In this document: positions 1-64,000 of the stretch, piece after piece
How positions within the stretch are numbered: position 1 is the first letter of the stretch
Layout: each line of letters begins with the position of its first letter
DNA from: Streptomyces sp. SID14436
Lineage (GTDB): Bacteria > Actinomycetota > Actinomycetes > Streptomycetales > Streptomycetaceae
Direction of reading: 5' to 3'
Length of the DNA stretch: 64,000 bases
Assembly: GCF_010548465.1 (NCBI RefSeq)
Contig: NZ_JAAGMD010000321.1
Span: 1 to 64,000 of the forward strand
Program-made: the position numbers and the translations under genes
The notes under the pieces: model-generated
What the model was told of the DNA's origin: nothing
What the model saw: only the letters and a program-made list of their open reading frames with translations
Database searches by the model: none

Positions 1-324
1 CCCGGGTGGATCTGCCCGAGTGGGTCGATTCCGCACCGCGACCTGCTCAACGACACACCGCATGAAAACGGGAGCCTGCTCCCCCCCAGCCACGTGAGAG
101 ACGACCGTGCGAACAGACAGGCTCGGTGGCAGCGGCGCCGGGCTGTCTGATCGGCCTCCTGCCATAAGCGCCGGCGCTGATGGCGCAGGGGCCCCGGCAC
201 ACCGTCGGGAGACCCCCCATACGGTCGTGCTCGCGGTGAAGCATTGTCTGAGCGGCGCGCACCAGGTCTGCAGGTTCTTTAGTCTGGCTACAGGAGCGGA
301 CACGGGCAGCAAGGGAATTGGACG
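1..324. other. Upstream region, no gene seen
   Basis: No convincing coding sequence in either strand; the short open frames here are shadows. The only functional signal I can point to is the ribosome-binding sequence AAGGGA at 311-316, placed 8 bases before the ATG at 325. Confidence 0.6.
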
Positions 325-3300
325 ATGATGGCGACCCATGAGGCCGGCGGCGCAGACCATACCCAGGCGCTCTTGTGGTCTGCTCCCGAAGGTCCACTGC
401 CGGCGCCGCCCATCGACACCAGGGCGCAGGTGCTGCCCGTCGGCGACCTGGAGTGGCCCGACGCAGAGCGTCTGTTCCTCAGGCTGCTGCACACCGTCCG
501 GCCCGTCCAGTACGCCAAGCTCTTCGGTGTGCCGGGTCAAGCCCAGGGCGGGATCGACGCTTACGCTCGGCTTCCGCTCGACCTGGCGCACGGCGAATCC
601 AGCGGCCGGGACTACATCACCCTGCAGTCCCGGCGAATCAGGACGCTGACCGCAGCCAAGATTGAGAAGGCCGTCGACGACCTCCTGGCGGGGGAGTGGG
701 CGCACAAGACGGCGAGGTTTCACTTCGCCACCTCATTCGACTTGCAGGACACCAAGCTGGACACGGCAATCCGTGAGCAGACGGAACGGCTGGCCGAGCT
801 CAAGATCACCTTCGTTCCATGGGGCGTCCAGGAGGTCTCCAGCCTTCTAAAAGACCAGCCGCGCATTGTTGATGACTTCTTCGGCCGACCCTGGGTGGAG
901 CGCTTCTGCGGCACGGACGCAGCCCAAGGCCTGGCACATAATCTGCCCCAGCAGGACAGTCGAGAACTCCGAGCCGAGCTGCGCGAGCTCTACCACGCTG
1001 TCTTCTCCGCCCAGGGCGGAGTCCACACGGTCGACGACGCCGAGTCAGATGACACGTTCGTCGTCCTGGATGTCGATCCCAACCGACAGCGGCCTGACCG
1101 CTTCGACGCTGAACAGCCCGAGCCGGCCGCCGAAGACCAACGTTGGGCGCAGGACCCCGGGGACGGACACACCTACATCGCCTCACGGCTGGGCGGCTCG
1201 CGGCAGTCGTTCAGATCCGCCCACCAGCTCCTCGGGCGTAGCAACCAGGTAGGCCCAGCCACAGGTGCCGTCATGGCGGCCGATGAGTGGCTGGCCGGCG
1301 GCAAGTACCGGCTGCTCGTCGGCCGTCCGGGAGCGGGAAAGTCCAGCCTGTTGCGGTTCATCGCGGCCGACCTGCTCTCCGCTCAGCCGCAATCGGTCAC
1401 GCTGCAGCGGGAACACGGCACCGACCTGCCCGTCTGGCTGCCGTTCGGATTCCTGTGCCGCCACCTCGAAACATCGACAGAAAACTCCCTCGTCTCGGCC
1501 GCCGAAGCCTGGCTGAGGTCGCAGAGCGCCGCCCACCTGTGGCCGCTGGTAGAACGCGCGCTGCGGGACGATCGCCTGCTCCTGCTCATCGACGGCATCG
1601 ACGAGTGGAGCGACGTCAGCGCAGCCGAACGTGCCCTGGGAACCCTCGAGGCGTTCCTTGGCCGCACGGCGGCTTCAGCCATCCTCTCCACACGCCCGTA
1701 CGCAGTCGACCGCCTCAACTGGAGGCGACCCTGGGAGCAAGCGGAGATCACTCCGCTGACCGACCAGCAGCGCCGGACGATCTCAGCTGCCGTCCTCGGG
1801 CCAGCCGAACGACCGCTGGACATAGCAGCCAGTCCTGCGATGTGGAGCGGCGGCATCGAGGCGTTCCTGGCCCAACTGGAGACCATTCCGGAGCTCGCCG
1901 AACTATCTCGGTCACCCCTCTTTCTCACCCTGCTCGCCACAACCTGGCAAGGCGAGCCCCTCCCACGTCAACGGTTCAAGATCTACGCCCGACTCGTCGA
2001 ACTGCTCGTGGAGAAGCACCCTCAGATGCGCCAGCGTGCTTCACACGCTCACGGGGCTGTCCTGACGGCTGCAGAGGCCACGATGCTGTTCGCTGCTGTG
2101 GCTTACCGACTGCGCGTCAAAGACCCTACCGGCACTGTTACCAAGGCGGAGATGCGCACGCTCATCGTCGAGTCGATGACCGACGACCAGGTCCTCGGCT
2201 ATCCGCAACCAGAAGCCCGCCGCGTCGCCGATGCCGTCCTCGCCCTGGCGGAAGACGAATTCGGACTGATCGTGTCGCACGGCGCTGGCTCCTACGGCTT
2301 CCTGCACCGCGTAGTGCTTGACCATCTGGCCGGCGAGTACCTAGCCACCCGCCCCGCTGAAGAACAGAAAACAGTCGTTCAACGAACGGTGCAGGATCCG
2401 GCCTGGCGTGATGTGCTCCTGGCACTGCTGACCGCGCAGATCAGCTCTCACACCACCGAGCACCTGCTTGCCGCGGCCCTCGACACCGACACGCAACGGT
2501 GGGCAGACATCGATGGATACGAGCTGCTCGCCGAGGCACTCGCCGCCGGTGCCAAGCTCACTCCGAGAGCGCAGAGCCTCTACATCAACCAGCTCGTCGA
2601 ACGAGTAGAAACCCATCCCTCGCTGCCTCATCGCGCCAACCTCATCACCGCGCTCACCAGCATGCTCGCAAGCCACGCCGCACGCACGCACCTGCTGCCG
2701 GTCATGAAGCGCTGGCTCACAGCACCCCGCCCTAACCCTTCGCCGACCATGTGGGCGCTGCACGATCTGGATATCGACGACAACAGGGCCGCCGAGTACC
2801 TGCTGTGGGGCATGCGACACCCAGACGAGCAGGTGAAAGTCAACGCGGCAGCAGCCATCGCCCACCGATTCGGTGGACAGCCGCACATACTGAAACAGCT
2901 GATCACTTTCACCGAAACGGGTCCGTCCTCAGCCATTCAGGCCGCTGCCCTCCTCGCCCTCAGCCGCGGCTGGCCCGACACACCCGAGACCGCACGGCTG
3001 GTCGACTGGGCGCGGCGCCAGCCATCCAGGCCGCTCCGGCTGGTCGCTCTGCAGGCCCTGCAGCGCACCACCCCGTCAGGCGATGCCACCCTGTACCGGC
3101 AAGAAGAGCGAGACTGGCTGCTGTCCCTGCTACACAGGGAAGACTTCCACTCGGGCCCATGGCCCACAGCCGACCTCATCAACATAGCCGCCACCGCGGA
3201 TGCACAGGCAGCCGACTTCGCGCTGGAGACCCTGACGACGAACGGACGCAACGGCGGCGACCGCAGCCTTGCGTGGATCCTGGCCTGTCACGCATTCGCC

Positions 3301-5550
3301 GACGACAACCGCTTCAAGACCTGGGTAGCCGAGCAGCTCTCGGCCCCAGAACAAAACGGGCTGATCTTGTACGACGTCAGCATGATTCCCCAGCAGTGGC
3401 GCGCCGACCCGAACTTCGCGCAAGCTCTGCGGCCCTATGTTGAGAACGAGTTGGGAGGCGTGACGCCTTACCTCGCAGCCGGTCTCGCTACCGCACTTCC
3501 GCCCGCCGAAGCTCAAGCCCTGCTGCTGCGCAACCTGGACGGACACCGCCCCTACGCCGCAGCCCGCACACTGGTCGAGCAATACGCCGACGACGAGCAG
3601 GTCCGCACTGCTCTCACCCGCAGGCTTCGCGGCGACTTCGACCAAGCGGCTCCGATGGCCGGCGTAGCCGTAGATGTCCTCGGCCCGCAGGAGGGCTTCG
3701 CCGTCCTGGTGTCCCTGTTGCGCCAGCCAACCACCGATCACGGGTCCGAGAAGCACGTCGTTGTCGCCGAGACACTAGCCGAAACCTGGAAGACGTTCGA
3801 ACACACCGCTTCAGAACACCATGCGGAAGCTGAAGCCGCACGAGAAGTCCTTGCCGCCTACGATCCAGCCGAACTGGCAGCCCTGTGCACGGCGGTGAGC
3901 CCTCACCCGTTGATGTGGCACGTCCCTGCGGTCATCAGCGCCTGGCCTGATCAACCAGCCGTCCAGGATTTCGCCGACCGGCTCCTCCATGACACACGGC
4001 CCATCGTCTCGGGAATTGCGGACACCATTCCGGTCGCCATCCTCAGGGCCTACAGCAACAGGACCGATGTCCCGTCCCGCCGGATCCTCGACAAGACCCT
4101 CACCCTGCTCAAGCACATCGGCCCAGAGTTGCGCGAAGTCCTGGCGTTCGAACTCGCGCACAGCGCACTCTCCGTGGCCGAACTCGTCGACGTCATGACG
4201 GAATGGAAGAACGAGCCAGACACCGCTATCCGCCGCACCGCATTCATCGGGCTGACCCAAGTGATCAAGCGCCACCAGCAGGCTCACCACGACCTGGCGG
4301 GCTCAGCCACCTGGACAGCCGAGATGCAATGGCTGCGTGGCGAGATCAGGGACGAGCTGTGCGCCTACGGTCCCGAACTCGAAGAGCGCCGTCAACTGGC
4401 ATGGATCGGCATGCTCATGCTCAGCGATCTGAGCCTGATGGACGGCATTAGGGAAACCATCGGGCGTCCTGACGCGCCCAGCGTCACCCTCGATGTTCTC
4501 TACGGCCGTGACGTGGACCAGATCCTGGTGGACCTCGCCGCCGAGAACTGGGAGCAGCTGCGCTCTCATCTCGGCGATCAAGTCTTCGAGCGGCTGAACG
4601 GAAGGACCAGCAAACGAACGGCGAGTGAGCAACGGCGCCACGTCATATCGGCTCTGGCAACAGTTGCTTCCCGCTACCCCGCCATCGCTGAGCTGCTCCG
4701 CGATGAGGCGGACAACGACGCCACCCTGCGCCAAGACGAGCGCTTTCTCTCGTGGGCCAAAGAAGAGAACAGGGGCGACGAAGGGGTCCTGCGCGCCGTC
4801 GTGGCCAACCTCGCCCGGACGCACCACCGAGAGGGCTACGACCTCGACTCCCTGTTGGACCGAGACAGCTGGAGCGTGTCCGATGAGCTGTTCAAGGCCA
4901 TCCTCACCGAAGAGACGATCAGTACCCGGCCAGGCTTCGTTCAAGAAGGTGACGGGTTGGCTGCCTACACGCAGCTGTTCCCTTCGGCCCCCTTGGCCGC
5001 CGCCACCTTCCGCGACCTTGAAACGTGGTTCACAACAGACCGCGATGCTCGCCAACCCCGCGAACGGGGCAGCGTCCTAGGCATCGCGTTCGGCGCCGCC
5101 CCACCGAGGGATCTGCCAGCCCTCGCGACCCGCGCGCACACCCGATTCCGTCTGGATATCTTCGACAGGTACCTGTCGATGTTCACCAAGCCGCTGATGC
5201 GGCGGCTTCGCACCGACGCAGACGCCATTGAGGCGTTCAAGGATGCGCTCAACGACCCCATGGGAATTTGTGAAGACAGCCCCATCATGGCCGACCCATG
5301 GGACCCCATTGCCCACGCCCACCCGGAAGTGCAAGCCATGCAGCGCAGATACCTCTTCGCGGTGGTACTGCGGCAAGTTGGCGCGTTGCCGCAGGCGGAT
5401 GCGGCAGCAACCATCTCCATCCTCGAATCCGCATCACCCGACACCGTGGTGCACAACCCTTTCACCCACCACGAAGGCCCACTCTGCCTTGCCGTACTCG
5501 ACCTCGCCGTGAGCGCAGCTGATCCCGAGGCACTTGTGAGGCGGTGGTGA
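325..5550 (+). CDS. Giant NACHT (STAND) NTPase with Mrr-like N-terminus, probable anti-phage protein
   Basis: A 1,741-residue single-polypeptide STAND ATPase. Residues about 75-200 resemble an Mrr-type PD-(D/E)xK nuclease: GGIDAYARLP is followed by ITLQSRR (98-104) and LTAAKIEKAVDDLL. The lysine normally found in the E/Q-x-K motif is replaced (Q-S-R), so nuclease activity is uncertain. The NACHT core has Walker A GRPGAGKSS (333-341), Walker B LLLLIDGIDEW (418-428, Asp423) and the arginine-bearing ILSTRPY strand. The last ~1,000 residues are leucine/alanine-rich helical repeats, HEAT-like, the usual sensor region of STAND proteins. Known Avs and other bacterial NACHT proteins recognise phage products and then activate an N-terminal effector. 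That role here is inferred from architecture. The start is supported by AAGGGA at 311-316. It stands alone, with no partner gene in its operon. Confidence 0.85.
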   Translation: MMATHEAGGADHTQALLWSAPEGPLPAPPIDTRAQVLPVGDLEWPDAERLFLRLLHTVRPVQYAKLFGVPGQAQGGIDAYARLPLDLAHGESSGRDYITLQSRRIRTLTAAKIEKAVDDLLAGEWAHKTARFHFATSFDLQDTKLDTAIREQTERLAELKITFVPWGVQEVSSLLKDQPRIVDDFFGRPWVERFCGTDAAQGLAHNLPQQDSRELRAELRELYHAVFSAQGGVHTVDDAESDDTFVVLDVDPNRQRPDRFDAEQPEPAAEDQRWAQDPGDGHTYIASRLGGSRQSFRSAHQLLGRSNQVGPATGAVMAADEWLAGGKYRLLVGRPGAGKSSLLRFIAADLLSAQPQSVTLQREHGTDLPVWLPFGFLCRHLETSTENSLVSAAEAWLRSQSAAHLWPLVERALRDDRLLLLIDGIDEWSDVSAAERALGTLEAFLGRTAASAILSTRPYAVDRLNWRRPWEQAEITPLTDQQRRTISAAVLGPAERPLDIAASPAMWSGGIEAFLAQLETIPELAELSRSPLFLTLLATTWQGEPLPRQRFKIYARLVELLVEKHPQMRQRASHAHGAVLTAAEATMLFAAVAYRLRVKDPTGTVTKAEMRTLIVESMTDDQVLGYPQPEARRVADAVLALAEDEFGLIVSHGAGSYGFLHRVVLDHLAGEYLATRPAEEQKTVVQRTVQDPAWRDVLLALLTAQISSHTTEHLLAAALDTDTQRWADIDGYELLAEALAAGAKLTPRAQSLYINQLVERVETHPSLPHRANLITALTSMLASHAARTHLLPVMKRWLTAPRPNPSPTMWALHDLDIDDNRAAEYLLWGMRHPDEQVKVNAAAAIAHRFGGQPHILKQLITFTETGPSSAIQAAALLALSRGWPDTPETARLVDWARRQPSRPLRLVALQALQRTTPSGDATLYRQEERDWLLSLLHREDFHSGPWPTADLINIAATADAQAADFALETLTTNGRNGGDRSLAWILACHAFADDNRFKTWVAEQLSAPEQNGLILYDVSMIPQQWRADPNFAQALRPYVENELGGVTPYLAAGLATALPPAEAQALLLRNLDGHRPYAAARTLVEQYADDEQVRTALTRRLRGDFDQAAPMAGVAVDVLGPQEGFAVLVSLLRQPTTDHGSEKHVVVAETLAETWKTFEHTASEHHAEAEAAREVLAAYDPAELAALCTAVSPHPLMWHVPAVISAWPDQPAVQDFADRLLHDTRPIVSGIADTIPVAILRAYSNRTDVPSRRILDKTLTLLKHIGPELREVLAFELAHSALSVAELVDVMTEWKNEPDTAIRRTAFIGLTQVIKRHQQAHHDLAGSATWTAEMQWLRGEIRDELCAYGPELEERRQLAWIGMLMLSDLSLMDGIRETIGRPDAPSVTLDVLYGRDVDQILVDLAAENWEQLRSHLGDQVFERLNGRTSKRTASEQRRHVISALATVASRYPAIAELLRDEADNDATLRQDERFLSWAKEENRGDEGVLRAVVANLARTHHREGYDLDSLLDRDSWSVSDELFKAILTEETISTRPGFVQEGDGLAAYTQLFPSAPLAAATFRDLETWFTTDRDARQPRERGSVLGIAFGAAPPRDLPALATRAHTRFRLDIFDRYLSMFTKPLMRRLRTDADAIEAFKDALNDPMGICEDSPIMADPWDPIAHAHPEVQAMQRRYLFAVVLRQVGALPQADAAATISILESASPDTVVHNPFTHHEGPLCLAVLDLAVSAADPEALVRRW

Positions 5551-6279
5551 ATCGTCATTGCGGGTCGCCAATGCCGCTGAGGACCCGCCCGCGTGCCCCG
5601 GGCTGTGTCGGGGACGGCCGAAAAGTGGACCTGGCGGTGCCATCGGGGACGCGTACAGAGGACTTCGCGACGGCCTGCGGAACCGGATAATCCAGTCGCA
5701 GTCACCCCAAAAGACCTCAGTCGCCACGTGAGCCCAGTGCCTCTTGCCCGGCGTGGCGGCCAACACTGCGGGGCCTGCGGCTGCAGTTCGGCCCTTGAGC
5801 CGACCGCGGTCGGCAGGGTCCTGGTCCGGGCCGCCTGTGAAAGCGGAGACGCGCTTTGGGGCACTCGCCTGCAGGTCTCAGGGGCCCTGCATCATACGAA
5901 CGATCGTTTCACACCAGCACCCTGGAGGCATGGGGGGCCGGCTGGGAACCAGCCGGAGCTCACCGCGGCCGCTACGCCCACTTCCTCACCGCGGCGCGGG
6001 GCGCCTCAGCCTCCTGGACGACGGGCCTAAACCCGCCTACGTCCAGGCCGAGTTGCCCATGAGCGAAACCGCCGGGGACATCAGCCCACCGGCAGCATGC
6101 CGACGGAGCCCTCCCCATCACGCACGTCCTGTCACCCGGCCCATCAGCAGGTCGCCGGATTCCCCCAGCACCTCACCCCCAAGGACTCGTACTCCACGGC
6201 TGTTCTTCCCCGGCCAGGTGAACGGTGCCTTAAGTCCATGCCCCGGGCCGCTTGTCTGCCCGAGGGAGGGTGGGCGGTG
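5551..6279. other. Intergenic, no gene recognised
   Basis: About 730 bases between the NACHT gene and the convergent tnsC-like gene. Open frames exist in several phases, but their composition is that of GC-rich noncoding sequence and none matches a family I know. I searched it by eye for a transposon end matching the 20-bp repeats at 14.6 and 15.5 kb and found none. Confidence 0.5.
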
Positions 6280-7344
6280 TCAGATGGTGCGGCTGCGGCC
6301 GATGGCCAGGGATTCCAGCAGCTCCTCGGTGATGCGCTCCTGCTTGTTCCAGATCGCTTTCTGGGCGCCCTGGCTGACGAGCTGGGACAGGGCCCGCAGG
6401 TAGCCCTTGGTGCGGCGGTGCAGGTATTCGTGCAGGTTGGTCAGGTCGTCCGGCTGGTGGTGGTGCAGGCACAGGTTCTTGTCGAACTTGCGGACGATCT
6501 TCGTGAACAGTTTGTGGCCGTCCGTGTCGTAGCCGATCCGGCTGGTGCGCAGGGCGGCGTAGTCGCCCCAGATCTCCTCGTTGTCGGCCAGAGCGGTTTC
6601 CCGGTCCCGGGTCAGGGGATCGACGATGGAACGGGCGGCCCGTCCGGCGAAGAGGAAGGTGGCACCGGTGCTTTCACTGATCTCTTCCAGGTAGGCGAAT
6701 GACTCCTCGGCGTCCGCGCCGGCCCGCAGCTGCTCGATGCCGTCGATGAGGACCAGCAAGGTGGAGCTGTTGCGCATCACATGGCAGATGGAGCGGGTGG
6801 GGTCGCTGCCGCCGTCGTGCTTGAGGCCGAGGAAGGAGGCGAAGGCTGCCGGCCAGTTCCGCCGTCCGCCGCGGGCCAGGGGAGGCACCCGCAGCGCGAT
6901 CACCGGGATGCGGTTCTCGTCCGGCTCATACAGGCGGGCGATCTTGTTCTCGTAGTGGCGGCCGATGTACTGCAGGATCTCGGTCTTGCCGGTGCCGCGG
7001 GGGCCTTCGATGATGACACCGGTCTTGCCGTGGATGCGTTCCCGGTTGGCCAGCAGATGCTCGTGGACGACGACCAGGGCCCGGCCGATGGCGGGGGTGA
7101 CCACGGTCGGCATCAGGGCGTGATAGCGCAGCCGCAGGTCGTTGTCGGCGACTTCCGTGCCGGGCGGCGGGCTGTCGGCCAGGTCGGGCCGGGTGCGGTC
7201 CAGGGCGGCGAAGGTGCGCCAGTTGCTCAGGGTGTTCAGCCATACCGGCCGGGGCGCGGTGAACACCGGCGTGGGGGCGGGGGAGTCGATGAGTAGACGG
7301 ATGTCATCGTCTTCGGTCTCCTCGATGACCGGTGGCTGCGTCAT
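6280..7344 (-). CDS. TnsC/TniB-like AAA+ transposition ATPase
   Basis: A 354-residue AAA+ ATPase of the TniB/TnsC type, the regulator that links target selection to the transposase in Tn7- and Tn5053-like elements. Walker A is GPRGTGKTEI (Lys120) and Walker B is LLVLIDGIEQL (Asp201). The downstream FLFAGRAARS segment resembles a sensor strand. The ATG at 7344 overlaps the stop of the tnsB C-terminal frame by ATGA, so the two are translationally coupled; this also identifies the true tnsB end. Last gene of the minus-strand operon tnsA-tnsB-tnsC. Family assignment rests on P-loop plus context; a plain AAA ATPase is the alternative, but the neighbours make that unlikely. Confidence 0.82.
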   Translation of the reverse strand: MTQPPVIEETEDDDIRLLIDSPAPTPVFTAPRPVWLNTLSNWRTFAALDRTRPDLADSPPPGTEVADNDLRLRYHALMPTVVTPAIGRALVVVHEHLLANRERIHGKTGVIIEGPRGTGKTEILQYIGRHYENKIARLYEPDENRIPVIALRVPPLARGGRRNWPAAFASFLGLKHDGGSDPTRSICHVMRNSSTLLVLIDGIEQLRAGADAEESFAYLEEISESTGATFLFAGRAARSIVDPLTRDRETALADNEEIWGDYAALRTSRIGYDTDGHKLFTKIVRKFDKNLCLHHHQPDDLTNLHEYLHRRTKGYLRALSQLVSQGAQKAIWNKQERITEELLESLAIGRSRTI

Positions 7345-9714
7345 GTCCTGTCCTCCTGCGGGGGGTCGGTTTCGGCGGGCAGGTCCAGCAGGTGACGCGC
7401 CACGCTGTCGAGGCTGTCGTCCAGGTCACCCAGATCCGCCAGGAGCGAGGACACTTCGGTGTCCGCGCCGCCCGGAGCGTCCGGTCCGTGGGCGGGCCTG
7501 GGCGCGATCTCTTCTTCCGCGGGGGAATACAGGCTCGGCTCGTCCAGCTCCAGCACCGTCAAGGGTCCCAGCGCGTCCAGGTCCAGCGCCTCCGCGTCGG
7601 CGAACGGGTCGAAAACGCCGTCACCGGACGGCTCCCACCCGCCATCCAGCCCCGGCACGGGCGCGTAGCCGTCGGGCACGCTCACCACACCCGGGTCGTC
7701 CGGACCCTGTCCCGCCCGCTCCAGCAGGTCGGCCAGGACCTGCGCGATGGCTTCGTCCTGCGTGTGGCGGCCGCCGCGCGCCACGTACTCCGCGGTGGCC
7801 GAGTCCCACAGGTGCTGTGTCCACGGGGCGCCGATCAGGTGCTGGTGCTTGAAGACCGGCAGTGATCCACTCGCCGGAGCGGTGGTCGCGCAGCCACACC
7901 TGCTCGGGCGTGTAAGGGTTGTAGCGCAGCTCCCACCCGTCACGCTTCTTGCCCTTGAGCCCCGACGGCGTGTTGCGGACCTCCTCGAGTTCCCCTTTGA
8001 AGTTGTCGTAGGTGCGGTTCTTGAACCGGATGCCGTCATCGCGCACCCCGACCCAGGCGGTGGGCAGCAGCTGGAGGTAGTCCGCAAAGCCCAGCGGGAT
8101 CGGTAGGTAGCCAGCCGCCTGCACGCCCGCTGCGTACATCTGGTTCGGAGTCAACGGCGGCAGGTTCGGCTCGTAAGGGCTGCGCAGCTCCTCATGCGGC
8201 CGCGCCTGCCAGCCGACCGCGATCCACTCCTGCAGCAGATTGTCCAGCTCCTGCAGCGTCCACAGCCGGTCCGGATCGATCTCTTTCCCGCGGCGGCTGA
8301 AGTCCCGCCCGGTGTAGGAGTTGACGTGCTGGCTGAACAGCGACTTGATCGACGCAAAGGTCCGCTCGACGATCGCCTTGTCGGTCGGGGTGCGCTTGCG
8401 CGCCGGACGCACAGAGATGCCGAGGTAGGAGCAGGCGTCGAAGAAGGTTTGCCCGGTGAAGACCGTGCCGTGGTCGATCACGATCGTCTCCGGCATGATG
8501 ACCGGCCGGGCCGCTGCGTGCTCCATCCGCGCGTCGACCTCTAGCAGTTCCTCATACGGCAGATCCGAACGGGCCGCGGACGCGGCCCCGTCGAAGCCAG
8601 GCCGCATCGGGGCCGGCACCATGCACAGCGCCAGCAGCAGTGAGGCGTCCACTGCCTTGGTGGCCCGCCCCTTGCTCGTGCCGGTGCTCAGCAGCGCCCT
8701 CGTCTGTTGCCGGGTCTTGCGCCGGCCCGCAGTCTTGGGCCGTAGCACGGCTGCGATGATGCTGCGCGTGAAAACGTCGATGGCTGCCGTGAGTTCCACC
8801 TGGGTGGGCCGTCCGTCATCGCCCAGCACTTTGACATCCAGCGCGGTGGAGTCGATCTGCACGAGCTCGCCCGGCGCGGTGGCGGTGGTCACAGCGAACG
8901 GCGGGGCCGGACGGTTGAGACGGTCCTTGCGGCGCCGGGTGGGATCCCGCAGCTGAAGCGCGTCGATCCCCAGCCGCTTCAACAGCGCGTACAGCGTGGG
9001 GTCGGCCGGCACCTTCACGCCGGGGCCCAGCCTGGCCCGTGCCGTGCGCCGCAGGTTCTTGAACAGCGTGCGGGCGTCGGTGGCGGCTTCTTCTTTCGCC
9101 TGGCGTTCCTGCAGCGCCAGCAGCAGGTCCACCACCCGAGCATCGGTGCGCCCGTTCACCGTTGTCTGGCGGGTACGCCGCTTATCGATGAGCCCCCAGA
9201 TGTCCTCGCGAAGAAAGGCCAGCCGCTTGCGCTGGACCGTCTTCCACGACACCTTCCAACCCAGCACGGCCTGCAGCTCGGCAGCCTTGCGTTCATAGCG
9301 CTCGACCAGCGTGAACAGCTCCGGGTCATAACCTTCCCGCGGTCTGCTGCCCTCGGGGACCTCCGGCAGCAGACCGGTGTCGACCTCGATGACGTGCCGC
9401 CGCCACATCCGTGCTTCATGGGCGCACTCGGCACTGACCCCCTCCAGCATGGACCAGTTCGGCAGCGGCTCCGCCGACACCGGCCGGCCCGACCGGTCGA
9501 GCACGGCGAAGTCCCCGGCTGCGGCCAGGAACTGAATCGGCACCGACACCGCAGGCGCCGCCCCACCTGAGGCAGGCTCCAGATGCGCCGTCGTACCCGA
9601 CAGGGCCGAGACGCCATAGTGGCTGCCCATCCAGCGCACCTGGTCGCCGGGCGCCAGAATGCCGCGCGGCGCCAGGCCAGCGGCCGGGGGCTGGCTCTCC
9701 GGCACCACGCTCAC
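7341..9714 (-). pseudogene. TnsB/TniA-like DDE transposase, frameshifted near the C-terminus
   Basis: Retroviral-integrase-type transposase of the Mu/TnsB/TniA group. The catalytic triad is visible: Asp288 (ELVQIDSTALDV), Asp414 (TIVIDHGTVF) and Glu450 (AIVERTFASIKS), with 35 residues between the second Asp and Glu. A beta-barrel-like Mu C-terminal region follows. The opening frame runs 9714-7621, but homology leaves it at about residue 618: after EWIT the sensible continuation (PVFKHQHLIGAPWT) lies in the +1 frame, so one extra base sits near position 7860. The second frame runs about 173 more residues to 7341 and overlaps the tnsC start by ATGA, as expected for the authentic end. The start overlaps the tnsA stop (9711-9714). 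Could be a real inactivating mutation, a sequencing error or, less likely, a recoding site. Confidence 0.8.
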
Positions 9715-10469
9715 GCTGTCTTCCCCTCAAGGGGCTGCCCCATCGCCGACGGCATCCGGCCCGACAATCTGATCACACTGCTCGGGCCCATGGCCTTGTT
9801 CCACTCCATGCCCAGCTCCTGCCGCCACAGCAGGTGATACAGGCGCGGCAGCGTCGACAGTCGCGGCAGCCCCGTCGCCCGTACCCCCTCCTCCAGCTCG
9901 CAGGGAGTCCGGAACGCGGCCTTCAGAGCCTGCTCGACCTCCCGGTCGCCCCACCGCGGGTGCCGGTAATGCGACACCCACCGCAGGTTCGCCAGCGCCA
10001 TAGGTCCCGGAATCCGCGGCATCCCCAGCTCCCAGCCCGCCTCCTGACAAGCCTGGCGCAACACCTGCTGCTGACGCTGCCACCGCGGACTCGGCCCGCT
10101 CGCCGGAGGGCAGGCAACGACCAGCGTCGCCCCCTGATCCGTGCGCACGAAGAAGTCCGGCACGACGCTGCGCTCCCGGCCCCGCGCACGCCACTTGATC
10201 TTCGCGGACCAAGCGGTGAACTCCGTCACCGACGGGCTGAAATCCAGCAGCATGGCCACCGCCAGCACGTTCATGGACCGGCAGCCCACGTGCTTGCCGG
10301 TCGTGGCGGCCCACCACCAGGTAGCAATGCTGCGCTGAGAGGGATGCCGGGCCGGACGCCACACCTCGCCCCGGCGGGTGAGCGGAACAGAGCCTGCCTG
10401 GGCGACGGGGACCGTGATGCTCCTGCTGCCGTCCTCAAGGCGGTGGACCGCCATCAATGCCTCAGCCAT
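9711..10469 (-). CDS. TnsA-like transposase endonuclease subunit
   Basis: A 252-residue protein resembling the TnsA-like heteromeric transposase endonucleases, which cut the 5' ends of Tn7-type elements while TnsB cuts the 3' ends. The core shows the family order: a short N-terminal segment, SMNVLAVAMLLDFSPSV, then TEFTAW with a candidate catalytic Glu, VVPDFFVRT with the Asp, and a strand LVVACP where family members normally carry a catalytic Lys or a D-V-R/K. That lysine is not obvious here, so cleavage competence is doubtful. I prefer the ATG at 10469, which has GGGAG four bases upstream, over a GTG at 10514. It overlaps tnsB by four bases, indicating coupled translation as the first gene of the operon. 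Confidence 0.72.
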   Translation of the reverse strand: MAEALMAVHRLEDGSRSITVPVAQAGSVPLTRRGEVWRPARHPSQRSIATWWWAATTGKHVGCRSMNVLAVAMLLDFSPSVTEFTAWSAKIKWRARGRERSVVPDFFVRTDQGATLVVACPPASGPSPRWQRQQQVLRQACQEAGWELGMPRIPGPMALANLRWVSHYRHPRWGDREVEQALKAAFRTPCELEEGVRATGLPRLSTLPRLYHLLWRQELGMEWNKAMGPSSVIRLSGRMPSAMGQPLEGKTA

Positions 10470-10776
10470 CGTGCTCCCGCATCTGTCCGGCCTCTGCAAA
10501 TCCTCATATTGCACGGCGAGTTGACTTTAGTGCGGGGGGAGATGGCCAAGGGTCAAATACCGTCATCCTCAAAGCTGCCGACCGTCCCGCCGACGGCCGG
10601 CGTGACGCCCCGCAGGGCGAGACCATGACCACCCTCACCTCTCCCTGCAGACCGCTGACCTGGACGGTCCCACGCCAGCCGCTTATCCGTCCTGTCCCGG
10701 GCCGCACCTGCCGACACAAGATCCACGATGACCGGATGCCGACGCCGCACGCCGTCGGCCTGCCAGATTCGGCTGC

Positions 10777-12831
10777 GTGCGAGAAGACCACCCCGACACC
10801 TCCGATCTCCACGCCCGCGTGGACGGGCTCCTCGCCGACCTGGCAGCACGGCGCAGCCCCCTGCCACCGGCCTGCGAACGGACCCGGCTGCGCGAGGCCG
10901 CGGGCCTGTCCCCTGCACAGGTAGCGGACACCCTCGTCTGCCAGGCTCAGGACATCGAGGCATGGGAGGCCGGGAATCGGGAACCGATCGGTGTTCGTCG
11001 CACGGCTTACGCGCGGCTTCTCAAGGGCCTTAAGCACATGGAGAAACCGAAACGGGACGACAAGCTCGTCCCCGGCGAGAGCACCGCATCACCCGCACGG
11101 CCCGCACGGCCCACAGCACCCACGTTGCCCGTCGGTCCGCAGCAGCCAGCGCTCTTCCCCGCATCCGCCGAAGCACCACCACGCCCGCCAGTGGCTAGCG
11201 AACCACCCGTCACGCCCACCGGGCCGCTGGCCGTTATCGACCACGACATCTTCCTGGTCGCCCACTTCACCAACGGCACCCGCCTGCCCCTGGACGCGGA
11301 CGACCTTGTCGGCCTGCTGGAGTGGACGCTGCGCAGCGGTCTGCACCAGGAACGGCTGTCCCCCCAAGGCAAGGACAGTGACCCGCTTATCGTCCTGACC
11401 CCCGCAGCGAGTGCCGCACTGCACCTGCCCGCCCACCTGGAGGACCGAACCGCCCTGTGCCTTCCTGCCGGCCATCCCGTCCTGACGCAGCTGGGGCAGG
11501 CAGGCTTTCTCCTCACCCGCCGCGGCTTCGCCCCGTGGGCCGGGATCTACCGGCCGGTCGTGAACAACAGGCGCGCCTCGGTACACGTCGCCGTCATGGC
11601 CTGGGGAGCCCTGTCTCAGGACGGGTGGAACCTCCCACCACTGCCGCCGTCAGACCTGGCACGGCTGCTGGGCACCTACGCGGCCCGGCTCTTGACCCCC
11701 AGCGGCTCCACCGCGGTCTGCGGCGTCAGACTGATGACAGCCCTGCGGCCACCCACCAAAGCGACCTACGACCCGGCCACCCTCAAATGGGTGTCCGGGC
11801 CCAACCCCGGCGCCCTGCACAAGCCGTTCGAGCCAGCGCCCCCAGAAGCCCCCGACGCCCACCCCCTGGCTAAAGGCCGCCCGCCGGAGCAGGCCATGGA
11901 GGAGGAAGCCTGGGACTGGAGCCGCCCGCCCGACCAGCAGGAGACAGCCGACTTCCCGCACGTCGTCGGACTCGACACCAACATGGCCTTTATCGTCGCC
12001 GCCTCCAGGCTGTCCGTCGGCCGCAATGCCCCGCCCCGCCATGTCACGACACCCGCCTTCGACGAGAAAACTCCCGGCGCCTGGTACTGCGACCTCAGCC
12101 ACGCCCCGCACGACCCGCGGCTGCCCTCGCCTTTCACCGCCACCGGTCAACCCCCGACCAAACCCGCCTGGTACACGACCGTCACCCTCGCCTACGCCAA
12201 GGAACTCAACATCGAGGTCCGGCCTATCGAGGCCTACGTCCGCGACGATCACGGCTCATATCTGGACCCCTGGTACACGCGACTGAGAGACGCCTACCTC
12301 GCCACCATGGCCGACCTCGGAGTACACAAGGACATCCCCCAGGCCGACTACCTGGCCGCCATGAAAAGACTCTCGACGGCAGACCCCGCCCTGCTCGCCC
12401 TGCTCGCAGCGATCAAAGCCACAGGAAAAGGCGGCCTCGGCAAACTCCGCGAAGGCCCCCGTGCCCCCGCCGCCCCCTACACACGCTGGCCCGCACTCAA
12501 CCAGCCCACCTGGCGCCCCGACATCCGTGCCGCCGTCATCTCACGCACCCGCGTCAGCCTGCACCGCAAAATGCGCAGGATGCTCACCGAGACCGGCCGC
12601 GGCCCGCTTGCCGTCCTCTCGGACTGCGTCATCTACCCCGCCCACCAGCCGACCGCCCTCGACGTCGTCCCCACCGGCCCCGACCAGACCGGCATCAAGG
12701 GACTGCTGTGCCTGGGCGTCAACCCCGGCTTCGTCAAAGAAGAAGGCGTTCAGACCATGGCCTGGTACCAGCACCAGCACACCCAAGGCCTCAACCCCGC
12801 CCGCTACATCAAAGCCCACCCCGACGCCTGA
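10777..12831 (+). CDS. tap: Telomere-associated protein Tap
   Basis: A 684-residue protein with the full layout of Streptomyces Tap, which binds the telomere 3' overhang and recruits terminal protein Tpg for end-patching of linear replicons. An N-terminal helix-turn-helix (RLREAAGLSPAQVADTL ... EAWEAGNREP) is followed by a proline-rich linker and the conserved body starting at PLAVIDHDIFLVAHF. It ends in the typical PARYIKAHPDA. The body carries blocks that look like a family B polymerase palm: VVGLDTNMAF (Asp400), IKATGKGGLGKL (Lys547) and AVLSDCVIYP (Asp616). That resemblance is my inference. Start is GTG at 10777, with only a weak ribosome-binding site. Unusually, tpg does not follow directly: a minus-strand tniQ-like gene intervenes. 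Confidence 0.9.
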   Translation: MREDHPDTSDLHARVDGLLADLAARRSPLPPACERTRLREAAGLSPAQVADTLVCQAQDIEAWEAGNREPIGVRRTAYARLLKGLKHMEKPKRDDKLVPGESTASPARPARPTAPTLPVGPQQPALFPASAEAPPRPPVASEPPVTPTGPLAVIDHDIFLVAHFTNGTRLPLDADDLVGLLEWTLRSGLHQERLSPQGKDSDPLIVLTPAASAALHLPAHLEDRTALCLPAGHPVLTQLGQAGFLLTRRGFAPWAGIYRPVVNNRRASVHVAVMAWGALSQDGWNLPPLPPSDLARLLGTYAARLLTPSGSTAVCGVRLMTALRPPTKATYDPATLKWVSGPNPGALHKPFEPAPPEAPDAHPLAKGRPPEQAMEEEAWDWSRPPDQQETADFPHVVGLDTNMAFIVAASRLSVGRNAPPRHVTTPAFDEKTPGAWYCDLSHAPHDPRLPSPFTATGQPPTKPAWYTTVTLAYAKELNIEVRPIEAYVRDDHGSYLDPWYTRLRDAYLATMADLGVHKDIPQADYLAAMKRLSTADPALLALLAAIKATGKGGLGKLREGPRAPAAPYTRWPALNQPTWRPDIRAAVISRTRVSLHRKMRRMLTETGRGPLAVLSDCVIYPAHQPTALDVVPTGPDQTGIKGLLCLGVNPGFVKEEGVQTMAWYQHQHTQGLNPARYIKAHPDA

Positions 12832-12863
12832 CCCCTCCCACGCCGATGCCACCTGCCCCACAC

Positions 12864-13931
12864 CTACTGCGTCGGCCGCCACGGCATGCTCGTCATCCGC
12901 GCTCCCAGACGCCACGGAAGACACGACGCCTCCTCCAGCGGACCATGCACCGGAACCACACGATGCGGCTCCAGCAACGCCAGCGGCACACTCCGGGGAT
13001 GCGCCCGCGCATCCTGCCGCGCCAGACGCTCGACGACCGGCACCGTATTGCGGTGCGACATCAGCCACGCCTCCAACCCCCGATGCCCCCCGGCGGCCAT
13101 CTCCTCACCCATCCCCAGCCGTTCACCCACCCACTGCACCCACCGCCCCGTCGACCACCCCGCAGGACCGCCCGCGAAATTGCGCCCCACCGCCCGCTGC
13201 CGCTCCCGCACGGCCATCGCCTCCGCCACGATGACCACCTCCGGATACACCACCAGGGGAACAGCCCACAGCGCCGAACGATCCACCCCCAAAACCTCCT
13301 GCCGCGCCCGCCACACCCCACGCCAGGCCATCTGACGGCACTGCCACCAATACACCGCCACCTGCTGCGCATCCGCCAGCAGAGCCCGCGCGTACAGACC
13401 TGTACGACGCTCCAGACCCACCCGCCGCACGTGCGCCTCCACCACCTCTGGCAACCGCTCGAGGCCGACCTGGAACTGCCCCCGGCCCACAGCCGTCCAC
13501 CGTCCGTGCCGCACACACACCGCCCACTGCCCACCGCCCACCCGCCACACCGGACGCTCACCGAGCCCAGCCGCGCACAACGCACAGGCCTGCACCGGCA
13601 TCCAGTTCTCCGGCCAGGCTTCCACCTTCACCTGGTGGCGGGCCCGCGGACCGATGCCGCTGTCGCCGAGCGACACCAGCGCCCGTTCCAGATGCGGCAA
13701 GGGCCGTCCACTGACCTCCGCCAGACGCTGACGCGCCGCAGGCCCCAGACGCACCTCCTCAGCACCCGGATCAACCGCCCGGATGGTCCTCGGCGCACCG
13801 ATGTACTGAGCCAGCTCCTCGAAGGCCATCCCATTGCGCACCGCGAGCCGCCACAGATACGACGCGATCGTCTCGCCGCGCACCATCACCACACGTCCCG
13901 GCAACCGCGGGAGCGGCTCTTCGATCCTCAT
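12864..13931 (-). CDS. TniQ-like target-selection protein between tap and tpg
   Basis: A 355-residue TniQ/TnsD-type protein. The N-terminus has the family signature: LPRLPGRVVMVRGETIASYL, then WRLAVRNGMAFEELAQYIG. A zinc-binding segment follows (ACALC ... WAVCVRHGRW, the C-x2-C ... C-x2-H pattern) and then a tryptophan-rich helical region. TniQ proteins choose the target site for Tn7/Tn5053-type transposition together with TnsC/TniB, so this is the probable partner of the tnsABC operon at 6.3-10.5 kb. It is convergent with tap (33 bases between stops) and divergent from tpg (69 bases between starts), an arrangement that breaks the usual tap-tpg operon. Start ATG 13931 is chosen because it opens the family signature; the frame continues upstream but overlaps tpg. 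Confidence 0.78.
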   Translation of the reverse strand: MRIEEPLPRLPGRVVMVRGETIASYLWRLAVRNGMAFEELAQYIGAPRTIRAVDPGAEEVRLGPAARQRLAEVSGRPLPHLERALVSLGDSGIGPRARHQVKVEAWPENWMPVQACALCAAGLGERPVWRVGGGQWAVCVRHGRWTAVGRGQFQVGLERLPEVVEAHVRRVGLERRTGLYARALLADAQQVAVYWWQCRQMAWRGVWRARQEVLGVDRSALWAVPLVVYPEVVIVAEAMAVRERQRAVGRNFAGGPAGWSTGRWVQWVGERLGMGEEMAAGGHRGLEAWLMSHRNTVPVVERLARQDARAHPRSVPLALLEPHRVVPVHGPLEEASCLPWRLGARMTSMPWRPTQ

Positions 13932-14000
13932 GCAGTGATCGTCACAACCCCCGCCGCCGGCGCCACACAAACAAGCCACCCACCACGAAAGCTGCCCGCC

Positions 14001-14570
14001 GTGCCTTTGAGGCTGAGCGCCGACACCGTCCAGGAAGCACTCGACCGGGCCGACTCCCGGCACTGGACCCGCAACCCGCCCCGTTCCATGCGGGTCCGGC
14101 TCACCTACCTCCTCAAGCACTACGAGCCTGCCGCCCTTGCCCGTCGGCTCCAGACGACACCCTCCCACCTGGACGCTCTGCTCGACGCTCAGCAGGTAGC
14201 GGAAGACGACCTGCATAACGCAGTGGAACGCGAAGTCGTCCGGATATGGCAGCCTCGCGTCCGCCGCCGCGCCCACGCCACCCTCCTCGCCAACGGCGGC
14301 CGGATGACACTCAGCTTCCGCGCATGGCTGGGATTCACCGCAACAGCCGGATCAAGTGACGACCCACGCCTGCGCTTTTTGAGCCTGCACCTGGACGCCC
14401 CCTTTCCGGAACGCCTGTTCACCGCCCGGCGCATCGGAGCACCGGAATCAGAACTGCAAGCCATCCTCAACGACGCACTCAGCACGTGCTACTTCCACCG
14501 CGGCCGGCCCGCACACCTCAGGGAGAGCGTGAGCCTCGACCGCATCGACTTCCTGGAGTTCTACTACTGA
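14001..14570 (+). CDS. tpg: Terminal protein Tpg
   Basis: A 189-residue protein matching Streptomyces Tpg, the protein covalently attached to the 5' ends of linear chromosomes and plasmids that primes end synthesis; the family is usually about 185 residues. Visible family features are the N-terminal segment MRVRLTYLLKHYEP, a helix-turn-helix (AALARRLQTTPSHLDALL), the WQPRVRRRA basic block, FRAWLGFTATAGSSDDPRLR and the closing SLDRIDFLEFYY. The GTG at 14001 opens the homologous region; the same frame is open far upstream but only as a shadow of tniQ. It has its own promoter region in the 69-base gap, because tap lies beyond the oppositely oriented tniQ gene. Transcription independent of tap is therefore likely. 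Confidence 0.88.
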   Translation: MPLRLSADTVQEALDRADSRHWTRNPPRSMRVRLTYLLKHYEPAALARRLQTTPSHLDALLDAQQVAEDDLHNAVEREVVRIWQPRVRRRAHATLLANGGRMTLSFRAWLGFTATAGSSDDPRLRFLSLHLDAPFPERLFTARRIGAPESELQAILNDALSTCYFHRGRPAHLRESVSLDRIDFLEFYY

Positions 14571-14612
14571 GATCGATCCGCTCCTCCCGCTCCCTGCAAT
14601 GAGCCCGTGAGC

Positions 14613-14652
14613 CGAAGCACGGTAGTTGTCACATAGGCAGGCTTGCTGTCAC
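14613..14652 (-). repeat. Two abutting 20-bp transposase-binding-type repeats
   Basis: Two head-to-tail copies, at 14613-14632 and 14633-14652, of the pattern CGARGCA-N7-TGTCAC (reverse of GTGACA-N7-TGCYTCG). The first forms most of the left inverted end of the 1,043-bp element. The second is a weaker match in its first half (ATAGGCA). Confidence 0.7.
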
Positions 14653-14719
14653 CGGCGAAGCTGCGGGTCGCTGGGCCCGCCCATCCGGGAAGTCAGCGCC
14701 TCGGGCACAATCAGGAGCC

Positions 14720-15460
14720 GTGCCCACCCCTCCTGATCCCGCAGTCCTGTACCCCGATGTCGCGGCCTGCGGCAGCCTCGCCGCGGCGCTCCGGGCCGAG
14801 GCGGAAGGCTGCCTCGCCGGTGTTCCCGTCACGTCCTCGGACTCTGATCCGCTGCTTTACGCGACCGTCACAAGCATGCTGCCGCACCGCGAGCCGCTGC
14901 AGATCAGCGTATGGTCGCACGAGCGGCGGTGGTCGATCCGCGGCACGGAACCGTTCCAGACCCTGTCCCTCATTGATGGCAGGACGGACGACCTGGCGGA
15001 GGTCGCCAGGGCCGCCCGGGCCTGGCACGACGGTGAGCCGCTGAACGGCATTCGCCAGGCGGCACCCTTCGTGCACCTGACTGGCCGGTTCGAGGTGCCC
15101 GATCTCGATTCCGCGCGACTGGTGGAATCTGAGTGGCAGAGCATGCGCGTGGAGGCGAGCGGGCTGGACTACGTCTGGCAGAAGACGTACCAAGCCCTGA
15201 TTGAGGCGGCGCACGCCGAGCCGGCGCTTCGTGCCCTCTACCCGTTCACGAGCCACTGGGCGTTGCGCTTCTCGACCAGCACCCGCCCGCACCTGACCGT
15301 CGTCGGACCGTGCCTGACCGCGGGCAGCGACGGCATGTACGGGGTGGGGACAGGGTTCATCACGCCGGACCTTGGCCTGTTCGCCACAGCGCACGAGGCC
15401 GTGGCGGTGGCCGTGCACCATATGCCGTCCGGCCTCGGCCCGGTCACGCTTGGCGGATGA
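14720..15460 (+). CDS. DUF6193 family protein, passenger of the compact element
   Basis: A 246-residue protein I recognise as DUF6193, an actinobacterial family of unknown biochemical function often labelled a natural-product-biosynthesis protein. Family-like blocks are VWSHERRWSIRGT, the segment ending YPFTSHWALRFSTSTRP, HLTVVGPCLTAGSDGMYGV and the closing LGPVTLGG. No signal peptide or membrane segment is visible. The start is the GTG at 14720; AGGAG lies only two bases before it, closer than normal, so a slightly different start or leaderless translation is possible. The gene fills almost the entire 1,043-bp inverted-repeat element, with 111 bases before and 190 after it, so it is the element's only cargo. 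Confidence 0.7.
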   Translation: MPTPPDPAVLYPDVAACGSLAAALRAEAEGCLAGVPVTSSDSDPLLYATVTSMLPHREPLQISVWSHERRWSIRGTEPFQTLSLIDGRTDDLAEVARAARAWHDGEPLNGIRQAAPFVHLTGRFEVPDLDSARLVESEWQSMRVEASGLDYVWQKTYQALIEAAHAEPALRALYPFTSHWALRFSTSTRPHLTVVGPCLTAGSDGMYGVGTGFITPDLGLFATAHEAVAVAVHHMPSGLGPVTLGG

Positions 15461-15518
15461 CCTTGCCCGACAGAGGGGCCGTGTGGGTGCAACCACCGCC
15501 CGCATCGCCCCGGCACTG

Positions 15519-15645
15519 GTGACAGAAAGGCTGCCGAACAAGCACTTGTGACAGGTCGAATGCCTCGTTGGTGACAACCAGGCTGCCTCGACCGTCCCCA
15601 TTCACCACTTCAGCCGGTCCTGCTGGTGACAACTACCGTGCTTCG
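15519..15645 (+). repeat. Four spaced 20-bp transposase-binding-type repeats
   Basis: Copies of GTGACA-N7-TGCYTCG at 15519-15538, 15548-15567, 15571-15590 and 15626-15645. The third and second match the consensus exactly; the first ends TGCCGAA; the fourth is part of the right inverted end of the element. Spacings between starts are 29, 23 and 55 bases. Together with the two left copies this gives the unequal 2 + 4 site layout seen at ends bound by TnsB-like proteins. Confidence 0.72.
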
Positions 15646-15849
15646 GCTCAGAGCCCGGGGCGGGGCAGGTGGTTGACCTCGGTCGCCCTCACGCGCTGCT
15701 TGCCAGCACGGGACTCGGGGCGGAAGGCGGACGCGGTGCTGTGGGACGTCGACCGTCGCGTTTCTGCCGCCTTTGACGCTCTTTCAGCTGCCATACTAGA
15801 TTGAGTCCCCGATCAGATAACAGAGTCCGCTTGTAGAAGGGAGGCTGGC

Positions 15850-16446
15850 ATGCTGCTGACGACCGGTCAGGCGGCAGACGAACTCGGCTGTGCGATCACC
15901 ACCTTCCGCCGCCTCGTGCATGCCGGCCTGCTGCCAGGCCTGTCCCGCCGTGGCGTACGCGTCATGATCCCCCTGGACGCGGTCCAAGCCCTCGCCACCC
16001 GCCGTCGCGCCCCGCTGGAACAACTGGACGTCACGGAGATCGCTGTGTTGCGGGTCGACGCAGCCCGCCCGGCCCCCGAGCCCGACCGGCGATGGATCGG
16101 CTTCGCCGCCACCCTCACCCCCGACGACCTGCTCAAGGCCCTGCGCGGCTGGTGGCGCTGCGACCCGGTAAGCGTCGCGGCTGGGGGAGTACTCCCCGTG
16201 ACCCTGTCGGGCTACGTCGTCGCCGTCCTGACCGGCCTGCAGGCATGGGAAAAAGACTCAACCGGCCGCCACACCTTCTCCCAGGCTCGCCTGGCCGGCT
16301 ATATCACCGACCTGGCCGCACCCCGCAGCACCCTCACCTCCGGCAGGGATGGTGATCAACACCTTGCCGAGTTGCTGCTGGGTTCCCGCCTGCCCTCCGA
16401 CTCCGGCGGGGCGATCGCCTACGTCACTACCCGTACCGCCAACTGA
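15850..16446 (+). CDS. Helix-turn-helix protein, first gene of a Tap-like operon
   Basis: A 198-residue protein with an N-terminal MerR/excisionase-type winged helix: LLTTGQAADELGCAITTF, then RRLVHAGLLPGLSRRGVRVM, then LDAVQALATRR. The remainder (WRCDPVSVAAGGVLPVTLSG ... VLTGLQAWE) is conserved in Streptomyces plasmid proteins, but I know no function for it. Start is fixed by GGGAGG at 15839-15844 before the ATG. The next gene begins 28 bases after the stop and the third overlaps the second, so these three form an operon. A regulatory or DNA-recruitment role for the operon is inferred only from the HTH. It lies immediately outside the 1,043-bp element. Confidence 0.65.
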   Translation: MLLTTGQAADELGCAITTFRRLVHAGLLPGLSRRGVRVMIPLDAVQALATRRRAPLEQLDVTEIAVLRVDAARPAPEPDRRWIGFAATLTPDDLLKALRGWWRCDPVSVAAGGVLPVTLSGYVVAVLTGLQAWEKDSTGRHTFSQARLAGYITDLAAPRSTLTSGRDGDQHLAELLLGSRLPSDSGGAIAYVTTRTAN

Positions 16447-16474
16447 ACGCCAGGCCCGGACAAGGAAGCCCCTC

Positions 16475-18550
16475 ATGGACGCACAGAGCTACAACGCCGC
16501 GCTCGCCGACCTGCGCGCCGTGCGGGACCAGATCAAGAAGGCCCGGGCGGCGCTGGCGAAGCTCGAAAATGACCGGGCTAGGCGGATCGCCCAGGTGGCC
16601 TCCTACGAGAAGGCCAAAGCAGAGCGGATCGCCCCGGCCGCCGGGCTGAGCGTGTCCGACGTCGTCGCCCTCGTTCCGTCCCTGGCGCCCGACAGCCTCA
16701 CCGCGGAAAATGCCGAGGTGCCGGCTACCGCCGCGCCTACGCTGTCCGAGGACGCCGAGCTGGAACTGGCCACGCAGCCCGCCGCAGTGGCGCCCGCCCT
16801 GCGTACCGCGCGGCCGCAGGCCGCCCCCTCCGAAGCCCCCGCGGTGACGGCAGCCGCGGATGCGCCGCGTGCTCTTCCCTCCATCCCCGAGGGGGAGACG
16901 GGCGATGCCTGGTTCGCCCATACGACCGGCCTGGCCTCCACTCGGCCGAACTTCACCCAGCAAGCCCGCTCCACCGTCTTCCTGGACACCGACACCGGCG
17001 TGCTGGTCCATCGCAACCAGACTCACCACCTCGACCTCGGCACCAGGTCGGCCGCGGACATCCTCACCGCCGTCTTCCACACCATCCCCGAGGGCGTGGA
17101 ACGGATCTACATCACCGCCGGCGACCCCTGGCACCGCGACGCCGACCGCTACCCCTATCTTCGCGATGCGGTCGCCGCCTGGCTGAACGCCCCCATCCCG
17201 GGCTGGCGTACCGACACCGGCCGCGGCCGCGACCGGATGGCCGGGCACTTCGTCCACGCCCGCAACCCCGTCGGCCGCTACCAACGCGACAGTGGCGACA
17301 GCCACGTGGAGATCCGCTCGGTGGGGGAGTGGTTCGACACCAACGGCGACGACCCCGCCACCATCCGAGACGCCTTCGTCCTGCTGTGGCAGGCCCTGCG
17401 CCGCCACTGGAACGACGCCGTCATCATGGGCTCCCCCTCCCAGACCGGCCGCGACCTGTGGACCCGCACCATCCCCACCCGCGGCCAGCACGCCGACGGC
17501 TACCCCGTCCTGTCCGAAGAACTGCGCGGCCTCCTCCACGCCACCGCCGGACAGGGCCGCAACGAACTCATCACCCCACCCCGCGTCCCCGACGAACTGC
17601 CCCAACTCGTCGAATACGACCGCACCTTCGCCTACGCCAAACACACCTGGAAATCCCCGGTCGGCACCCCACGCCGCATCACCGCCCACACCTTCGCCAC
17701 CTGGAGCGAGAAGGAACAGATCCGCGCCCTGTACGGGTGCGGCCACTGGCAGGTCCGCGTGACGGTCCCCGACGCCTGGAACCACGTCGGCCTCCTGCCC
17801 GCCCCCGCCCCCGGCGACCGCGCCTGGCACTACCCGGCCAGCCCCGGCACCACTTTCACCACCTGGGCCAGCGGCCCCGAACTCCATGCAGCCCTGACCA
17901 ACCCCATCCAGCCGTGGAAGATCGAAATCCTCGACGGCATCCTGTGGGACGACGGCAAACCGCTCGACGACTGGGCCAAGAGACTCAAGGAGACCTGGAG
18001 CAACCTCTCCGCCCAAGCCCACTTCCAGGGCGACCCCCAGCAGGCCCGCGCCGCCCACCTCGCCTCCCGCGCCGTGCGCTCCATCCTGCTGTACGGCATC
18101 GGCGCCTTCGCCCAGCGCCCCCGCATGGTCACCGGCACCACCCCCCGCACCATGGAGCGCGACGTACCCGCGGACGCCGAGATCATCGGCTTCGACGACA
18201 ACGTGATCACCTGGCAGAAACCCACGGGCTTTGCCCGAGACCCCAACGCACATCCTGAATGGGCTGCCGCCATCTGGTCCGGCGCCCGCGCCGCCCTCCT
18301 CACCCAGCGCCACCGTGATGACGACACCTACGCCGGAGCCCTCCACACACCCCCCGGCACCGTCGTCGCCTTCCGCACAGACGCCCTCTATCTCACCCAG
18401 CCCCACAACTGGCCCTACCACCACCAGCCCGGCGACTACCTCCTCAAAGGCAACCTCACCGGCCCCTTGGCAGCCCCGACCACCGAAGAGGAACTTCTCA
18501 CCCTGCGGGATGCCGGACGTGCCGCCCTCACCAGTGACCGGGAGACCTGA
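16475..18550 (+). CDS. Tap-like large protein with polymerase-palm-like motifs
   Basis: A 691-residue protein. Residues 1-50 form a coiled coil and an alanine/proline linker follows. The rest shows the same order of blocks as Tap: LVEYDRTFAYAKHTW (Asp382), PIQPWKIEILDGILWDD, LASRAVRSILLYGIGAF (Tyr540), WAAAIWSGARAALLTQ and VVAFRTDALYLTQ (Asp636). These align in order with motifs A, B and C of family B DNA polymerases, as do the equivalent Tap blocks. This is a by-eye comparison, not a search result. The ATG at 16475 has AAGGA upstream. Its stop overlaps the ATG of the next gene (TGATG), as for an obligate pair. SCP1 Tac (with Tpc) is the known non-canonical analogue I would compare first; a plasmid replication protein is the alternative. 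Confidence 0.55.
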   Translation: MDAQSYNAALADLRAVRDQIKKARAALAKLENDRARRIAQVASYEKAKAERIAPAAGLSVSDVVALVPSLAPDSLTAENAEVPATAAPTLSEDAELELATQPAAVAPALRTARPQAAPSEAPAVTAAADAPRALPSIPEGETGDAWFAHTTGLASTRPNFTQQARSTVFLDTDTGVLVHRNQTHHLDLGTRSAADILTAVFHTIPEGVERIYITAGDPWHRDADRYPYLRDAVAAWLNAPIPGWRTDTGRGRDRMAGHFVHARNPVGRYQRDSGDSHVEIRSVGEWFDTNGDDPATIRDAFVLLWQALRRHWNDAVIMGSPSQTGRDLWTRTIPTRGQHADGYPVLSEELRGLLHATAGQGRNELITPPRVPDELPQLVEYDRTFAYAKHTWKSPVGTPRRITAHTFATWSEKEQIRALYGCGHWQVRVTVPDAWNHVGLLPAPAPGDRAWHYPASPGTTFTTWASGPELHAALTNPIQPWKIEILDGILWDDGKPLDDWAKRLKETWSNLSAQAHFQGDPQQARAAHLASRAVRSILLYGIGAFAQRPRMVTGTTPRTMERDVPADAEIIGFDDNVITWQKPTGFARDPNAHPEWAAAIWSGARAALLTQRHRDDDTYAGALHTPPGTVVAFRTDALYLTQPHNWPYHHQPGDYLLKGNLTGPLAAPTTEEELLTLRDAGRAALTSDRET

Positions 18551-19272
18551 TGGCGCCCCCGCCCCGCCGCAGCACTCCAGGCCGTCGGCACCCGTTGAAC
18601 GAGGCCGCCCGACTGGCCGACCGACTCCAGCAACACGGCTACACCAAGCGAGACATCGCCCGCATCATCAACCGTGACCCCTCGCTGGTCTCGCAGTTCT
18701 ACACCAAGAACAAAGGCGCCGCCTTCGTCACAGCCCTGCGCGAAGTGCTCACCGCCGCCGAAACCGGCGGCATCACCGACCTGCCCGAACTGGCCGCCAT
18801 CGCCGCCCGCCACACCCGCCGCCGCACCACCGCATCCGGCGCCCGCGCCCGCGTGCGCACCAAAGCCGTATTGATCACCCCCACCGGCTCCGGCACCGGC
18901 CGCGTCGGCGCCCAGGCCATCGCCTCCGGCTCCGCACGCCTGCGCCCGCTCATCGCCGAAGCCGCCCGCCGCGGACTGCGCCTGGCCTTCACCGTCCGCC
19001 TCGCCAAGACGAGCTACCGCCACCCCTCCGGAAGCAGGACAGATTCTCCCGGCATCCGCCGCGACGTGATCCAGCGCGGCGACCACAGCGAAGAACGCTC
19101 CTACGGCTCCGCCCAGACCGGAGGCTTCGACGCCGCCGACTTCGCCCGCCGTGTCGACGCCGCCGGCGGGGACGTCACCCAAGCCGTACACCAGTGGCTT
19201 GTAGAGACCGGACGCATCCGTCCCGACGCTCAAATCCTCCACCTCGAAGTACGAACCTGGCGTCCGCGCTGA
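18550..19272 (+). CDS. Small HTH protein coupled to the Tap-like gene, candidate non-canonical terminal protein
   Basis: A 240-residue basic protein. An N-terminal helix-turn-helix (ADRLQQHGYTKRDIARIINR, then DPSLVSQFYTKN) is followed by an arginine-rich hinge and a mixed alpha/beta region ending FARRVDAAGGDVTQAVHQWL and DAQILHLEVRTW. The plan (HTH, basic block, closing beta strand) loosely parallels Tpg, and the gene overlaps the stop of the Tap-like gene just as tpg pairs with tap. I see no direct sequence similarity to Tpg. Whether it is a terminal protein like SCP1 Tpc, a partition factor or a replication initiator cannot be decided from sequence. No membrane segment or signal peptide. 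Confidence 0.5.
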   Translation: MAPPPRRSTPGRRHPLNEAARLADRLQQHGYTKRDIARIINRDPSLVSQFYTKNKGAAFVTALREVLTAAETGGITDLPELAAIAARHTRRRTTASGARARVRTKAVLITPTGSGTGRVGAQAIASGSARLRPLIAEAARRGLRLAFTVRLAKTSYRHPSGSRTDSPGIRRDVIQRGDHSEERSYGSAQTGGFDAADFARRVDAAGGDVTQAVHQWLVETGRIRPDAQILHLEVRTWRPR

Positions 19273-19331
19273 TCTGCTGGTCGCCGATGCGTCTTCAACC
19301 TCGAAGCCGCGAGGGCCGGGCCTGCCGCCGA

Positions 19332-19928
19332 TCAGCTGATCTGTGCGTCGGCTTGGGGCCCGGATTCCTGTTCTGACGCCTGGGCGGAGGTGTAGTAGAC
19401 GGAGCGGCCCTGCCTGGTGCGCTGAGCCTGGCTCTTGGCTACAAGCCCTTCCAGAGTGGTACGTACGACAGTTGTTTTGAAGGTCCGTTCGGGGTGGGCC
19501 TGGCCGAGCGCGGTGGTGATCTCCGCTGCAGAACGCGGTTCGCTCTGCTCGGCGAGGTGGCGGCGGGCCAGGTCGACCAGGGTGGGCTGATCCGCCGTCG
19601 GGGCTGCAGCCGTCTTCCTGCGGGGGCGGCCGGTGGATTTCTTCGGCGTCTTCTTGCCGGGGGCAGTGGCGTTGTCGCGGGGGCTGGGCACTGCGGGAGA
19701 GCCAGGCACGGCTGTGGGCTGTTCGGCGGGTGCGGGGACGACGGCCAATGCCTGCTGCATGCTCACCAGAACCGTGTGGTTCTGCTGCAGTGCTGCCAAC
19801 TCCTTCTGCAGGAGGACTATTTCGGCGTTGACACGTTCTTGTTCCTTCAGGTTGTGCTCGAGGTCGCTGGTCACCTGGGCGGCATACTGCGAGGCGAGGT
19901 CTTGGGTGGTGGTCGCGGTTTCGGACAT
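19332..19928 (-). CDS. Coiled-coil winged-helix regulator
   Basis: A 198-residue protein typical of Streptomyces plasmids. Residues 5-60 form a coiled coil (DLEHNLKEQERVNAEIVLLQ and following heptads), then a lysine/alanine-rich linker (KKTPKKSTGRPRRKTA), then a C-terminal winged helix: LVDLARRHLAEQSEPRSAAE, then KTTVVRTTLEGLVAKSQAQR and the wing RQGRSVYYTSA. This suggests a dimeric DNA-binding protein. The ATG at 19928 is preferred because GAAAGG lies nine bases upstream and the longer frame loses similarity. It is convergent with the Tap-like operon (60 bases between stops). Confidence 0.6.
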   Translation of the reverse strand: MSETATTTQDLASQYAAQVTSDLEHNLKEQERVNAEIVLLQKELAALQQNHTVLVSMQQALAVVPAPAEQPTAVPGSPAVPSPRDNATAPGKKTPKKSTGRPRRKTAAAPTADQPTLVDLARRHLAEQSEPRSAAEITTALGQAHPERTFKTTVVRTTLEGLVAKSQAQRTRQGRSVYYTSAQASEQESGPQADAQIS

Positions 19929-20151
19929 GGTGTCTGCCTTTCTCGGAGTGCAGCCGGAGCGCGTGTGAAGGGAGAAAGCCCGTTGAGGGAAGGGGGCAGT
20001 GTCTTCCCCGGGATGTCGTCGCTGTGCTGCGGGTGCTGCTCGAGGTCTTCGGTCCGCAATAGTACGGACGAGCGGCATCGCTTTGTCCCGTGCCCGTTTA
20101 CCGTGCTGGACAGTGAACTGCGGACAGGTGATCGCAGCGCAGCCATGGTGT

Positions 20152-21159
20152 TCACCCCGTAAGGGCCGACTGCCAGAGAACCTCGTCGGAATCACGGCCG
20201 TACCGCCATGAGGTCAGGATGCCGGTCCTCACCAGCCTGTCGAGCAGTTCGGCGGCCTGATGCCGGGATTGCCCGCTCAACCGGGTCAGGTCCTCCATGT
20301 CGGTACGGTGACAAATCCCGGAGGACATGTGCGCGGCCAGCGCCAGGGTGAACAGCTGCAGGGCAGGCGGGGAACAGGCCGGCAATCGCTCAAGCACCGG
20401 ATGAAGCGCCCAGTGAGCGGCACGGCGGCGCGCAGCGCGGCCGGGCGCCTGGTCCAGCAGGGCGGCATCGAGGAGCTGCACCTCCGAGGCGGAAGACCCC
20501 GGGCTCGACGTCCGAAGCAAGTCCGCGTATTCCAATTCGGCCCACAGCTCCTTGCGCCCGTGCAGACGCATGCCCCGCAGCAGACCAGCAGGAATGCGGA
20601 CCTGGCCGCGGCTGTTGACACGCAGCGCGCACTGCAGGGCCAGAAGCCGGGCCGCGGGGGATACGAAACGGGGGAGCGCGGCAGCGAGGTAGGTGAGCAT
20701 CTCCCGCACACGCAGCTGTGCGTCGGACCCGGCCTGTGCTTCGACGAGCACGGGATCCGGGCGACGAACAGACGGACGCTGAGAGCGGAGCAGCGTGTCG
20801 GGGACAACGGCTGTGTGACGGGTCACTGCTGCGCAGGCGGCACAGGTGTCGGCCAGGCGCCAGGTGCGGCCGCTTCGGTCACGGGTGAGAGCAAGCAGAA
20901 TGCGGCCGGCGCAGCCTCGGTGCCGCGGATGCCATGAGCAGCCGCGTTCCCGGCACTGACAGGTACGCAAGTGCACGGGGAGAGCATCAGCGAGGGCATG
21001 ACGAGCCAGATGGGCCAGCGCAGCCGACCGCGCTGAGGTGGCGCTGAGGGACGCAGCATGGACGGTGCAGTGGGCGCAGATCAGGCTGGCCCCGCCCGAG
21101 CACGGACGCAGTTCCACTGACCAGATACGAGCTGCGGCATGCGCCCCGGCAACCCTCAT
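20152..21159 (-). CDS. Zinc-ribbon/winged-helix protein, Streptomyces-specific
   Basis: A 335-residue conserved Streptomyces protein of unknown function. It has several likely zinc-binding clusters: ELRPCSGGASLICAHC, CQCRERGCSWHPRHRGC and DTCAACAAV. The C-terminus is a winged helix (DLTRLSGQSRHQAAELLDRL, then GILTSWRYGRDSDEVLW). The start chosen is ATG 21159, which precedes the conserved VAGAHAAARIWSVELRPC segment; the frame is open to 21255 but upstream residues look non-conserved. It is divergent from a small XRE gene at 21332, and the gap carries TGCAGA-type operators, so the two are probably co-regulated. Confidence 0.6.
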   Translation of the reverse strand: MRVAGAHAAARIWSVELRPCSGGASLICAHCTVHAASLSATSARSAALAHLARHALADALPVHLRTCQCRERGCSWHPRHRGCAGRILLALTRDRSGRTWRLADTCAACAAVTRHTAVVPDTLLRSQRPSVRRPDPVLVEAQAGSDAQLRVREMLTYLAAALPRFVSPAARLLALQCALRVNSRGQVRIPAGLLRGMRLHGRKELWAELEYADLLRTSSPGSSASEVQLLDAALLDQAPGRAARRRAAHWALHPVLERLPACSPPALQLFTLALAAHMSSGICHRTDMEDLTRLSGQSRHQAAELLDRLVRTGILTSWRYGRDSDEVLWQSALTG

Positions 21160-21239
21160 TGGCTGGCTGACCTCCTGCCGACTGTCAGTGCCGTCTACGG
21201 CCGGTGCCGCTGGTGCGGCACCTGGACGAACGCACGGTA

Positions 21240-21317
21240 GTGCAGATTCCTGCACCGTGAATCACCCCACCCGACAAATAGTGCAGACCTCTGCACTGAC
21301 AGGGCGGATCTCTGCAC
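21240..21317. promoter_or_regulatory. Operator array with TGCAGA palindromes between divergent genes
   Basis: AGTGCAGACCTCTGCACT (21280-21297) is a perfect 8-bp inverted repeat around CC. GTGCAGATTCCTGCAC (21240-21255) is a second, shorter palindrome with the same half-site. A single half-site TCTGCAC follows at 21311-21317. The array lies between the zinc-ribbon gene and the XRE gene, 15 bases before the latter's start. Autoregulation by the XRE protein is the simplest reading. Confidence 0.65.
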
Positions 21318-21331
21318 CGTCGGATGATGGG

Positions 21332-21604
21332 GTGACGATCTTGCCGCCCGACCCCGACCTCACCGCGCTGCGCATCCAGCTGGCGCGCCTTCGGGCCGAG
21401 CGCGGCTGGTCCTTCGACGAACTAGCCCGCCGCAGCGGCCTGGCCCGGCGCACCCTCATCGACCTCGAACACGGCCACACCACGGGCAGCGTCACCACCT
21501 GGCACTCCCTCGCCCACGCCTTCGACGTGCCGCTCGAAGACCTGCTGAGCACCATGTGCTCCAGCCACACACCCCCCGGACCTCAGGCGCCCAACAACCC
21601 CTGA
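21332..21604 (+). CDS. Small XRE-family transcriptional regulator
   Basis: A 90-residue protein made almost entirely of an XRE (Cro/C1) helix-turn-helix: RIQLARLRAERGWSFDELAR, then RSGLARRTLIDLEHGHTTGS and LAHAFDVPLEDLL. The GTG at 21332 is chosen because it places the HTH 12 residues in and keeps the operators at 21240-21317 upstream. The longer open frame overlaps the neighbouring promoter. It probably represses itself and the divergent zinc-ribbon gene. Confidence 0.7.
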   Translation: MTILPPDPDLTALRIQLARLRAERGWSFDELARRSGLARRTLIDLEHGHTTGSVTTWHSLAHAFDVPLEDLLSTMCSSHTPPGPQAPNNP

Positions 21605-21763
21605 CCAGGGCGAACACACGGCACAGCGAATCACCCGAATCGACGAACAAGCACCGAACGCTCATCGCACACTTGATGACCCGTTCGGGCACGCTGAGCC
21701 GACCGAGGGACACCCCCGCGCCACCGCAGCCAACGGCCACGCCCCGCCTGACACGTTGCCCTC

Positions 21764-22204
21764 ATGCGCCTCCACACCCAGCCCCCGGCCCGCCACCGGG
21801 ACGCCAGCCCCCGCATCTCTGCACACCGCCCCCTGCAGATCGCCACCAACAGCCCCAGCCGCCGGCTACGCACCGGCCAGACCGGACGCTGCGGCAACTG
21901 CGGCAACTGCATCGACTGGTATCACCGCACCGACCGCCGGCCCCTCGCCCTGCACCCCGCGGAAATCGCCACCACCGAAGTCCCCGAAGACTGCCGCCGG
22001 CACCCCAGCGGCGGCATGGCCCACCCCCACGACGACGGCAGCGGCTGGTCCCGCATCCCGCACGCCGTCCTGTGCCCCCGGCTTGACGTAGACCCCTGCG
22101 CTACCGGTTTGCTCCTCGTAGCACTGCGCCGTCGGCTCACCGTCCACCACGCGCCACACATCCGCACCCAGTCGGCACCCTCCGCGCCGCACCAGCGGCG
22201 GTGA
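21764..22204 (+). CDS. DUF6083-like protein
   Basis: A 146-residue protein. Its middle resembles DUF6083, a Streptomyces family of unknown function: SRRLRTGQTGRCGNCGNCID, WYHRTDRRPLALHPAE, VPEDCRRHPSGGMAHPHDDG and SGWSRIPHAVLCPRLD. The CGNCGNC and later CRRH/CP residues could bind a metal. The stop overlaps the GTG of the next gene (GTGA at 22201), so translation is coupled into an operon ending with the UvrD-like helicase. Confidence 0.6.
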   Translation: MRLHTQPPARHRDASPRISAHRPLQIATNSPSRRLRTGQTGRCGNCGNCIDWYHRTDRRPLALHPAEIATTEVPEDCRRHPSGGMAHPHDDGSGWSRIPHAVLCPRLDVDPCATGLLLVALRRRLTVHHAPHIRTQSAPSAPHQRR

Positions 22205-22680
22205 CAGTGCCGCACCACGCCCTGGAGATCACCCTCACACGCCCTGTGAGCCCGGAAGAACTCGACGCCGCCTGCCGCACAATGCCGCTCGCCGCCAACC
22301 ACAGCTCCACCCGCCTGATCGCGCTCGTACCCGCCAAGACCCCCGCCCGGGCCGCCCACAAGCTGCGCCGACGCCTTAAAGGCCAGCTCCCCATCGACGT
22401 GATCACCACGCACTACCCAGACACGAACGGACACGTGCTGCTCAACGTGGCCCTCCCGCCAGCCGCACACGCATCCCTCCACACCGCAGCACTCCGAACA
22501 GGACACAAGCCCGAGGGCCTGGACAAGGCCATCCACCGGGCCCTCGCCGAGCACACCGATCAGGAAGTGCAACGCCTCGAGCGTGAAGTGCGCCAGCTTC
22601 TCGCCCACACGCTTCCCGCTCATCTCCTGACCGCCATGGGACGCGCGCTCGCCCACAACACCCAAGGAACCACAACATGA
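22201..22680 (+). CDS. Conserved hypothetical, coupled to the helicase
   Basis: A 159-residue protein I do not recognise. A mixed alpha/beta N-terminal half (HALEITLTRPVSPEELDAAC) is followed by a helical C-terminal half rich in Leu, Glu and Arg (EVQRLEREVRQLLAHTL) that may form a coiled coil. GTG start at 22201 overlaps the previous stop, and its own stop overlaps the helicase ATG at 22677. The double overlap suggests it acts with the helicase, but there is no direct evidence of what it does. Confidence 0.6.
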   Translation: MTVPHHALEITLTRPVSPEELDAACRTMPLAANHSSTRLIALVPAKTPARAAHKLRRRLKGQLPIDVITTHYPDTNGHVLLNVALPPAAHASLHTAALRTGHKPEGLDKAIHRALAEHTDQEVQRLEREVRQLLAHTLPAHLLTAMGRALAHNTQGTTT

Positions 22681-24236
22681 ACCCGACCGACGAGCAGACC
22701 GCCGCAGCCGACGCCTTCGCCCAGGGCGACCACCTGTCGGTACAGGCCGGCGCGGGCACCGGCAAGACCACCACTCTGGCCCTACTCGCCCACACCACCA
22801 AACGCCGCGGACAATACCTCGCCTACAACCGCGCCATCGCACAGGAAGCCGCCACCCGCTTCCCGAGGAACATCCTGTGCAAGACCGCCCACGCCCTGGC
22901 CTACGCCGCGGTCGGCCACCGCTACACCCGCCGCCTGAACGCACCCCGCCGCCCGGCCTGGCAAACCGGACAGACCCTCGGACTCACCAAATCCCTCCGA
23001 CTCGGCGACCACAACGTCACCCAAAAAGCCCTCTCCAACGCCACCCTGCGTACCGTCACTCACTTCTGCCACACCGCCGACGAGGCCATCACCCACCACC
23101 ACGTCCCACGCCTGCGCGGACTGGAAGACCCAGCCCTTCACGCGCAACTCGCCGCTCACGTCGTGCCCTTCGCCCGCAAGGCATGGAGCGACCTACAACA
23201 CCCCTACGACGGCGCGGTGCGCTTCGACCACGACCACTACCTCAAGATGTGGGCCCTCACCAGGCCACGGATCCAGGCCGACTTCCTGCTGCTGGACGAG
23301 GCCCAGGACACCAACCCCGTCGTCGAGCAGATCTTCCTCAACCAACGCGACCACGCCCAGCTGGTCATGGTCGGCGACTCCGCCCAGGCCATTTACCACT
23401 GGCGCGGCGCCAAAGATGTCATGACAGGATTCGACGGCACCCGGCTCGCCCTGTCGCAATCCTTCCGCTTCGGCCCAGATCTCGCCGCGGAAGCCAATCG
23501 GTGGCTCCGCCTCGCCGACGCCCCGATCCGCCTCACCGGCACCCCCAGCATGTGCACCGAACTAGGGCCCGTCGCACAACCGGACGCCGTGCTGTGCCGC
23601 ACCAACACCGGCGCCATGGCCCAGATCATGGCCCTCATGGCCGCCGGATACTCCGTCGCCCTGGCCGGGGGAGGAGACAGCCTGCAAACCCTCGCCCTCG
23701 CCGCCCGCGACCTGAAAGAAGGCCGGAGAACCCAGCACCCCGAACTGACCCTCTTCCCTACCTGGGGGGATCTGCAGGACTACGCCTCCCACGACCCAGC
23801 CGGACGCGACCTACAGCCCCTGGTCAACCTCGTCGACACCCACGGCACCGACGCCATCCTCACCGCCGTGGCCCACCTCGCCCCCGAGCCACACGCCCAG
23901 ATCACCGTCTCCACCGCCCACAAGGCCAAGGGGCGCGAATGGCCGCGCGTAATGATCGCTGACGACTTCGCCCGCCCCCAGGACAACCAATACGGCGACC
24001 GCCCCGGCCTTCCGGCACCACCCGACCCCATCGACGATGCCGAAGCACGGCTGGCCTACGTAGCCGTCACGCGCACCCGTCGACGCCTGGACCTGGGAGG
24101 CCTGTCCTGGATCCACGACCACCCTGACGGCCACCACGACCTGCCAGAGCCGCGCTCCCAGAACGAGACCTCGAAACGGCGTGATAGTGGAGAGACAGTG
24201 TCTCCCAGCTTCGCCAATCGAGGGTCACTTGGCTGA
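22677..24236 (+). CDS. UvrD/Rep-type SF1 helicase
   Basis: A 519-residue superfamily 1 helicase with all main motifs: Q-like NPTDEQTAAADAF, motif I QAGAGTGKTTT, motif II LLLDEAQDTN, motif III VGDSAQAIYHWRGA, motif IV-like SQSFRFGPDLA, motif V VSTAHKAKGREW and motif VI LAYVAVTRTRRRLDLG. It is shorter than chromosomal UvrD (about 700 residues) and has small insertion domains, like other plasmid-borne actinobacterial versions. The last ~40 residues after LSWIHD look non-conserved and end at the edge of a decayed insertion sequence. Third gene of an overlapping operon; role in plasmid replication, transfer or defence is open. Confidence 0.85.
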   Translation: MNPTDEQTAAADAFAQGDHLSVQAGAGTGKTTTLALLAHTTKRRGQYLAYNRAIAQEAATRFPRNILCKTAHALAYAAVGHRYTRRLNAPRRPAWQTGQTLGLTKSLRLGDHNVTQKALSNATLRTVTHFCHTADEAITHHHVPRLRGLEDPALHAQLAAHVVPFARKAWSDLQHPYDGAVRFDHDHYLKMWALTRPRIQADFLLLDEAQDTNPVVEQIFLNQRDHAQLVMVGDSAQAIYHWRGAKDVMTGFDGTRLALSQSFRFGPDLAAEANRWLRLADAPIRLTGTPSMCTELGPVAQPDAVLCRTNTGAMAQIMALMAAGYSVALAGGGDSLQTLALAARDLKEGRRTQHPELTLFPTWGDLQDYASHDPAGRDLQPLVNLVDTHGTDAILTAVAHLAPEPHAQITVSTAHKAKGREWPRVMIADDFARPQDNQYGDRPGLPAPPDPIDDAEARLAYVAVTRTRRRLDLGGLSWIHDHPDGHHDLPEPRSQNETSKRRDSGETVSPSFANRGSLG

Positions 24237-24278
24237 AGCCTTGGGAGCCCTTGGCCGCGCAGGCCACCGCCATTCACT

Positions 24279-24991
24279 GAGCCTTTCCAACCTCACGCTG
24301 ATGCGTGGTGAAGGACGAGGACGGCCTTTGATGGCGGCCATGGCCCGCTCGCCGAGGCAGCGGATTTTGGCGTGGGTGGTGTTGTGGCGACGCTTCCATC
24401 GCTTGAGGCGGCGGCCCCGAAACGGCACGCGGACGGGTCCGCCGGCGCCTTGATATGCCTTGTACGCCCAGCATTTGAGCTCCGCATCGGCGAGGGCTTC
24501 GATGATGCCGTGCTGCCGCGCGGCGGTCAGGTCGTGAGTCGAGCCGGGCAGAGCCGGCGAGGTCCAGAGCAGCCGTCCGAACGGATCGGTGAGGACTTGG
24601 ACGTTCATGCCGTGGCGTTTGTGTTTCCCGGAGTAGTACGGGGTGTCGGCTGCGATGCGGTTGATCGGCAGCAGGGTGCCGTCGGGGATCACGAACGCCT
24701 TCGTCCGGATCGTCTTCATCGCCTCGGCCAGGGTACGGGGCGAGGGCGGCCAGGGCCTCGACGGCTTCACGTATGTAGCGGTAGACGGTCGCGATCCCGA
24801 TGTCGAACCCGGCAGCGAGCTGGGCGTAGGTGTCACCGCACCGTAGATGGGCCAGGGCGAGCAGTGCCTGAACGTGCGGCGGGAAGACGCCGCCACCGAG
24901 TTCCGATCTCCTGCCGCCGGGCTGTCAGTTGTCCGGTCAGGAACCGCAGGGTGCGGCTGGACAGATCAATCGAGGACGGGTAGACAAGCAC
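24279..24991 (-). pseudogene. Decayed IS5-family transposase
   Basis: Remnant of a DDE transposase of the transposase-family-protein (DDE_Tnp_4) type. Recognisable pieces on the minus strand are VLVYPSSIDLSSRTLRFLTG (start near 24991), AFVIPDGTLLPINRIAADTP, YYSGKHKRHGMNVQVLTDPF and CWAYKAYQGAGG, ending with the normal terminus VLVLHHASA read in another frame (stop near 24279). At least two frameshifts occur in the N-terminal third. About 60 bases are missing after AMAAIK. A catalytic-region Asp (family CWADKAYQ) is Tyr here, so the copy is dead. Confidence 0.75.
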
Positions 24992-24992
24992 G

Positions 24993-25050
24993 CGAAGCTC
25001 CTGGCGGATAAGGGTGATCTTGGTCGAGAACCCGTCTACCAGGAGCTTCG
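24993..25050. repeat. Inverted repeat next to the dead IS5 copy
   Basis: CGAAGCTCCTGG (24993-25004) and CCAGGAGCTTCG (25039-25050) are perfect 12-bp inverted arms separated by 34 bases. They sit just upstream of the decayed transposase start, so they may be regulatory or part of the element's end. Confidence 0.5.
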
Positions 25051-25288
25051 TCGTTGCGCAGGACAGTGCAACTCGCGGTCAGACACCGCAGCTCGACAAG
25101 GGCTCACTGCCCCATCGTGGCCGATGGGGCGCTGGTGGAGTGGGGACCTGCGTCGGTGTGGCGTGCCGCGGTTTCCCACGAAATCCGGTGGAGTCTCAGC
25201 GGCCGGAAGTGGTTGGGTCCTGCTCAGTGCTTCGCTGACACGGCCCGGCACAGTGCGAGGCGCAAGGCCCGAGTCGCAAGGCGGTCTA

Positions 25289-26187
25289 GGCCGTTTCTTT
25301 CAGATCATCGGATCGTTGGTCTGGGTGTGTCGTTGACTGACGCCCAGTGGGCCCGCATCGAGCCGTTGTTGCCGGACCGGACCCCTCGGCGGGGTGGTCG
25401 GTGGCGTGATCACCGGCAGGTGATCGACGCGATCGCGTTCAAGTACCGCACCGGCACCCCGTGGATGGACCTGCCCGAGCAGTTCGGGTCGTGGAAGGGC
25501 GCGTACAACCGGCTGCGGAAGTGGGCCGCCGACGGCACTTGGGAGAAGGTCTTCACCGCCCTGCTCGCCCAGGCCGACGCCGAAGGCGACCTCGACTGGG
25601 TCGTCGCAGTCGACTCCACTGTCGTGCGCGCACACCAGCACGCCGCCGGGGCCCGTCAAAAGGGGCCCCGGCCGGCGAGCCGGCTGACCATGCCCTCGGA
25701 CGGTCCCGCGGCGGACTGACCACGAAGATCCACCTCGTCGCGGACGGCGGTTGCCGACCGCTGGCGTTCGTCATCACGCCGGGTCAAGCAGGTGACGCAC
25801 CCGCCTTCGAGCAGGTCATGGCCCGGTTACGGGTGCCCAGACGGATCGGCCGCCCCAGGGTCACGCCAGACGTGGTCCTGGCCGACAAGGCGTATTCGTC
25901 CCGGGCGATCCGCCTCCATCTTCGACAGCGGAAGATCCGAGCGGTGATCCCGCAGCCGGCGGACCAGGCTGCGAACCGCAAGCGACGTGGTCGGCTCGGG
26001 GGCCGTCCCCCGGCCTTCGACCGCGAGACCTACAAGCAGCGCAACACCGTCGAGCGGTGCATCAACAAGCTCAAGCAATGGCGCGGCCTGGCCACCCGCT
26101 ACGACAAGACGGCCACCATTTACCTAGCCGGACTGCACCTCGCCGCCATCTTCATCTGGTCGGCGAGGTGATCCGAAAGAAACGGCC
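25289..26187 (+). mobile_element. IS5-family (IS427-group) insertion sequence, apparently intact
   Basis: 899-bp element. Left end GGCCGTTTCTTTCAGATCA and right end (reversed) GGCCGTTTCTTTCGGATCA are near-perfect inverted repeats. A TA dinucleotide flanks both sides (25287-25288 and 26188-26189), as expected for this group. It contains one transposase expressed by frameshifting. It separates the dead IS5 copy from the methyltransferase gene. Confidence 0.85.
25327..26171 (+). CDS. IS427-group transposase (OrfAB, programmed -1 frameshift)
   Basis: DDE transposase encoded in two overlapping frames, OrfA (25327-25719) and OrfB (in the -1 frame, to 26171). OrfA begins VSLTDAQWARIEPLLPD and includes the first catalytic Asp (VAVDSTVVRAHQHAAG). 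OrfB supplies the second Asp (VLADKAYSSRAIR) and the Glu (RNTVERCINKLKQWRG). The frames join at the run CAAAAGGGG (about 25657-25665), an A/G slippery site typical of the group; the fused protein reads ARQKGAPAGEPADHALGRSR and is about 280 residues. Both catalytic halves look complete, so the element is probably active. Confidence 0.85.
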
Positions 26188-26223
26188 TAGCCCGCGCGTT
26201 GTCGAGTGATGGAGGTTATCGCG

Positions 26224-27012
26224 GTGGCTGGTTATGGGGCGCTTTCCGACGTTTACGAGTGGCTGATCGGGGACGACAGGTTGACCCCCGCCAAGGCAGC
26301 CGCGGTTTACTACAGCGATGTCATGGGCTCTCTGCCGCCCAACGCGCGCGTCCTCGACTGCGCGTGTGGAACCGGCCAGCTCGCCGTCGGTCTCGCAAGT
26401 CTTGGCCTTGACGTGGTCGCCACAGATGCCAGCAGTGGGATGGTTCGCCGGACCGAGAAGGCCGCCGACGAGCAGGGTGTCTCGCTTCGAGCCCTCCGCG
26501 CGAGCTGGGACGAGCTGCCCGACCACCTGGAGGACTCCACGTTCGATCTGGTGTTCTGCGTCGGCAACTCGCTGGGGCACGCCGAGGGCGCAGCCGGGCG
26601 CCTGACCGCACTGGAAGCGATGTCGCGGCTGCTGAATCCGGGCGGACGCCTCGTGCTCCACTCACGCAACTGGGAGCTCGTGCGCTCCGCCGGCTCACGG
26701 GTAGACGTCCGCGATCGACTCATCCGCCGCAACGACCGCGATGCGGTCGTCAGCTACTACTGGCAGATCGAGCAGCGCTGGGAGCAGGAACACTTCCTCG
26801 AGATCGTGGTCGCCCAGATCGAGCCGGATGGGTCAGTGCGAGCCTGCTCGGAGCGGTTGTCCATCTGGCCCTACCGGTACGAGGACCTCGTGGCGCAGTT
26901 GCAGAGTGTCGGGCTCACGGTGCAGTCCACCACCTTCGACCCCGAGAACGATGGATACCTGGTGGTCGCCAGCCGCGACCAGGCGCGAGGCACGTCTGAG
27001 CCGACGCGCTGA
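26224..27012 (+). CDS. Class I SAM-dependent methyltransferase
   Basis: A 262-residue Rossmann-fold methyltransferase. Motif I is VLDCACGTGQLAVGLA, followed by VVATDASSGMVRR (acidic residue binding the SAM ribose), FDLVFCVGNSLGHA (motif IV region) and NPGGRLVLHSRNWEL. The layout resembles glycine/sarcosine N-methyltransferase-like enzymes, but substrate cannot be assigned. I choose GTG 26224 because GGAGG lies eight bases upstream; an ATG at 26206 or 26209 leaves no room for a ribosome site outside the adjacent IS. The IS427-group element ends only 37 bases upstream, so the native promoter has probably been displaced. A strong terminator follows at 27149. Confidence 0.8.
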   Translation: MAGYGALSDVYEWLIGDDRLTPAKAAAVYYSDVMGSLPPNARVLDCACGTGQLAVGLASLGLDVVATDASSGMVRRTEKAADEQGVSLRALRASWDELPDHLEDSTFDLVFCVGNSLGHAEGAAGRLTALEAMSRLLNPGGRLVLHSRNWELVRSAGSRVDVRDRLIRRNDRDAVVSYYWQIEQRWEQEHFLEIVVAQIEPDGSVRACSERLSIWPYRYEDLVAQLQSVGLTVQSTTFDPENDGYLVVASRDQARGTSEPTR

Positions 27013-27148
27013 TCCGCCTTTCGTCGTCGTTGCCGACCTGCCGGCTCGCGACCGCCCGCAGCCCGTCCTCACCTTGCATCTGACCTGCTCAAGCGGAGGT
27101 TGGAAACAGCTCAATGATCTTCGACTTCTCGCGAAGAGATCCATGAAT

Positions 27149-27178
27149 GATGGCCCCCGCCTCCCGGCGGGGGCCATC
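27149..27178. terminator. Intrinsic terminator hairpin
   Basis: GATGGCCCCCGCC (27149-27161), loop TCCC, GGCGGGGGCCATC (27166-27178): a perfect 13-bp stem followed by TT. It lies between the methyltransferase and the convergent HNH lipoprotein gene and can serve both. Confidence 0.8.
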
Positions 27179-27232
27179 TTCGTGCCCGGCAACGAGTTCC
27201 TGAAAAACGCGAAGCATGGGCCGGCCCGGGCT

Positions 27233-27958
27233 TCAGGGGGCGGGTTCGTACGTCACGACGGAGTCGGGGCAGTCCCTGGCAAGGCGGAGGAGGGTGTCGT
27301 GCTCGGCCTGGTCGGCCGTCAGCTCCCACCGCAGCTTCGTGCCAGTCCAGTCCTCCAGGTAGGTGCACAGGGCGCTCGCCGCCGGGGGCAGCCATTCGGC
27401 CGGGTCGCGTTTGCCCTTGGACCGGTTGGTCGTCGCGGTGACGGCGACCAGGGAGCGGGGCGCGGCCAGGTCGTTGGCGAATGTCTCGCGCCGGTCGGCG
27501 TCCCAGGCGTGTGCGCCCGAGGACCACCCCTCTTCGAGGGGCACTACGTGGTCCACGTCGAGGGAGCGCGGGTCGGCGACGGTGACCTCGTCGTAGTAGG
27601 AAAGCCACTCGCCGCCGGTGAGCTTGCAGCCCGCGCCCTTGGTCGGCGGTTCGACGGCCTCGGCGAGGAGTAGTTCCTCGCGGGTGTCGCAGCCGTCGTC
27701 GGGGTCGAGGCCGGACGTCCAGTGCCGGAACGCGGCCCGGTCGTAGCCGCCGGTGTGCTCGGGGCTGATGGTCAGCCGGTCGATGGCGTCGGCGAGCGGG
27801 ATGCCGTCCGCTGCGTCGCCGGGTGCGCCCGGGGCGGCGGACGGGGAGGCGGACGCCGGTGGTTCGGGGTCGTCGGCCGCCGGCACCGCAGGGGTGCAGC
27901 CGGTGACGGCGAGGAGAAGCCCGGCGAGGGCGGGCAGGAAGGGGGCACGGCGCGGCAT
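27233..27958 (-). CDS. Secreted HNH nuclease lipoprotein (GmrSD/DUF1524-like)
   Basis: A 241-residue lipoprotein. The signal peptide LPALAGLLLAVTGC ends in a lipobox (AVTGC), followed by an Ala/Pro/Ser-rich tether. The C-terminal ~140 residues carry an HNH nuclease of the DUF1524/GmrSD C-terminal type: SLDVDHVVPLEEGWSSGA (the D-H pair and Glu), ETFANDLAAPRSLVAV (the Asn) and TTNRSKGKRDPAEWLPP, with paired cysteines (GCDTREEL, GAGCKL, ALCTY, RDCPDS). Small surface-anchored nucleases of this kind are common in Streptomyces; nutrient scavenging or inter-strain competition are the usual guesses. ATG 27958 directly opens the signal peptide. Confidence 0.85.
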   Translation of the reverse strand: MPRRAPFLPALAGLLLAVTGCTPAVPAADDPEPPASASPSAAPGAPGDAADGIPLADAIDRLTISPEHTGGYDRAAFRHWTSGLDPDDGCDTREELLLAEAVEPPTKGAGCKLTGGEWLSYYDEVTVADPRSLDVDHVVPLEEGWSSGAHAWDADRRETFANDLAAPRSLVAVTATTNRSKGKRDPAEWLPPAASALCTYLEDWTGTKLRWELTADQAEHDTLLRLARDCPDSVVTYEPAP

Positions 27959-28521
27959 GCTCGAACTCCAGGGGAGGGGCGGGGCGATTCTGACCGGGCA
28001 TCATGCTGCCCCATCGGCCTCGGCACTGGCGGTCAATCGGCCCTGCCCTCCCTCGCGCGGGGCGGCGTTCGAGGACGGCGGCCAGTCACGGTGCAGGGGG
28101 GCGCGGCCTGGGGACGGGCACGGGATCGGGGGTTGGGGAGCAACGCTTCGGCGGCAGCTACTCCCTGTCCGAGCTGAGTAGGCACCCCGACTGCGCCGTC
28201 AGCTACGCCACGCTCCGCAAGCGCGTGGAGGACGGGTGGGACATCGAGGAGGCCGCCACCACACCCGGCCGCCGCGGACCCGCAGCCACCTGGGGGTCGA
28301 TAGCCGGATTCACACCGAAGGAGGTCCCCGGTCGTCGCCTCGGTCGAACGCTTTACCGCGGTGGCCGGCGGGCCGTCCTCTCGCGGAGGATCACCCGACC
28401 TACGTCGCCGAGTGCAGCGAAGACGGGGGCCGGGGAACAACGGAAACAGCCGTTAGCGCTTAGGACGTGTCTGACAATTGATCTCTGCGAAGCTGGGGTG
28501 TCCAAAGCGGGCGGAGGGGTC
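27959..28521. other. Intergenic with a short HTH-like remnant
   Basis: No intact gene. On the plus strand 28160-28290 encodes YSLSELSRHPDCAVSYATLR, KRVEDGWDIEEAATTP, a helix-turn-helix-like segment similar to those attached to phage or mobile-element proteins, without a credible start or continuation; it is probably a gene remnant. The rest shows nothing recognisable. Confidence 0.4.
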
Positions 28522-28854
28522 ATGGGGATCGAGCTTGAGCTTCACTCGGGGCGGCCGGCGCGAAGAGGGGCGTCCCGAGCCACGTTGCTGCGGGGGTCTT
28601 ACCAACATGGTGAAGCGTTGGCGCGGGTGCTGAGCAGGTTTGACCGCCATGGCTCGGGCAAGCTCGCCTGGGTAGATCCGTACGGCGACACGCTGTTCAA
28701 TGAGCAAGAGGCTCAAGTTGCCGGCGGGGAGGCTGCCGCCCTGGCGAAGGGGTGCGACGACGAGCAGCAGAGGGCAGCCTTCGTCGACCTCGCCGAGCTT
28801 CTTGAAGCCTGTGCGGCAACGCCGGGCAGCTATCTGTGGTTCATGGGCGACTAG
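28522..28854 (+). CDS. Hypothetical protein
   Basis: A 110-residue protein, MGIELELHSGRPARRGASRA at the start and AATPGSYLWFMGD at the end, with a helical, acidic second half (QQRAAFVDLAELLEACA). The ATG at 28522 has GGAGGGG upstream. I recognise no domain. It has no signal peptide or membrane segment. It ends seven bases before the open frame of a truncated insertion-sequence gene. Confidence 0.55.
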   Translation: MGIELELHSGRPARRGASRATLLRGSYQHGEALARVLSRFDRHGSGKLAWVDPYGDTLFNEQEAQVAGGEAAALAKGCDDEQQRAAFVDLAELLEACAATPGSYLWFMGD

Positions 28855-28860
28855 CCATAG

Positions 28861-29343
28861 TTGATCATTGGTCTCGTGGCTGGTCGTGGTGAGTTGACGG
28901 GTGCGGCGTGGGAGCGGATAGCGCCGCTTTTGCCGGCGCTGGACGGTCGGGGGCGGCCCTGGCGTGATCACCGGCAGGTGATCGATGGGGTGCTGTGGCG
29001 TTTGCGGACGGGGGCTCCGTGGCGGGATCTCCCGGAGCGGTACGGGCCGTGGCAGACGGTCTATGAGCGGTTCGCCCGCTGGGAGGCGGACGGAACCTGG
29101 GGCCGCCTGCTGGAGGAGGTCCAGGTCCGCGACGACTCCGTCGGGGCTGTGGAGTGGACGGTCTCGGTCGACTCCACGATCAACCGGGCACACCAACATG
29201 CCGCCGGTGCCTGCAAAAAGGGGGCGCCGGCGGGGGACGAACTGGAAGATCCGGAACGCACAGCGGCTGGCCAGGCGCTCGGCCGGTCCCGCGGCGGGCT
29301 GACCACCAAGGTCCACCTCGCCTGCGACGGCCGGGGCCTGCCC
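28861..29343 (+). pseudogene. Truncated IS5-family transposase
   Basis: First part of an IS427-group-like transposase: LTGAAWERIAPLLPALDG, DHRQVIDGVLWRLRTGAPWR, the first Asp in VSVDSTINRAHQHAAGACKK and LGRSRGGLTTKVHLACDGRG. Similarity stops at about 29343 (GRGLP); the second Asp and the Glu are missing. The junction abuts the terminator of the pentapeptide gene, so a deletion or recombination removed the 3' half. Confidence 0.75.
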
Positions 29344-29349
29344 CGAAGT

Positions 29350-29375
29350 GCGGTCACCTCCGACGAGGTGACCGC
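29350..29375. terminator. Terminator of the pentapeptide-repeat gene
   Basis: GCGGTCACCTC (29350-29360), loop CGAC, GAGGTGACCGC (29365-29375): a perfect 11-bp stem just past the minus-strand stop at 29381. Confidence 0.65.
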
Positions 29376-29380
29376 CCGTC

Positions 29381-30772
29381 CTATAGGCCGGCGGGAAGCC
29401 AGTCGGTGCGCAGACGGACCCCGGGCAGGGGAGTGCTGACCGCCGTAAGCAGCCCTGACGGAGCGGGACCAGTCGTCTCCCCGAAATCCACATGACCGCC
29501 GGAGAAAGTCGCGCTGTCGAAATCCACATGAGCGCCAGAGAACGTCGCGCTGCCGAAGTTCACGCGGCCGCCGGAGAACGTCGCGCCGGAGAAGGCCACG
29601 TAGCCGCCGGAGAACCCCGCACCGAGGAAGCGCACGCTGCCGCCGGAGAACCTCGTGCTGGCGAAGTTCACGCGGCCGCCGGTGAACCTCGCAGCCATGA
29701 AGTCCACCTTGCCGCCGGAGAACGTCGCGCCGGGGAAGTTCACGTGGCCGCCGGTGAACCTCGCAGCCATGAAGTCCACCTTGCCGCCGGAGAACGTCGC
29801 CTGGTCGAAGTTCACGCGGCCGCCGGAGAACGTCGTCGAGCTGAAGTCCATGCGGCTGCCGGAGAACGTCGCCTGGTTGAAGCGCACGTGGCTGCTGGAG
29901 AACCTCGCTTCGCTGAAGTTCACGAAGCCGCGGGAGAACACCGCACTGCCGAAGTTCACGTTGCCGCCGGAGAACACCGCTCCCACGAAGCGCACGTTGC
30001 CGCCGGAGAACCTCGCGCCGGTGAAGTCCACGGCGCCGCCGGAGAACCTCGCGCCGGTGAAGTCCATGTTGCCGTCGATGGTGACCCCGGTTAGGTCGAG
30101 GTCGCAGCCTTGCCAGGAGCGGTGTGTGCCCTGAGGGATGCGGTAGTGGTCTCCGATGAGGCGCAGGATCGTGTGCCTGACCTCGCGGAAGGCGCGGTAT
30201 CGGTCCTTCCTGTCTTGGTGGGCGTCGCGCTGGTCTGCGGGGGGTGGGGATCCGTCGGGCAGGTCGGGCAGGTCTCCGGGATCGGTGGGGAACGGCAGCC
30301 GGAGGTAGGCGCACAGGACGTCGATGCAGGTCTGGCGCAGGCTGTTGTCGGGGGCGTCGTCGGCGAGTCCGGCCAAGGCATGGACGCCGCCGAGGCGGAC
30401 GGCGGGGGAGTCGGAGCCGAGTTTGTCGACGGCCTGGGAGAACCGTTCGGTGTGCAGGCGGGTGGCCTCGCGGTGAGCGCCGGCCTCGTCAACGCGCTGG
30501 CGGCGGTAGGCGACGACCAGGGCGACGAGGGCACCGGCTCCGGCGACCACGCCGAAGGAGAACTTCACCAGGTCGAAAAGGGTCGCGGCGTCCAGCTTGG
30601 CCGTGCTGTCGATCTCTTTGATCTCCAGCAGGTGGACCAGGCCGTAGAAGATGCCGCCCGCAGCCAGGAGCGCCGCCGCGAACGTGACGCCTAATGCCCG
30701 CCCGACCTTCCACAGCCGCAGTTCCCGTTCGCCCGGCGCGGGCCGCTGCTGCCATCGGCGGTTGCCTGTCAT
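29381..30772 (-). CDS. Membrane-anchored pentapeptide-repeat protein
   Basis: A 463-residue protein. Two membrane helices near the N-terminus (ALGVTFAAALLAAGGIFYGL and FSFGVVAGAGALVALVVAY) precede a cytoplasmic helical domain (RFSQAVDKLGSDSPAVRLGG, then VHALAGLADDAPD), which is common in Streptomyces pentapeptide proteins. Then 16 contiguous 12-residue units with consensus FxxAxFSGGxVx follow. Units with a hydrophobic core every fifth or sixth residue should form a right-handed beta helix. Function of such proteins is largely unknown; some mimic DNA or shield gyrase. The ATG at 30772 opens the protein although no Shine-Dalgarno is visible. The C-terminal ~25 residues after the repeats look degenerate and end at a truncated IS. 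Confidence 0.82.
   Translation of the reverse strand: MTGNRRWQQRPAPGERELRLWKVGRALGVTFAAALLAAGGIFYGLVHLLEIKEIDSTAKLDAATLFDLVKFSFGVVAGAGALVALVVAYRRQRVDEAGAHREATRLHTERFSQAVDKLGSDSPAVRLGGVHALAGLADDAPDNSLRQTCIDVLCAYLRLPFPTDPGDLPDLPDGSPPPADQRDAHQDRKDRYRAFREVRHTILRLIGDHYRIPQGTHRSWQGCDLDLTGVTIDGNMDFTGARFSGGAVDFTGARFSGGNVRFVGAVFSGGNVNFGSAVFSRGFVNFSEARFSSSHVRFNQATFSGSRMDFSSTTFSGGRVNFDQATFSGGKVDFMAARFTGGHVNFPGATFSGGKVDFMAARFTGGRVNFASTRFSGGSVRFLGAGFSGGYVAFSGATFSGGRVNFGSATFSGAHVDFDSATFSGGHVDFGETTGPAPSGLLTAVSTPLPGVRLRTDWLPAGL
29486..30061 (-). repeat. 16 tandem 36-bp units (12-residue pentapeptide-type repeat)
   Basis: In-phase 36-bp repeats encoding FxxAxFSGGxVx sixteen times. Some neighbouring units are identical at protein level (for example FMAARFTGG appears twice, one unit apart), which suggests recent amplification. 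Because the unit is a multiple of three, all six frames stay open over this stretch, giving false open frames on the plus strand. Confidence 0.85.
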
Positions 30773-31505
30773 GCAGGAGGAGACACGGCGCACGCGCCCG
30801 TGGTTGCAGCGCCCCGGGGAGCGAGCTGTCTGTCCCCAGGTCTGACGGCAGAGACGCACGATCTCGGGGGAGGCGGCACCGTCGGCCCGACGGCACAGGT
30901 CGCGATCTGCCCGGGCCGGTGCTGCGGCCGGGCCGGGGCCTGAAGGCTGGGGCGTTTCGGCTTCGGCCGGGGCCGCACCCAGGGCTTGGCCGCAGGCGCG
31001 GGAACAGCGGCACGCGTCTGGGGCGCCGACGGCCGGTGCGCGCCCGCGGTGGGACGGGGCGAGGGCGCCGTGGCGCGCGCACTGGGCGGGGCGGACGGGG
31101 GCGTGCTGCGCGGCCGGCCGCCGTCGGTGCGCACCAGGGCGGAGCGCTGCGACGGCGTTGCCGACGGGGACGGAACGGCGCTCCCGGGCACGGCGAGCGG
31201 GCCGGGCGTCACGGTGGTGCAGCCCGTGAGGACCACCGGGACCAGGAGCAGGAGCGGCCGGGGGTTGTCGGTCTTCGGGTGCAGGCGCCCTGGAGGCGCA
31301 GCATGCCCACCGCGCGGCGACCCGGACGGCGTCCTCGTGGGCGTCGAGGAGCGCCTTCGCCTCCTCGTGGAAGACGGGCCCGCCGGCCTCCGGGGCGACG
31401 AGCTGGTTGAAGATCGGGCGTCGGGTCTTGACGCTCGGGTCCGGGGCCTGCCCGCCCAGCTCGTCGGCCTTGCCGTCCAGCCGCAGCGCGGAAACGAGGA
31501 TGGCG
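30773..31505 (-). other. Decayed region with lipoprotein and small-gene remnants
   Basis: Fragments of at least two minus-strand genes are readable but not in one frame. A lipoprotein-like piece, PLLLLVPVVLTGC (31220-31260), is followed by a Pro/Ser-rich stretch; its expected Cys-containing C-terminus (RDLCRRADG, EIVRLCRQTWG) is in another frame near 30850-30920. Upstream, 31260-31510 encodes HDAILVSALRLDGKADELGG, PSVKTRRPIFNQLVAPEAGG and HEDAVRVAARWA without a start codon. Either decay or base-calling errors. Confidence 0.4.
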
Positions 31506-31570
31506 TCATGCGTCAGCGTGTGCGCTGGTCACCGCAAGGAGGACACCCGGCCGGGCGCTGACCGCGCGGG

Positions 31571-31804
31571 TCAGGACGCGAAGGGCGGGACGTCGGCGGG
31601 GGACAGGTCCGGGCGGGCGCGGTGCCAGCGGGCCGGGTGGCGCCACCGGCCGGACGCGTCCCGGGCGACGTCGACGCCGACCTCCACCACCAGCTCCGGC
31701 GCGACGAGGGTGACGTGCAGCGGTTCGCGCGAGCTCCAGCCGGCGGAGAACGTCCAGCCCGTCCAGGGATGCCCCTCGGGGGCAGGGCTGAGCAGAGTGG
31801 CCAC
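31571..31804 (-). pseudogene. C-terminal fragment of an ATP-dependent DNA ligase
   Basis: 77 residues: GWTFSAGWSSREPLHVTLVA, then PELVVEVGVDVARDASGRWR, HPARWHRARPDLSP and ADVPPF. I recognise this as the end of the OB-fold domain of actinobacterial ATP-dependent DNA ligases. The adenylation domain is absent. It lies directly behind the truncated parB-like gene in the same orientation, so a deletion probably fused the two. Confidence 0.65.
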
Positions 31805-31814
31805 GGCGAGGCCC

Positions 31815-32285
31815 GCCGTCCGGGGCAGGGTCGTGCTCCGGCCGCCATCCCTCGATCATCCGGTAGGCGTGGGCCCGCTTCATGTCCCACACCTCCGCCA
31901 CGTAGTCCGCGAACGTCTGGTGCGTCTCCCGGTAGAGGCGGCCGCGGTTGATGACGTCCAGCGCCTTCCCGGCGACGATGACGGACCGGCGGAACCCGTG
32001 GAGCGCCTGCTCGCACGTGGCGAGGTGCGCGCGCTCCTGGTCGTTCAGCGGCCGCGTCACGCTCTCCGGGACGTCGTACGGCGTGGGGAGCTGCGTCACG
32101 GACACCGGCGTGGACAGGTCCGCGCCGGTCAGTTCGGCGACGACGCCCCCACCGGCGGCGGCCGTCCCGCGCGTGGAGAGGACATACTGCCCGGGCTCGT
32201 AGTCCCCGCCGAACACCCCCTCGTCGGCCTCGTCGTCCGGGTCGCTGACGGCCGAGGGGAGGTTCAGCGCAGGGCGGCGGCTCAT
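31815..32285 (-). pseudogene. ParB-like partition gene, truncated
   Basis: The N-terminal ~155 residues of a Streptomyces plasmid ParB/KorB-like protein: AHLATCEQALHGFRRSVIVA, then GKALDVINRGRLYRETHQTF and ADYVAEVWDMKRAHAYRMIE. Similarity ends at GW, and the same frame then runs into unrelated sequence as far as 31506, where a ligase fragment is read in another frame. The ATG at 32285 overlaps the parA stop (ATGA), so this was the second gene of a parAB operon. Confidence 0.65.
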
Positions 32286-33287
32286 GCTGCGCCCTCCCTC
32301 GGAAGAATGACGGCGGCGGCCTGGTCGTAGTCCCCGGCCGGGGCCGCCTCCGGCGCGTACAGCCGGATCGGCTGCTCAGCCAGTGGCGCCTCCGCCGCCC
32401 GAATGCTGCGCCGGATCGGGATGACGGCCGCCTCCGGGTAGTCCTCCGACACCTTCGCGGCGAGCTGCCGGGCAAAGGTCGACTTGTCCCACGCGGTCAG
32501 CAGGACCGCGCCGACGCGCAGCTTGGGGTTCGTCTTGCGCTGCACGCTGCGGATCGTCCGGTGAAGCGACGCCATGCCCTTCATGTCCAGGCCGCCGACC
32601 TTGATGGGGACCAGGGCCTCGTCAGCGGCGGTGAGCGCCGCCACGGTGACCAGCCCGAGGGACGGCGCCCCGTCGATGAGGGTCACGTCATAGGGGGAGC
32701 GTCTGCCGGCCTCTTCCGCCTCCTGGGCGAGCGCGGCCGCGAGTGCCTGCTCTGAGCCGATGGGCCGTTCGTACTCCACGCGCTGGAGGTCGGCGCCCGA
32801 GGGCACGACGTCCATCCCGGCGAACAGGGTCGGGTAGGTGGCCTCTGCCAGCGTGCAGTCCTCGAAGAACACCGATCGCAGCGAGTGCTGCGGGCTCCCT
32901 CCGGGTACTGCGGCAGCAGCCACACCGACAGGGCGGCCTCCTGGTGGTCGGCGTCGATGACGCGAACCCGGAGCCCGGCCGCTGCCCACGCGGCGGCGAG
33001 TTCCACGGTCGTTGTCGTCTTCCCGGCGCGCCCTTCTGGTTCACGACGACGAACACTCGGGGCGTGGACGCCTGCCGGAACGTCGGCGGTCCGAGGATCT
33101 GCGGACGCCAGGACTGATACGGGGTGTCGGCGTCCCACTCGGTGACGGTCTCCAGGCGCTCACCTGGAGGACTGTTCAGGGACGGCAGGGCCGTACGGAG
33201 TGATTCGGTTATGCCGGGGACGGTAACGCCCCGCCCCGGGCAGGAAGACAGCACCCGCCCGAGTACGCCCGAGCTGCTCTGGTTCAT
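32282..33287 (-). pseudogene. ParA-like partition ATPase, two frameshifts
   Basis: ParA/MinD-type ATPase broken in two places. Frame 1 gives the N-terminus up to TPRVFVVVNQKG. The phase is lost inside the Walker A motif, near 33030, where GGAGKTTTT is expected but the reading goes to APGRRQR. Frame 2 gives GKTTTTVELAAAWAAAG and RVIDADHQEAALSVWLLPQY. A second shift near 32890 leads to frame 3: SLRSVFFEDCTLAEATYPTL, VTLIDGAPSLGLVTVAALT and VLLTAWDKSTFARQLAAKV, ending at 32282. Partition by this locus cannot work as written. Overlaps the parB-like start by four bases. Confidence 0.75.
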
Positions 33288-34033
33288 GGCGAATGTCCCA
33301 CTCCAGACGGTGATCGCATCCTAGGACCGTCCGGCAGTGCTGTGCCGTCGCCTCTCAAGGGCGCTCCGCTCCGCAATGGGGGGCCGGGTGCCGCACGTGC
33401 GGACGGCCTGGTCCTCACCGGCCGGACGACGACACATGACGGCCCGCAGCCTCTCCCCGGGTGAGCCGACCAGCGGGCTTGCTCGCATCGTCCGCGTGTT
33501 CCCTCCCGGGAGACATAGTCCAGAGAGTTCCGAAGACGGCGATTGCCGGGTTCGACGTCCTGTCTAGCTGCCTGCAGAAACAAGATGAAGCTGCCGCAGC
33601 CCGAGGTCGAGGACTTTGACGAGGTCAAGGGCGCCAGGTAGCCGCACAAGCTCACCGCTGGGGTCCTCTGCCAGGGAAAACGCGGGCACGGAAGAGGCGC
33701 TAGGTGTGGGGCGACCCGCCCAACGCGTGGGGTACTGAGGCCCCAGGGTCGAGGTTTCCTGACATCGGTCGGCACCCTCTGACCTGCGCTTTTCGTTGTC
33801 GGTGGGCGCTGGTACGGGAGACCGTTCCCGGGTCGACGTCTCCTGACGGCCGAGCAGCCCTGTTTATGCGGAGGGTGGTCTTCCGTGTCGATGCCGCCCT
33901 CTAGTCTCAGAAGGACCTCGTCACACGACGAAGGGGACCCTCCCGAGCGCTTCCTACGGCATTACTCGGGCCGGTCCCCCTGTCGCGTCGACGGGTGCAA
34001 CTCCAACCCTTCACAGAGGAAAGAGGCAAACCC
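33288..34033. other. Intergenic, no gene recognised
   Basis: About 745 bases upstream of the decayed par locus and before a small membrane-protein gene. No family-like coding sequence. Two imperfect copies of GGGTCGAsGTyTCCTGAC occur near 33748 and 33831, of unknown meaning. A centromere-like iteron cluster for the par genes was looked for and not found. Confidence 0.4.
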
Positions 34034-34294
34034 TTGACAGAAACCGACGGTACCCGACGGGTCCCCCCCTCTGAAGCTGCGCAGCCCCAGGTGCAGGGCG
34101 TCGATCCCACGGTGCGTTACGTCACCCGGCACACCACCGCCGGGCTCCTCGTGACCCTGGCAGTGGTGGCCCTCCTTGCCGTGCTCGGCTACAACGGGGC
34201 CGCGATCGCAGCCGCCGGGGTCGGGATCGGCGGCGGGCTGGTGGTGCACTTCCGCGGCGCGCTGGTTCAGGTGCACTTCCACCACCGGCGATAG
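34034..34294 (+). CDS. Small integral membrane protein
   Basis: 86 residues with a cytoplasmic, charged N-terminus and two adjacent hydrophobic stretches (TTAGLLVTLAVVALLAVLGY and AAIAAAGVGIGGGLVVHF), then a His-rich tail. The TTG at 34034 is preferred to upstream ATG 33995 because AAAGAGG lies seven bases before it. Similar small proteins recur on Streptomyces plasmids; function unknown. A hairpin terminator follows. Confidence 0.55.
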   Translation: MTETDGTRRVPPSEAAQPQVQGVDPTVRYVTRHTTAGLLVTLAVVALLAVLGYNGAAIAAAGVGIGGGLVVHFRGALVQVHFHHRR

Positions 34295-34325
34295 CACGCC
34301 CTGCCGAACATCAACCGGCAGAAGG

Positions 34326-34358
34326 GAGAGGGGGCCCGTCCGCCTGGCGGGCCCTCTC
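34326..34358. terminator. Terminator hairpin after the small membrane gene
   Basis: Left arm GAGAGGGGGCCCG (34326-34338) and right arm CGGGCCCTCTC (34348-34358) pair with a two-base bulge; GC-rich stem 30 bases past the stop. Confidence 0.6.
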
Positions 34359-34450
34359 GCCTGATGTACCACAACGGCGCCGCACTCCGGGACCAGGCGG
34401 CCGCCCGGCCTGGGATGCGGCAGCACCGGTCAGCGCGGAAGGTGGGCCGC

Positions 34451-34717
34451 ATGGCGATCATCGTGCTGCAAGAGATGGACAAGCAGATGCCGTCGGACTT
34501 CGGCCTGGGCGCGGCGGCCTCGTTCATCGCGGCGGTGCACGCGGCGCCGGCTGACCCGGACGTTCCTGGAGATCCGGACGACCGGACGTTCTGCGGGAGG
34601 CCGACCCTCGGCATGGAGCCGGTGCCCTACGAGCCTGCGGGCCCGGGCGCTCCCTGGCTGCCGCTCAACATGCGCGGGTGGGAGTGTCCCGACTGCGCGG
34701 CCGCGCTCCGGACATAG
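34451..34717 (+). CDS. Small putative zinc-binding protein
   Basis: 88 residues. The C-terminal half carries TFCGRPTLGMEPVPYEPAGP and WECPDCAAALR, giving a possible zinc site from one isolated Cys and a C-x2-C pair. The N-terminal helix is AIIVLQEMDKQMPSDF. The ATG at 34451 has a GGAAGGTGG stretch upstream; other starts in the same frame lack one. Resembles small Streptomyces hypotheticals; role unknown. A GC-rich hairpin at 34724-34745 probably terminates it. Confidence 0.5.
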   Translation: MAIIVLQEMDKQMPSDFGLGAAASFIAAVHAAPADPDVPGDPDDRTFCGRPTLGMEPVPYEPAGPGAPWLPLNMRGWECPDCAAALRT

Positions 34718-34723
34718 CGAAGA

Positions 34724-34745
34724 GCCCGCAGCCGAAGCCGCGGGC
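34724..34745. terminator. Short terminator-like hairpin
   Basis: GCCCGC (34724-34729) pairs with GCGGGC (34740-34745), followed by CCCCTTGT. Short stem; moderate support. Confidence 0.45.
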
Positions 34746-34761
34746 CCCTTGTCATGGCCGG

Positions 34762-34803
34762 GACTGTCATGACCTCCGGTGATCCGACCGACTGTCATGA
34801 CCT
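34762..34803. promoter_or_regulatory. Two 14-bp direct repeats containing the palindrome GTCATGAC
   Basis: GACTGTCATGACCT occurs at 34762-34775 and again at 34790-34803, 28 bases apart, and a partial copy (TTGTCATGGCC) precedes them at 34750. The core GTCATGAC is palindromic, so each is a plausible regulator dimer site. They lie downstream of the hypothetical gene at 34953-35426 (minus) and of the small gene ending at 34717, so the target promoter is unclear. Confidence 0.45.
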
Positions 34804-34952
34804 TCAGGCGCGGCGAGCACCAGGGCGGACAGGTTGTCGGCGACGGCGGCTGCAGGGGCCTGGTCGGTCCTCATGCGGGTGTCCCTCCGGTGGGAGGTGC
34901 TGAGGGCGGTGTCAGGTTCTCCGCAGGTTGTGTCGGGCCTGGTCGGAGGCAG

Positions 34953-35426
34953 TCACAGCACCCGCAGCGGCTCGACGTCGGTGGGGAGCGGGCGCATGCC
35001 CATGTGCAGCCCGGCCCGCTCCAGGTCGACCAGGAGGTGAATCTCGTCGTCCTCGTAGGGCCAGCGGGCCACGGCTCCGTCGGTAAGCAGGTGCGCGAAG
35101 GTGCGACTCGGGAGGGTGTAGCCGACCTCCAGCGGGACCGAGGACGGGCGTACCTCGAACGGCGCCTGAATGGCTCCGTGGAGCACGTGCGCGCCCAGGA
35201 CGGGCATGGCGGTGCTGCGCCATGCCGTGACCGGCTCGGTCCACTCCAGCAGGCCGTCGCAGTCGGCTCCGTGCTGGGTCATGTCCAGGTGGGCCACGAA
35301 CGGGGCCGTGAGGTCCTGGAGGCGGGCGGCGTTGCCCGCGCGGTCCGCGTCCGCGCCGGGTGATGCGCCGACCTGGATACGGCGCCGGGCGACCCGGCCG
35401 TACGTTCGAGCGTCCGAATACGGCAA
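34953..35426 (-). CDS. Hypothetical protein
   Basis: 157 residues; VTAWRSTAMPVLGAHVLHGA, SSVPLEVGYTLPSRTFAHLL and EIHLLVDLERAGLHMGMRPL look like a genuine folded protein, but I know no family. It starts with TTG at 35426, supported by GGAG six bases upstream. It is divergent from the TerD/vWA gene, with 64 bases between starts, so the two may share a control region. No signal peptide or membrane segment. Confidence 0.5.
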   Translation of the reverse strand: MPYSDARTYGRVARRRIQVGASPGADADRAGNAARLQDLTAPFVAHLDMTQHGADCDGLLEWTEPVTAWRSTAMPVLGAHVLHGAIQAPFEVRPSSVPLEVGYTLPSRTFAHLLTDGAVARWPYEDDEIHLLVDLERAGLHMGMRPLPTDVEPLRVL

Positions 35427-35490
35427 AGGGGCGCTCCGGACTCCTTGAGATGGCTAGCGTTTCTACCTGATGTGATCCATAGGGGGCGGG

Positions 35491-36708
35491 ATGCGGACGA
35501 CGTTGCTGCGCAAGGGTGAGAACACGGTGCTGTCGGCGGCTCGGACGGTGCTGCAGGTGTCGGTGCATAGGCTGTCGGCGGATGTGTCCGCGCTGCTGCT
35601 CGGCGCCGACGGCAAGGTCCGTGGTGATCACGACCTGGTCTTCTACAACCACCCTGCCCAGGACGGAGTATCCGTCACGGATACGGCGGTCACCGCTGAC
35701 CTTCCTGGGCTGCCGGCCGACGTGCACCGCGTGATCGTGGTGGTGAGCGCCGATCCACTGCAGCCCGGAGCCGTCTTCACCCGAGCGCCTCGACTGTCGA
35801 TCACCCAGAGCGGAGCGACGTCGGCGTCGTTCACCGCGCCGGACTTCGCAGCGGGGGAGACAGTCGTGGTGCTGGCGGAGCTGTACCGGCGCGGGGACGG
35901 CTGGAAGGTCCGGGCCGTGGGCCAGGGCTATGCCTCCGGCCTTGCCGGCCTGGCCACCGACTACGGGGTCGATATCGACCCCGAGCCCACCGCTGCGCCG
36001 CTGCCTGCGCAGACACGCGCGATGGCGGGGCAGTCCGCCTCGGTCGGTCTGACGAAACTGCAGCGGCAGGCCCCAGGTCTGCTCGCCCCCGCGCGACAGG
36101 CCGGCCAGGCCCTTGCAGACCGGGGACTCACGGGACGGCGGGCCGCTGTCTACCTGATCCTGGATCACGACTGGCACATGGAAGAGCTCTATGAGTCGTT
36201 CGCCGTGCAGGCCTTCGCGGAACGCGTCCTGGCCCTGTCGGTCAACCTCGACGACGACGGCACCGTGCCCGTGATCTTCTCCAGCGGACGAGAGCCGTTC
36301 CTCGAGGAGATCCGCCTGGACAACTACCGCGGCCGCATCGGACAGCTCCACACCCAGGTCGACTGGGGCTGGGGCAACGTCGCCGACGCGATGCGCCGCG
36401 CCATCAGCCACTACCAGGAATCCGGAGCATCGGACCCCGCCTTCATCGTGACCCAAGTCGGCGACGAGCCCTGGGACAAAGCAGAAGTCCGCTCCATGCT
36501 CCAGAACACCGCATCCCTGGGTATTTTCTGGCTCTTCGTCGGCTTCGGCCGCGGCAAGCTCGCCTTCTACAAGAACCTCAACGCCTCGACCTCGGCCACC
36601 TTCACCAATGTCGCCTTCTATGACGCTGGCAAGAACCCTGGATCGGTCCCCGGAGAACGGTTCTACACCGGCCTGGTCGACGCCTTCGCTACCTGGCTGC
36701 GATCGTAA
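35491..36708 (+). CDS. TerF-like protein: TerD domain plus vWA domain
   Basis: 405 residues. The N-terminal ~190 are a TerD-type tellurite/stress-response domain: LLRKGENTVLSAARTVLQVS, then HDLVFYNHPAQDGVSV, with a calcium-site-like acidic pattern. The C-terminal ~200 are a vWA domain (RRAAVYLILDHDWHMEELYE, FIVTQVGDEPWDKAEV and TASLGIFWLFVGFG). The metal-adhesion motif is non-standard (LDHDWHM rather than DxSxS). TerD/vWA proteins occur in phage-resistance and stress clusters; alone the role is unknown. ATG 35491 follows a GGGGGCGGG ribosome site. A near-identical but truncated second copy lies at 51793. The IS1380 element begins 87 bases downstream. Confidence 0.82.
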   Translation: MRTTLLRKGENTVLSAARTVLQVSVHRLSADVSALLLGADGKVRGDHDLVFYNHPAQDGVSVTDTAVTADLPGLPADVHRVIVVVSADPLQPGAVFTRAPRLSITQSGATSASFTAPDFAAGETVVVLAELYRRGDGWKVRAVGQGYASGLAGLATDYGVDIDPEPTAAPLPAQTRAMAGQSASVGLTKLQRQAPGLLAPARQAGQALADRGLTGRRAAVYLILDHDWHMEELYESFAVQAFAERVLALSVNLDDDGTVPVIFSSGREPFLEEIRLDNYRGRIGQLHTQVDWGWGNVADAMRRAISHYQESGASDPAFIVTQVGDEPWDKAEVRSMLQNTASLGIFWLFVGFGRGKLAFYKNLNASTSATFTNVAFYDAGKNPGSVPGERFYTGLVDAFATWLRS

Positions 36709-36795
36709 AAGGACGTGTGTGTTGACCTGCCTGTTCGTCGTCACCCGACGAGGGCGAGGTTGTGCAGGCGGGCGATGCCGAGCATCGCGTACTAG

Positions 36796-38454
36796 CCTCG
36801 AAGTTTCGTGACGGGCCGCCGACGGAGTCGGTGGCCCGTTTTCGTGCCGTGGGCTGAGGTTGTGCAGGCCGGGGGCCCGAGTGTCGTCTCGGGGTGGCGC
36901 CGGGTTCCACTGCTCCGGGTGGTGTGGTGCTGTCGTAGGGACGGGAATCTGCTGGTCATCCGGGGTTCGGCAGGAGTGCGAGTCGGTCGAGGGCGGCGGT
37001 GATGTGGCTGGTGAAGGGCCAGTGGCCAGCCAGGCGGAGGATCCGCCGGCGGCCGGTGGTCACGAGTTGTCCGGCCGCGGAGAACAGGCGGAGTCGCAGG
37101 CGTCGGGGCTCCCAGAGACGGGCCTTGCCGGTCAGGGCGAGCATCGGCATCCAGGCCAGCAGGTCGAGAGCGATCTGCACGATCTCCAGCCAGATCCGGT
37201 TCTGGGCGGTGCGGTGCAGGGGCAGGTTGCGCAGACCGGTGGCCCGGGCGGCCCGGATCCGGTCCTCTGCGCGTGCCCGCAGCCGGTGACGGAGCTCAAG
37301 CTCGGCGATCGGCCGGCCGGTGGTGTTGGTGGCAAAACACGTCAGCCTCATGCCGTCCGCGTCCGTGAGTCTCAACTGTGCCCCGGGGTGAGGTCGTTCC
37401 TTCCGGACGATCAGCCGCATGCCCTTGGGTCAGCCGTCCAGAACATCGCCGGTGAGTTCGGCGACCCAGGCGCCGTCCCGGATCTCGCCGTCCGCCTCGA
37501 CGGCCGGTGTCCAGGCCGAGGGCGGCACCTTCAGGACATGCTGGTGGATCGCGTCGGTGATCACCATGCCGACCGAGTAGGACAGCCACCTCCCACGTTG
37601 GGCAAGCCAGGACACGAAGTCGTGGGTGCCGCCCGCGGAGTCGGTGCGGATCAGGGTCCGACGTCCACGCCGGTACTTCTTCGGCAGCTGGACCAGGGCC
37701 AGTTGGACGGCGGTGATGTGGTCGGAGGCGGTGTTCGAGCCCGCGTTGCCCGGCCTGAGCAGGCCGGCGACCGGCTCACCGGTGCCACCCTGCCCATGGT
37801 CGACGAAGGCCATGAGCGGGTGGTGGCCGAAGGTCCGCTTCCAGGTCGGGGCCGCGTCCTCCTTGTCCGAGTGCGCGACCACCAGCACCCCGTCGAGGTC
37901 CACGGTCACCGACCCGCCCGCATCAGGCGCGTGGCCGTCGGCCAGCTTCCAGACCCGCTCGCGTGCTTCGGCCCGCGCGGAACGAATCGCTGTCAAAGCC
38001 TTCTCGCCGGAGCCGGTGAGGGTGTCGACGAGGCGGGAGACCGTCGGGTCGGAAGCGACCGGCCCGAACACGGCCGGCTCGGCCCGCAACATGCCGACAT
38101 CCGCGAGGCAGTCCCCGCCCAGCGCGACCGCCAACGCGACATCCAGAAGGACCTTCCCGGGATCGTGCACCGCCCGAGCCTTCCGCCACGGCGCCAACGC
38201 CGCAGATATCGCGGTGTCCAAACCGGCCTTGCGGACCGCCTCGACCAGCAGAACGCCCCCGGCCTGCGAGACCACCGCCCGGCCACCACCCTCGACGCGG
38301 ACACGCGGATACGACCCGATACGCTTCTTCACCTGGAGAGTGCTTCTTTCCATGCAGCCAACAGGACCCTCGACAAGTCCCATCGTTGCAGGTCAGGAGC
38401 ACTCTCCGCTTATTTGATCAAGCCTCGGACACCCCACCTCGTGAAAGCGCGAGG
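36796..38454 (-). mobile_element. IS1380-family insertion sequence
   Basis: 1,659-bp element. Ends CCTCGAAGTTTCGTGACGG (left) and, reversed, CCTCGCGCTTTCACGAGG (right) are imperfect inverted repeats. The tetranucleotide CTAG flanks both (36792-36795 and 38455-38458), matching the 4-bp duplication of the family. It carries one minus-strand transposase that is interrupted by a stop codon. It sits in DNA left by another IS: GAGGTTGTGCAGGCGGGCGA before it looks like the end of an IS5-type gene. Confidence 0.82.
36956..38353 (-). pseudogene. IS1380-family transposase with an internal TGA
   Basis: About 465 residues if read through. The N-terminal part includes VKKRIGSYPRVRVEGGGRAV, TVDLDGVLVVAHSDKEDAAP (a catalytic Asp region), IRTDSAGGTHDFVSWLA (second Asp) and WVAELTGDVLDG. 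An in-frame TGA at 37427-37429 follows where the family has Trp in DGWPKGMRLIVRKERPHPG. The same frame then continues with RLIVRKERPHPGAQLRLTD, NRIWLEIVQIALDLLAWMPM and the conserved end. A single TGG-to-TGA change explains it. The start is near 38353 (MERSTLQVKKRIG). Confidence 0.8.
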
Positions 38455-38543
38455 CTAGGGAGCAGGTCCTTTGCCTCTTCTTGCGCTCCGTAGAGCTCGC
38501 CCGTGTCGTAGTCGGATGATCTCGCAACACTCTGGAAGGCGGA

Positions 38544-38576
38544 GAGGACCGCACTGCAGTTGGCAGTGCGGTCCTC
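38544..38576. terminator. Strong terminator for the amidase-lipoprotein operon
   Basis: GAGGACCGCACTGC (38544-38557), loop of five, GCAGTGCGGTCCTC (38563-38576): a perfect 14-bp stem just past the minus-strand lipoprotein stop at 38602. Confidence 0.8.
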
Positions 38577-38601
38577 ATGGGTTGCTCTGGGCGGACGACA
38601 G

Positions 38602-39129
38602 CTAACTCTCGGAGGCGGTCCCGGAGGTACGGGAGCCGGAGCCGCCCGCCTTCGGCGGGGCCCATGTGGGCTTGGCAGTGGCCTCGGCAGGGTCCGGTTC
38701 GTCCAGGGTCAGTCCCCAGGCTCCGTCATCGCCGATGCGGGCCTCGAGTTCTTTTGTCTGGCCGCTCTTGGTGAAGTAGAGGACCACGACCTGCCGCACC
38801 GATCCCTCGTCGTAGAAGTCTGCCGTCACCTCTCCCTTCGCGGCGGCGCTGAAGGCTTTGACCCAATTGCGGGCCGTGGCCTTGGCGTCCTTGTCGTCGA
38901 CGGCGAGCGTGGCCAGCCCGCGGGCGTCGCCGTCCGCGAGCCGCCACACTGCCTTCTGCACGGTTTCGAGACTGCCGGTGGAGGGGTAGCCGACGACCCG
39001 CAGCGGCGGATGATTGCTGTAGTCCGTTTGGTAGCTGAGGGATGCGTCGTCCGACGTGCAGCCTGTCAGGAGTGAGCCGGCGAATGCGGCGGCCAGTGCG
39101 ACGGCGGTGAGTTGTCTACTCCGCGCCAT
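38602..39129 (-). CDS. Lipoprotein, candidate immunity protein for the upstream amidase
   Basis: A 175-residue lipoprotein: signal peptide LTAVALAAAFAGSLLTGC with lipobox LLTGC, then a small alpha/beta domain (ETVQKAVWRLADGDARGLAT, NWVKAFSAAAKGEV, RQVVVLYFTKSGQTKELEAR) and a Pro/Ser-rich tail. The start ATG 39129 directly follows the stop of the large secreted amidase gene (39132), so the two are co-translated. A membrane-anchored partner encoded right behind a secreted cell-wall hydrolase is the usual layout of an effector and its immunity or chaperone protein. That is an inference; the family itself I do not recognise. Confidence 0.65.
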   Translation of the reverse strand: MARSRQLTAVALAAAFAGSLLTGCTSDDASLSYQTDYSNHPPLRVVGYPSTGSLETVQKAVWRLADGDARGLATLAVDDKDAKATARNWVKAFSAAAKGEVTADFYDEGSVRQVVVLYFTKSGQTKELEARIGDDGAWGLTLDEPDPAEATAKPTWAPPKAGGSGSRTSGTASES

Positions 39130-39131
39130 GA

Positions 39132-42100
39132 TCAGGACCTCGCTCTCGGACGGAGGATGGTGATCCGCTCGATGTAGTTCTTCTTGCCGCGGTACCGCGC
39201 GACGGCGGCCGCGAGGCTCGTCCTGTTCGAACTGCCGTGCTGGATCAGCTGGAGTCCGTGCCGCTTGCGTTCGACGATGGCAACGTGGTTGTAACCACGC
39301 TCCTTTTTCCATTTGAAGAGCACGAGATCTCCCGGCTTTGCGGAGTTGGCCTTAACGTGCTTGGCGCCGCGGTAGCGGATCATATGACGGCGGAAGTTCT
39401 CGGTCGCGGCCCACGTATAACTCTTGTTCTTGACCTTGCCGAAGAGGTAATACTGCTGCCACCAGGCACGGTCATGCTTACGCCCACCATGACGGGTCTT
39501 CATCTTGCCGCCGTAGTACAGCGCCTTCGACACGAAGTTGGTGCAGTCCTGGCCGTATTCCCATCGGGTCTTGATATTCCGGGAAGCCCATTTGACCGTC
39601 CCAGAGCCGGACACCTGCGCGGCGGCGCGCTTGACTCGCCATGCCGCCGCATGGGCGGCCGGTGCGGGCCCTTCGAGGGGCAGACCGTCCGCGTCAAGGG
39701 CGATCGGCTCGTCCGGAACCTCACTGATGGGTCCCAGTGTCTCGTCGAAGGTTTCCAATCCGTTGGGGGCCGAAGCTGAGGCTGAGAGCACGGTTTCCGC
39801 CGCCAGGGCATCCGCCTCGACGTGGAGAAGGGGAGCGCCACTGTTGGTACTAAAGGTGAAGCGCTGTTCCCGTCGCCCCTCTTCGATTTCACCCTCGCCG
39901 CCCGAAGCGTCCGAATCAACCGGGTCGGTCACGTTCTCGCTCGTCAGTACTGCCGAGTCCTCAAGGACGGCGCGCAGGAAGACCGCACCGTTGTCGTCGA
40001 CACCCACCAGGACGTCGGACAGCTTCGTCGCCCTTTCCGTATATCGCTGACCGCGATTGGTCAACACGTCTCTCGCCTCGGTGAGGTCCATGGCCTGAGC
40101 GCCGAGCAGGTCTCGGAACGCCGCTCCACGGGAGCTCGCGGCGAGCGCTGCCTCAGAGGTCGGATGCTTGCGGGTAAGAATCGCGTTTCGGGCATCGACG
40201 TACTGCTGCACGATCTGCCGGTAGGAGGCTGCGCCCCCCGGAACCGCCGCTGGCGTAAGTGCCTCTGACGTTGTTCCGGGACCCGTACCGTGGGAGGTAC
40301 GCGCCGTTACCGTCACCCTGTGCTCGGTACCGTTCTTGAGCCCGTCTACAACGATGTGGGCGTCATGGGTGGTAGCTCTGCCGGCTTCGCTGCCGTCGGA
40401 CTTCGTGACGACGACTTCGTACTCCGCGCTGTCTGCTGACGACCCCACGTCCAGCGGCGGGTTCCAGGTCGCCAGGAGCCCTCCGTCACCGGGGGTCACC
40501 CGCACGTCCTGTGGCGCCCCGGGTGCAGCCGGGGGCACGTACGTGATGTCGAGTCGTGGCCTCTTCGCTGAGTCGGTGCTGCGGCTCGAGTGGAAGGTAA
40601 TGCTCGATGCGGTGGAGGTGGCGGGACGGCGTATGGCGATCCCCTCGCCTTCCTGCTCGTCGATCCAGGACTGCACTAGTGGCCCGAGATCCTGGGCGTC
40701 AGCGGGCGCGGATTCGGCAAACGGGGCGTCGTCCAGCACGTCCAGCAGGCCGGCGCCGGTGTGGGGCGTGGCCCAGGGCTCGTGCAACTGGTACAACTCC
40801 ACCGGCCTTTGTGCACAGGCTCCCGCGCCGCAGTCGGACGGACTCAGCACGAGCCGAGCCCGAGTCACCCTGGAGCCTTGCGGGATCCTGGCGAGGTCCG
40901 GCTTGAGCCAGACCGCCCGCTCGCTGTCCGCGGCGCTGCCCACCACCAGCTGCCCGTCCATGACCGCGGGACAGCCGCCGTTCTCACAGTCCTTGGTGCC
41001 GACCGGCACAGTCGCGTCCGTGAGTGAGGAGCCTGTGATTGAGACAGACGTGGTGTCCGGCGCCTTCGGGTCGCCTGCATCGATGACGGTGAACTCCTGC
41101 TCGTACGACCAGGCTGAGCAGCCCCGGTCGGCGCAGGCGCGCATTGACCAAAGATAGTTCTTTCCGGCTTGCAGTGTGGCTTCGGGGACGCGTGCGGCCG
41201 CGCGCTGTCCGCTGTCCACCCAGGTCTCCGGGAGGTGCACTCCGGGGAGGGTCTTCCCTTCGGTGTCACGCAGGACGAACTCGGCACGTACGCGGCCCTG
41301 ATCCGGACTTGAAACAAGCCCTGACAGCAAAGGGGTGAGGGACTGCGTGGCTCCGGTTTCCAGTGCTTGTGGCATGTCCGGCACGCCGCCGGGAGGGCGC
41401 CCGGTGCCGACCGTGAACGTGGCCCAGTCCGACCAGGTGAGGTTGTAGTGCGTGCCGTCATAGGGGCTGGTGCGGAACCGGTAGGTGGCACCGTCTCTGA
41501 GTGTGCCGTCTGGGACGGTGACGGCCGCCGCGTGTCCGGACCCGACGCGGGGAGAGACGAGATAGTCCCCCACCCGCTTACCGGTGGCCGCGTCGACGAT
41601 TTCAAAGGTGCCGGTGACACGGTCGCCGTCTTTGTCGGAGAAGGTGTCGCGCAGCGTCGGCGTCGTGGTGTTGACCTGCCAGGTACCTGAGGCGTCCTGG
41701 GCGAAGGGGGGCCCCGCCTGGCGGTTGTTGCCCGACCGGGGGCGGAAGTTGTAAGTGACCGTCAGCTTGGGCGGGTTGCTGATGGCGTTGGCGGAGTTGA
41801 CCCGCTTCCACTGCCCGACAACGGATTCGTCGACGGCCCTGATGCCCATGCTGGACTGTGGTGCCTTCGAGGAGGCCCACGTCTGCAGGAGTGACGTCAC
41901 ATCGGCACTGATCCAGCCGTCCGCGCCGCACTTCGGGTTGCCCTTGGTCGCGGTGGACGTCGAATGCCGGCTGTGCCATTTCGGCTGGGACGTCCAGCGG
42001 CTTGAGACCGAGGCCTTGTCGGCCGACCAGACTGCCCAGGGTTGTGCCTTGCAGTCGGTATTGCCTGAGTGGAAGTTCCACAGACTCAGCTTGGCGTCGG

Positions 42101-43247
42101 TGACCAGGGCGTCCGCGAGCGGTGCAGTTGTCCAGGTGATGAAGGACCGTGCGGTGCGCGGAGTGCCGTTAGCGTTCTTGGTGCCTGGGTTGCCGAAGTC
42201 CAGCTCAGTGTCCGTGGACCAGTCGCGTGCTTCGCCCTGCTGGACGTAGGTGTCGAAGACCGTACTGAGAACGGACGTCGAAGGATCGACGGTGACTGGG
42301 TACTTCGTCTTCGGATCGGTCAGAAACTCGGCGTCCGGTGTCACCACAAGATCGATCGAGGAGCCCCGCTGCTTCACCCGCATAGCCACTGGTACGCGGC
42401 GCGTGTGCTCGCCGGAGCGTTCGTCGACTGTTGCGTCCCACATTACCGGGGCGGGCATGACCGCCCGTTCCTGACCGGTCTCGCGATCCGTGAACAGCAC
42501 ACTGCCGTCGTGCTGCTGCTCTGCCCGCAGTCCTTCCACGCGCAGCGGAAGGGTGTAACCGTAGTCCTTTGTAGACGGGCGTTGTTTGATCTGAACGTAT
42601 TGCTCGAATCCGGTGCGGGTGGCTTCTACGACGACATCGGCGCCGGGAACAGCATCGGGGTAGGTGGCGCGGTTACCGTCAAGCTGGGGCTGTGGCAGAC
42701 CGCCCTTCCACTGAAGAGTTACCTGATGCTCGCCCTCGCCGAGGGTGACGAGGTCCCGCGCACCTGCCGTGCGAGCGGCACTGAAAGAGGAGGCGGGAGT
42801 TCCGCCCTTGCCCGCAAGGGTGAGTGCAGCTGGGTGCGCCTTGGGCGCCACGGTACCGTCACTGCGTTCGGTGAGGTCGGCGTCGACGCTGATCCAGCTG
42901 CCGTTCCGGTCAAACCGTACAGGGCCGGAAGTCAGTTCGGTCGTCAGTGACCCATCGCGGTTGACCCAGGTGGTTGATGTCTCGGTGCGTTCGGACAGTG
43001 CCTCGACTCGCTTGCCGGAGCGTTTCGCCTCAGCGAGGGCTGAAGGCACATCAGGGGCAGATGACTGCCTGTCCAACCCATCCAGGGCAGATGCTGCCAC
43101 TGTGACGGGCCGAGGCGCGGGCAACGCCGCCCCACTTAGCAGAACCAATGGAAGGGCGAGCAGGGCGGTGGTGCGGATCGCGCGTCTGAACGCGCGCGGA
43201 GTATCCCGTTCCCCCGGAACGGGTGGCGATATGTGCATGTCGTGCAT
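39132..43247 (-). CDS. Secreted DNRLRE / fibronectin III / C-terminal amidase protein
   Basis: 1,371 residues. An Arg-rich N-terminus and a hydrophobic segment (TTALLALPLVLLSGAAL) form a signal peptide. The first half matches the Streptomyces DNRLRE precursor type: [60 protein letters not shown] and a second TBP-like block near residue 800. A fibronectin III domain follows (PGAPQDVRVTPGDGGLLATW). The C-terminal ~150 residues are a putative amidase (Amidase_6/NlpC-like): YGQDCTNFVSKALYYGG with Cys1235 and GYNHVAIVERKRHG with His1321. It lacks Rhs repeats but shares its N-terminal half with the Rhs toxin at 53.1 kb. Probably a cell-wall- or peptide-cleaving secreted effector or autolysin. Confidence 0.82.
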   Translation of the reverse strand: MHDMHISPPVPGERDTPRAFRRAIRTTALLALPLVLLSGAALPAPRPVTVAASALDGLDRQSSAPDVPSALAEAKRSGKRVEALSERTETSTTWVNRDGSLTTELTSGPVRFDRNGSWISVDADLTERSDGTVAPKAHPAALTLAGKGGTPASSFSAARTAGARDLVTLGEGEHQVTLQWKGGLPQPQLDGNRATYPDAVPGADVVVEATRTGFEQYVQIKQRPSTKDYGYTLPLRVEGLRAEQQHDGSVLFTDRETGQERAVMPAPVMWDATVDERSGEHTRRVPVAMRVKQRGSSIDLVVTPDAEFLTDPKTKYPVTVDPSTSVLSTVFDTYVQQGEARDWSTDTELDFGNPGTKNANGTPRTARSFITWTTAPLADALVTDAKLSLWNFHSGNTDCKAQPWAVWSADKASVSSRWTSQPKWHSRHSTSTATKGNPKCGADGWISADVTSLLQTWASSKAPQSSMGIRAVDESVVGQWKRVNSANAISNPPKLTVTYNFRPRSGNNRQAGPPFAQDASGTWQVNTTTPTLRDTFSDKDGDRVTGTFEIVDAATGKRVGDYLVSPRVGSGHAAAVTVPDGTLRDGATYRFRTSPYDGTHYNLTWSDWATFTVGTGRPPGGVPDMPQALETGATQSLTPLLSGLVSSPDQGRVRAEFVLRDTEGKTLPGVHLPETWVDSGQRAAARVPEATLQAGKNYLWSMRACADRGCSAWSYEQEFTVIDAGDPKAPDTTSVSITGSSLTDATVPVGTKDCENGGCPAVMDGQLVVGSAADSERAVWLKPDLARIPQGSRVTRARLVLSPSDCGAGACAQRPVELYQLHEPWATPHTGAGLLDVLDDAPFAESAPADAQDLGPLVQSWIDEQEGEGIAIRRPATSTASSITFHSSRSTDSAKRPRLDITYVPPAAPGAPQDVRVTPGDGGLLATWNPPLDVGSSADSAEYEVVVTKSDGSEAGRATTHDAHIVVDGLKNGTEHRVTVTARTSHGTGPGTTSEALTPAAVPGGAASYRQIVQQYVDARNAILTRKHPTSEAALAASSRGAAFRDLLGAQAMDLTEARDVLTNRGQRYTERATKLSDVLVGVDDNGAVFLRAVLEDSAVLTSENVTDPVDSDASGGEGEIEEGRREQRFTFSTNSGAPLLHVEADALAAETVLSASASAPNGLETFDETLGPISEVPDEPIALDADGLPLEGPAPAAHAAAWRVKRAAAQVSGSGTVKWASRNIKTRWEYGQDCTNFVSKALYYGGKMKTRHGGRKHDRAWWQQYYLFGKVKNKSYTWAATENFRRHMIRYRGAKHVKANSAKPGDLVLFKWKKERGYNHVAIVERKRHGLQLIQHGSSNRTSLAAAVARYRGKKNYIERITILRPRARS

Positions 43248-43959
43248 TCGACCCTTGGTCAGGTGGGTAGAGAGGGATGAAGAAGTTGTAAAGATAACGT
43301 CAGGTTGGTGTGCTCATTTCACTCAATCCATACCTTTTCCGCTTATGGATCACTGAAGGGGTAGGGTCAGCTTTCTCACGGAGGAGTGAGGGAACCTCAG
43401 GCCCAGACGTCCGTCCGCACCTCAACAGCCCCCGACTTGTTCCGCGCGCTGGAAGACAGGCGAACTCCCGCCCTCTTGATCGGGTCAGCCGAGGGGAGGC
43501 TTTGCTCCGCTCTGCTGGAGGCCTGCGTGAGCCGGTAGCTATCCCTGAACTGGAGAGTGCCGGAGCGGACTTCGTAGCGGGAGGACGCCTGACCAGGAGG
43601 CAGATCCGCCTGGGGTTCACTCCGGGGTCTGAAAAGTCAGATCAGCGGCCCAGCACCCGAGCGAGAATTGCTACGCCCTGCCGACTGGCCCCGCATGGTG
43701 CGCAAGGGCTCACATTCCTACCGCGTGCCCGGGTCGCGGAGGCTTCCGCTTGGACGGCTTCTTCGACATTGCCGGCACGCGCTTCGGGAACCCTCCGGAA
43801 ACCCGTGAAGTGCTCGGTCTGTGGCGCCGCAGACCCTGCGTGAACCTTGCCCGGAGCAGACAGACGCTGGGCTGTCGGTCCCCCTCCGTACCCTTGTCAC
43901 TCAACTGCTGGGGCTTACGGGCAGGCTGGGCTTCGGACCATGGAAAGCGGGAGCGCACA
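43248..43959. other. Intergenic, no gene recognised
   Basis: Divergent promoter region of the amidase gene, then about 500 bases without a supportable gene. The minus-strand stretch near 43710-43770 encodes a very basic peptide (SKKPSKRKPPRPG) reminiscent of small Streptomyces proteins, but lacks context. No tRNA could be folded by eye. Confidence 0.4.
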
Positions 43960-45231
43960 GTGCCATCGATCTACCTCTCGTCCGGCAACCCCCGGTGGAC
44001 ACCGAAGACCGAGTCCGACCTCCAGGCCGCGATCACCGGTGGCCTGTTCGAGGAAAGCCACTACCTCGACCTCAAGAAGGCCCCGAACAGCAAGGGCGAC
44101 AACAAGGAACTGGCGCGCGACCTGTCCTCGTTCGCAGTCGACGGCGGCACTTTGATCATCGGCGTGCAGGAGAACAAGGAAAGCCGCACCTTCGAGCTGG
44201 CCCCCCCAGCCGCTGAACGGACTGCCGGAGAAGATCGAGCAGGTCGCCCGGACGATCCCCGACCCGCCGCTGACCATCCTCACCGAGGAAATCAGCGCGG
44301 CGGCCGACGACGGGATCGGCTACCTCGTCGTGCACATCCCAGCCAGCCCCGTCGCACCGCACATGGTCGACAACCGCTACTTCGGTCGCGGCGACAAAGA
44401 CGAAGTACCAGCTGGGCGACGCAGAGGTCGTCGCGCTGCATGCACGGCGGCGCAACACCGAGGCCGACACCCTCGCCCTGCTGCGCAAGGAGATGGACGA
44501 AGACCCGCTGCGCGACGTGGGAGCCCAGTCCCACCTCTTCCTGGTCGCCCAGCCCACAGCCGGACGACAGGACATGTGCCTGTCCATCACCGGCGCTCCG
44601 GACTGGAACATGCGCCTGCACACCCTGATCCGTCGCGTCCAGGACAACCAGCGCCTACGAGCAGCGCTCGAAGGTAGGGGCTTCAGTCCCGACCTGAGCC
44701 AAGCACACCAAGGGGCACCGGCGCGCCAGGGGCATAGCTCTCAGCTCCTCCGGCCTCCGCTCCGACCGCACATATGCCGCAGACAGCGGCTGGCACGACG
44801 AGGATGTGATCGAAGTCCAGCTCTTCGAGGACGGCGGACTGCGCCTGTTCATGACCCGTCTCTCCGGCGGTCTCAAGAGCCATGCCTCGGAGGACGAGAA
44901 GGAACAGGTCCTTTTCGACGCCGGCGCCGTCATCCTCACTCGGCACATGCTGGAACTGACGCGTCTGATCTCCGACGACGTGGGCTACCACGGAAACTGG
45001 GCCGTTGCAGTCGGGGCCAACAGGCTCCGCGGCCGCCGCAGGTTCTCCGAACGGTCACACTGGCCCAGCAACCACAGGTACAGCGCCGACACCTACGAGG
45101 AAAGCACCGGCACCACGCTGGCGGAGCTGCGTGACGCACCGGGCACGGTGACCCGCAGGCTTCTGGGCCCCCTGCTCCGTTCGCTGGACTCCGAAGAGTT
45201 GTTCCCCAAGGCCCTGACCGACGAAGGGTGA
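43960..45231 (+). pseudogene. AlbA_2/Schlafen AAA_4-type DNA-binding protein, three frameshifts
   Basis: About 420 residues if the phase is restored. The N-terminus matches AlbA_2 (Schlafen AAA_4) proteins: SDLQAAITGGLFEESHYLDL, KKAPNSKGDNKELARDLSSF and GGTLIIGVQE. The frame shifts at a run of seven C near 44204 (the correct continuation is PQPLNGLPEKIEQVARTI), again at an AAA run near 44397 (GDKTKYQLGDAEVVALHARR) and a third time near 44680-44730. The C-terminal part 44806-45231 reads DEDVIEVQLFEDGGLRLFMT and TRHMLELTRLISDDVGYHGN. Two of the shifts fit one extra base in a homopolymer, which is as typical of base-calling errors as of decay. Start GTG 43960 with GGGAG upstream. Confidence 0.7.
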
Positions 45232-46006
45232 TCTTCACTCACAAGACGCTGCGGGAGGCCGACCGTCCGGTCGTCAAGGTTGGGACAGCGGCTTCTCGTC
45301 ACCGCGGAACTGCCGAAGAGTACCGCGGTGTCGCAGCCTGGGCGGCTTCCGGGGTAATGGGTGCGCTGGTCTGCCCTCAGGGATGCCAGTCGTAGCGCTC
45401 GTGTGGGTGCTGATGCAGCGAGACGGTCGGCGGCATCAATTCGGGTCGGCCGCGGGGAGAAGAACCCGCATCAAGAGACGAGCGGCTGATCCGTTGGAGC
45501 GGTGCTCTCGCCAGGACCGCGTGTGCGGACAGACTGCCGGGAGTGTCAGTGCTGTGGTCTACGGTCTTCGTGCCCCCTGTGCGGGGATGTGCTCTCGCCT
45601 GGCCTCTATGGGCGGCCAGGCGAGAGCGGATGCCCGCTTCCCCCATTGTTTCGGCACGGGGACGGGCCCTTCCGGATGGAAGGCCGACACCAACGGCGTC
45701 ACGTTCCATTGACGTCGCTTTGGCCTGCAATTGCAAGGAGAACCGGGAACTTCCACCCGTCAGCGCGCCGACTTGCCCCCTCGGGCGCCGTTACTCTCCC
45801 CAGCCGTGCCCGATACGGCCGTGATCGCTATTGTTCCGCGATTCCCTGATCACGTGGCGTAACAACTCCCCGTCTGGTCATGCTGGTTGCCCTCCCCAGC
45901 GCGGCGGCCTCGGCACCCGTCTGCGCGGGGCGCCGGCGTGCCCTCCCGGATGGGGCCGCCGGGCTCACCTGGCTGACCCGACGACGAACAAGGGGAGTAC
46001 CCCCAT
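45232..46006. other. Intergenic, no gene recognised
   Basis: About 775 bases; several GC-driven open frames, none with family-like sequence. The last 20 bases hold AGGGGAG (45991-45997), the ribosome-binding site of the small membrane gene at 46007. Confidence 0.45.
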
Positions 46007-46234
46007 ATGAAGCCTCGGCAGATAACGGTCACCACGGTCACGGTCACGGCGACCGTGTTCGCCTGGAGCGTCGTGATGGTGGCCGCCGGCGAGACAGCCG
46101 CGGTGGCCGCGCTCGCCCCGGCCCTCGCCCTGACCGTGCAGCAGATCGTCCACACCGTCCGCACCCGCCCCGCACCCACGCCCGGCGCCGCCCGCCTGGA
46201 CGCCAGTGCGGACAAGGAGGACGACGCCCCGTGA
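46007..46234 (+). CDS. Small membrane protein, first gene of a coupled regulatory operon
   Basis: 75 residues with two hydrophobic helices (TVTVTATVFAWSVVMVAA and AAVAALAPALALTVQQIV), then a hydrophilic tail. The start has AGGGGAG nine bases upstream. The stop overlaps the GTG of the next gene (GTGA at 46231), so translation is coupled to an HTH/sigma-like regulator. A membrane partner controlling a regulator is plausible, but unproven. Similar small proteins preceding HTH genes are frequent in Streptomyces. Confidence 0.6.
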   Translation: MKPRQITVTTVTVTATVFAWSVVMVAAGETAAVAALAPALALTVQQIVHTVRTRPAPTPGAARLDASADKEDDAP

Positions 46235-47133
46235 CGACACCGACCGAACCCCCCGTACCACCCGGCAGATCCGCACCCGCCCGCCCCGGACGCAAGCTCG
46301 GCCCCGTCGCCGACAACGTCGGCAGCGCCCACCGCGCCTGGCTCGACCCGATGCGCACCTCCTACCTGGCCAGCGGCCTGACCCTGAACGAACTCAGCGG
46401 CCGCGTCCGCTTCGCCAAGTCGAAGATCTCCGAACTGCTGCGCGGCGTCGGCCTCTACCCCCGCTGGGAGATCGTCCTCCTGCTCGCCACCGAGCTGGGC
46501 ATGCCGAACTGGCCCCTCTACCGGCTGTGGAGCCAGGCGGCCCTCGAAGCCCACAAGAGCAGCGAATGGATTAACAGCTGCACCGACCGCACCACCGTGA
46601 CCGCCACCCACACCACCCCGCCCCTGGACCACGGCGCCTTCCGCGAACTCGTCGAGAACGACTACGTGCTCTACGCCCAGGTCTTCCTCGACGACGACCA
46701 GCGCGACAACGCCGTCGCCGACACCTTCGACCGCCTCTGGCTGTCCTGGAACCAGGCCCTCGCCAGCCACGACCTCCGCCGCTACGCCTGGAACGTCCTG
46801 CGCACCACCGTCATGGCCCGCACCCCCCACCGCGACGGCCGGCCCGAACTCGGCCACGCCGCCTTCGACACCGTCACCCTGCAGAACCTCACCGACCCGG
46901 CCCACTACGCCCACCAGCTCAGCGAAACCCTCGAACTCTTCACCGTGATCAGCCGCCTGCCCGACCGCCAGCTCGACGTCATCGTCCTGCGCCGCCTGTG
47001 CGGCTTCACCCACGAGGCCGCCTCCGCCCTCCTGGGCACCTCCCTGGCCACCATCCGCTCCGACGAACGCCACGCCACCCGCTTCCTGGACAGCGTCATC
47101 CCGCCGCCCAGCACCGAAGGGACCGCCCCGTGA
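46231..47133 (+). CDS. HTH protein fused to a sigma-70-like (ECF) region
   Basis: 300 residues. An N-terminal XRE-like DNA-binding domain (MRTSYLASGLTLNELSGRVR, then FAKSKISELLRGVGLYPRWE) is followed by a degenerate ECF sigma organisation: a region 2-like helix set (ADTFDRLWLSWNQALASHDL, RRYAWNVLRTTVMAR) and a region 4 HTH (SRLPDRQLDVIVLRRLCGFT, HEAASALLGTSLATIRSDER). It could be a transcription factor that borrows sigma architecture or a true alternative sigma factor. Both start and stop overlap neighbours (46231 and 47130), so the three genes are made together. Confidence 0.65.
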   Translation: MTTPTEPPVPPGRSAPARPGRKLGPVADNVGSAHRAWLDPMRTSYLASGLTLNELSGRVRFAKSKISELLRGVGLYPRWEIVLLLATELGMPNWPLYRLWSQAALEAHKSSEWINSCTDRTTVTATHTTPPLDHGAFRELVENDYVLYAQVFLDDDQRDNAVADTFDRLWLSWNQALASHDLRRYAWNVLRTTVMARTPHRDGRPELGHAAFDTVTLQNLTDPAHYAHQLSETLELFTVISRLPDRQLDVIVLRRLCGFTHEAASALLGTSLATIRSDERHATRFLDSVIPPPSTEGTAP

Positions 47134-47948
47134 GCCACATCGAAGAACGCCTCTCCAGAGCCCTCCTCATCCGCAACCGCACCATCCCCCGAGAGACCAC
47201 CCCCCACCCCACACCAGGCACGACCAGCACACGCCAACCCGCACACAATCCGGCCCCGGATGGCCCGCTCACCGAGGCGGCCGAAGACCTGCGCGCCCTA
47301 TGCGAAACCCTCCTCACCCACACCCCACCCACCGCCGTCGCCGACTTCCTCACCGACCAGGTCCCCGAACCCCGCAGCGCCCTCGCCCTCGCCTGCATCC
47401 TGCAACTGTCCGACACTGACGAAGGGGCACGGTTCTGGTGGCAGTACGCTGCCGGCGCCGGACAAGCCGCCGCCGCCTACTGCCTCTACCTCCACCACCT
47501 CGCCCAGGGAGAGAGCGACACTGCCGACTGGTGGCACCACCAGACCGACGACGTCCAAGCCCTATCCGGATCACCAGCCCCGGCTCAGGACGTTGGTCCC
47601 GAGCCGTACTGCACCCGGCGCTGGCACCCCGCCAACCACCCCATCACCAGCACATCCACCACCACCATTCTCCGAGTCCTGCGCCACCTCTCCGCCAACA
47701 CCAACCGATCAAGGTCAGCCGCAGTCCTCAAGCTGATGACCTACATTCCCCGGGCGGTCACCTCCGGCTACCTCCGCGAACCCGAAGCCGAACTTCCCGT
47801 TCCTGGAGACGGCTTCGCCCAACGGGTCCAGGAGCTGATCAACACACCAGGCATGCGGCCCGAAGTAGGCGAACCGGCAACGCACTCCACCGCTCATGAT
47901 GCTGAGGAGGCAGCGCCGCAATTGCTGGGAGAGACCGCGAAACGGTGA
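47130..47948 (+). CDS. Conserved hypothetical, third gene of the sigma-like operon
   Basis: 272 residues. A disordered Pro/Thr-rich N-terminus is followed by a helical, repeat-like region (ALALACILQLSDTDEGARFW, WQYAAGAGQAAAAYCLYLHH) resembling Sel1/TPR-type helical hairpins and commonly found beside such sigma-like genes in Streptomyces. GTG start 47130 overlaps the upstream stop. A partner or anti-sigma-like role is inferred only from the linkage. No signal peptide or membrane helix. Confidence 0.6.
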   Translation: MSHIEERLSRALLIRNRTIPRETTPHPTPGTTSTRQPAHNPAPDGPLTEAAEDLRALCETLLTHTPPTAVADFLTDQVPEPRSALALACILQLSDTDEGARFWWQYAAGAGQAAAAYCLYLHHLAQGESDTADWWHHQTDDVQALSGSPAPAQDVGPEPYCTRRWHPANHPITSTSTTTILRVLRHLSANTNRSRSAAVLKLMTYIPRAVTSGYLREPEAELPVPGDGFAQRVQELINTPGMRPEVGEPATHSTAHDAEEAAPQLLGETAKR

Positions 47949-48005
47949 GGGCTCCGTTCCCCGACACCTGGTACGTAGGGGCGCACGTCGGGGGACCGCC
48001 TCGTG

Positions 48006-48899
48006 TTACACGCTGTCGGCCCATGCAGGGACGGGGTAGGTGTGGACGTCGCCGAGGGCGAGACGGAGCGGACCGAGGAGGCGGTGGGCGAGGCTGGGGG
48101 AGAGGTCTTCGATGGCGAGGGCCGCGGCGGCGAAGCAGACGGTTTTCTGTTCGTCCGAGAAGTCCCGTACGCGTTTGCCGTGGGTGCGGGCTGTTTGGGC
48201 CAGTGCTGCTTTGGTGTGCTTGATCAGGGCGTTCTTCAACTGTGTCCGGTTGGCGGTCGTGGCAAGATCCTGCGCCTCGTACCAGGCGGGGTCTTCGCGA
48301 TCGGTCGGCCACGCCTTGTTGTAGGAGCGGCGCAGGGTGAGGATTTCGTCCCAGGTGAGCTTGTTCAGTCGGGTGAGCAGTGCTGCTGCTGTGTGCCCCT
48401 GGGGACCCAGCGCCCACCATGCCGGTACCCGAAACCGTATCTTCTGGCTCCAGGTCCGTCCGGACCGTTCCTCGTCATCACCCGGGACCAGAGTGAAGAT
48501 CCACAGCCCGAACGGGACCTCGGCCGTGAACGGCAGGTAGTCTGCGCCTGATGCATGTGGTGCTGCGCGGGGCGATGGCTGCTTGCGGCGCCGCAGGGGC
48601 ACGCTGGGCGTCTCCTCGATGAGGACGCCGCGGCCGTCGCGCAGGCAGGCGGCGTAGTCGACCGGGTCGTCGTCGAAGCCGCGACCTGAAGGGCGTGTGA
48701 CCTTCCAGCCCCAGCCGGCCAGCAGACGGTTCGGGTCCACTCCCGCGGCCGTCCAGTCTTCCCACCCGAGGCCGTGCACGGGCTCTCCCTCCGTGGCGGT
48801 ACAGAGCTCTCTATTCTGGAATACCTCGGAGCGCCCGGGCTGGGCTGGGAGATGGCGGGGATCGATCATGACTGGCCGCACCGCGCTCTGCGGCAGCAC
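48006..48899 (-). CDS. Hypothetical protein
   Basis: 297 residues; I do not recognise it. Well-formed stretches include GLGWEDWTAAGVDPNRLLAG, ADYLPFTAEVPFGLWIFTLV and LTRLNKLTWDEILTLRRSYN, with a helical C-terminus. Start could be 48899 or the ATG at 48869 (MIDPRHLPAQPG); neither has a clear ribosome site. Convergent with the sigma-like operon (57 bases between stops) and divergent from the AbiE operon. Confidence 0.5.
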   Translation of the reverse strand: MLPQSAVRPVMIDPRHLPAQPGRSEVFQNRELCTATEGEPVHGLGWEDWTAAGVDPNRLLAGWGWKVTRPSGRGFDDDPVDYAACLRDGRGVLIEETPSVPLRRRKQPSPRAAPHASGADYLPFTAEVPFGLWIFTLVPGDDEERSGRTWSQKIRFRVPAWWALGPQGHTAAALLTRLNKLTWDEILTLRRSYNKAWPTDREDPAWYEAQDLATTANRTQLKNALIKHTKAALAQTARTHGKRVRDFSDEQKTVCFAAAALAIEDLSPSLAHRLLGPLRLALGDVHTYPVPAWADSV

Positions 48900-49120
48900 G
48901 CCCTCCCCGCGACGCGGGGGTGTTCATGCCAAGGTCGGCACGGGCCAGCGAGATCGGCAACGCCGCGATGGCGCAGGTTGCGGACGGTTTTGAACAGCAG
49001 CAGCCGAGTGAAACCGCAGGTGTCCGTCTCAGCAGTTCACCACCGCCCGCTCCAAGCTGGAGCCTGGTCCGCGCCAGACCGCTGCTGCTGGCCGCCATGG
49101 CCTTCAGTGATCAATGAGAG

Positions 49121-49210
49121 GCAGAGTTAATTACATCGAGCTTTGATCGACTGCAGAGATAGTTACATCTAGGTGTAACTATCTCTGCCAAGATATGTAA
49201 TAATCTCTGT
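49121..49210. promoter_or_regulatory. AbiE operator: perfect 15-bp palindrome plus two flanking half-sites
   Basis: GCAGAGATAGTTACA (49153-49167), centre TCTAGG, TGTAACTATCTCTGC (49174-49188) is a perfect inverted repeat. A third, similar half-site, GCAGAGTTAATTACATC, lies at 49121-49137, and a fourth, TGTAATAATCTCTGT, at 49196-49210 directly abuts the ATG at 49211. AbiEi antitoxins are known to repress their own promoter by binding inverted repeats, so this is the expected operator. No Shine-Dalgarno fits between it and the start, so the mRNA may be leaderless. Confidence 0.82.
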
Positions 49211-50395
49211 ATGGACCGTGCTGAACAGCTTGCTGTACTCTCCGGGGCTGCGGCCGACCAGTGGGGCCTGGTGACCACCGCGCAGGCCAAAGAGCTCGGG
49301 CTGAACGCAGTCCAACTGCTACGCCTGACCGAGGCTGGCCTGCTGGAGAACGTCAGCCGAGGCGTGTACTTCCTGTCCACCAGCGGCATGCCACAGCACC
49401 TGGACATCAAAGTCGCCTGGCTGCGCCTGCAGCCGGGCGAGTTCGCCTGGAACCGCCCCCCTGGCCACCCCGACTCCGGCGTCATCTCCCATGCCTCGGC
49501 ATGCCAGCTGCACGAACTGGGTGACATCCCCGCCCCCAGCGTGGAGATCACCGTGCCTCGCCGGCGCACCACGACCGAGCCGTTTGTCCGCCTGCGCACC
49601 GCACCGCTGGACCCTATGGAGATCACAGTGGTCGACGGCCTTCCCGTCACCGTCGCCACCCGCACCATCACCGACTTGCTGAAAGCTAAGGCAGACGGCG
49701 GCCACATCGGCAGCGTCATCGCCGAAGCCGAACGCCGCGACCTGATCACTGTGGACGACCTCGCCGGGCGACTGCAGCCCTACGTTCGTGCATACGGTCT
49801 CAAGGCCACTGCCACCGGACGCGACCTGATCGACCACCTCATCAGCCAGGCTGGCGAGAACCTGCGCCGTCAGGAGGTTGACCGTGCCAACCAAGAAGGT
49901 TTCGACGCCGCAGTCCACCTCCTGACCGAACACCCTGACCTTGCCACTGCTCTTGCCCACAGCCGCCTACACAACGTCCAGCAGGCACACGACGGAATTG
50001 CCGCAGCGCTCAAGTCGCTCTACGACACGAACCACCTACTGAATCAGCCCAACCCGGTCTGGGTAGAAGCCGTGCGGAAGCTGCGGTACCCCAATCCGGC
50101 CCTGACCCAAGCACTGCGTGCACTGAATCAGCCCAACCCGGCTCTGGCAGAAGCCGTCCGGAAGCTGCGGTACCCCAATCCGGCCCTGACCCAAGCACTG
50201 CGTGCACTGAGACAGCTAGACCCTGCCGTGCTGCATTCCCTCCAGCAGGCCGGCCCCCTGTCGCCAACCACCCGCAAGGCCCTCAAGAGCACAGCAGACC
50301 CGACCACGCCCCCATCGCCCCCGCTCTCCACATCGACGGATGAACGGGACGACGATGCCGACGACGGCCAGCCAGACGGAGAAGACACCGACTGA
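49211..50395 (+). CDS. abiEi: AbiEi-type antitoxin (type IV toxin-antitoxin)
   Basis: 394 residues. The N-terminal winged helix (GLVTTAQAKELGLNAVQLLR, then LTEAGLLENVSRGVYFL) and the following alpha/beta antitoxin domain (GVISHASACQLHELGDIPAP, SVEITVPRRRTTTEPFVRLR) match the AbiEi antitoxin family of AbiE phage-abortive-infection systems. The C-terminus is unusual: PNPAL-containing helices duplicated in tandem (residues about 277-332), then an acidic tail. The start ATG abuts an operator half-site at 49196-49210, consistent with leaderless, autorepressed expression. The toxin gene follows after 82 bases. Confidence 0.85.
   Translation: MDRAEQLAVLSGAAADQWGLVTTAQAKELGLNAVQLLRLTEAGLLENVSRGVYFLSTSGMPQHLDIKVAWLRLQPGEFAWNRPPGHPDSGVISHASACQLHELGDIPAPSVEITVPRRRTTTEPFVRLRTAPLDPMEITVVDGLPVTVATRTITDLLKAKADGGHIGSVIAEAERRDLITVDDLAGRLQPYVRAYGLKATATGRDLIDHLISQAGENLRRQEVDRANQEGFDAAVHLLTEHPDLATALAHSRLHNVQQAHDGIAAALKSLYDTNHLLNQPNPVWVEAVRKLRYPNPALTQALRALNQPNPALAEAVRKLRYPNPALTQALRALRQLDPAVLHSLQQAGPLSPTTRKALKSTADPTTPPSPPLSTSTDERDDDADDGQPDGEDTD
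50039..50206 (+). repeat. Two 84-bp tandem repeats inside the AbiEi gene
   Basis: Units 50039-50122 and 50123-50206 encode 28 residues each, with the pattern LNQPNPxxxEAVRKLRYPNP followed by ALTQALRA; they differ at only a few bases. A partial third unit starts at 50207. Recent in-frame duplication in the C-terminal helical region. Confidence 0.85.
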
Positions 50396-50477
50396 CCCGC
50401 CAGAAGAGCGGAAGAACCAATCACCCCGGGCGTAGAGTCTGCAGACTCAAACCAGCACGCCAGGGGGGCGGCGAACG

Positions 50478-51401
50478 ATGGGCAAGACATACGCGACTCC
50501 AAGGGCCTTCAGAACCGCTCTGAACCTCGCCGCGAAGAAGATGTCCAACGAAACGGGCATGAATGTCTCCGACCTCATGCGGATCTTCTACTTCAACCGG
50601 CTCGCCGCACGGGTCTTCACCCTGCACCCGGACGGCTGGCTCATCAAGGGCGGCCAGGCCCTCCTCGTCCGCTACCGCGGCGCCGCACGCCTCAGCGGAG
50701 ACATCGACCTACAAGCAGCCCAACCCGGTCTAGCCCCTGCGGAAGCACGCGCCCGCGTCCTGGAAGCAGCTGCCCATGACCTGGGCGACTTCCTGAGCTT
50801 CGCCCCCGGAAAGTACACGCCCGCTGCCGACCCCGACCGCGGCGGCTCCCAGTACTTCCGGGTCTTTCTAGGGACTACCGATGTCGACGGCGTCAAAGTA
50901 GACATAGCCGTCAGGCGTACCCTCACGGGCACTCCAGAAGTCACTCCTCTGGTCTCCGCCGTCGACCTGCCCTGGCCCGTGGACTGGCCCACCGTCCGCC
51001 TCTATCCCCTTATCGACCACATCGCCGATAAGGTCTGCGCTCTCTACGAACGACACCCTCGGGGAGCCTCAAGCCGTTACCGCGACCTGGCCGACCTTCT
51101 TCTGATCAGTCAACAGGAGAAGATCGATGGTAGGGCCGCCTACCGAGCCATCCACCATGAAGCAGAACAACGTCGCCAGCGCGGCACGGACATTGCCTTG
51201 CCTCAAGCCTTCGCCGCCCCAGGCCCTGACTGGAACGACAAGTATCCCAGCGCGGCTGCCCTAGTTCTCGGCCTGCAAGGTTGCCGCACCTTCGCCGAAG
51301 CCACCCAGGCAGCACAGGCGTTCCTGAACCCGCTTCTGGACGGCACCGTCACCGGTCACTGGGACCCGACACAGGCAGCCTGGCAGCCACCCAAAGCATG
51401 A
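50478..51401 (+). CDS. abiEii: AbiEii-type toxin, nucleotidyltransferase
   Basis: 307 residues of the AbiEii/AbiGii (DUF1814) nucleotidyltransferase family. The active-site block is intact: GWLIKGGQALLVRYRG (the GG-x-A-L...Y motif) and RLSGDIDLQAA with the two metal-binding Asp residues. A second acidic strand (VKVDIAVRRT) and the helical YPLIDHIADKVCALYERH segment follow. Family toxins transfer nucleotides to targets such as tRNA and arrest growth when the AbiEi partner fails. Together with abiEi this forms a complete AbiE system. Confidence 0.88.
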   Translation: MGKTYATPRAFRTALNLAAKKMSNETGMNVSDLMRIFYFNRLAARVFTLHPDGWLIKGGQALLVRYRGAARLSGDIDLQAAQPGLAPAEARARVLEAAAHDLGDFLSFAPGKYTPAADPDRGGSQYFRVFLGTTDVDGVKVDIAVRRTLTGTPEVTPLVSAVDLPWPVDWPTVRLYPLIDHIADKVCALYERHPRGASSRYRDLADLLLISQQEKIDGRAAYRAIHHEAEQRRQRGTDIALPQAFAAPGPDWNDKYPSAAALVLGLQGCRTFAEATQAAQAFLNPLLDGTVTGHWDPTQAAWQPPKA

Positions 51402-51792
51402 CCCGCACCACCAGCGCGTGAGAAGTGCGCGCCCCACAGATCAAGACCAGGTCGTGCGCGGACCTGGTGGTGCTCGCCCCGGTCCGGCACCGCGCACAGC
51501 CGCTCTGGTCGGCCGTAGGGCCTCGGCTGGACGCGCTGCCGGAGGTCGGCACCCCTCGGACCCGGTGACACCCCCAGGTCCTCCCATCGGCACAGTCCTG
51601 CCGGGCCCGGAGGCCAGCTGCCCTCTTGCAGGACCGCGAAAAAGATAACGGGGGGCGATCGGACTGGGGACAGACCTTGGGTTGCACGCGCATGAGATGG
51701 CCCACGGACGGCGAGGGCGGTCTTGCCGACCACCGCTGACCGTGATGACCGCTCTTGAGGTTCCCCCGAGATGATGATCCAAAGGGGGCGGG
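51402..51792. other. Intergenic, no gene recognised
   Basis: Region between the AbiE toxin and the truncated TerD/vWA copy; only GC-driven frames. The final bases repeat the GGGGGCGGG ribosome site found upstream of the intact copy at 35.5 kb. Confidence 0.45.
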
Positions 51793-52536
51793 ATGCAGTC
51801 GACGTTGCTGCGCAAGGGTGAGAACACGGTGCTGTCGACGGCTCGGACGGTACTGCAGATGTCGGTACAGGGGCTGTCGGCAGATGTGTCCCCGCTACTG
51901 CTCGGCGCCGACGGCAAGGTCCGTGGTGATCACGACCTCGTCTTCTACAACCATCCTGCCCAGGACGGAGTATCCGTCACGGATACGGCGGTCACCGCTG
52001 ACCTTCCTGGGCTTCCGGCCGACGTACACCGCGTGATCATGGTCGTGAGCGCCGATCCACTGCAGCCCGGCGCCGTCCCCACCCGATCACCTCGACTGTC
52101 GATCACCCAGAGCGGAGCGACGTCGGCGTCGTTCACCGCGCCGGACTTCACAGTGGGGGAGACAGTTGTGATTCTGGCGGAGCTGTACCGGCGCGGGGAC
52201 GGCTGGAAGGTCCGGGCCGTGGGCCAGGGCTATGCCTCCGGCCTTGCCCGCCTGGCCACCGACTACCGGGTCGATATCGACCCCGAGCCCACCGCTACGC
52301 CCCTGCCTGCGCAGACACGCGCGATGGCGGGGCAGTCCGCCTCGGTCTGACGAAACTGCAGCGGCAGGCCCCAGGTCTGCTCGCCCCCGCGCGACAGGCC
52401 GGCCAGGCTCTTGCAGACCGGGGACTCACGGGACGGCGAGCCGCCGTCTACCTGATCCAGGATCACGACTGGCACATGGAAGAGCTCTACGAGTCGTTCG
52501 CCGTGCAGGCCTTCGCGGAACGCGTCCTGGCCCTGT
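51793..52536 (+). pseudogene. Truncated duplicate of the TerD/vWA gene
   Basis: Near-identical to 35491-36237 (MQSTLLRKGENTVLSTARTV, then QDGVSVTDTAVTADLPG). Relative to the intact copy, the tandem GGTC is lost at about 52345 (GCCTCGGTCTGACG versus GCCTCGGTCGGTCTGACG), a 4-base deletion giving an early stop at 52350. The vWA part resumes in another frame (TGRRAAVYLIQDHDWHMEEL) and ends abruptly at 52536 (ERVLALS), where unrelated sequence begins. The rest of the vWA domain is missing. Confidence 0.82.
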
Positions 52537-52550
52537 CGAGATGTAGGTAA

Positions 52551-53136
52551 CGGTGAAGAAGACCCGCAAGCCCCGGCCATGGCTGCCCCCAAGGACCTCC
52601 CAAGATGCGCGAGATCGTGGCCGTCGCCAAGGAGTCCGCGCCCGTCATCCCGGAGGTTCGTTGCCTCCCCAGGACGGTTGGCCGCGTAGTAGAGACAGCC
52701 GAAGAACGCCATCAGGTGGCGACCGCGTGCCCTCACCGGCCGCTGGCACCGCCTGGTGGTGCGCAACTGCCACCGCCGCCGCATGGGGGTGACCGCCGCC
52801 GGGCCGGTCAAGGTCACCGCGCCCCGGCTGGACGACAGTGGTGTGGACGAGATCCGGCGAGCCCGGTGCGCAGCGACAGCAGTGAGTTGAGCGGAAGGTG
52901 ACGTCCCATCAACCTGTCTCTCGGTCTGTGGCCCCGATGTCCGGCTCGCCCGTGGCGCCCGACTTGAGTGGTCGTCGCGGTGGGAGAGGAGCGGCGACAT
53001 CATTTGTGAAGGTTTCATGATCGAATTGTGATCAAGATCCTTAACGAAGCCTGTGAGGGAGTGGTTGGATCTCCAGGGGGCGCTCAGCGCCCGCTACTGC
53101 GGCTTGCCGCGCTGAGGCGGCAAGAAGGGGAAGAAC
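52551..53136. other. Junction region with an IS256-type transposase scrap
   Basis: Between the truncated TerD/vWA copy and the Rhs toxin. Around 52725-52855 one plus frame reads LTGRWHRLVVRNCHRRRMGV and TAAGPVKVTAPRLDDSGVDE, resembling the N-terminal part of IS256-family transposases; no more of the gene is present. From 52980 on is probably the Rhs promoter region. AAGGGG at 53125-53130 serves the GTG at 53137. Confidence 0.45.
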
Positions 53137-56100
53137 GTGAACGACCACTCACCCGGAGATCTTTCCGGGCACTCCGGGCTGCGTCAGCCCGGGCGGAGAC
53201 GGGCCCTGCGCCACGTCTCCATGGGTTTGGCCGTCGTCATGTCGACGTCGGTCTTCTACGGGGCACAAGGTGCCGTTGCAGCTACGCTGCCCGCGGCACC
53301 CGTTGAGAAGCCTGCGAAGGCTGTGGCCACGTCGGCCGCGGACATCGCGTCGGCTCGGGTTGCTGCTCGGCTGAACAAGAAGCGTGTCGAGGCACTGTCG
53401 GAGCGCACGGAGACATCGACGACGTGGGCGAATCCGGACGGCACTCTGACCACAGAGCTGTCCGCCGGCCCGGTCCGGTTCCGCGACGAGGGTGAATGGC
53501 GCTCGGTCGATCTCGACCTGGTCCGCGACTCGGACGGCTCAGTTGCGCCCAAGGCGCACCCGCAAGGGCTCGAACTCGGCGAGCGGGGCGGCAAGAAGCT
53601 GTCGTCCCTATCGGAGAACGACGACGCGCCTGCCCGTGACCTGGTCACCCTCGGTGAAGGTGACCAGCAGATCCGCTTGCAGTGGAAGGGTGGCCTGCCG
53701 GAACCGGAGCTGGACGGCAACCGGGCAACGTACGTCGGCGCGGTGCCGGACGGTGACGTGGTCGTCGAGGCGACCCGCACTGGATTCGAGCAGTACGTCA
53801 CGATCCGCAAGCGGCCCACGCAGAAACGTTACTCCTACACGCTGCCACTGAAGGCCAAGGGCCTGAAGGTCAAGCAGCTCAAGGACGGCAGCCTGCTCTT
53901 CACCGACAAGAAGAGCAAGAAACGGGCAGTCATGCCCGCGCCCGTCATGTGGGACGCTGCCGTCGACAAGAGGTCCGGTGAACACACCAACCGGGCCAGA
54001 GTCTTGATGAAGGTCGTCAAGACCAAGGACGGCGTGAACCTGGTCCTGACCCCGGACGCCACGTTCCTCGCTGATCCGGACACGCAATACCCGGTCACGG
54101 TGGACCCGTCGACGTCCTCGCTGTCAAACGTCTTCGACACCTACGTCCAGCAGGGCGAAAAAGTCGACTGGTCCGCAGACACAGAGCTGGACCTCGGCAA
54201 TCCGGGCACGAAGAACGCCGACGGCACCCCGCGCACGGCACGCTCCTTCATCACCTGGAACACCACACCCATCCAGGACGCCCTGATCTCCAGCGCGAAG
54301 CTGAGCCTGTGGAACTTCCACTCCGGCAACACCGACTGCAAGGCCTACCCATGGGAGGTGTGGTCCACCGGCGCGGCCTCGACCTCCTCCCGCTGGACCT
54401 CCCAGCCGGCCTGGACCGCCAAGAAGGCAACCTCGACCGGTACGACCGGAAACGCGGGCTGTTCCACCCAGCCGGACGGGTGGATCAACGCCGACGTCAC
54501 CGGACTCGTTCAGGAGTGGGCCTCTGCCAAGGCGACCCGCGGCCACATGGGCCTGCGCGCCTCGAACGAGTCGGTCATCGCGCAGTGGAAGCGGGTCAAC
54601 TCCGCCAACGCGCCTTCCAATCCACCCAAGCTGGTCGTCACCTACAACTACCGTCCGCGCACCGGCACCAAGCAGGAAGCCGGCCCGCCGTACTTCTCCT
54701 ACAGCGGCGCCTACGTGGTGAACACCTCCACGCCCACGCTGCGGGACACCTTCGTGGACGCCAACGGTGACAAGGTCAACGGCACCTTCCAGATCTACGA
54801 CAACGCCACCAACACTCAGGTCGGCGACGTCATCGTGTCCAAGTACGTGCCTTCCGGGCAGGTCGCCTCCGTGACCGTCCCACCGGGCATGCTGGCCAAC
54901 GGCAAGACCTACAAGTTCCGCACCAGCCCGTACGACGGCACGCACTACAACACCGGCTGGTCGGCCTGGAAGACCTTCACCGTCGACACGACCGCGCCCG
55001 TCGCACCGACGAGCATCACGTCGGCGGACTACCCGTCGAACGCGTGGGTCAAGGGCACGGGCCAGGCCGGAACCTTCACCGCCACCCCGAACGGCACCGA
55101 CCACAACTGGCTCGAGTGGTCCCTCGACGGCGTGACCTGGACCAAGGTCGCCACCGCCGGCTCCAAGGCCGCCAAGGCCATCAGCATCACCCCGCCCAAG
55201 GACGGCACCCATACCCTCCAGGTGCGGCAGGTCGACAAGGCCGACAACAAGTCCGAGGCCGTCGAGTACACCTTCCACGCCGGACCGGGCGGATTCGTCC
55301 AGCCCTCCGACGGCGAGCGCACCGCGCGACGCCTGCCGCTGGTCGCCGAAGCCGACGGCAGCAAGTACAACGCCGTCTCCTTCTCCTGGCGCCGGTCCGA
55401 GGCCGACCCCTGGCAGCCGATCCCGGCCGGCCAGGTCACTTCGGGCGGCAACGCACTGACGGCGTGGCCCGTGGCCATGACGGGCGGCAAGAACAGCCCG
55501 CTGGTGTGGAATGCCACCGACACCGTCGACCCCGACGGCACCATCCAGATCAAGGCCGACTTCACCGGCCCCGGCGGCAGCGGCGCGACCGAACCCCTGT
55601 CCGTCGTGGTCGACCGCAACGCCTCCGGCGCCGCCGCCGACGAGGTGGGACCGGGCTCGCTGAACCTGCTCACCGGTGACTACACGCTGTCCGCCAGCGA
55701 CGCCTCGGCCTTCGGGCTGTCCGTGTCCCGTACGGCCTCCTCGCGCACACCGAACGAGGGCGCCAAGCAAGAGGGCCAGGCACCGATCTTCGGCAAGGAG
55801 TGGGTCTCCGGCACGGCTGCCGAGGCGCCCGAGTCGGACTACTCCCACATCCGGCGAACGTCGGACACGGCCGTCGCCGTTGTCGACTCCGAGGGCGAGG
55901 AGACGCACTTCACGGCCAATGCTGCCAAGACCGGCTGGGTTCCTGAGACCGGCTCCGAGGACCTGACCCTCACGGGTAGCGTGACCGGTTCGTTCACGCT
56001 CTCCGACACCGAGGGCACGGTCACCACCTTCACCAAACCGGATGCAGCCGCTACCACCTGGCAAGTCTCCTCCACACTCCTGGACGGACTGGCCAACACC

Positions 56101-59100
56101 ACCACCACGGTCGTCTCCGAAACGGTGACCGTGGACGGCAAGAAGCTGGCCCGTCCCAAGCGGGTCATCGCGCCGACCTCCGCCGCGAGCGCCGCGGCCT
56201 GCACGGCCACGCCGTCCACCAAGGGCTGCCGGGCGTTGGAGTTCGTCTACGCCGCCTCCACCACTGCCACCGGCCTCGTCTTCGGGGACTTCGCCGACCA
56301 GGTGAAGGAGATCCGGCTGTGGTCCACCGAGCCCGGTGCCGCCGCGGCCACCTCCAAGATCGTGCAGACGTACGCCTACGACGGGTCCGGACGCCTGCGC
56401 CAGGCATGGAACCCGCAGATCAGTCCCGCGCTGAAAACCGAGTACTCCTACGATGCGGCAGGCCGGGTCACCACTCTGACTCCTGCCGGGGAACTGCCCT
56501 GGACCTTCACCTACGGCAAGGCCGGCGCCGCCGCCACCGCCGGTGAGGGCATGCTCCTCAAGGCGTCCCGCTCCGGCCTGCAGCAGGGCACCAAGGACGT
56601 CGAGTCCGGCACCAACTCCACCTCCATCGTCTACGACGTGCCGCTGACCGGCACTACCGCCCCGAACAAGATGGGTGCGGCGGACGTGAAGACGTGGGGG
56701 CAGACGGACACCCCGACTGACGCAACCGCAGTCTTCCCTGCCGACTCGGTCCCCGCCTCGAATGCGGGCAGTGGTCTGACGGCAGGGTCGTACACGCGCG
56801 CTACCATCACCTACATGGGCGTCTCCGGGCGTTCGGTCAACAGCGCAACCCCAGGCGGCCACATCTCCACCACGGAATACGATCGCTTCGGCAACACGGT
56901 GCGCGAACTGTCCGCCGGCAACCGCGAGATTGCCCTGGGCGTCAGCGCCGCCGACAAGGCCGCCCAGGCCGAGCTCGGCATCGGCCAGCTCATCAGCGCT
57001 GAGCGTGCCGACTTGCTGGCCACCAAGTCGGTCTACAACAAAACGGGGACCCGTGAGCTGGAGGAGTTCGGCCCGCTGCGGCGGATCGACCTCACGACTG
57101 ACCTGAAGACCGGCACGACGACCCTGGTGCCCTCCGGAACCTCGGTGACGGCCCGTTCGTGGACGGTCAACGAGTACGACGCCGGCCGCCCGACCGACGG
57201 CACGGCCACGGTGAAGGACCAGATCACCAAGGTCACCAGCGGCGCCCAAGTGCGTGAGCACCCCACCGTCCTCGGCGAGGCCCGCGCCACGCAGACGGTG
57301 TATGACTGGGCCAAGGGCATGCCTACCCAGACGGTCAAGGACCCGGGCGGTCTCGCGATCACCGAGACCACCGAGTACGACGAACAAGGCCGCATCACCA
57401 AGCAGCGGCTGCCCGGAGCCACCGGAAACGACGCCGCGACCCGGGTGACCACCTACTGGTCCGCGACCGGCACCGGCACCTGCCAGGGCCGACCCGAGTG
57501 GGCCGACCTGGTCTGCTCCACCGGTCCGGCCGGCGCCATCACCGGCGGCGGCACCAACCCGGCCCAACTGCCGACCACCACCACCGAATACAGCTGGTGG
57601 GGGGACCCCGCCCAGGTCTCCGAGACCGCCAACGGCAGCACCCGCACCACCACGACCACCTACGACAACGCCGGCCGTCCCACCAAGGTCACCACCACCG
57701 GCGGACTCGGCCAGGCGGTCCCGCAGGCGACGACCGAGTACGACGCGGCCACGGGACGCGCGGTCAAGACGGTCTCTCCGACAGGGGGAACCATTACCAA
57801 GGTGTTCGACAAGCTCGGCCGCCAGATGTCCTACACGGATGCCGACGGCGGTGTCACCACCACCGAGTACGACCTGCTGAACCGGCCGGTCAAGGTCAAG
57901 GACAACGCGCCCTCAACCGTCACGTACACCTACGACACGGCTGTGGAGCCGCGCGGCTTGGCCACGAAGACCACCGACTCCATCGCCGGCGTCTTCCAAG
58001 CGACCTACGACGCGGACGGCTCCGTGGCGAGCGAGAAGCTGCCCGGCGGTTACACCCTCACCACCACCGAGGACACGACGGGCGCCACGCTGAACCGCTC
58101 CTACAAGCGTGACAGCGACGGCACCCTCGTCTACGCGGACACCGTGACCGAATCCATCCACGGTCAGGTAACAAGCCACGCGGGCTGGTCCGACCAGACC
58201 TACCGCTACGACGCCACCGGCCGCCTCACCACGGTCGAGGACACCGTGGACACGGTCTGCACGCGCCGCACCTACACGTTCGACGCGCGCACCAACCGCA
58301 AGTCCCTCACCACCATCGCTGCGGCCCCCGGCCTGGACTGCGCCACCACGGGAGGAACCACCACCAGCCACACCTACGACAGCGCCGACCGCCTCATAGA
58401 CACCGGCTACGTTTACGACGCGTTCGGCCGCACGACTACGGTCCCCGGCAATGGCACGGTCGGCTACTACGCCAATGATCTCGCCTACCAGCAGACCGCG
58501 AGCGGCCAGCGGCAGACCTGGCAGCTCGACGCCGCTCACCGCTTCCGTTCCTGGAAGACCGAAACGGGCAGCGGCTCCACGTGGACCCAGACCAGCTCGA
58601 AGCTCAACCACTACGACGGAGACGGAGACAACCCGCGCTGGATCGTCGAGGACACCGCCACTGGTGCCCTGACCCGCAACGTGGAGTCTGCCTCCGGCGA
58701 CCTGGCCGCCACCACCAGCAAGACCGGCAACACCACCCTGCAGCTCACCACCGTCCACGGTGACGTGGCCCTCCAGCTCCCGCTGGACACCAGCAAGGCA
58801 CCCGTCGCCCTCGACACCGACGAGTACGGCAACCCGCGGGCCGGCCAGGCGGCCACCCGCTACAACTGGCTCGGCGCCAAGCAGCGCTCCACCGAGACCC
58901 TCACCGGTCTCACCCTCATGGGCGTCCGCCTCTACAACCCCGCCACCGGACGCTTCCTCTCCCCCGACCCCGTCTACGGGGGTGGAGACAACGCCTACGC
59001 CTACCCCGGCGACCCCATCAACCAGTACGACCTCGACGGCAAGAGGTGGTGGCGCAAGGCCAAGAGCTGGGCGAAACGGGGGCTGGGATGCAGCGCGACC

Positions 59101-59403
59101 AAGTGCCTCTTCTTCAACAAGAGGAACAAGCACTTCGTCATGCGAGACGGTCGACCGGGACTCCACTTCAAAAACCATCGGATCCGTGCCGAATGGGATC
59201 GGAGCAACGGCTGGCACGTGAACGTGGGCAAAAAGCACTATCGCGCACGCGACGCAATCAGAAAAGCCACCAGATCGGGCGGCCGCTTCCTGCGAGGCGT
59301 AGGCCGAGCAAGCCGCCGATGGGGACCGCCCATCTGGATTCCAAACGAAGTACACCGCTACCGTAATCCGTGCTACCCGCTCCGGCGCTGTCCGGCCGCA
59401 TAG
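53137..59403 (+). CDS. Secreted Rhs-repeat polymorphic toxin
   Basis: 2,088 residues. Signal peptide ([20 protein letters not shown] ... AVAA), then the DNRLRE precursor half shared with the protein at 39-43 kb ([58 protein letters not shown]), then a long run of YD/Rhs repeats (for example [43 protein letters not shown]). The core ends with the canonical [19 protein letters not shown] and [11 protein letters not shown] at about residue 1966. The variable C-terminal tip, about 122 residues and strongly basic, starts [17 protein letters not shown] and carries [21 protein letters not shown] do not recognise this tip as a known toxin fold; its end ([16 protein letters not shown]) is Cys-containing. 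GTG start 53137 with AAGGGG upstream. Immunity candidate directly downstream. Confidence 0.88.
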
Positions 59404-59422
59404 CATGAGTCTGAGCCACCAT

Positions 59423-59462
59423 GTTCGCCGGCTTCTTTCCGATCGGAAAGAAGCCGGCGAAC
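59423..59462. terminator. Perfect 40-nt palindrome between toxin and immunity gene
   Basis: GTTCGCCGGCTTCTTTCC (59423-59440), GATC, GGAAAGAAGCCGGCGAAC (59445-59462): 18-bp perfect arms, fully palindromic. It lies 19 bases past the toxin stop and 24 bases before the next ATG. It could be a terminator or attenuator setting the toxin-to-immunity ratio, or a recombination site; there is no U-tract. Confidence 0.7.
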
Positions 59463-59486
59463 AGCCGAGGAAAGGAAGCCGCAATC

Positions 59487-59936
59487 ATGCTGTACATCGA
59501 AGCGGCGAACTCTCGCGACATGGAGACCTTCATCTCTGCACTCAGCCGAGAATTGCAACTGTTCAAGGCTGATGTATACGTGGACCTATACATCGATGAG
59601 CCGCTCAGCGACGAAGGAGCAGACGAATCATTTCGAGCGATGATTAGAATCGCGACACAAAAGGAGAAGACCGACCGCCGATCGCGTATTCTCGGAAGAC
59701 GTGATCCGCTCATGGGTGTGAAAGTAGACCTCGGGCAGAGCGACCAGGCCGTCCATTTCTCCCGCATTGCCCATCGCATCATCAATGCCGAAGGATGGTG
59801 TGGCGACCATCAAGTGTTCGGAACCGTAGAATCTTCCGTGCGCGTCTGGGTAGACATGCCGACCGAAGTGATTAAAAGAGTCCTTCTCGCAGCCACGGCC
59901 GCAGGTGCCATCATCCGAGTAAATCCTTCAGAGTGA
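59487..59936 (+). CDS. Candidate immunity protein for the Rhs toxin
   Basis: 149 residues, MLYIEAANSRDMETFISALS at the start and AATAAGAIIRVNPSE at the end, no signal peptide, so cytosolic. Mixed alpha/beta with ELQLFKADVYVDLYIDEPL and SVRVWVDMPTEVIKRVLL. The coding sequence is visibly less GC-rich than its surroundings, a sign of recent acquisition typical of toxin-tip/immunity cassettes. ATG 59487 has an AGGAAAGGAAG ribosome site. I know no family for it; the immunity role is inferred from position right behind the Rhs toxin. Confidence 0.65.
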   Translation: MLYIEAANSRDMETFISALSRELQLFKADVYVDLYIDEPLSDEGADESFRAMIRIATQKEKTDRRSRILGRRDPLMGVKVDLGQSDQAVHFSRIAHRIINAEGWCGDHQVFGTVESSVRVWVDMPTEVIKRVLLAATAAGAIIRVNPSE

Positions 59937-59958
59937 GTAACCTTTCCGAGGTGGTGTC

Positions 59959-60153
59959 ATGCGGAAATATCAACTCACCCTATTTATTGTGGTCTTCGTC
60001 CCATTCATGACGGTGAGCGCGATCGACCGCATCCCCGAGGAGGGATGGTCCCGGGTGTGGGGAGTCGTTGAGATCGTCCTGGCTGCAGCTATCGCAATTG
60101 GTGCGCTCGTAGAGGTCCGGAGAGAATGGAAAAGAAGAAGGTCCAGTCACTAA
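59959..60153 (+). CDS. Small membrane protein behind the immunity gene
   Basis: 64 residues with two helices (LTLFIVVFVPFMTVSAI and VWGVVEIVLAAAIAIGALVE) and a basic C-terminus (RREWKRRRSSH). The ATG at 59959 follows the immunity stop by 22 bases; the sequence between contains CCGAGGTGG, an acceptable ribosome site. Same low GC as the immunity gene, so it probably belongs to the same cassette. It may be a second immunity factor acting at the membrane; no family recognised. Confidence 0.55.
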   Translation: MRKYQLTLFIVVFVPFMTVSAIDRIPEEGWSRVWGVVEIVLAAAIAIGALVEVRREWKRRRSSH

Positions 60154-61996
60154 CTGACCTCCGAAGTGCCCGTCACCTGAACAACACCCAGCTAAGAGTT
60201 CGTGAAACTCTCTTGCTGAACGGGCCTGACAAACGGTGACTGGTATGACAATTCGGCCGTTCGAGATGGTATGTGTCCGGCCGTGAATCACGGACGATGT
60301 CCTGTGGGCGCTGGATCGATACGCTCCAGCCGCCTTGGTACCGAGGCTTCCGGTCCATGACCCCCGCCGGGCCGGCTGTGCCTACAGGGCATCGTCTACG
60401 TGCTGAAGATCAGCCGTCGGGCCTGTCCCCCCATTCCGGTGGGAGACTGCGGGTTTCGCAGCTTCCCGGAGACCACGTCTGTCGTGGACCCCGATCGGAT
60501 CCGCGCGATGCGTGGGCCCTGGGGTTCGAGGTGGCTGCACTTTACCCCGAGCGTCACGGATTTCGTTCCCGTCAGCCCTCTGGCTGACCGGCGCCGGTGT
60601 GGCATCTGGTGCCACACCGAGTAGTTGCAGGTGCCCCGTTTACGACCCTCAAGCCTTGCTCAAGTCCTACAGCTGGAAGAGTCCGTGACGCCCCGTCCGC
60701 CCAGCGTGCCACCGACCCCGCCCGGAGTGCCAAAGTTCACACAAGGAGCACACCGCCCAGACCACCGTGCGCCCCCACATCCCGGAAGCCTTCAACGACC
60801 CACCCACCACACGCTGAAGCCACCGCAGCGGCGGCAGCAACTCGGCGTCCTCCTGGGCAGGGCACCGGGAGCCGGACCGGCCGGCCTGAGCACCTCAGCC
60901 CGGATGAGCCGGGCTGAGGGCGACACGGCAGAGCGACGGTGCTGCGGTTCCTCGCGTCCGCGACCTGCACGAGCACCTCGGCCTGCCCACCGACGAGCCC
61001 CGGACGCGGCCGCTACCGGAAACGGACTTAACGCCCTCTCAGAGGCATCATCGACGGTGCAGGCACGTGCCGGATGTGGCGTCTTCACAGGTAGCGGCGG
61101 TTGCGGCGTGAACTGTATGCCTTGTCGCCGCTGACGTGGTCGGGCCGGGGCCGAGGGCGTCCGCCCAGCGGCCGGGGGACCCGGATCCGATCCAGGACCT
61201 CGATCAGTTGCGGCGTCGCCCCCTGGCCCGGCGTGCAGAAAGGGCAGTGGGCGGCAGCCGCCTTTGCCGACGAGGTGGATCTTGCAGGTCAGGCCGCCCC
61301 CTGGACCGTCCGAGTCCCTCGTCGGGGCGGTTGCGGGGTGTTGTCACTTTTTGGGACCCGCGGCCGGGCTTTGCGGGCGCCGGCCGCATGCTGATGGGGC
61401 GGGCCCCCTCGCCAGCCTCGCTCCCTTCAGAACCGGATGAGTAACGCGGACGCGCGCCTTCAAGCCCGCGCCCTGTCCCAGGTGCGGCACTGAGGCGCCT
61501 GGCCGTGGTGACAATGCCCGACACCGTCCACTGAGTGAAGTCCACCGCGCGGACCGCTGACCGCGACGAGCGCTCCAGCTTCTCGGTCACGACCTGGACG
61601 TCGTCGACCGGCCGTGCGTGGACCTGCGCGTCGAGGGGCAGCACAGGTACGACGCGACCGGACCGGTGACCGCCGCTGACTTGGACGCCCACAGTGTCCG
61701 CCCGGCGGGGCACCGGCATGCCGGGTTTCAGGACTGATGGTTCCCGGAGACGACCGCGACGTTCCAAGCAGCGGCCCCACCGGCCACATTGATCCGGGAT
61801 GCGCTGCACCTTCTTCTCCACTCCACTTATCAACGGCTCATGCTCCGGTGTCTGAAATAGCACGATGACTCGGACCAGCGGGCGGAATCTCAAACCGCGT
61901 TGTGGGTTCCCTGTGCTTGAATCTCGTCGACCCGGCGTGGACACGTCACTGACCAGGCGGTCGTCTGCGCTGTTCGTTCAAAACAGGGGACACAAC
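60154..61996. other. Long region of insertion-sequence debris without an intact gene
   Basis: About 1.84 kb. Recognisable are an IS5-type scrap on the minus strand near 61085-61305 (listed separately) and a weaker one on the plus strand near 60385-60500 (GIVYVLKISRRACPP, like the N-terminal region of an IS5-type OrfA). A hairpin (TCAGCCCGG at 60897-60905 with CCGGGCTGA at 60910-60918) may be a terminator. The remainder shows only GC-driven frames. Confidence 0.5.
61085..61305 (-). pseudogene. IS5-family transposase fragment
   Basis: Minus strand, two phases: GLTCKIHLVGKGGCRPLPF, then after a shift ATPQLIEVLDRIRVPRPLGG and DHVSGDKAYSSRRNRRYL, which contains a catalytic-type Asp (GDKAYSS). This is the middle of an IS5-type DDE transposase; the first Asp and the Glu are absent. 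Confidence 0.65.
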
Positions 61997-63352
61997 TTGA
62001 GATTGAAACGACTGATGACCGCGGGAGCCGTGTCGCTGGGGCTGCTGGGAAGCTGCCTGAGCGTGGCTCAGGCAGCTGCGGCGCCGGTGCGCGGATCAGA
62101 CACGACGGCAGTGCACACCACAGGGGATGCCGTACCGCTCGAGCAGGATTCCGTGCTGCTGCCGGAAAACCTGGACGAGTCGTCACAAGCGCTCGATGAC
62201 GAGCTTTCCCTGCCGCTGCCTGAAGCGCTCGAGGGGGAAGCATCCGAACCGGCTACGCCGGCACTGGGAGAAGACGAACCGGTGACGGAGGAGTTCTCGT
62301 CACCAGACCCGCAGACAGGCTCTGCGGCTGCGCAGGCGGCGTGCCGGACTCAATTGGCGGCCGCGCAGGCAGCCGACAGCGACAGCCCGGTGGCGTGTGT
62401 CCAGTGGGGCACCAGTGCGCCAGCGGCCGACCTGCGTGCGGCAGTCAACGCCTGGCCCGTGCCGAAGTGGTGTGATGACCACGGCGCGAACGGCAAGTGG
62501 TACGTCAACCGGTTCAAGGCATGCGGGATCTTTCCGGCCGATCTGACGGTGACGAACCCGCGCACCGGCGCGGTGGTCGGACGGATGCACTACATCACCC
62601 GCGCCTACGCCTACAGCGCCCGGGACGTCAAAACCTGGGCCTACCAGGTCGAACTGCTGGAAGTGAACAGCTCCGGAGTGGCCAAGGGCAGCAGCGCCGT
62701 CGGTAGCGGCACCTGCGCGGGCAAGTGCAAGGTGACCAAGAGCACCTTCCCCCCTCAGGCGATGAGCAAGAGCAAGGAGCCGGTCGGCCAGTTCTTCCTC
62801 GACACCACCATCAAAACATCCCCCAAGGGACAGAAGGGCGACGGACAAGCGACGGCGGCATGGACGTTCACGAACCCAGCGTGGGCCGGCCCCAGTACTC
62901 AGATGAAGCTGCAGACTCCTGCCGTGCGGTGCGACAACGCCCTGCCCGGCACGTCGAAGCCCGGCTGCGTGATGCCTCACATCCCAGAGATGGTCTACGC
63001 GAAGAACGGTGAGTACCCGGAACTCGCCAAGCACATCGCGTACGCGCAGAACACCAAGAAGCTGCCCGGCAAGCACGGCACCAAGAGCTACCTGTCCCGG
63101 CTGACGGACAAAAAGAAGATCAAGGAAAACCGCGGCAAGGCGTGCCCCGCCAGTCTGAAGCGGCCGAAGGGCAAGCAATGCGACGAGTACCCCTTCGCAT
63201 CCACCTGGCAAGGCGCCAAGACCGGGGGCGGCAAGTTCAGCCGACGCATGATCGACGGTCGCCAGAACGAGGAAGGCGGCAAGGCCCTGGGCCGTTTCTA
63301 CCTGTATAACCGCATCATCGAAAAGGACAAGTTCCTGGTGTGGATCAAGTAG
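61997..63352 (+). CDS. Secreted NucA/NucB-type DNase
   Basis: 451 residues from a TTG at 61997, which has AGGGGA upstream and opens a good signal peptide (LMTAGAVSLGLLGSCLSVAQ ending AQAAA). An acidic linker is followed by a middle domain with paired cysteines and a C-terminal NucA/NucB-type nuclease: KGKQCDEYPFASTWQGAK (Cys395, Asp396, Glu397), GGGKFSRRMIDGRQNEEGGK and the end FYLYNRIIEKDKFLVWIK. NucB-family enzymes are secreted sporulation or biofilm DNases and also serve as polymorphic-toxin tips. The next gene, 28 bases on, is a likely specific inhibitor, so an intercellular toxin role is plausible. Confidence 0.82.
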   Translation: MRLKRLMTAGAVSLGLLGSCLSVAQAAAAPVRGSDTTAVHTTGDAVPLEQDSVLLPENLDESSQALDDELSLPLPEALEGEASEPATPALGEDEPVTEEFSSPDPQTGSAAAQAACRTQLAAAQAADSDSPVACVQWGTSAPAADLRAAVNAWPVPKWCDDHGANGKWYVNRFKACGIFPADLTVTNPRTGAVVGRMHYITRAYAYSARDVKTWAYQVELLEVNSSGVAKGSSAVGSGTCAGKCKVTKSTFPPQAMSKSKEPVGQFFLDTTIKTSPKGQKGDGQATAAWTFTNPAWAGPSTQMKLQTPAVRCDNALPGTSKPGCVMPHIPEMVYAKNGEYPELAKHIAYAQNTKKLPGKHGTKSYLSRLTDKKKIKENRGKACPASLKRPKGKQCDEYPFASTWQGAKTGGGKFSRRMIDGRQNEEGGKALGRFYLYNRIIEKDKFLVWIK

Positions 63353-63380
63353 AAGACCACCGCCGGGGGAGGACTGCGAC

Positions 63381-63884
63381 ATGAGCGACGACACGGCACG
63401 GGGCCGGCAACTCGTCCCCGTGCAGTACCACCAGTTCGACATCAGCGACGAGGACGGCCCGACCGGCCCCGACATCGACCGCAGCCACAACGGACTGGTA
63501 CGCGTCACCGACGGCATTGTCACCGTCATGACCGGTATCCACACCGGCGACGTCGACGTCACCGTCACCCTCCACGACACCCCGCCCAACCCCGATGCAG
63601 GAGACTGGCAGGACATCGTGGAAGTCTCCGCACACTCCGTATCCGGCGACCTCCGAGTCCGCGGCATCATGGACGACCTCGACGAAGAACTCCCCGTCCT
63701 GGCGTTCAACGGGCCCGGTGACTACCGACTGCGCGTGCACGCCCGTGGCCGCGACACCGCCGTCGACCTGGCCCCGGACGAGGTCACCGAGTGGTACCTC
63801 ATCCAAGCCTGGCCGGCCCCCGCCGAACCTGTCACCGTACGACGTCAGAGCGACAACTACGGGGCGTCAGCCCGCACACACTGA
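63381..63884 (+). CDS. ComJ/Nin-like candidate inhibitor of the DNase
   Basis: 167 residues, no signal peptide, beta-rich. The opening VPVQYHQFDISDEDGP recalls the YHQF segment of Bacillus ComJ (Nin), the small protein that binds and inhibits NucA. Later strands (GDVDVTVTLHDTPPNPD, LPVLAFNGPGDYRLRVHARG) also fit that beta-sandwich plan. The resemblance is by eye and short. Position right behind a NucA/NucB-type DNase supports it. The ATG at 63381 follows a GGGGGAGGAC ribosome site. A strong terminator closes the two-gene operon. Confidence 0.6.
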   Translation: MSDDTARGRQLVPVQYHQFDISDEDGPTGPDIDRSHNGLVRVTDGIVTVMTGIHTGDVDVTVTLHDTPPNPDAGDWQDIVEVSAHSVSGDLRVRGIMDDLDEELPVLAFNGPGDYRLRVHARGRDTAVDLAPDEVTEWYLIQAWPAPAEPVTVRRQSDNYGASARTH

Positions 63885-63899
63885 AAGAATGCTGGCCAC

Positions 63900-63936
63900 G
63901 CCTGCCCGCTCACCGGAATACGGTGAGCGGGCAGGC
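63900..63936. terminator. Strong terminator of the DNase operon
   Basis: GCCTGCCCGCTCACCG (63900-63915), loop GAATA, CGGTGAGCGGGCAGGC (63921-63936): a perfect 16-bp stem, 16 bases past the stop of the inhibitor-like gene. Confidence 0.85.
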
Positions 63937-64000
63937 ATGCTGAGCTGTAAAGGTGGCCTACGCCTGGCGTCTGATGAGGCTGTCAGGCGCGGCCGCACGA

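Follow-up and report, generated by a model that had tools for sequence, protein, structure and literature searches.

Tn7-like transposition genes interleaved with telomere genes in Streptomyces: a probable one-ended, telomere-replacing transposon family

Why would the genes of a Tn7-type transposon be interleaved with those that maintain the ends of linear replicons? The question is raised by a locus at positions 6280–14570 of the DNA analysed here, a 64,000-nucleotide stretch from Streptomyces sp. SID14436 (hereafter the window), in which tnsC, tnsB and tnsA on the minus strand are followed by tap on the plus strand, tniQ on the minus strand and tpg on the plus strand. Tap binds telomere DNA and both recruits and primes the terminal protein, which is Tpg. 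A Tn7-type transposon is bounded by two inverted ends and generates a 5-bp target duplication.

Gene content of the locus

The order of the six genes, as given in an earlier note on this DNA, was confirmed with protein profiles (PF05621, NF033179, NF047542, PF06527 and NF047541). The tnsC-like AAA+ ATPase gene (6280..7344, minus strand) scores 23.9 bits against PF05621 (TniB, cutoff 22.4) and also matches PF13401; its product carries the Walker A motif GPRGTGKT and is 98–99% identical to TnsC of loci L047 and L149. The gene for a tnsB-like DDE transposase (7341..9714, minus strand) is matched by rve and IS481-type DDE profiles and is frameshifted at about 7857–7915, its C-terminal part lying in the open reading frame at 7341–8087 (two tblastn pieces in different frames); L047 and L002 each have an intact homologue. 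The tnsA-like endonuclease subunit gene (9711..10514, minus strand) scores 168 bits against the 'TnsA-like' profile NF033179 (cutoff 110; 2.3e-49). All three subunits of a Tn7-like transposase, including the DDE subunit, are thus present by profile, and the complete operon described earlier stands in this respect; it does not stand for tnsB, which is broken in the window copy.

On the telomere side, tap (10777..12831, plus strand) encodes a telomere-associated protein of a divergent, transposon-borne clade and reaches 880 bits against NF047542 (cutoff 600), and the terminal protein gene tpg (14001..14570, plus strand) reaches 125 bits against NF047541 (cutoff 90). Both homologues therefore exceed curated NCBI equivalog cutoffs. 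The start of tpg at about 14001 corrects the start of a 620-aa open reading frame, and alignment places Ser followed by Asp (GSSDD) at the priming position of the window Tpg; the Tpg of S. lividans has a functional Ser at position 114 (PMC3572947). Between them tniQ (12867..13931, minus strand), which encodes a target selector of the TniQ/TnsD type above the PF06527 cutoff, is convergent with tap and divergent from tpg, from which it is separated by 69 bp. Its CxxC...CxxH motif is invariant in an alignment of 20 relatives, a PDB profile search with TniQ as query returned no match, and it is the only TniQ in the window genome (G000).

The element also extends upstream of tnsC. Positions 1..101 (no strand assigned) belong to the segment between its tnsC-side end and tnsC by homology to the left flank in genome G132, and a gene for a NACHT/HEAT STAND-type protein (325..5550, plus strand; PF05729) lies within the element as cargo; it is missing at the corresponding place in G132, relative to which it forms an insertion of ~6 kb. 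Nothing conserved that resembles an element end was found near tnsC, between tnsA and tap, or directly after tpg, and the homology of close relatives ends within about 30 bp of the tpg stop. Two candidate features further on were rejected. The 25-bp inverted repeats at 14608–15650 were discarded as ends of the tns element because their orientation is away from it, they enclose a 1-kb cassette that has a 7-bp flanking repeat of its own, and they are present in unrelated genera; a supposed second tap–tpg pair at 16.2–19.3 kb (a 74% DNA repeat) contains no Tap or Tpg match. Elsewhere on the window contig (C158) a resident tap–tpg pair lies at 81.2–84.0 kb, with another on contig C476, and a hairpin scan of C158 has its maximum at 65.1–65.4 kb.

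Recurrence and co-divergence of the arrangement

A TniQ survey covered 393 Streptomyces, 395 Streptomycetaceae and 395 class-level genomes, plus plasmids. Among these, near relatives of the window TniQ occur in Streptomycetaceae only and form a clade of 13 loci, comprising the window, L004 (on a linear plasmid of S. laculatispora), L047–L054 and L149–L151. The arrangement of tnsC-B-A, tap, oppositely oriented tniQ and tpg is identical in order and orientation in all 13, down to 45% TniQ identity, and the gaps between matches remain short (39–126 bp for tap–tniQ, 76–161 bp for tniQ–tpg). Ordinary tap–tpg pairs in the same survey are adjacent with zero intervening genes, as the earlier note had stated. 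Since the interleaved order recurs in 13/13 loci of the TniQ clade rather than once, it is not attributable to chance. Beyond tpg, the relatives differ greatly from one another.

Phylogenies point to a single origin. The arrangement is monophyletic in the trees of Tap and Tpg (each 99% SH-aLRT) and of TniQ, in which the 13-locus clade has 98% SH-aLRT, and the window clade of Tap and Tpg is separate from the resident proteins. Pairwise identities are correlated at r = 0.974 for TniQ and Tap, 0.90 for TniQ and Tpg and 0.77 for TniQ and TnsB/C; TnsA, TnsB and TnsC track one another (r 0.94–0.985). This pattern indicates that the genes fall into two blocks, each co-evolving internally, and that exchange has taken place at a point between tnsA and tap. 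In the TnsB tree, loci bearing the cassette are interspersed with loci that have a TniQ of another clade beside a helicase gene, and four loci (L048, L050, L150 and L151) contain both TniQ modules. Plasmid NBC_00564 has a near-identical TnsABC, its TnsB nesting beside that of the window, together with an ordinary tap–tpg pair and a helicase-side TniQ. Recurrence, single origin and co-divergence uphold the stable partnership of transposition and telomere genes that the earlier note had offered as one possibility.

The transposon end and the chromosome arms

Where homology stops in a comparison of C158, G132 and G509, the tnsC-side boundary is a Tn7-like 26-bp end, 5'-TGTCGGTTATTCGTGCAGTTGAGACA, with similar inverted sites 40–200 bp inside it. 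The end and its internal sites are found in C158, G132, G509 and NBC_00564, and in degenerate form in L055; the NBC_00564 copy has 2 mismatches and is the single occurrence in the whole 539-kb plasmid. The terminal TGT and several TnsB-type sites expected of a Tn7-like element are present and lie outside the window. A scan for the end located TGTCGGTTATTCGTGCGGTTGAGACA at C158:97881–97906, which is placed 618 bp before window base 1 because an exact 588-bp direct overlap in the assembly joins window 1–588 to C158:98499–99086. In the same genome C770:1–1206 is identical to C158:97881–99086, and therefore two different host flanks meet at one identical end. Given that the end and 1.2 kb of element are common to C770, the overlap of C158 may come from a circular molecule, from copies in tandem or from the assembly process.

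Searches that tolerated up to 7 mismatches detected no second end in C158, in G132:C30 or in the G509 left arm (1–117499). Instead of two inverted ends and a 5-bp target duplication, only one end per element was found in 117 kb of G509, in C158, in G132:C30 and in the whole plasmid. Pattern searches found no ends in the dual-TniQ or distant lineages; that the end was seen only in the lineage of the window counts against a reading of the family as telomere-replacing.

The chromosome of G509 has two such ends, one per arm, at 106014 (−) and 8852923 (+), with their insides facing outward to the telomere. Its last 14.2 kb repeat the left arm from the end onward, in inverted orientation and at 99.87% identity, and the terminal inverted repeat has the transposon end itself as its inner boundary. 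At four of seven junctions a telomere-associated gene is cut (three ttrA-like helicase genes and one tpg), and the C-terminal half alone remains. In C770, on the right arm of G509 and in NBC_00564, the sequence outside the end holds a helicase-associated-domain gene of which the C-terminal portion is left, starting between about residues 422 and 530, and outside the end of C158 a tpg runs from residue 102 to the junction. A search of G000 (a draft) and G509 did not recover the lost N-terminal parts. Genes for ttrA-type helicases lie close to telomeres and are read toward the chromosome interior (PMC8743542), so what has been lost is the half on the telomere side; in L114 such a gene lies 0.8 kb from a hairpin-rich end. 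The tpg side is toward the nearer terminus in G509, G356, G254 and G227:C1, and chromosomal copies are located 82, 88 and 262 kb from the end, consistent with the placement of telomeric transposons at the ends of linear replicons. A solo end on an S. phaeochromogenes plasmid points to the farther terminus, which counts against telomere replacement. It likewise counts against it that a telomere joined to an element of the window lineage is seen in no assembly, that of G509 ending without telomere hairpins.

There is good reason to think that the family is a Tn7-like, one-ended transposon that replaces telomeres and brings its own capping genes, since each arm has one outward-facing end, the terminal inverted repeat is bounded at that end, and ttrA-like and tpg genes are cut there. 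The earlier idea of a linear-replicon transposon with telomere genes is supported, end polarity and terminal-repeat boundaries pointing to replacement of the telomere. The true transposon end would be single, on the tnsC side, and the other boundary would be the replicon terminus. TnsA and TnsB would cut and join this end to a target near the terminus of a linear replicon, all DNA distal to the target would be lost, and the incoming arm would supply a new terminus plus the proteins, Tap and Tpg, that maintain it. The tniQ gene between tap and tpg would be a dedicated selector that evolved with Tap, and its product most likely guides TnsC and TnsB to telomere-proximal DNA, perhaps via Tap or a Tap-bound structure. 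From sequence comparison we infer that transposition is responsible, that the element is one-ended in vivo and that targeting involves TniQ and Tap, and Tap-linked telomere selection by TniQ would be the natural reading of the co-divergence of the two proteins.

It might be supposed that these elements are conventional two-ended Tn7-like transposons on linear replicons, with tap and tpg as cargo and a second end that has diverged or been lost. The full set of TnsA, TnsB, TnsC and TniQ is shared with two-ended Tn7 relatives, and the variable region beyond tpg could hide an end; however, none was detected at up to 7 mismatches in the 117-kb arm of G509, C158 or G132:C30, G509 has one outward-facing end per arm, and the N-terminal halves of interrupted genes are missing, and we regard this reading as unlikely. 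Less probable again is recombination only, in which tns, tap, tniQ and tpg are subtelomere residents and break-induced replication between arms and plasmids, without transposition, sets identical termini bounded at the 26-bp end. Streptomyces populations have been shown to exchange telomeres rapidly by recombination (PMC7205883), and homogenisation of terminal repeats by recombination could transfer an end between arms as an alternative to transposition. Yet the boundary is the same Tn7-like end in unrelated flanks of three genomes and one plasmid, it cuts coding genes, and homologous recombination has no reason to stop at this boundary. We give almost no credence to tniQ as a recent chance insertion, functionally unlinked, into an ordinary tap–tpg operon. 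The gene does break an order that is otherwise adjacent, but the idea is refuted by the 13/13 recurrence, and the monophyly, the TniQ–Tap correlation (r = 0.974) and the conserved short spacings speak against it too. The insertion into a tap–tpg operon entertained in the earlier note is likewise unsupported, because the arrangement is of old origin and tniQ has no transposon ends on either side.

Compatible with telomere replacement by the family, and in our estimate about evenly balanced, is the proposal that the window copy is a decaying remnant unable to transpose, whether the circularity of its contig is real or an assembly effect. The copy may be inactive because its tnsB is frameshifted where relatives are intact; no telomere-like hairpin array was found near the element on C158, and the genome also has a full resident tap–tpg pair. 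Against decay, all other genes are open, and the frameshift may be a sequencing error, since the assembly is a 6.84-Mb draft of 908 contigs.

Telomere maintenance and relation to known systems

If telomeres are replaced in this way, it might be asked which genes then maintain them. The resident copies in G632 are broken (Tap 2–383 only, Tpg in two frames), those in G254 are fragments, the resident Tap of G356 consists of its last 97 residues only, and G196 has only the cassette copies of tap and tpg. Degradation of the resident genes suggests that the cassette may have taken over telomere maintenance in some hosts. The case is weaker in lineage I, because its Tpgs (L004, L052 and L054) have no Ser/Thr at the priming position; the window lineage keeps Ser/Thr. 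It also counts against takeover that the truncated resident Tap of G356 resembles a type II set, for which another protein has been proposed as replacement of Tap (PMC7205883). A mobile tap–tpg that maintains the chromosome has been described for a pair of S. rochei plasmids (Nindita et al. 2015, as cited in PMC8743542).

Taken together, a tentative scheme can be drawn from these analyses, in which Tap might be the recognition partner of TniQ, much as Cascade is in CRISPR-associated transposons; the element might find ends through their maintenance protein, replace the end and, in some species, constitute the sole intact telomere maintenance system of the chromosome. Telomere replacement would offer a concrete mechanism for the fast turnover and mismatch of telomeres in Streptomyces, with a transposon swapping the end and bringing its capping proteins. 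It would also provide a testable example of a Tn7 target selector co-evolved with a telomere-binding protein, as well as candidate genomes that may have no telomere system other than the mobile one.

The novelty of the system is modest, as telomeric transposons of linear bacterial genomes were already published in 2025 (Hsieh et al., Science 2025, 387:eadp1973, cited in PMC12669027), and the earlier statement that no such composition had been described must be withdrawn to that extent. Compared by title and citation, the window element fits this class and shares its tie to telomeres on linear replicons; its features here are Tn7-type genes, association with telomeres and the probable replacement of the replicon end. 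A telomeric class mentioned in PMC12669027 is without TniQ and has CRISPR I-E5, whereas the window element has TniQ and no CRISPR was seen.

With Tn7 and Tn7-like elements (TnsABC plus TnsD/TniQ) the family shares the core proteins, a TGT end with repeated TnsB-type sites and a TniQ-type selector. It differs in having one end instead of two, in target genes that are telomere-proximal (ttrA-like, tpg) and in a TniQ that, by genomics alone, is paired with Tap rather than having a TnsD-type site or a Cascade partner. Full-length Tap and Tpg are held in common with the end-patching system of Streptomyces, and the window lineage retains the priming Ser/Thr; unlike that system, the proteins form a separate clade, are interleaved with tniQ and transposon-borne, and in distant members are without the known priming residue. 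The helicase-TniQ telomere-proximal Tn7-like elements of Streptomyces, which occur 6 kb (G090), 55 kb (G151) and 17 kb (G539) from chromosome ends and on both arms, belong to the same TnsABC family as the window element, and some share the end motif (NBC_00564), but they have a TniQ of another clade beside a helicase gene in place of the tap–tniQ–tpg cassette.

Targeting genes, terminal proteins and chromosome ends

Two TniQ genes of different clades occur in four of the surveyed elements (L048, L050, L150 and L151), where one lies between tap and tpg and the other adjoins a helicase gene beside tnsC, and each of these elements is a single TnsABC with two targeting modules. In the Tpg of a distant lineage (L052, L054 and the Streptomyces laculatispora linear plasmid locus L004), Ser/Thr is missing from the known priming position, and GEF replaces the GST/GSS found there.

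Four single-contig chromosomes (G007, G291, G389 and G449) carry their TniQ elements at about half the length of the contig, and G449 has two copies in inverted orientation, separated by 31 kb. All four assemblies seem to have been rotated such that the telomeres are now mid-contig. A lone transposon end with two mismatches (L201, 20173–20198) faces the farther terminus of an S. phaeochromogenes plasmid, and the 20 kb to each side of it contain no tns genes.

Cargo and a short inverted-repeat cassette

The gene for a 1,741-aa NACHT/HEAT (STAND-type) protein (325–5550) is a cargo insertion between the transposon end and tnsC, is absent from the corresponding place in genome G132, and is possibly a defence gene. 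Beyond tpg, a 1,043-bp cassette (14608–15650) has perfectly matching 25-bp inverted ends (TGAGCCGAAGCACGGTAGTTGTCAC), is flanked by the 7-bp repeat GAGCCCG, and contains a DUF6193 gene and repeated GTGACA sites with no transposase gene inside it. The 25-mer also occurs in 23 other contigs, including those of Nonomuraea and Actinoplanes, and at locus L095 (2702–4870) genes for a TetR regulator and a hydrolase lie between two copies of it. The cassette is a non-autonomous element carrying cargo.

RHS and DNase genes

Farther along the window are genes for a large RHS-repeat protein (53137–59403) and a NucA/NucB-type DNase (61865–63352), with a second NucA/NucB gene on the same contig (86597–88087); the RHS-repeat protein and NucA/NucB-type DNase resemble a polymorphic toxin system.

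Follow-up and report, generated by a model that had tools for sequence, protein, structure and literature searches.

The window analysed here, a stretch of 64,000 nucleotides from Streptomyces sp. SID14436 (contig NZ_JAAGMD010000321.1, positions 1 to 64,000), carries tap and tpg followed by homologues of tac and tpc, all on the forward strand. Features are listed below by window coordinates. HTH, helix-turn-helix; AF2, AlphaFold2.

10777..12831 (+), tap; 684-aa ORF for the telomere-associated protein, with N-terminal HTH.
10870..11040 (+), N-terminal HTH of Tap, residues ~32–88; PF13560 HTH_31, E 4.6e-5; helices in the AF2 model.
11218..11736 (+), exonuclease-like domain of Tap, residues ~148–320, boundary approximate; from the VIA alignment with the phi29 N-terminal domain.
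11974..11976 (+), Tap D400, putative motif A (D-x-N-x-x-F), counterpart of phi29 D249; from conservation and strand 395–401.
12415..12417 (+), Tap K547, putative motif B lysine (K-x7-G), counterpart of phi29 K383; 49/49, in the same register as phi29 AKLMLNSLYGKF.
12550..12552 (+), Tap R592, counterpart of the R of the phi29 Tx2(G/A)R motif; in the 'WRPDIR...' helix.
12622..12624 (+), Tap D616, putative motif C, counterpart of phi29 D458; 49/49, hairpin turn.
14001..14570 (+), tpg, terminal protein partner, ~189 aa; GTG start assumed.
16475..18550 (+), tac homologue, 691 aa; pSCO2/pFRL3 family, AF2 model with phi29 as top match in the PDB.
17618..17620 (+), D382 of the 691-aa protein, putative motif A; 52/52.
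18077..18079 (+), R535 of the 691-aa protein, putative motif B basic residue (R-x7-G); R in 51/52, K in 1/52.
18380..18382 (+), D636 of the 691-aa protein, putative motif C; 52/52, hairpin turn.
18550..19272 (+), tpc homologue; 240-aa HTH protein, presumed terminal protein of the tac homologue.

The tap product is a member of NCBIfam NF047542 telomere_Tap (880 bits, curated cut-off 600); its HTH is an addition outside the polymerase core proposed below. The 691-aa protein starts at an internal ATG within a 733-aa ORF, has a long N-terminal helix where Tap has the HTH, and shares 57% identity with its pFRL3 relative and 32% with the one from pSCO2. A sequence-only reading of this DNA had labelled it Tap-like. 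Tac-like fits better, since proteins of pSCO2 and pFRL3 (SCP1-type telomeres) belong to its family and the next gene is Tpc-like; these relatives led us to abandon an assignment as a second Tap. Its identification as a Tac homologue rests on the pSCO2/pFRL3 proteins and not on SCP1 Tac itself. In each of the 14 plasmid loci read, the gene for the 691-aa family member is followed by a tpc-like gene; the two mostly overlap or lie no more than about 30 bases apart, the gap at locus L053 being about 560 bases. Matches to tpg in tblastn searches adjoin tap at many loci, and the tpg product of the window resembles the Tpg that follows an archetypal tap on the same contig. Common descent of Tpg and Tpc is not claimed; their profile similarity is weak (E 8e-4) and mostly confined to the HTH.

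Models of Tap (pLDDT 80.2, pTM 0.71) and of the 691-aa protein (pLDDT 70.4, pTM 0.64) were predicted independently with AlphaFold2, from separate alignments and without templates. For Tap, the first nine Foldseek matches in the PDB are phi29 DNA polymerase (E 2.1e-6 to 8.8e-5, probability 1.00) and the remaining listed matches are all family B; VIA aligns residues 148..684 with phi29 5..528 (Z 16.4, 386 residues, 6.3 A rmsd; next family B match, Z about 10.4). In the viral structure library BFVD, the best named matches of Tap are protein-primed polymerases or their relatives (Bifidobacterium phage BadAztec1, GA-1, a tectivirus, and His1 virus). For the 691-aa protein, the first six PDB matches are phi29 (E 3.1e-8 to 6.1e-7; next match, E 0.087), and VIA gives Z 12.2–13.8 for phi29 and 8.2 for the next match. 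The matched regions in both models are the exonuclease and the palm/fingers. Foldseek TM-scores to phi29 are low (0.27–0.37) and the whole-model rmsd is large, from which we take the domain packing to be either different or badly predicted. The phi29 alignment stops near residue 528 (Tap) or 540 (Tac-like), and in both models the C-terminal thumb looks missing or reduced.

The sequence-only reading had picked out polymerase-like motifs in both proteins, and these are found at the residues it gave: in Tap, LDTNMAF with D400, IKATGKGGLGKL at 546–557 with K547, WRPDIRAAVISRTRVSLHRK at 579–598, and LSDCVIY at 614–620 with D616; in the 691-aa protein, YDRTFAY with D382, RSILLYGIGAF at 535–545, WAAAIWSGARAALL at 596–609, and FRTDALYL with D636. 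In the models, Tap D400 ends strand 395–401 and K547 lies inside a long helix (537–558), and the motif C Asp of each protein sits in a beta-hairpin turn (D616 between 612–614 and 617–622; D636 between 631–633 and 638–640). This placement of D400, K547, and D616/D636 is as in family B polymerases. Conservation was counted in 49 Tap and 52 691-aa family sequences. D616, K547, and G555 are invariant in Tap (49/49) and D400 is present in 48 of the 49, the remaining sequence having a gap; position 592 is R in 46/49, preceded by A in 48/49. In the other family, D382, D636, and G543 are invariant (52/52); R535 is found in 51 sequences, with K replacing it in one. The invariance of the key Asp residues extends to relatives near 25% identity in both families. 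Conservation of 90% or more is reached by just three of the 50 Asp in the 691-aa protein (D171, D382, and D636) and by six of the 41 in Tap. The aromatic residue at +5 of motif A is also kept (phi29 D249 and Y254; D400 with F/Y405, D382 with Y387). Motifs A and B are 147–153 aa apart (134 in phi29), a spacing that would leave room for TPR1, as judged without superposition. Conservation on this scale puts the motifs beyond chance. The reading had placed metal-binding Asp at Tap 400/616 and 382/636 of the 691-aa protein, and had named variability of these Asp among homologues, or a fold without a palm, as grounds for refutation; the residues are there and do not vary, and both models match family B first.

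The two families are homologous according to profile comparison, with their motifs in register (E 3.9e-8 over 421 columns; reversed controls, E 0.14–0.21): the alignment pairs D400/D382, K547/R535, G555/G543, and D616/D636. Other alignments give E 7.3e-9, and narrow alignments alone give weak similarity (E 0.013). A Tap-like ORF of a distant actinomycete (L039) matches the Tac profile as well (E 2.6e-6). One composite Tap+Tac query, covering both families, was used for the genome-contig scan.

We therefore propose, with high confidence in the proposal as a whole, that Tap and the Tac-like protein represent two lineages within a single divergent family B group, nearest in fold to the phi29-type enzymes, which act with Tpg and Tpc through the Asp pairs of the palm. 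Fold, motifs, motif invariance, and Tap–Tac homology are borne out by prediction and comparison; that these Asp residues carry out the chemistry is inferred. Each polymerase would pair with the small terminal protein encoded alongside it (Tpg, Tpc), and the accessory N-terminal part (the HTH in Tap) may aid binding of the folded 3' overhang. In the palm, metal would be bound by two carboxylates (Tap D400/D616; D382/D636 of the Tac-like protein) and the incoming nucleotide by K547/R535 of motif B. There the terminal protein would receive its first dNMP, after which a short stretch of the overhang would be copied, and the short product would be extended by another polymerase. A 2015 report describes protein-primed synthesis by purified Tap+Tpg and Tac+Tpc with no other polymerase present, and the terminal protein is the published primer for both Streptomyces Tap/Tpg and SCP1 Tac/Tpc (PMC4513846). 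Nucleotidylation of the terminal proteins by Tap and Tac was already known; the present analysis adds the fold, the proposed catalytic residues, and the shared ancestry. The earlier suggestion of derived, possibly active protein-primed polymerases thus gains support from both folds and the invariant Asp, with catalysis itself still an inference; its corollary, that Tap is more than a recruiter of Tpg, agrees with the synthesis by purified Tap+Tpg and for the same reason is not new (PMC4513846).

Even if the families are polymerases, the copies in the window could be decayed or specialized cargo and inactive. The tap of the window belongs to the archetypal Tap-Tpg family (NF047542), yet its product shares no more than about 50% identity with archetypal Taps; an archetypal second tap-tpg pair is present on the same contig, and the neighboring tnsB is apparently frameshifted. 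Against this stand the catalytic positions and full reading frames, which are intact in both genes, and a gene order common to three other species. We regard loss of activity as unlikely without setting it aside; that the Tap and Tac-like copies of the window are active remains inferred.

A second alternative accepts the family B fold and takes the site to be dead or accessory, so that the protein would position the terminal protein and the activity seen in vitro would come, for example, from a site shared with Tpg or from a contaminant. The first motif C Asp (phi29 D456) is indeed absent, being mostly L614 in Tap and mostly R634 in the Tac family, and of motif B only K547/R535 and G555/G543 are retained, the N-S and Y being gone in both families; the 2015 authors also raised the possibility that the activity arises only once Tap and Tpg form a complex (PMC4513846). 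However, the catalytic carboxylates of phi29 are named as D249 and D458, and D456 is not one of the two (PMC4974454); both have invariant counterparts here. We consider a dead site improbable, and file both proteins as a divergent variant rather than as canonical members on account of the missing first motif C Asp. Of the ExoI-type Asp, D155 and D157 are partly conserved in Tap, and D171 is kept in Tac with position 173 variable; ExoII and ExoIII could not be recognized with confidence in either family, and proofreading is probably weak or absent. The lost first motif C Asp, the lost NS-Y, the apparent loss of the thumb, and weak or no proofreading would fit the 13-nt limit published for synthesis by Streptomyces Tap; that the missing thumb is what keeps the Tap product short is an inference.

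In favor of the family B assignment, Pfam DNA_pol_B_2 matches four Tac-family proteins with E 4.4e-4, 0.0015, 0.015, and 0.22, although none is above the cut-off (best match 19.7 bits, cut-off 25.8 bits). Comparison of profiles with family B, put forward earlier as a check, failed to confirm the relationship: the Tap and Tac profiles against seven phage polymerases were non-significant (E 0.15 and 0.068). HMM searches of solved-structure sequences returned HTH or chance matches only and no polymerase; distant Tap-domain proteins of 1200–1800 aa are without a polymerase Pfam match; and no relatives turned up in viral contigs, whether the query was Tap, the 691-aa protein, or an alignment of Micrococcales Tac. 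That Tap and Tac are unrelated novel polymerases outside the known families, alike in motifs by chance or convergence, is scarcely tenable: the solved-structure searches and the 2015 paper, which saw no polymerase motif in either protein and no Tap–Tac homology (PMC4513846), speak for it, but both predicted folds put family B first by a wide margin, the Tap–Tac profile E is about 1e-8, and the invariant motif residues follow family B order and register.

As proposed members of a divergent family B group, Tap and the Tac-like protein share with phi29 DNA polymerase (PDB 1XHX, 2PYJ, 2EX3) the predicted fold with exonuclease-like and palm/fingers regions, motif A (D-x-N-x-x-Y/F), motif B (K-x7-G), the A-R ahead of motif C, the motif C Asp, and a partner terminal protein. 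Unlike phi29, they carry an extra N-terminal HTH or long helix and are without the first motif C Asp, the NS-Y, and apparently all or part of the thumb; phi29 replicates processively, whereas the synthesis published for Tap is limited. From the archetypal Tap-Tpg system the window differs also in having tniQ between tap and tpg. The SCP1-type Tac-Tpc systems (pSCO2, pFRL3) resemble the 691-aa homologue with its adjoining Tpc-like gene. Hepatitis B virus P protein, the analogy drawn by the 2015 authors, likewise makes short DNA by protein-primed synthesis, but is a reverse transcriptase, and its fold is not among the best matches of either model. The proposal gives a testable answer to how Tap and Tac, which copy the extreme ends of linear Streptomyces DNA and are said to carry 'no polymerase motif', make DNA. 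If true, telomere patching in Streptomyces and phi29-type replication have common ancestry, and many Streptomyces hold hidden family B polymerases; a 2026 census of bacterial polymerases makes no mention of Tap and describes Actinobacteria as typically without family B enzymes (PMC12926913).

Four Streptomyces genomes, among them three other species, share the gene order tnsB-tnsA-tap-tniQ-tpg with tac-tpc after it. The telomere polymerase pair might be a working part of a Tn7-like element, a transposition system having adopted a protein-primed polymerase and its terminal protein for use at replicon ends or for making them; we offer this as a conjecture and think it unlikely. In both genomes checked, a gene for a TniB/TnsC-type ATPase lies beyond tnsB.

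The predicted structures of Tap (684 aa) and of the 691-aa protein have a fold in common with phi29-type polymerases. Both were modelled with AlphaFold2 without templates and from separate alignments (43 sequences for Tap, 38 for the 691-aa protein), with pLDDT of 80.2 and 70.4, respectively. In Foldseek, phi29 DNA polymerase was the first PDB match of both models (prob 1.00); the other PDB matches listed for the Tap model, after phi29, were all family B, and the best non-phi29 PDB match of the 691-aa model reached only E 0.087. With VIA-align, 386 residues of Tap (148..684) matched phi29 5..528 at Z 16.4, and 401 residues of the 691-aa protein (164..691) matched phi29 5..540 at Z 13.8, other family B entries scoring far lower (Z about 10.4 and 8.2, respectively). 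Among viral models, the best named matches of the Tap model were protein-primed polymerases or relatives. TM-scores were low and whole-chain rmsd high; the claim is therefore limited to a shared fold, and close superposition is not claimed. The proposal of the sequence-only reading, that both are derived, possibly active, protein-primed polymerases, is thus supported by the fold comparison with phi29 that it had suggested, phi29 DNA polymerase being first by Foldseek and VIA-align for both models; catalysis is inferred.

The family B motif strings named in that reading for each protein were all found there, with the Asp numbers as quoted: D400 and D382 in motif A, D616 and D636 in motif C (Tap and 691-aa protein, respectively). 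Motif B has K547/G555 in Tap and R535/G543 in the 691-aa protein. The Asp residues, whose variability among homologues would have refuted it, are kept: D616, like K547 and G555, in 49/49 Tap-family sequences, D400 in 48/49 (an alignment gap falls there in the one exception), and D382 and D636, like G543, in 52/52 sequences of the 691-aa family. The Tap-family set takes in members near 25% identity, including some inside 1200-1800-aa proteins. In a low-stringency alignment motif B is in register (phi29, AKLMLNSLYGKFASNP; Tap, AIKATGKGGLGKLREGP; 691-aa protein, AVRSILLYGIGAFAQRP). D400/D616 of Tap and D382/D636 of the 691-aa protein are inferred to be counterparts of Asp249/Asp458, the catalytic carboxylates of phi29 (PMC4974454).

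Tap belongs with certainty to the NCBIfam family NF047542 (telomere_Tap). The 691-aa protein had no match in Pfam or NCBIfam and none meaningful in PHROG; relatives were found on plasmids of Streptomyces and Kitasatospora, and further ones on plasmids of Curtobacterium, Micrococcus, Paenarthrobacter, Cutibacterium, Clavibacter, Microbacterium, Glutamicibacter, Rothia, and Kineococcus. A gene for a 199-305-aa protein comes after the family gene in 14/14 loci read, usually adjoining. Two replicons whose telomeres are SCP1-type, pSCO2 and pFRL3, encode family members, and tac and tpc are stated to be present on pSCO2 (PMC8743542); the name Tac homologue is therefore used for the 691-aa protein and Tpc homologue for the 240-aa protein, without direct comparison to SCP1 Tac.

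Profile comparison shows homology between Tap and Tac, with E of 3.9e-8 and 7.3e-9 (0.14-0.21 for reversed controls) and all four motif positions paired in the alignment; narrow alignments alone gave just E 0.013. The Tac profile also matched a Tap-like ORF in a distant actinomycete (L039; E 2.6e-6). On the same kind of evidence, the tie of Tap/Tac to known family B polymerases is weaker: set directly against seven phage polymerases, their profiles gave no significant match (E 0.068-0.15), and Pfam DNA_pol_B_2 in four Tac-family proteins (E 4.4e-4, 0.0015, 0.015, and 0.22) stayed below cut-off throughout.

The activity of Tap/Tac systems is already known. Tap with Tpg, and likewise Tac with Tpc, suffice for attaching nucleotides to the terminal protein; the first step is stimulated by Mn2+, as in phi29 and adenovirus, and Tap synthesis ends at 13 nt (PMC4513846). 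In the model, the thumb of Tap appears to be missing, since the alignment stops near phi29 residue 528; such an absence would, by inference, suit short synthesis. No earlier account of the fold, the catalytic residues, or the Tap-Tac kinship was found in the literature searched, coverage of which was incomplete; the 2015 paper on Tap/Tac states that a polymerase motif and homology are both absent (PMC4513846), and Tap is unmentioned in family surveys of 2020 and 2026.

A lead separate from the polymerase claim is the conserved gene order from tnsB to tpc. Genes in the window, in order:
6283-7425, - strand, TniB-type ATPase gene (tniB/tnsC), beyond tnsB, likewise in L152
minus strand, tnsB
minus strand, tnsA
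10777-12831, + strand, tap
minus strand, tniQ
14001-14570, + strand, tpg
16475-18550, + strand, tac (691-aa protein)
18550-19272, + strand, tpc (240-aa protein)

From tnsB to tpc, order and orientations are the same in the window (within 6283-19272) and in three other Streptomyces genomes (L152, L153, L154), with identities of 72-88% for tac/tpc and about 34-52% for the other genes. The end of tnsB seems to run on in another frame (about 7340-8150, - strand), which suggests a frameshift or assembly error. A DUF6193 protein gene lies between tpg and tac (14720-15460).

In three loci of other actinomycetes (L034, L035, L037), the Tap-type palm domain is the C-terminal part of 1239-1844-aa proteins, the long N-terminal parts of which had no Pfam match. 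A second, archetypal tap with its own tpg directly downstream lies outside the window on the same 99-kb contig (C158:81220-84030), and a third tap on another contig (C476).

Follow-up and report, generated by a model that had tools for sequence, protein, structure and literature searches.

A probable Tn7-like transposon without transposition genes of its own, found behind the telomere-protein gene tpg in Streptomyces

Analysis of a 64,000-nucleotide stretch of DNA from Streptomyces sp. SID14436 (contig NZ_JAAGMD010000321.1; hereafter the window) revealed a mobile element of 1,043 bp with two ends (14608-15650), which is very probably a non-autonomous Tn7-like transposon that sits at an attachment site formed by tpg and that would be mobilised in trans by a relative missing from the assembly. 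The element occurs in one copy in the home assembly. It encodes no transposition proteins and carries a DUF6193 gene alone, which bears out the original prediction of a non-autonomous transposon with a single gene. The features of the element and of its surroundings are listed in Table 1.

Table 1. Positions of the element, its parts and neighbouring genes in the window.
Feature	Position	Strand	Remarks
Neighbouring Tn7-like set	6280-10514	-	TnsC 6280-7344, TnsB 7621-9714, TnsA 9711-10514
tap, telomere-associated protein	10777-12831	+	NCBIfam NF047542, 880 bits
TniQ-family gene between tap and tpg	12864-13895	-	Pfam TniQ 7.3e-9 on longer frame; start approximate
tpg, telomere-protecting terminal protein, apparent attachment gene	13989-14570	+	NCBIfam NF047541, 128 bits (cut-off 90); start approximate
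Left copy of flanking duplication GAGCCCG	14601-14607	+	7 bp
Left end (L)	14608-14653	+	conserved 46 bp, tpg-proximal; HMM match 1-46, E 4e-16
Left terminal inverted repeat	14608-14632	+	25 bp, exact inverted copy of right repeat
L site 1, putative TnsB site, GTGACA-N7-TGCTTCG	14613-14632	-	exact motif match
L site 2, degenerate	14633-14652	-	2 mismatches; kept across family
Cargo gene, DUF6193 protein, 246 aa	14720-15460	+	Pfam PF19692, E 4.9e-37
Right end (R)	15518-15650	+	conserved 133 bp; HMM match 1-133, E 1e-35
R site 4, degenerate	15519-15538	+	3 mismatches; motif scan and family comparison
R site 3	15548-15567	+	exact motif match
R site 2	15571-15590	+	exact motif match
Right terminal inverted repeat	15626-15650	-	25 bp, exact inverted copy of left repeat
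R site 1, within right terminal repeat	15626-15645	+	exact motif match
Right copy of flanking duplication GAGCCCG	15651-15657	+	7 bp

The perfect 25-bp inverted ends, and the GAGCCCG heptamers at both edges, were found to be exact. No further copy of the terminal 25-mer was present in the window with up to three mismatches allowed (0 in 100 shuffles), and the chance that two random 7-mers drawn from the window agree is 1.9e-4. Six internal repeats had also been claimed; the six positions hold, two in L (minus orientation) and four in R, but only four of them match the motif GTGACA-N7-TGCYTCG exactly, the other two being degenerate. This layout is fixed, with all six positions kept in 7 of 7 elements compared. 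Multiple asymmetric sites at each end, as in Tn7-like transposons, agree with the suggestion of TnsB-type end-repeat arrays, and we therefore refer to them as putative TnsB sites.

Judging from a dN/dS of 0.25-0.43 among three copies of the mini-element (window, L035 and L121), the DUF6193 cargo is under purifying selection. Relatives of this gene are common in Streptomyces without the ends of the element, which were seen in only 1 of the 40 loci found (L137). Since the relatives mostly lack ends, the DUF6193 gene is probably a host gene that was captured by the element. Searches of the open-licence PMC literature listed no paper that contains the word DUF6193.

When the 1,043-bp sequence was used as a query against 392 genomes of the genus, matches were obtained in 191, many of which are relatives of the DUF6193 gene only, or weak; some matches cover the internal gene, others just the outermost ∼50 bp on the left or ∼135 bp on the right. 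With the R end by itself as query, 62 of 293 genomes from the order gave a match; they represent 4 of 9 genera, and 59 of them belong to the home genus (own genome included). In a plasmid collection there were 59 matching records, 55 of them from Streptomyces. The expectation that the same ends would recur elsewhere was thus borne out by copies at other loci in other genomes and plasmids. When profiles of the two ends were run over 80 loci, the window and L034, two-ended elements of 573 to 8,119 bp were obtained. All ten cargo proteins submitted to a Pfam scan were matched: three alpha/beta hydrolases, an SDR, an APH(6)-like kinase and an aldo/keto reductase, as well as HxlR and LysR regulators and HEAT and Fic proteins. 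The family is mostly without transposition genes and is found mainly in Streptomyces. One left end (L034, 1442-1487) lies within an IMG/VR viral contig of 41,880 bp, and elements of this kind may also ride on phage-like DNA.

A fixed position behind tpg, which formed no part of the original prediction, emerged from the left ends. The window element starts 37 bp past the tpg stop codon, and 28 of 71 left ends sit 34-41 bp past such a stop (12 of these at exactly 36), so that tpg behaves like the gene-linked attachment site, used at a fixed distance, of Tn7-like elements. The L end faces tpg in these 28 cases, the tally being one of same-strand cases and left ends only. The 71 comprise 68 ends from fetched loci, with the window and L034 included and with one (L045:5998) that is probably a right end misread as left, plus three from named plasmids that were added by hand (L118, L120 and L121), two of which lie at tpg; loci L124-L132 were fetched later and stand outside this number. 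One tpg-linked end, L105, is biased, as it comes from loci fetched for holding tpg (L105-L113); the query that recovered most tpg-linked left ends held no tpg itself. With a tpg profile, 31 left ends were found within 70 bp. For the other 43 left ends, no recognised tpg stop lies within 45 bp; some of them are tandem second copies or flank tpg remnants, and others lie elsewhere.

Decayed copies of tpg and elements stacked in tandem both occur at sites beside tpg. At L046 (2013-7279), L049 (6442-9053), L054 (4986-6947) and L137 (1694-3453), two or three elements follow one another at a spacing of 4-6 bp, the first three loci being linked to tpg and the last counted as a tandem pair only. Such stacks suggest that one site is used repeatedly and that target immunity is weak. 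It is likely that TniQ reads the 3' end of tpg. A tRNA as the attachment site was rejected, since twelve loci yielded only one tRNA, which lies in L041, ∼5.6 kb from the tpg-side element there. Two left ends (L065 near 13166 and L078 near 12957) stand 32-35 bp behind genes that end in a helicase-associated (HA) domain, possibly a second attachment gene; L084 resembled these sites, and its gene had no Pfam match. Titles and abstract starts in the open-licence PMC literature yielded no description of transposons behind tpg.

Transposition genes were found in larger members with the same six-site ends as the window element. L048 is a contig of 7,037 bp that is bounded by these ends and encodes TnsA, TnsB, TnsC, TniQ and a small AAA/kinase-like protein; the contig consists of the element only and hence has no flanking site. 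The 8,119-bp element of L118 encodes TnsA, TnsB, TnsC and TniQ in the same order, with TnsB 89% and TniQ 80% identical to those of L048. In these autonomous members, which carry the full set of genes of Tn7-like transposons, the R end adjoins tnsA. Relatives with TnsB of ∼61% identity have a weaker R end at the same place (L119 and L123; L122 barely). Among sister elements, weak R ends were present beside tnsA where TnsB was 63-68% identical (L192-L196), and no R end was found beside tnsA where identity was near 60% (L197-L199). Similarity of the ends thus drops with TnsB identity, from 89% through ∼61% to ∼30%, where nothing is left.

A DNA search for the cognate TnsB in 384 genomes returned L048 itself as the one full-length close match, a single long fragment in G003 (94% over one third of the gene), and no match in the home genome. 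An intact autonomous copy at tpg was not found, L118 being situated in a DNA methylase gene. At tpg, L044 retains gene scraps of the L048 type (TnsC 90%, TniQ 82%) and L045 retains TnsA and TnsB scraps of that type, which ties this transposase lineage to the tpg site. L055 (10388-12043) holds a rearranged remnant in which an R end, tnsA and a truncated tnsB run straight up to a broken tpg.

The target duplication of this family is 5 bp long. Among 38 complete L/R pairs, 18 had an exact abutting 5-bp repeat, one a repeat of 4 bp, one (the window) of 7 bp and 18 none, some of the latter being members of tandem arrays; in the main table, a 5-bp match was present in 16 of 36 pairs as compared with 0.64 with shuffled partners. 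The linear plasmid NZ_CP108618 of S. avidinii carries a 1,046-bp mini-element with a NUDIX gene, and NZ_CP107888 of S. nojiriensis (L118) carries the 8,119-bp element; both are flanked by a doubled TCGAC and occupy the same base of the methylase gene, and all four related plasmids examined (NZ_CP108246, NZ_CP108628, NZ_CP074103 and NZ_CP066832) have the uninterrupted site with a single TCGAC. The empty-site check that had been proposed therefore succeeded at this site of the family but gave nothing for the window locus itself, of which no empty version was found in plasmids. The S. avidinii mini-element aligns to the 8,119-bp element apart from two gaps, one of ∼1.0 kb and one of ∼6.05 kb that spans tnsABC-tniQ, and it follows that mini-elements can arise by internal deletion.

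This raises the alternative that the mini-elements are old, immobile relics, deleted internally in place, which never moved as mini-elements. We consider it unlikely. L132 and L118 share one base, so that the mini-element of L132 may indeed be an in-place deletion, and the decay of many sites and the rarity of a full cognate TnsB point the same way; yet the window, L035, L121 and L137 (here as a tandem pair) carry a DUF6193 mini-element of near-equal length, each at a site of its own, and the first three have different flanking duplications. The DUF6193 mini-element must therefore have moved since it took its present form.

As for the source of the transposase, the original prediction had pointed to the Tn7-like genes next to the element, and this is probably wrong; we give such mobilisation by the TnsABC/TniQ set of the window a slim chance. 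This set is located about 0.7-8.3 kb away, its TnsB was the only one returned by a protein search of the home genome, and its TniQ gene directly adjoins tpg. However, this TnsB is 29-30% identical to that of the family, a distance at which end similarity is nil, and no R-end-like sequence was found next to tnsA, either in this set or in its nearest relative in NZ_CP107787 (TnsB 87% identical, tns block 84% identical in DNA). Moreover, L121 has the same mini-element behind tpg, and its gene annotation, which is known to be incomplete, lists no tns gene within 9 kb. The TniQ-family gene of the window did not match the TniQ of L048 at E 1e-3, and on this comparison it is not the cognate TniQ; a relative in L120 (NZ_CP107787), 34% identical, stands apart from tap-tpg. 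The neighbouring genes (6269-10514) form a different Tn7-like set, divergent from tap, with many relatives near plasmid ends and several of the more distant ones close to the ends of linear plasmids, and we regard the TnsABC-tap set as a candidate telomeric transposon. Further upstream, at 325-5550, the window encodes a large NACHT protein with HEAT repeats, possibly a defence protein.

The window element itself does not show the 5-bp duplication of the family. Its closest copies, in L035 (95% identical, TTTCA) and in L121 (95.5% identical, GGACC; S. microflavus plasmid NZ_CP108576), both have 5 bp, and the 7 bp in the window could be a truly longer cut or GCCCG with two extra bases at one end; duplicated GCCCG with GA matching by a 1-in-16 chance would mimic a 7-bp repeat. 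At L071 (12001-14024) the right flank is ∼2 bp (GA) off relative to the duplication, as perhaps in the window, and may represent a variant right terminus. The proposal of a separate, undescribed family with a true 7-bp duplication is very improbable, since the repeat, although perfect and hard to obtain by chance, is replaced by 5 bp in copies of ∼95% identity, would look identical after a 2-bp extension of one end such as the shifted flank of L071 resembles, and is bounded by ends whose site layout equals that of the TnsABC-TniQ elements of the family.

The family is best compared with Tn7, which inserts at attTn7 downstream of glmS with a 5-bp duplication and which has asymmetric end sites and its tnsA-side end proximal to the attachment gene. 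With Tn7 and Tn7-like transposons that use TnsABC and TniQ/TnsD, it shares TnsA, TnsB, TnsC and TniQ in autonomous members, asymmetric arrays of end sites, the 5-bp duplication, and a fixed distance behind a conserved gene, the 3' end of which is presumably read. In contrast to Tn7, the attachment gene is apparently tpg instead of glmS, the tnsA-side end is distal to it, and most members are without transposition genes. Hsieh et al. reportedly described, in Science in 2025, telomeric transposons of linear bacterial genomes, which are bounded by a single transposon end on one side and by the telomere on the other. These share with the present family Tn7-related machinery linked to the ends of linear replicons, but the window element has two ends and a flanking duplication and lies behind tpg, which does not fit that definition. 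Neither is it a MITE, as these are short and without coding sequence whereas the window element carries a conserved gene. A survey of 6,549 elements (PMC8649781) describes an actinobacterial clade of Tn7-like transposons with no experimentally characterised member, to which the autonomous members possibly belong. The survey locates the ends of transposons with core Tn7 proteins, and since it is keyed on these proteins, elements lacking tns genes would fall outside it.

Taken as a mechanism, transposition would start with an autonomous relative of the L048/L118 type, whose TnsB would occupy all six sites (two in L, four in R) and, together with TnsA, would excise the element. TnsC with TniQ would then insert it, left end first, ∼36 bp past the tpg stop, the 3' end of tpg serving as an attachment site that insertion leaves intact. 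An autonomous copy that loses tnsABC-tniQ to an internal deletion, while retaining or acquiring a cargo gene, could give a mini-element that from then on would be mobile in trans only.

The linear replicons of Streptomyces depend on tap-tpg. We lean towards the broader view that a Tn7-like lineage has its home at tpg of these replicons and exists chiefly as small cassettes without an engine that stack in tandem behind tpg and form a platform for gene exchange next to the genes for telomere maintenance. With tpg as a safe site, the family could be carried along on linear chromosomes and plasmids and could deliver single genes beside telomere genes, such as hydrolases, reductases, an aminoglycoside-kinase-like gene, regulators and DUF6193. 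The natural trio of mini-element, autonomous element and empty site lends itself to tests of mobilisation in trans and might also yield a tool for site-specific insertion in Streptomyces. If this view is true, tpg joins the attachment genes used by Tn7-like elements.

Follow-up and report, generated by a model that had tools for sequence, protein, structure and literature searches.

Two overlapping genes in a stretch of 64,000 nucleotides from Streptomyces sp. SID14436 (hereafter the window) very probably serve to copy the ends of linear DNA. We propose, with a probability of roughly 0.85, that their operon encodes a telomere-replication pair of the Tac/Tpc type, in which the large protein (LARGE) would be a reduced protein-primed family B polymerase and the small one (SMALL) a terminal protein.

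An earlier note on this DNA had described a run of three genes encoding an HTH protein, a large Tap-like protein and a small basic HTH protein, and these open reading frames (ORFs) were found where it had placed them, save for the start of the large gene. That ORF is open from 16349, and since its homologues start at the position of Met43, we assign the gene to 16475-18550. The note's distance of 1.3 kb to tap/tpg applies to tpg, tap itself lying 3 kb upstream of the HTH gene. The features of the region are as follows.

10777..12831, + strand: divergent Tap, which keeps both predicted catalytic Asp (GLDTNMAF, LSDCVIY); 880 bits
12864..14276, - strand: TniQ gene within a Tn7-like module, between tap and tpg
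14028..14570, + strand: divergent Tpg; 128 bits
15850..16446, + strand: HTH_17-type DNA-binding gene, first in the operon; Pfam HTH_17, 32.9 bits against a cut-off of 27
16475..18550, + strand: LARGE (691 aa), Tac/Tap-type telomere-associated protein with a predicted phi29-type family B DNA polymerase fold
17618..17620, + strand: Asp382 codon, predicted motif A metal ligand (EYDRTFAYA), from invariance in the alignment
18035..18109, + strand: predicted fingers/motif B helix, LARGE residues 521-545 (SRAVRSILLYGIGAF), in which Arg535 replaces the usual Lys
18380..18382, + strand: Asp636 codon, predicted motif C metal ligand (AFRTDALYLT), from invariance in the alignment
18550..19272, + strand: SMALL (240 aa), candidate terminal protein (Tpc-like), basic, with an N-terminal HTH

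The stop codon of LARGE overlaps the ATG of SMALL, and the computed pI of the two proteins is 6.2 and 11.6, respectively. The neighboring tap/tpg is a divergent copy interleaved with the TniQ gene, and the contig also has a canonical tap-tpg, at 81.2-84.0 kb, beyond the 64-kb window. In some neighboring Tap-like proteins, both predicted Asp are lost.

Predicted fold of LARGE and nature of SMALL

Comparing LARGE with Pfam, NCBIfam, PHROGs and PDB sequences yielded no useful sequence-level match, and because these searches were uninformative, a predicted fold was needed for identification. Matches to a PHROGs "head-tail adaptor" (E = 0.17) and to globin sequences in the PDB were judged to reflect chance or low complexity and set aside. 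When the predicted model of LARGE (pLDDT 80) was compared with the PDB using Foldseek, eight matches with E ≤ 0.001 were obtained, all of them to phi29 DNA polymerase (E = 1.8e-10 to 2.4e-9), with the next match at E = 0.04. VIA-align superposes the model on phi29 DNA polymerase with a Z of 18.2 and an rmsd of 6.2 over 432 residues, and all 50 of the VIA-align matches listed are family B polymerases. The closest fold of the model is that of a phi29-type, that is, protein-primed, family B polymerase.

The only Asp residues invariant among 20 actinobacterial LARGE proteins are D382 and D636, which are also kept in all 80 Streptomycetaceae proteins. As judged from the strand and turn pattern of the predicted model, they would be the metal ligands of motifs A and C. 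At the motif B position usually occupied by Lys, Arg535 is found in 80/80 sequences. Motif C reads R/G-T-D instead of the full DTD of family B polymerases, which usually carry Asp where LARGE has Arg or Gly. The exonuclease-like motif is degenerate. The thumb lies beyond the end of the region aligned to phi29 polymerase.

Profile comparison indicates distant homology between LARGE and Tap. Against profiles of the Tap superfamily, hhalign gave a Prob of 94, an E of 9.5e-8 and a score of 71.4 over the polymerase-like core, the highest control scores being 25.4 among 40 column-shuffled profiles and 16.9 after reversal. In an earlier comparison of this type, done with the less diverse set A3, the match was weak (P = 0.037); it became strong because Micrococcales sequences and pAL1-type C-termini were added. 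Neither LARGE nor SMALL matches the curated Tap/Tpg models (NF047542/NF047541). The distant homology of LARGE to Tap speaks against the earlier note's wording of a "non-homologous" pair.

SMALL is likely the protein starter, or terminal protein, that partners LARGE. Its structure model displays an HTH at the N terminus, and family searches returned HTH-level matches alone, the best being ParB-like (E = 0.01). In profile comparisons with Tpg or pAL1-type terminal proteins, nothing outside the HTH was significant, and no Ser, Thr or Tyr is invariant across 20 SMALL sequences. A resemblance of the C-terminal half to a DinB little finger was weak (Z 4.8) and left unused, and PDB sequence matches to designed helical repeats were likewise put down to chance or low complexity.

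No polymerase has to be added for Tap and Tac to deoxynucleotidylate Tpg and Tpc (PMC4513846). In the proposed scheme, LARGE would add the first nucleotides onto SMALL at the hairpin-rich 3' overhang of a linear replicon end, the first being presumably dG because of the telomere type. SMALL, as the covalently attached primer, would stay on the 5' end, and host polymerases would fill the remainder. The upstream HTH gene may provide a telomere-binding module; in 6 of 80 relatives, a gene resembling the N-terminal HTH of Tap occupies its position, directly 5' of LARGE.

Occurrence of the pair and association with telomeres

SMALL follows LARGE in 80/80 genome loci, overlapping or abutting it in 68, and the same order is seen in all 19 plasmid loci read, a recurrence that makes the pair more than a chance association. 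In Micrococcales, the SMALL genes were equated through position, size and HTH rather than through BLAST. Purifying selection acts on both genes (dN/dS of 0.19-0.31 in eight comparisons). On chromosomal contigs of at least 8 Mb, all eight placed copies lie at most 260 kb from an end, and one chromosome has copies in both inverted repeats. The earlier note had named frequent occurrence on circular plasmids, or clear homology to a Rep/partition pair, as evidence against its proposal. Neither was observed: of 19 plasmid records, 14 are labeled linear and 5 circular, two of the latter appearing linear by their ends or the literature and the other three being possibly circular, and no Rep or partition family match was obtained for LARGE or SMALL.

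A G-string, hairpin-rich telomere probe matched contig ends in 4 of the 15 pair-bearing Streptomyces genomes versus none of the 184 pair-less ones. The 15 were counted among 199 genomes after excluding five with E values of 3e-4 to 9e-4, and three weak internal matches in pair-negative genomes were excluded as non-ends. The window strain is one of the four positives, with a hairpin-rich end that lacks the first bases on another contig (C602), no telomere being seen at the ends of the window contig (C158). The probe match was on the pair's own contig in six of nine genomes, and G-string starts are present in relatives at 81% and 71% identity. In one complete chromosome without Tap, the probe matches both ends and the pair is 34 kb from one of them. 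Hairpin-rich G-string ends were absent from the NBC_00015, S. laculatispora, K. aureofaciens and pRVR1 records, and from the GQFP, CB01881 and G076 chromosomes, which lend no support; these assemblies may stop short. Contrary to expectation, Tap absence is no commoner in pair-bearing genomes (4/15) than overall (54/199), and one of the four (G086) is weak evidence because its completeness is 78%. No relative was found in the viral and phage collections searched.

Relationship to Tac/Tpc and alternative readings

The proposal of the earlier note that the operon encodes another terminal-protein pair is supported by the predicted fold of LARGE, its homology to Tap, the subtelomeric position, the association with SCP1-type telomeres and the telomere co-occurrence test. 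A 2021 survey lists SCP1-type telomeres for SCP1, pSCO2 and pFRL3 only and reports that pSCO2 carries tac/tpc (PMC8743542). Both pSCO2 and pFRL3 (2/2) carry the LARGE-SMALL pair, which makes a diverged branch of Tac/Tpc its likeliest identity, ahead of a wholly new pair, an equation made via telomere type and plasmids. In pSCO2, the LARGE homologue (645 aa, approximately 31-36% identical to that of the window) is by far the largest ORF (the next encodes 374 aa), and the gene for a small protein of 199 aa comes after it. The ends of pSCO2 start with GGGGGGCA, in line with the description of the SCP1 assay. The pKVP2 pair (BOQ63_042775/042770) was not equated with the K. viridifaciens tac/tpc, named as BOQ63_42425/42430 (PMC7188733).

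It is unlikely, yet the best of the alternatives, that the pair forms a separate end-replication class, tac/tpc of pSCO2 being other genes and the telomere likeness convergent. Tpc has 259 aa versus the 199 aa of the small pSCO2 protein, which favors a separate class; the dominance of LARGE among the pSCO2 ORFs (645 versus 374 aa), with the small gene behind it, and the presence of the pair on two plasmids with SCP1-type telomeres argue for Tac/Tpc. Were the class separate, the pair would remain an end-replication system.

We consider it improbable that the two proteins instead initiate plasmid replication, as a Rep pair, from an origin inside linear plasmids rather than at the ends. Many linear plasmids do carry the pair near backbone genes (ParA, helicases), and SMALL is weakly similar to ParB/KorB-like HTH proteins. 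However, a Rep pair fits poorly with a protein-primed polymerase fold and Tap homology, with co-occurrence with one telomere type, and with eight chromosomal copies all near ends, where a plasmid origin is unneeded. Least probable of all is that the pair is left over from a protein-primed mobile element, in degenerate or repurposed form, and is kept for another role, such as telomere targeting: the TniQ-bearing module interleaved with the divergent tap/tpg and the Tap-like neighbors devoid of both Asp hint at it, but LARGE keeps both Asp (80/80 and 20/20) under purifying selection, most plasmid loci read have no transposase of the Tn7-like module beside the pair, and no relative turned up in the phage and viral collections searched.

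Significance and comparison with known systems

A 2015 paper found that Tap and Tac synthesize DNA on terminal proteins, and stated that neither has a polymerase motif, that they are non-homologous and that family B polymerases are absent from Streptomyces (PMC4513846). What is new here is that Tap/Tac-type proteins resemble family B polymerases of the protein-primed kind in a pared-down form. On balance, we favor the idea that all actinobacterial telomere-associated proteins (Tap, Tac-like and pAL1.101/Rhodococcus) form one superfamily of thumbless, initiation-only protein-primed family B enzymes that the terminal protein completes. If so, the telomeres of linear bacterial chromosomes would derive from the capture of a protein-primed replicon resembling phi29 or a tectivirus, and the Tap HTH would represent a module that has been fused in one branch and stands apart in another. 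The 2021 survey found many genomes without Tap and Tpg and considered undiscovered end-patching systems likely (PMC8743542); the pair is a concrete candidate for end completion in bacteria with linear chromosomes. The LARGE family makes testable both the catalytic residues of Tap/Tac-type proteins and the proteins that possibly serve Tap-less chromosomes, and would link replicon ends of Streptomyces, Kitasatospora, Micrococcus, Curtobacterium, Clavibacter and Cutibacterium to one enzyme family.

With Tac/Tpc of SCP1, known here by description, the operon shares the large-small order, with the terminal protein gene downstream, an N-terminal HTH in the small protein and, in relatives, G-string telomeres with short-loop hairpins; it differs by an extra N-terminal region and the upstream HTH_17 gene. 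Tap/Tpg (NF047542/NF047541) have the two Asp in the same motif order and an identical gene order. In contrast, their telomere sequence is of another kind, the HTH module that is a separate gene beside LARGE is fused in Tap, and SMALL has no detectable Tpg homology outside the HTH. In pAL1.101/pAL1.102 of the Arthrobacter plasmid pAL1 and in Rhodococcus telomere-binding proteins, a small gene likewise follows a large one, and the C-terminal part of pAL1.101-type proteins is homologous to Tap (E = 1.1e-35) and LARGE (E = 1.4e-7), whereas these proteins span approximately 1,700 aa with other domains ahead, and their replicon ends start with CC, not G. According to Kolkenbrock in 2010, pAL1.101 reportedly has family B polymerase motifs in partial form and nucleotidylates its terminal protein. 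Finally, the LARGE model resembles phi29 DNA polymerase, which works with a terminal protein, in the layout of exonuclease-like, palm and fingers parts and in carrying insertions behind both motif A and the fingers. It differs in identity (12%), in having no aligned thumb and in the replaced first Asp of motif C, and LARGE, if Tap-like, would initiate a short stretch only (13 nt, PMC4513846).

The operon and its distribution

That an HTH gene, a large protein and an overlapping small basic HTH protein follow one another, as the earlier note claimed, is borne out by three genes on the plus strand at 15850-19272. The window takes up the opening 64 kb of a 99,086-bp contig (C158) of a Streptomyces draft genome, on which the genes of interest are:

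7621-9714, minus: rve transposase
9711-10514, minus: possible TnsA
12864-14276, minus: TniQ, between divergent tap and tpg
upstream of the three-gene run: divergent tap (880 bits)
upstream of the three-gene run: divergent tpg (128 bits)
15850-16446, plus: HTH_17 gene, opening the three-gene run
16475-18550, plus: large protein, 691 aa
18550-19272, plus: small protein, 240 aa, pI 11.6
81220-84030 of C158, outside the window: canonical tap-tpg (L181, L183)

The large and small genes overlap by one base. The start of the former was set at 16475 because its homologues begin at Met43 of an ORF open from 16349. The large protein has no match in Pfam or NCBIfam.

Relatives of the large protein are found in 58 of 72,556 plasmid records (E ≤ 0.1), in which Streptomyces and Kitasatospora predominate, with relatives at 25-32% identity on plasmids of S. 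collinus, Curtobacterium, Micrococcus, Cutibacterium, Clavibacter, Paenarthrobacter, Glutamicibacter, Kineococcus, Rothia and Microbacterium; none was found in 50,697 phage records or in viral contigs. A total of 137 relatives were confirmed across bacterial genomes, and in all of the best 80 of these 137 loci the small gene comes after the large one, with overlap or abutment in 68. A small gene also follows in the 19 plasmid loci examined, one or two short ORFs intervening in two; Micrococcales small proteins were assigned from position, size and N-terminal HTH, BLAST giving no match. Against four relatives, dN/dS is 0.22-0.31 for the large protein and 0.19-0.25 for the small one. The expected occurrence on linear replicons holds for the 14 of 19 plasmid records examined that are labelled linear and, judging by their ends, probably for two of the five labelled circular: pSCO2, linear according to the title of its genome paper, has telomere-like ends despite its label, and the inverted ends of pCSL1 are identical at 400 of 400 positions. 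The three further records labelled circular may be of either topology. Linear plasmid pFRL3 (L013) also encodes DnaE and DNA polymerase IV (9877-12166) about 2 kb from the pair, and a Y-family polymerase adjoins the pair in a Paenarthrobacter locus (L103).

Predicted fold of the large protein

When an AlphaFold2 model of the large protein (37 sequences, pLDDT 80.2, pTM 0.71) was compared by Foldseek with 350,542 PDB chains, phi29 DNA polymerase accounted for all eight matches at E ≤ 0.001 (probability 1.00, TM-scores of just 0.34-0.45, E 1.8e-10 to 2.4e-9), and the ninth match had an E of 0.04. VIA-align places residues 163-690 of the model onto residues 4-522 of phi29 polymerase (Z 18.2, 432 residues, rmsd 6.2); archaeal and other family B polymerases rank next, and all 50 rows among the matches listed are family B. 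The alignment stops ahead of the phi29 thumb. The predicted strand-helix order fits a motif A at Asp382, a motif C hairpin at Asp636 and fingers helices at 496-517 and 521-545 with motif B, a placement that is our own reading of the model, the aligner giving ranges only. Asp382 and Asp636 are the sole invariant aspartates among 20 large proteins from several orders and are kept in 80/80 genome loci (the best 80 of 137), in which the first motif C Asp of family B is replaced by Arg (61) or Gly (19). In contrast to usual family B polymerases, the large protein has Arg535 at motif B instead of Lys, and its exonuclease motif is degenerate.

Since no thumb is aligned, the model suggests that the small protein may complete the enzyme. 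In the mechanism we propose, the large protein would bind the folded 3' overhang, assisted by the HTH protein, join a first nucleotide, probably dG, to the small protein and extend this start by a few bases, the small protein staying on the 5' end. No single residue stands out for priming: every Ser, Thr and Tyr position varies among 20 small proteins, although Thr148, Ser166 and Tyr185 are invariant among 39 from Streptomycetaceae.

Telomeres and chromosome ends

A plasmid-size contig of S. griseoincarnatus (L022, 105,607 bp), whose large protein is 81% identical to that of the window, opens with GGGGGCGGAG, followed by TGNC-loop hairpins, seven of them in 200 nt; at least three occur in one of 400 random internal stretches. 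Its first 300 bases, used as a telomere probe, matched in nine of 19 pair-bearing genomes, each match lying no more than 400 nt from the end of a contig; in six of the nine genomes it is on the pair's contig (contigs equated by size in bp). Among 199 Streptomyces genomes surveyed, 15 have the pair (E < 1e-20), and a contig-end telomere was found in four of these (the window's own genome, G059, G093 and the probe source G139) versus none of the 184 others (Fisher 2.2e-5); without the probe source, the count is 3/14 (P about 3e-4, by hand arithmetic). The other 11 gave no contig-end match. In the window's own genome, the match is the start of contig C602 (84%, bases 5-160), not C158; bases 1-400 of G000:C602 (L196) are hairpin-rich and telomere-like with TGGC loops, of the class that accompanies the pair. 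The 8.67-Mb chromosome contig of G059 has the telomere at both ends, and the pair lies 34 kb from one.

Position of pair copies placed on chromosomal contigs of at least 8 Mb
GQFP: 4-7 kb from an end
S. stelliscabiei: 12-15 kb from an end
CB01881: two copies, 5-9 kb and 253-256 kb from an end
K. cheerisanensis: 1-4 kb from an end
G076: 65 kb from both ends, inside inverted repeats

The G076 chromosome (G076:C1, 9,619,720 bp) thus has the pair in both terminal inverted repeats and no Tap match; its record ends share 800 identical bases yet are not hairpin-rich. Searches for Tap gave no match in GQFP, CB01881, G076 or, at E ≤ 1e-30, G059, and gave HTH parts only in K. cheerisanensis. Since Tap is absent from 4/15 pair-bearing genomes and 54/199 Streptomyces genomes overall, the pair is no general replacement for Tap. 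Tpg is also encoded by one of 13 pair-bearing plasmids (S. laculatispora).

Tap, Tac and the neighbouring gene sets

The earlier note envisaged two end-replication systems on one replicon. C158 carries three candidate gene sets (divergent tap/tpg linked to a transposon, the Tac/Tpc-like pair and canonical tap-tpg), any of which may be active; contig C476 of the same genome has a second canonical tap-tpg. The divergent tap and tpg are interleaved with a Tn7-like module (7621-14570). TniQ, adjoined by transposase-like genes, also lies between tap and tpg in seven loci (L039, L043, L048, L052, L055, L061, L098). Canonical Taps have Asp in both motifs (GIDVNMAF, LSDCVVY); the Tap-like proteins next to the pair in L052, L055, L061 and L098 have lost both predicted catalytic Asp (AVNL, GGHI/DGHI), as if kept for telomere binding alone, and may perhaps be used in transposon targeting. 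Telomeric Tn7-like transposons have reportedly been described in linear bacterial genomes.

Profile comparison relates the large protein to nine Taps (P 8.2e-5). When C-termini of the pAL1, Rhodococcus and Microbacterium types are added to the Taps, the match has a score of 71.4 (Prob 94.4, E 9.5e-8; reversed controls 13.6-19.0, 40 column shuffles mean 16.6, maximum 25.4). Tap is itself homologous to pAL1-type C-termini (profile E 1.1e-35), and the paper on the pAL1 enzyme is said to note partial family B motifs. Some Kitasatospora and Streptomyces loci (6/80 by BLAST) have, just upstream of the large gene, a separate gene for the first 89-143 residues of Tap (E 1e-23 to 1e-25), which looks as if Tap had been split. 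Upstream of the pair in loci L025 and L034 is a different type of Tap-matching protein (motif VTALNINGAYL), possibly a further telomere protein family.

According to PMC4513846, Tap and Tac can by themselves initiate DNA on their partners Tpg and Tpc; the paper describes them as a new class without a polymerase motif and remarks that Streptomyces lacks family B polymerases. The predicted family B fold would explain this activity; no published link of Tap or Tac to family B or phi29 polymerases emerged from the literature listings searched.

PMC8743542 gives SCP1-type telomeres for SCP1, pSCO2 and pFRL3 only and attributes tac and tpc to pSCO2. Both pSCO2 (L006) and pFRL3 carry the pair family, and on pSCO2 the large gene is by a wide margin the largest ORF, followed by a small gene. 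Both pSCO2 ends begin GGGGGGCA, and the two ends of pLMV7, which is bound by terminal protein (PMC3869321), begin CTAGGGGGGGGCAG. One end each of pFRL3 and pC1b opens with six or seven G, and the SCP1 assay telomere has six G, then C and A (PMC4513846). Because pSCO2 and pFRL3, with SCP1-type telomeres, carry the pair and pSCO2 has G-string ends, the pair is most likely Tac/Tpc. If so, the relatives listed above extend that family well past Streptomyces. The ends of pAL1 and pBD2 open with CC.
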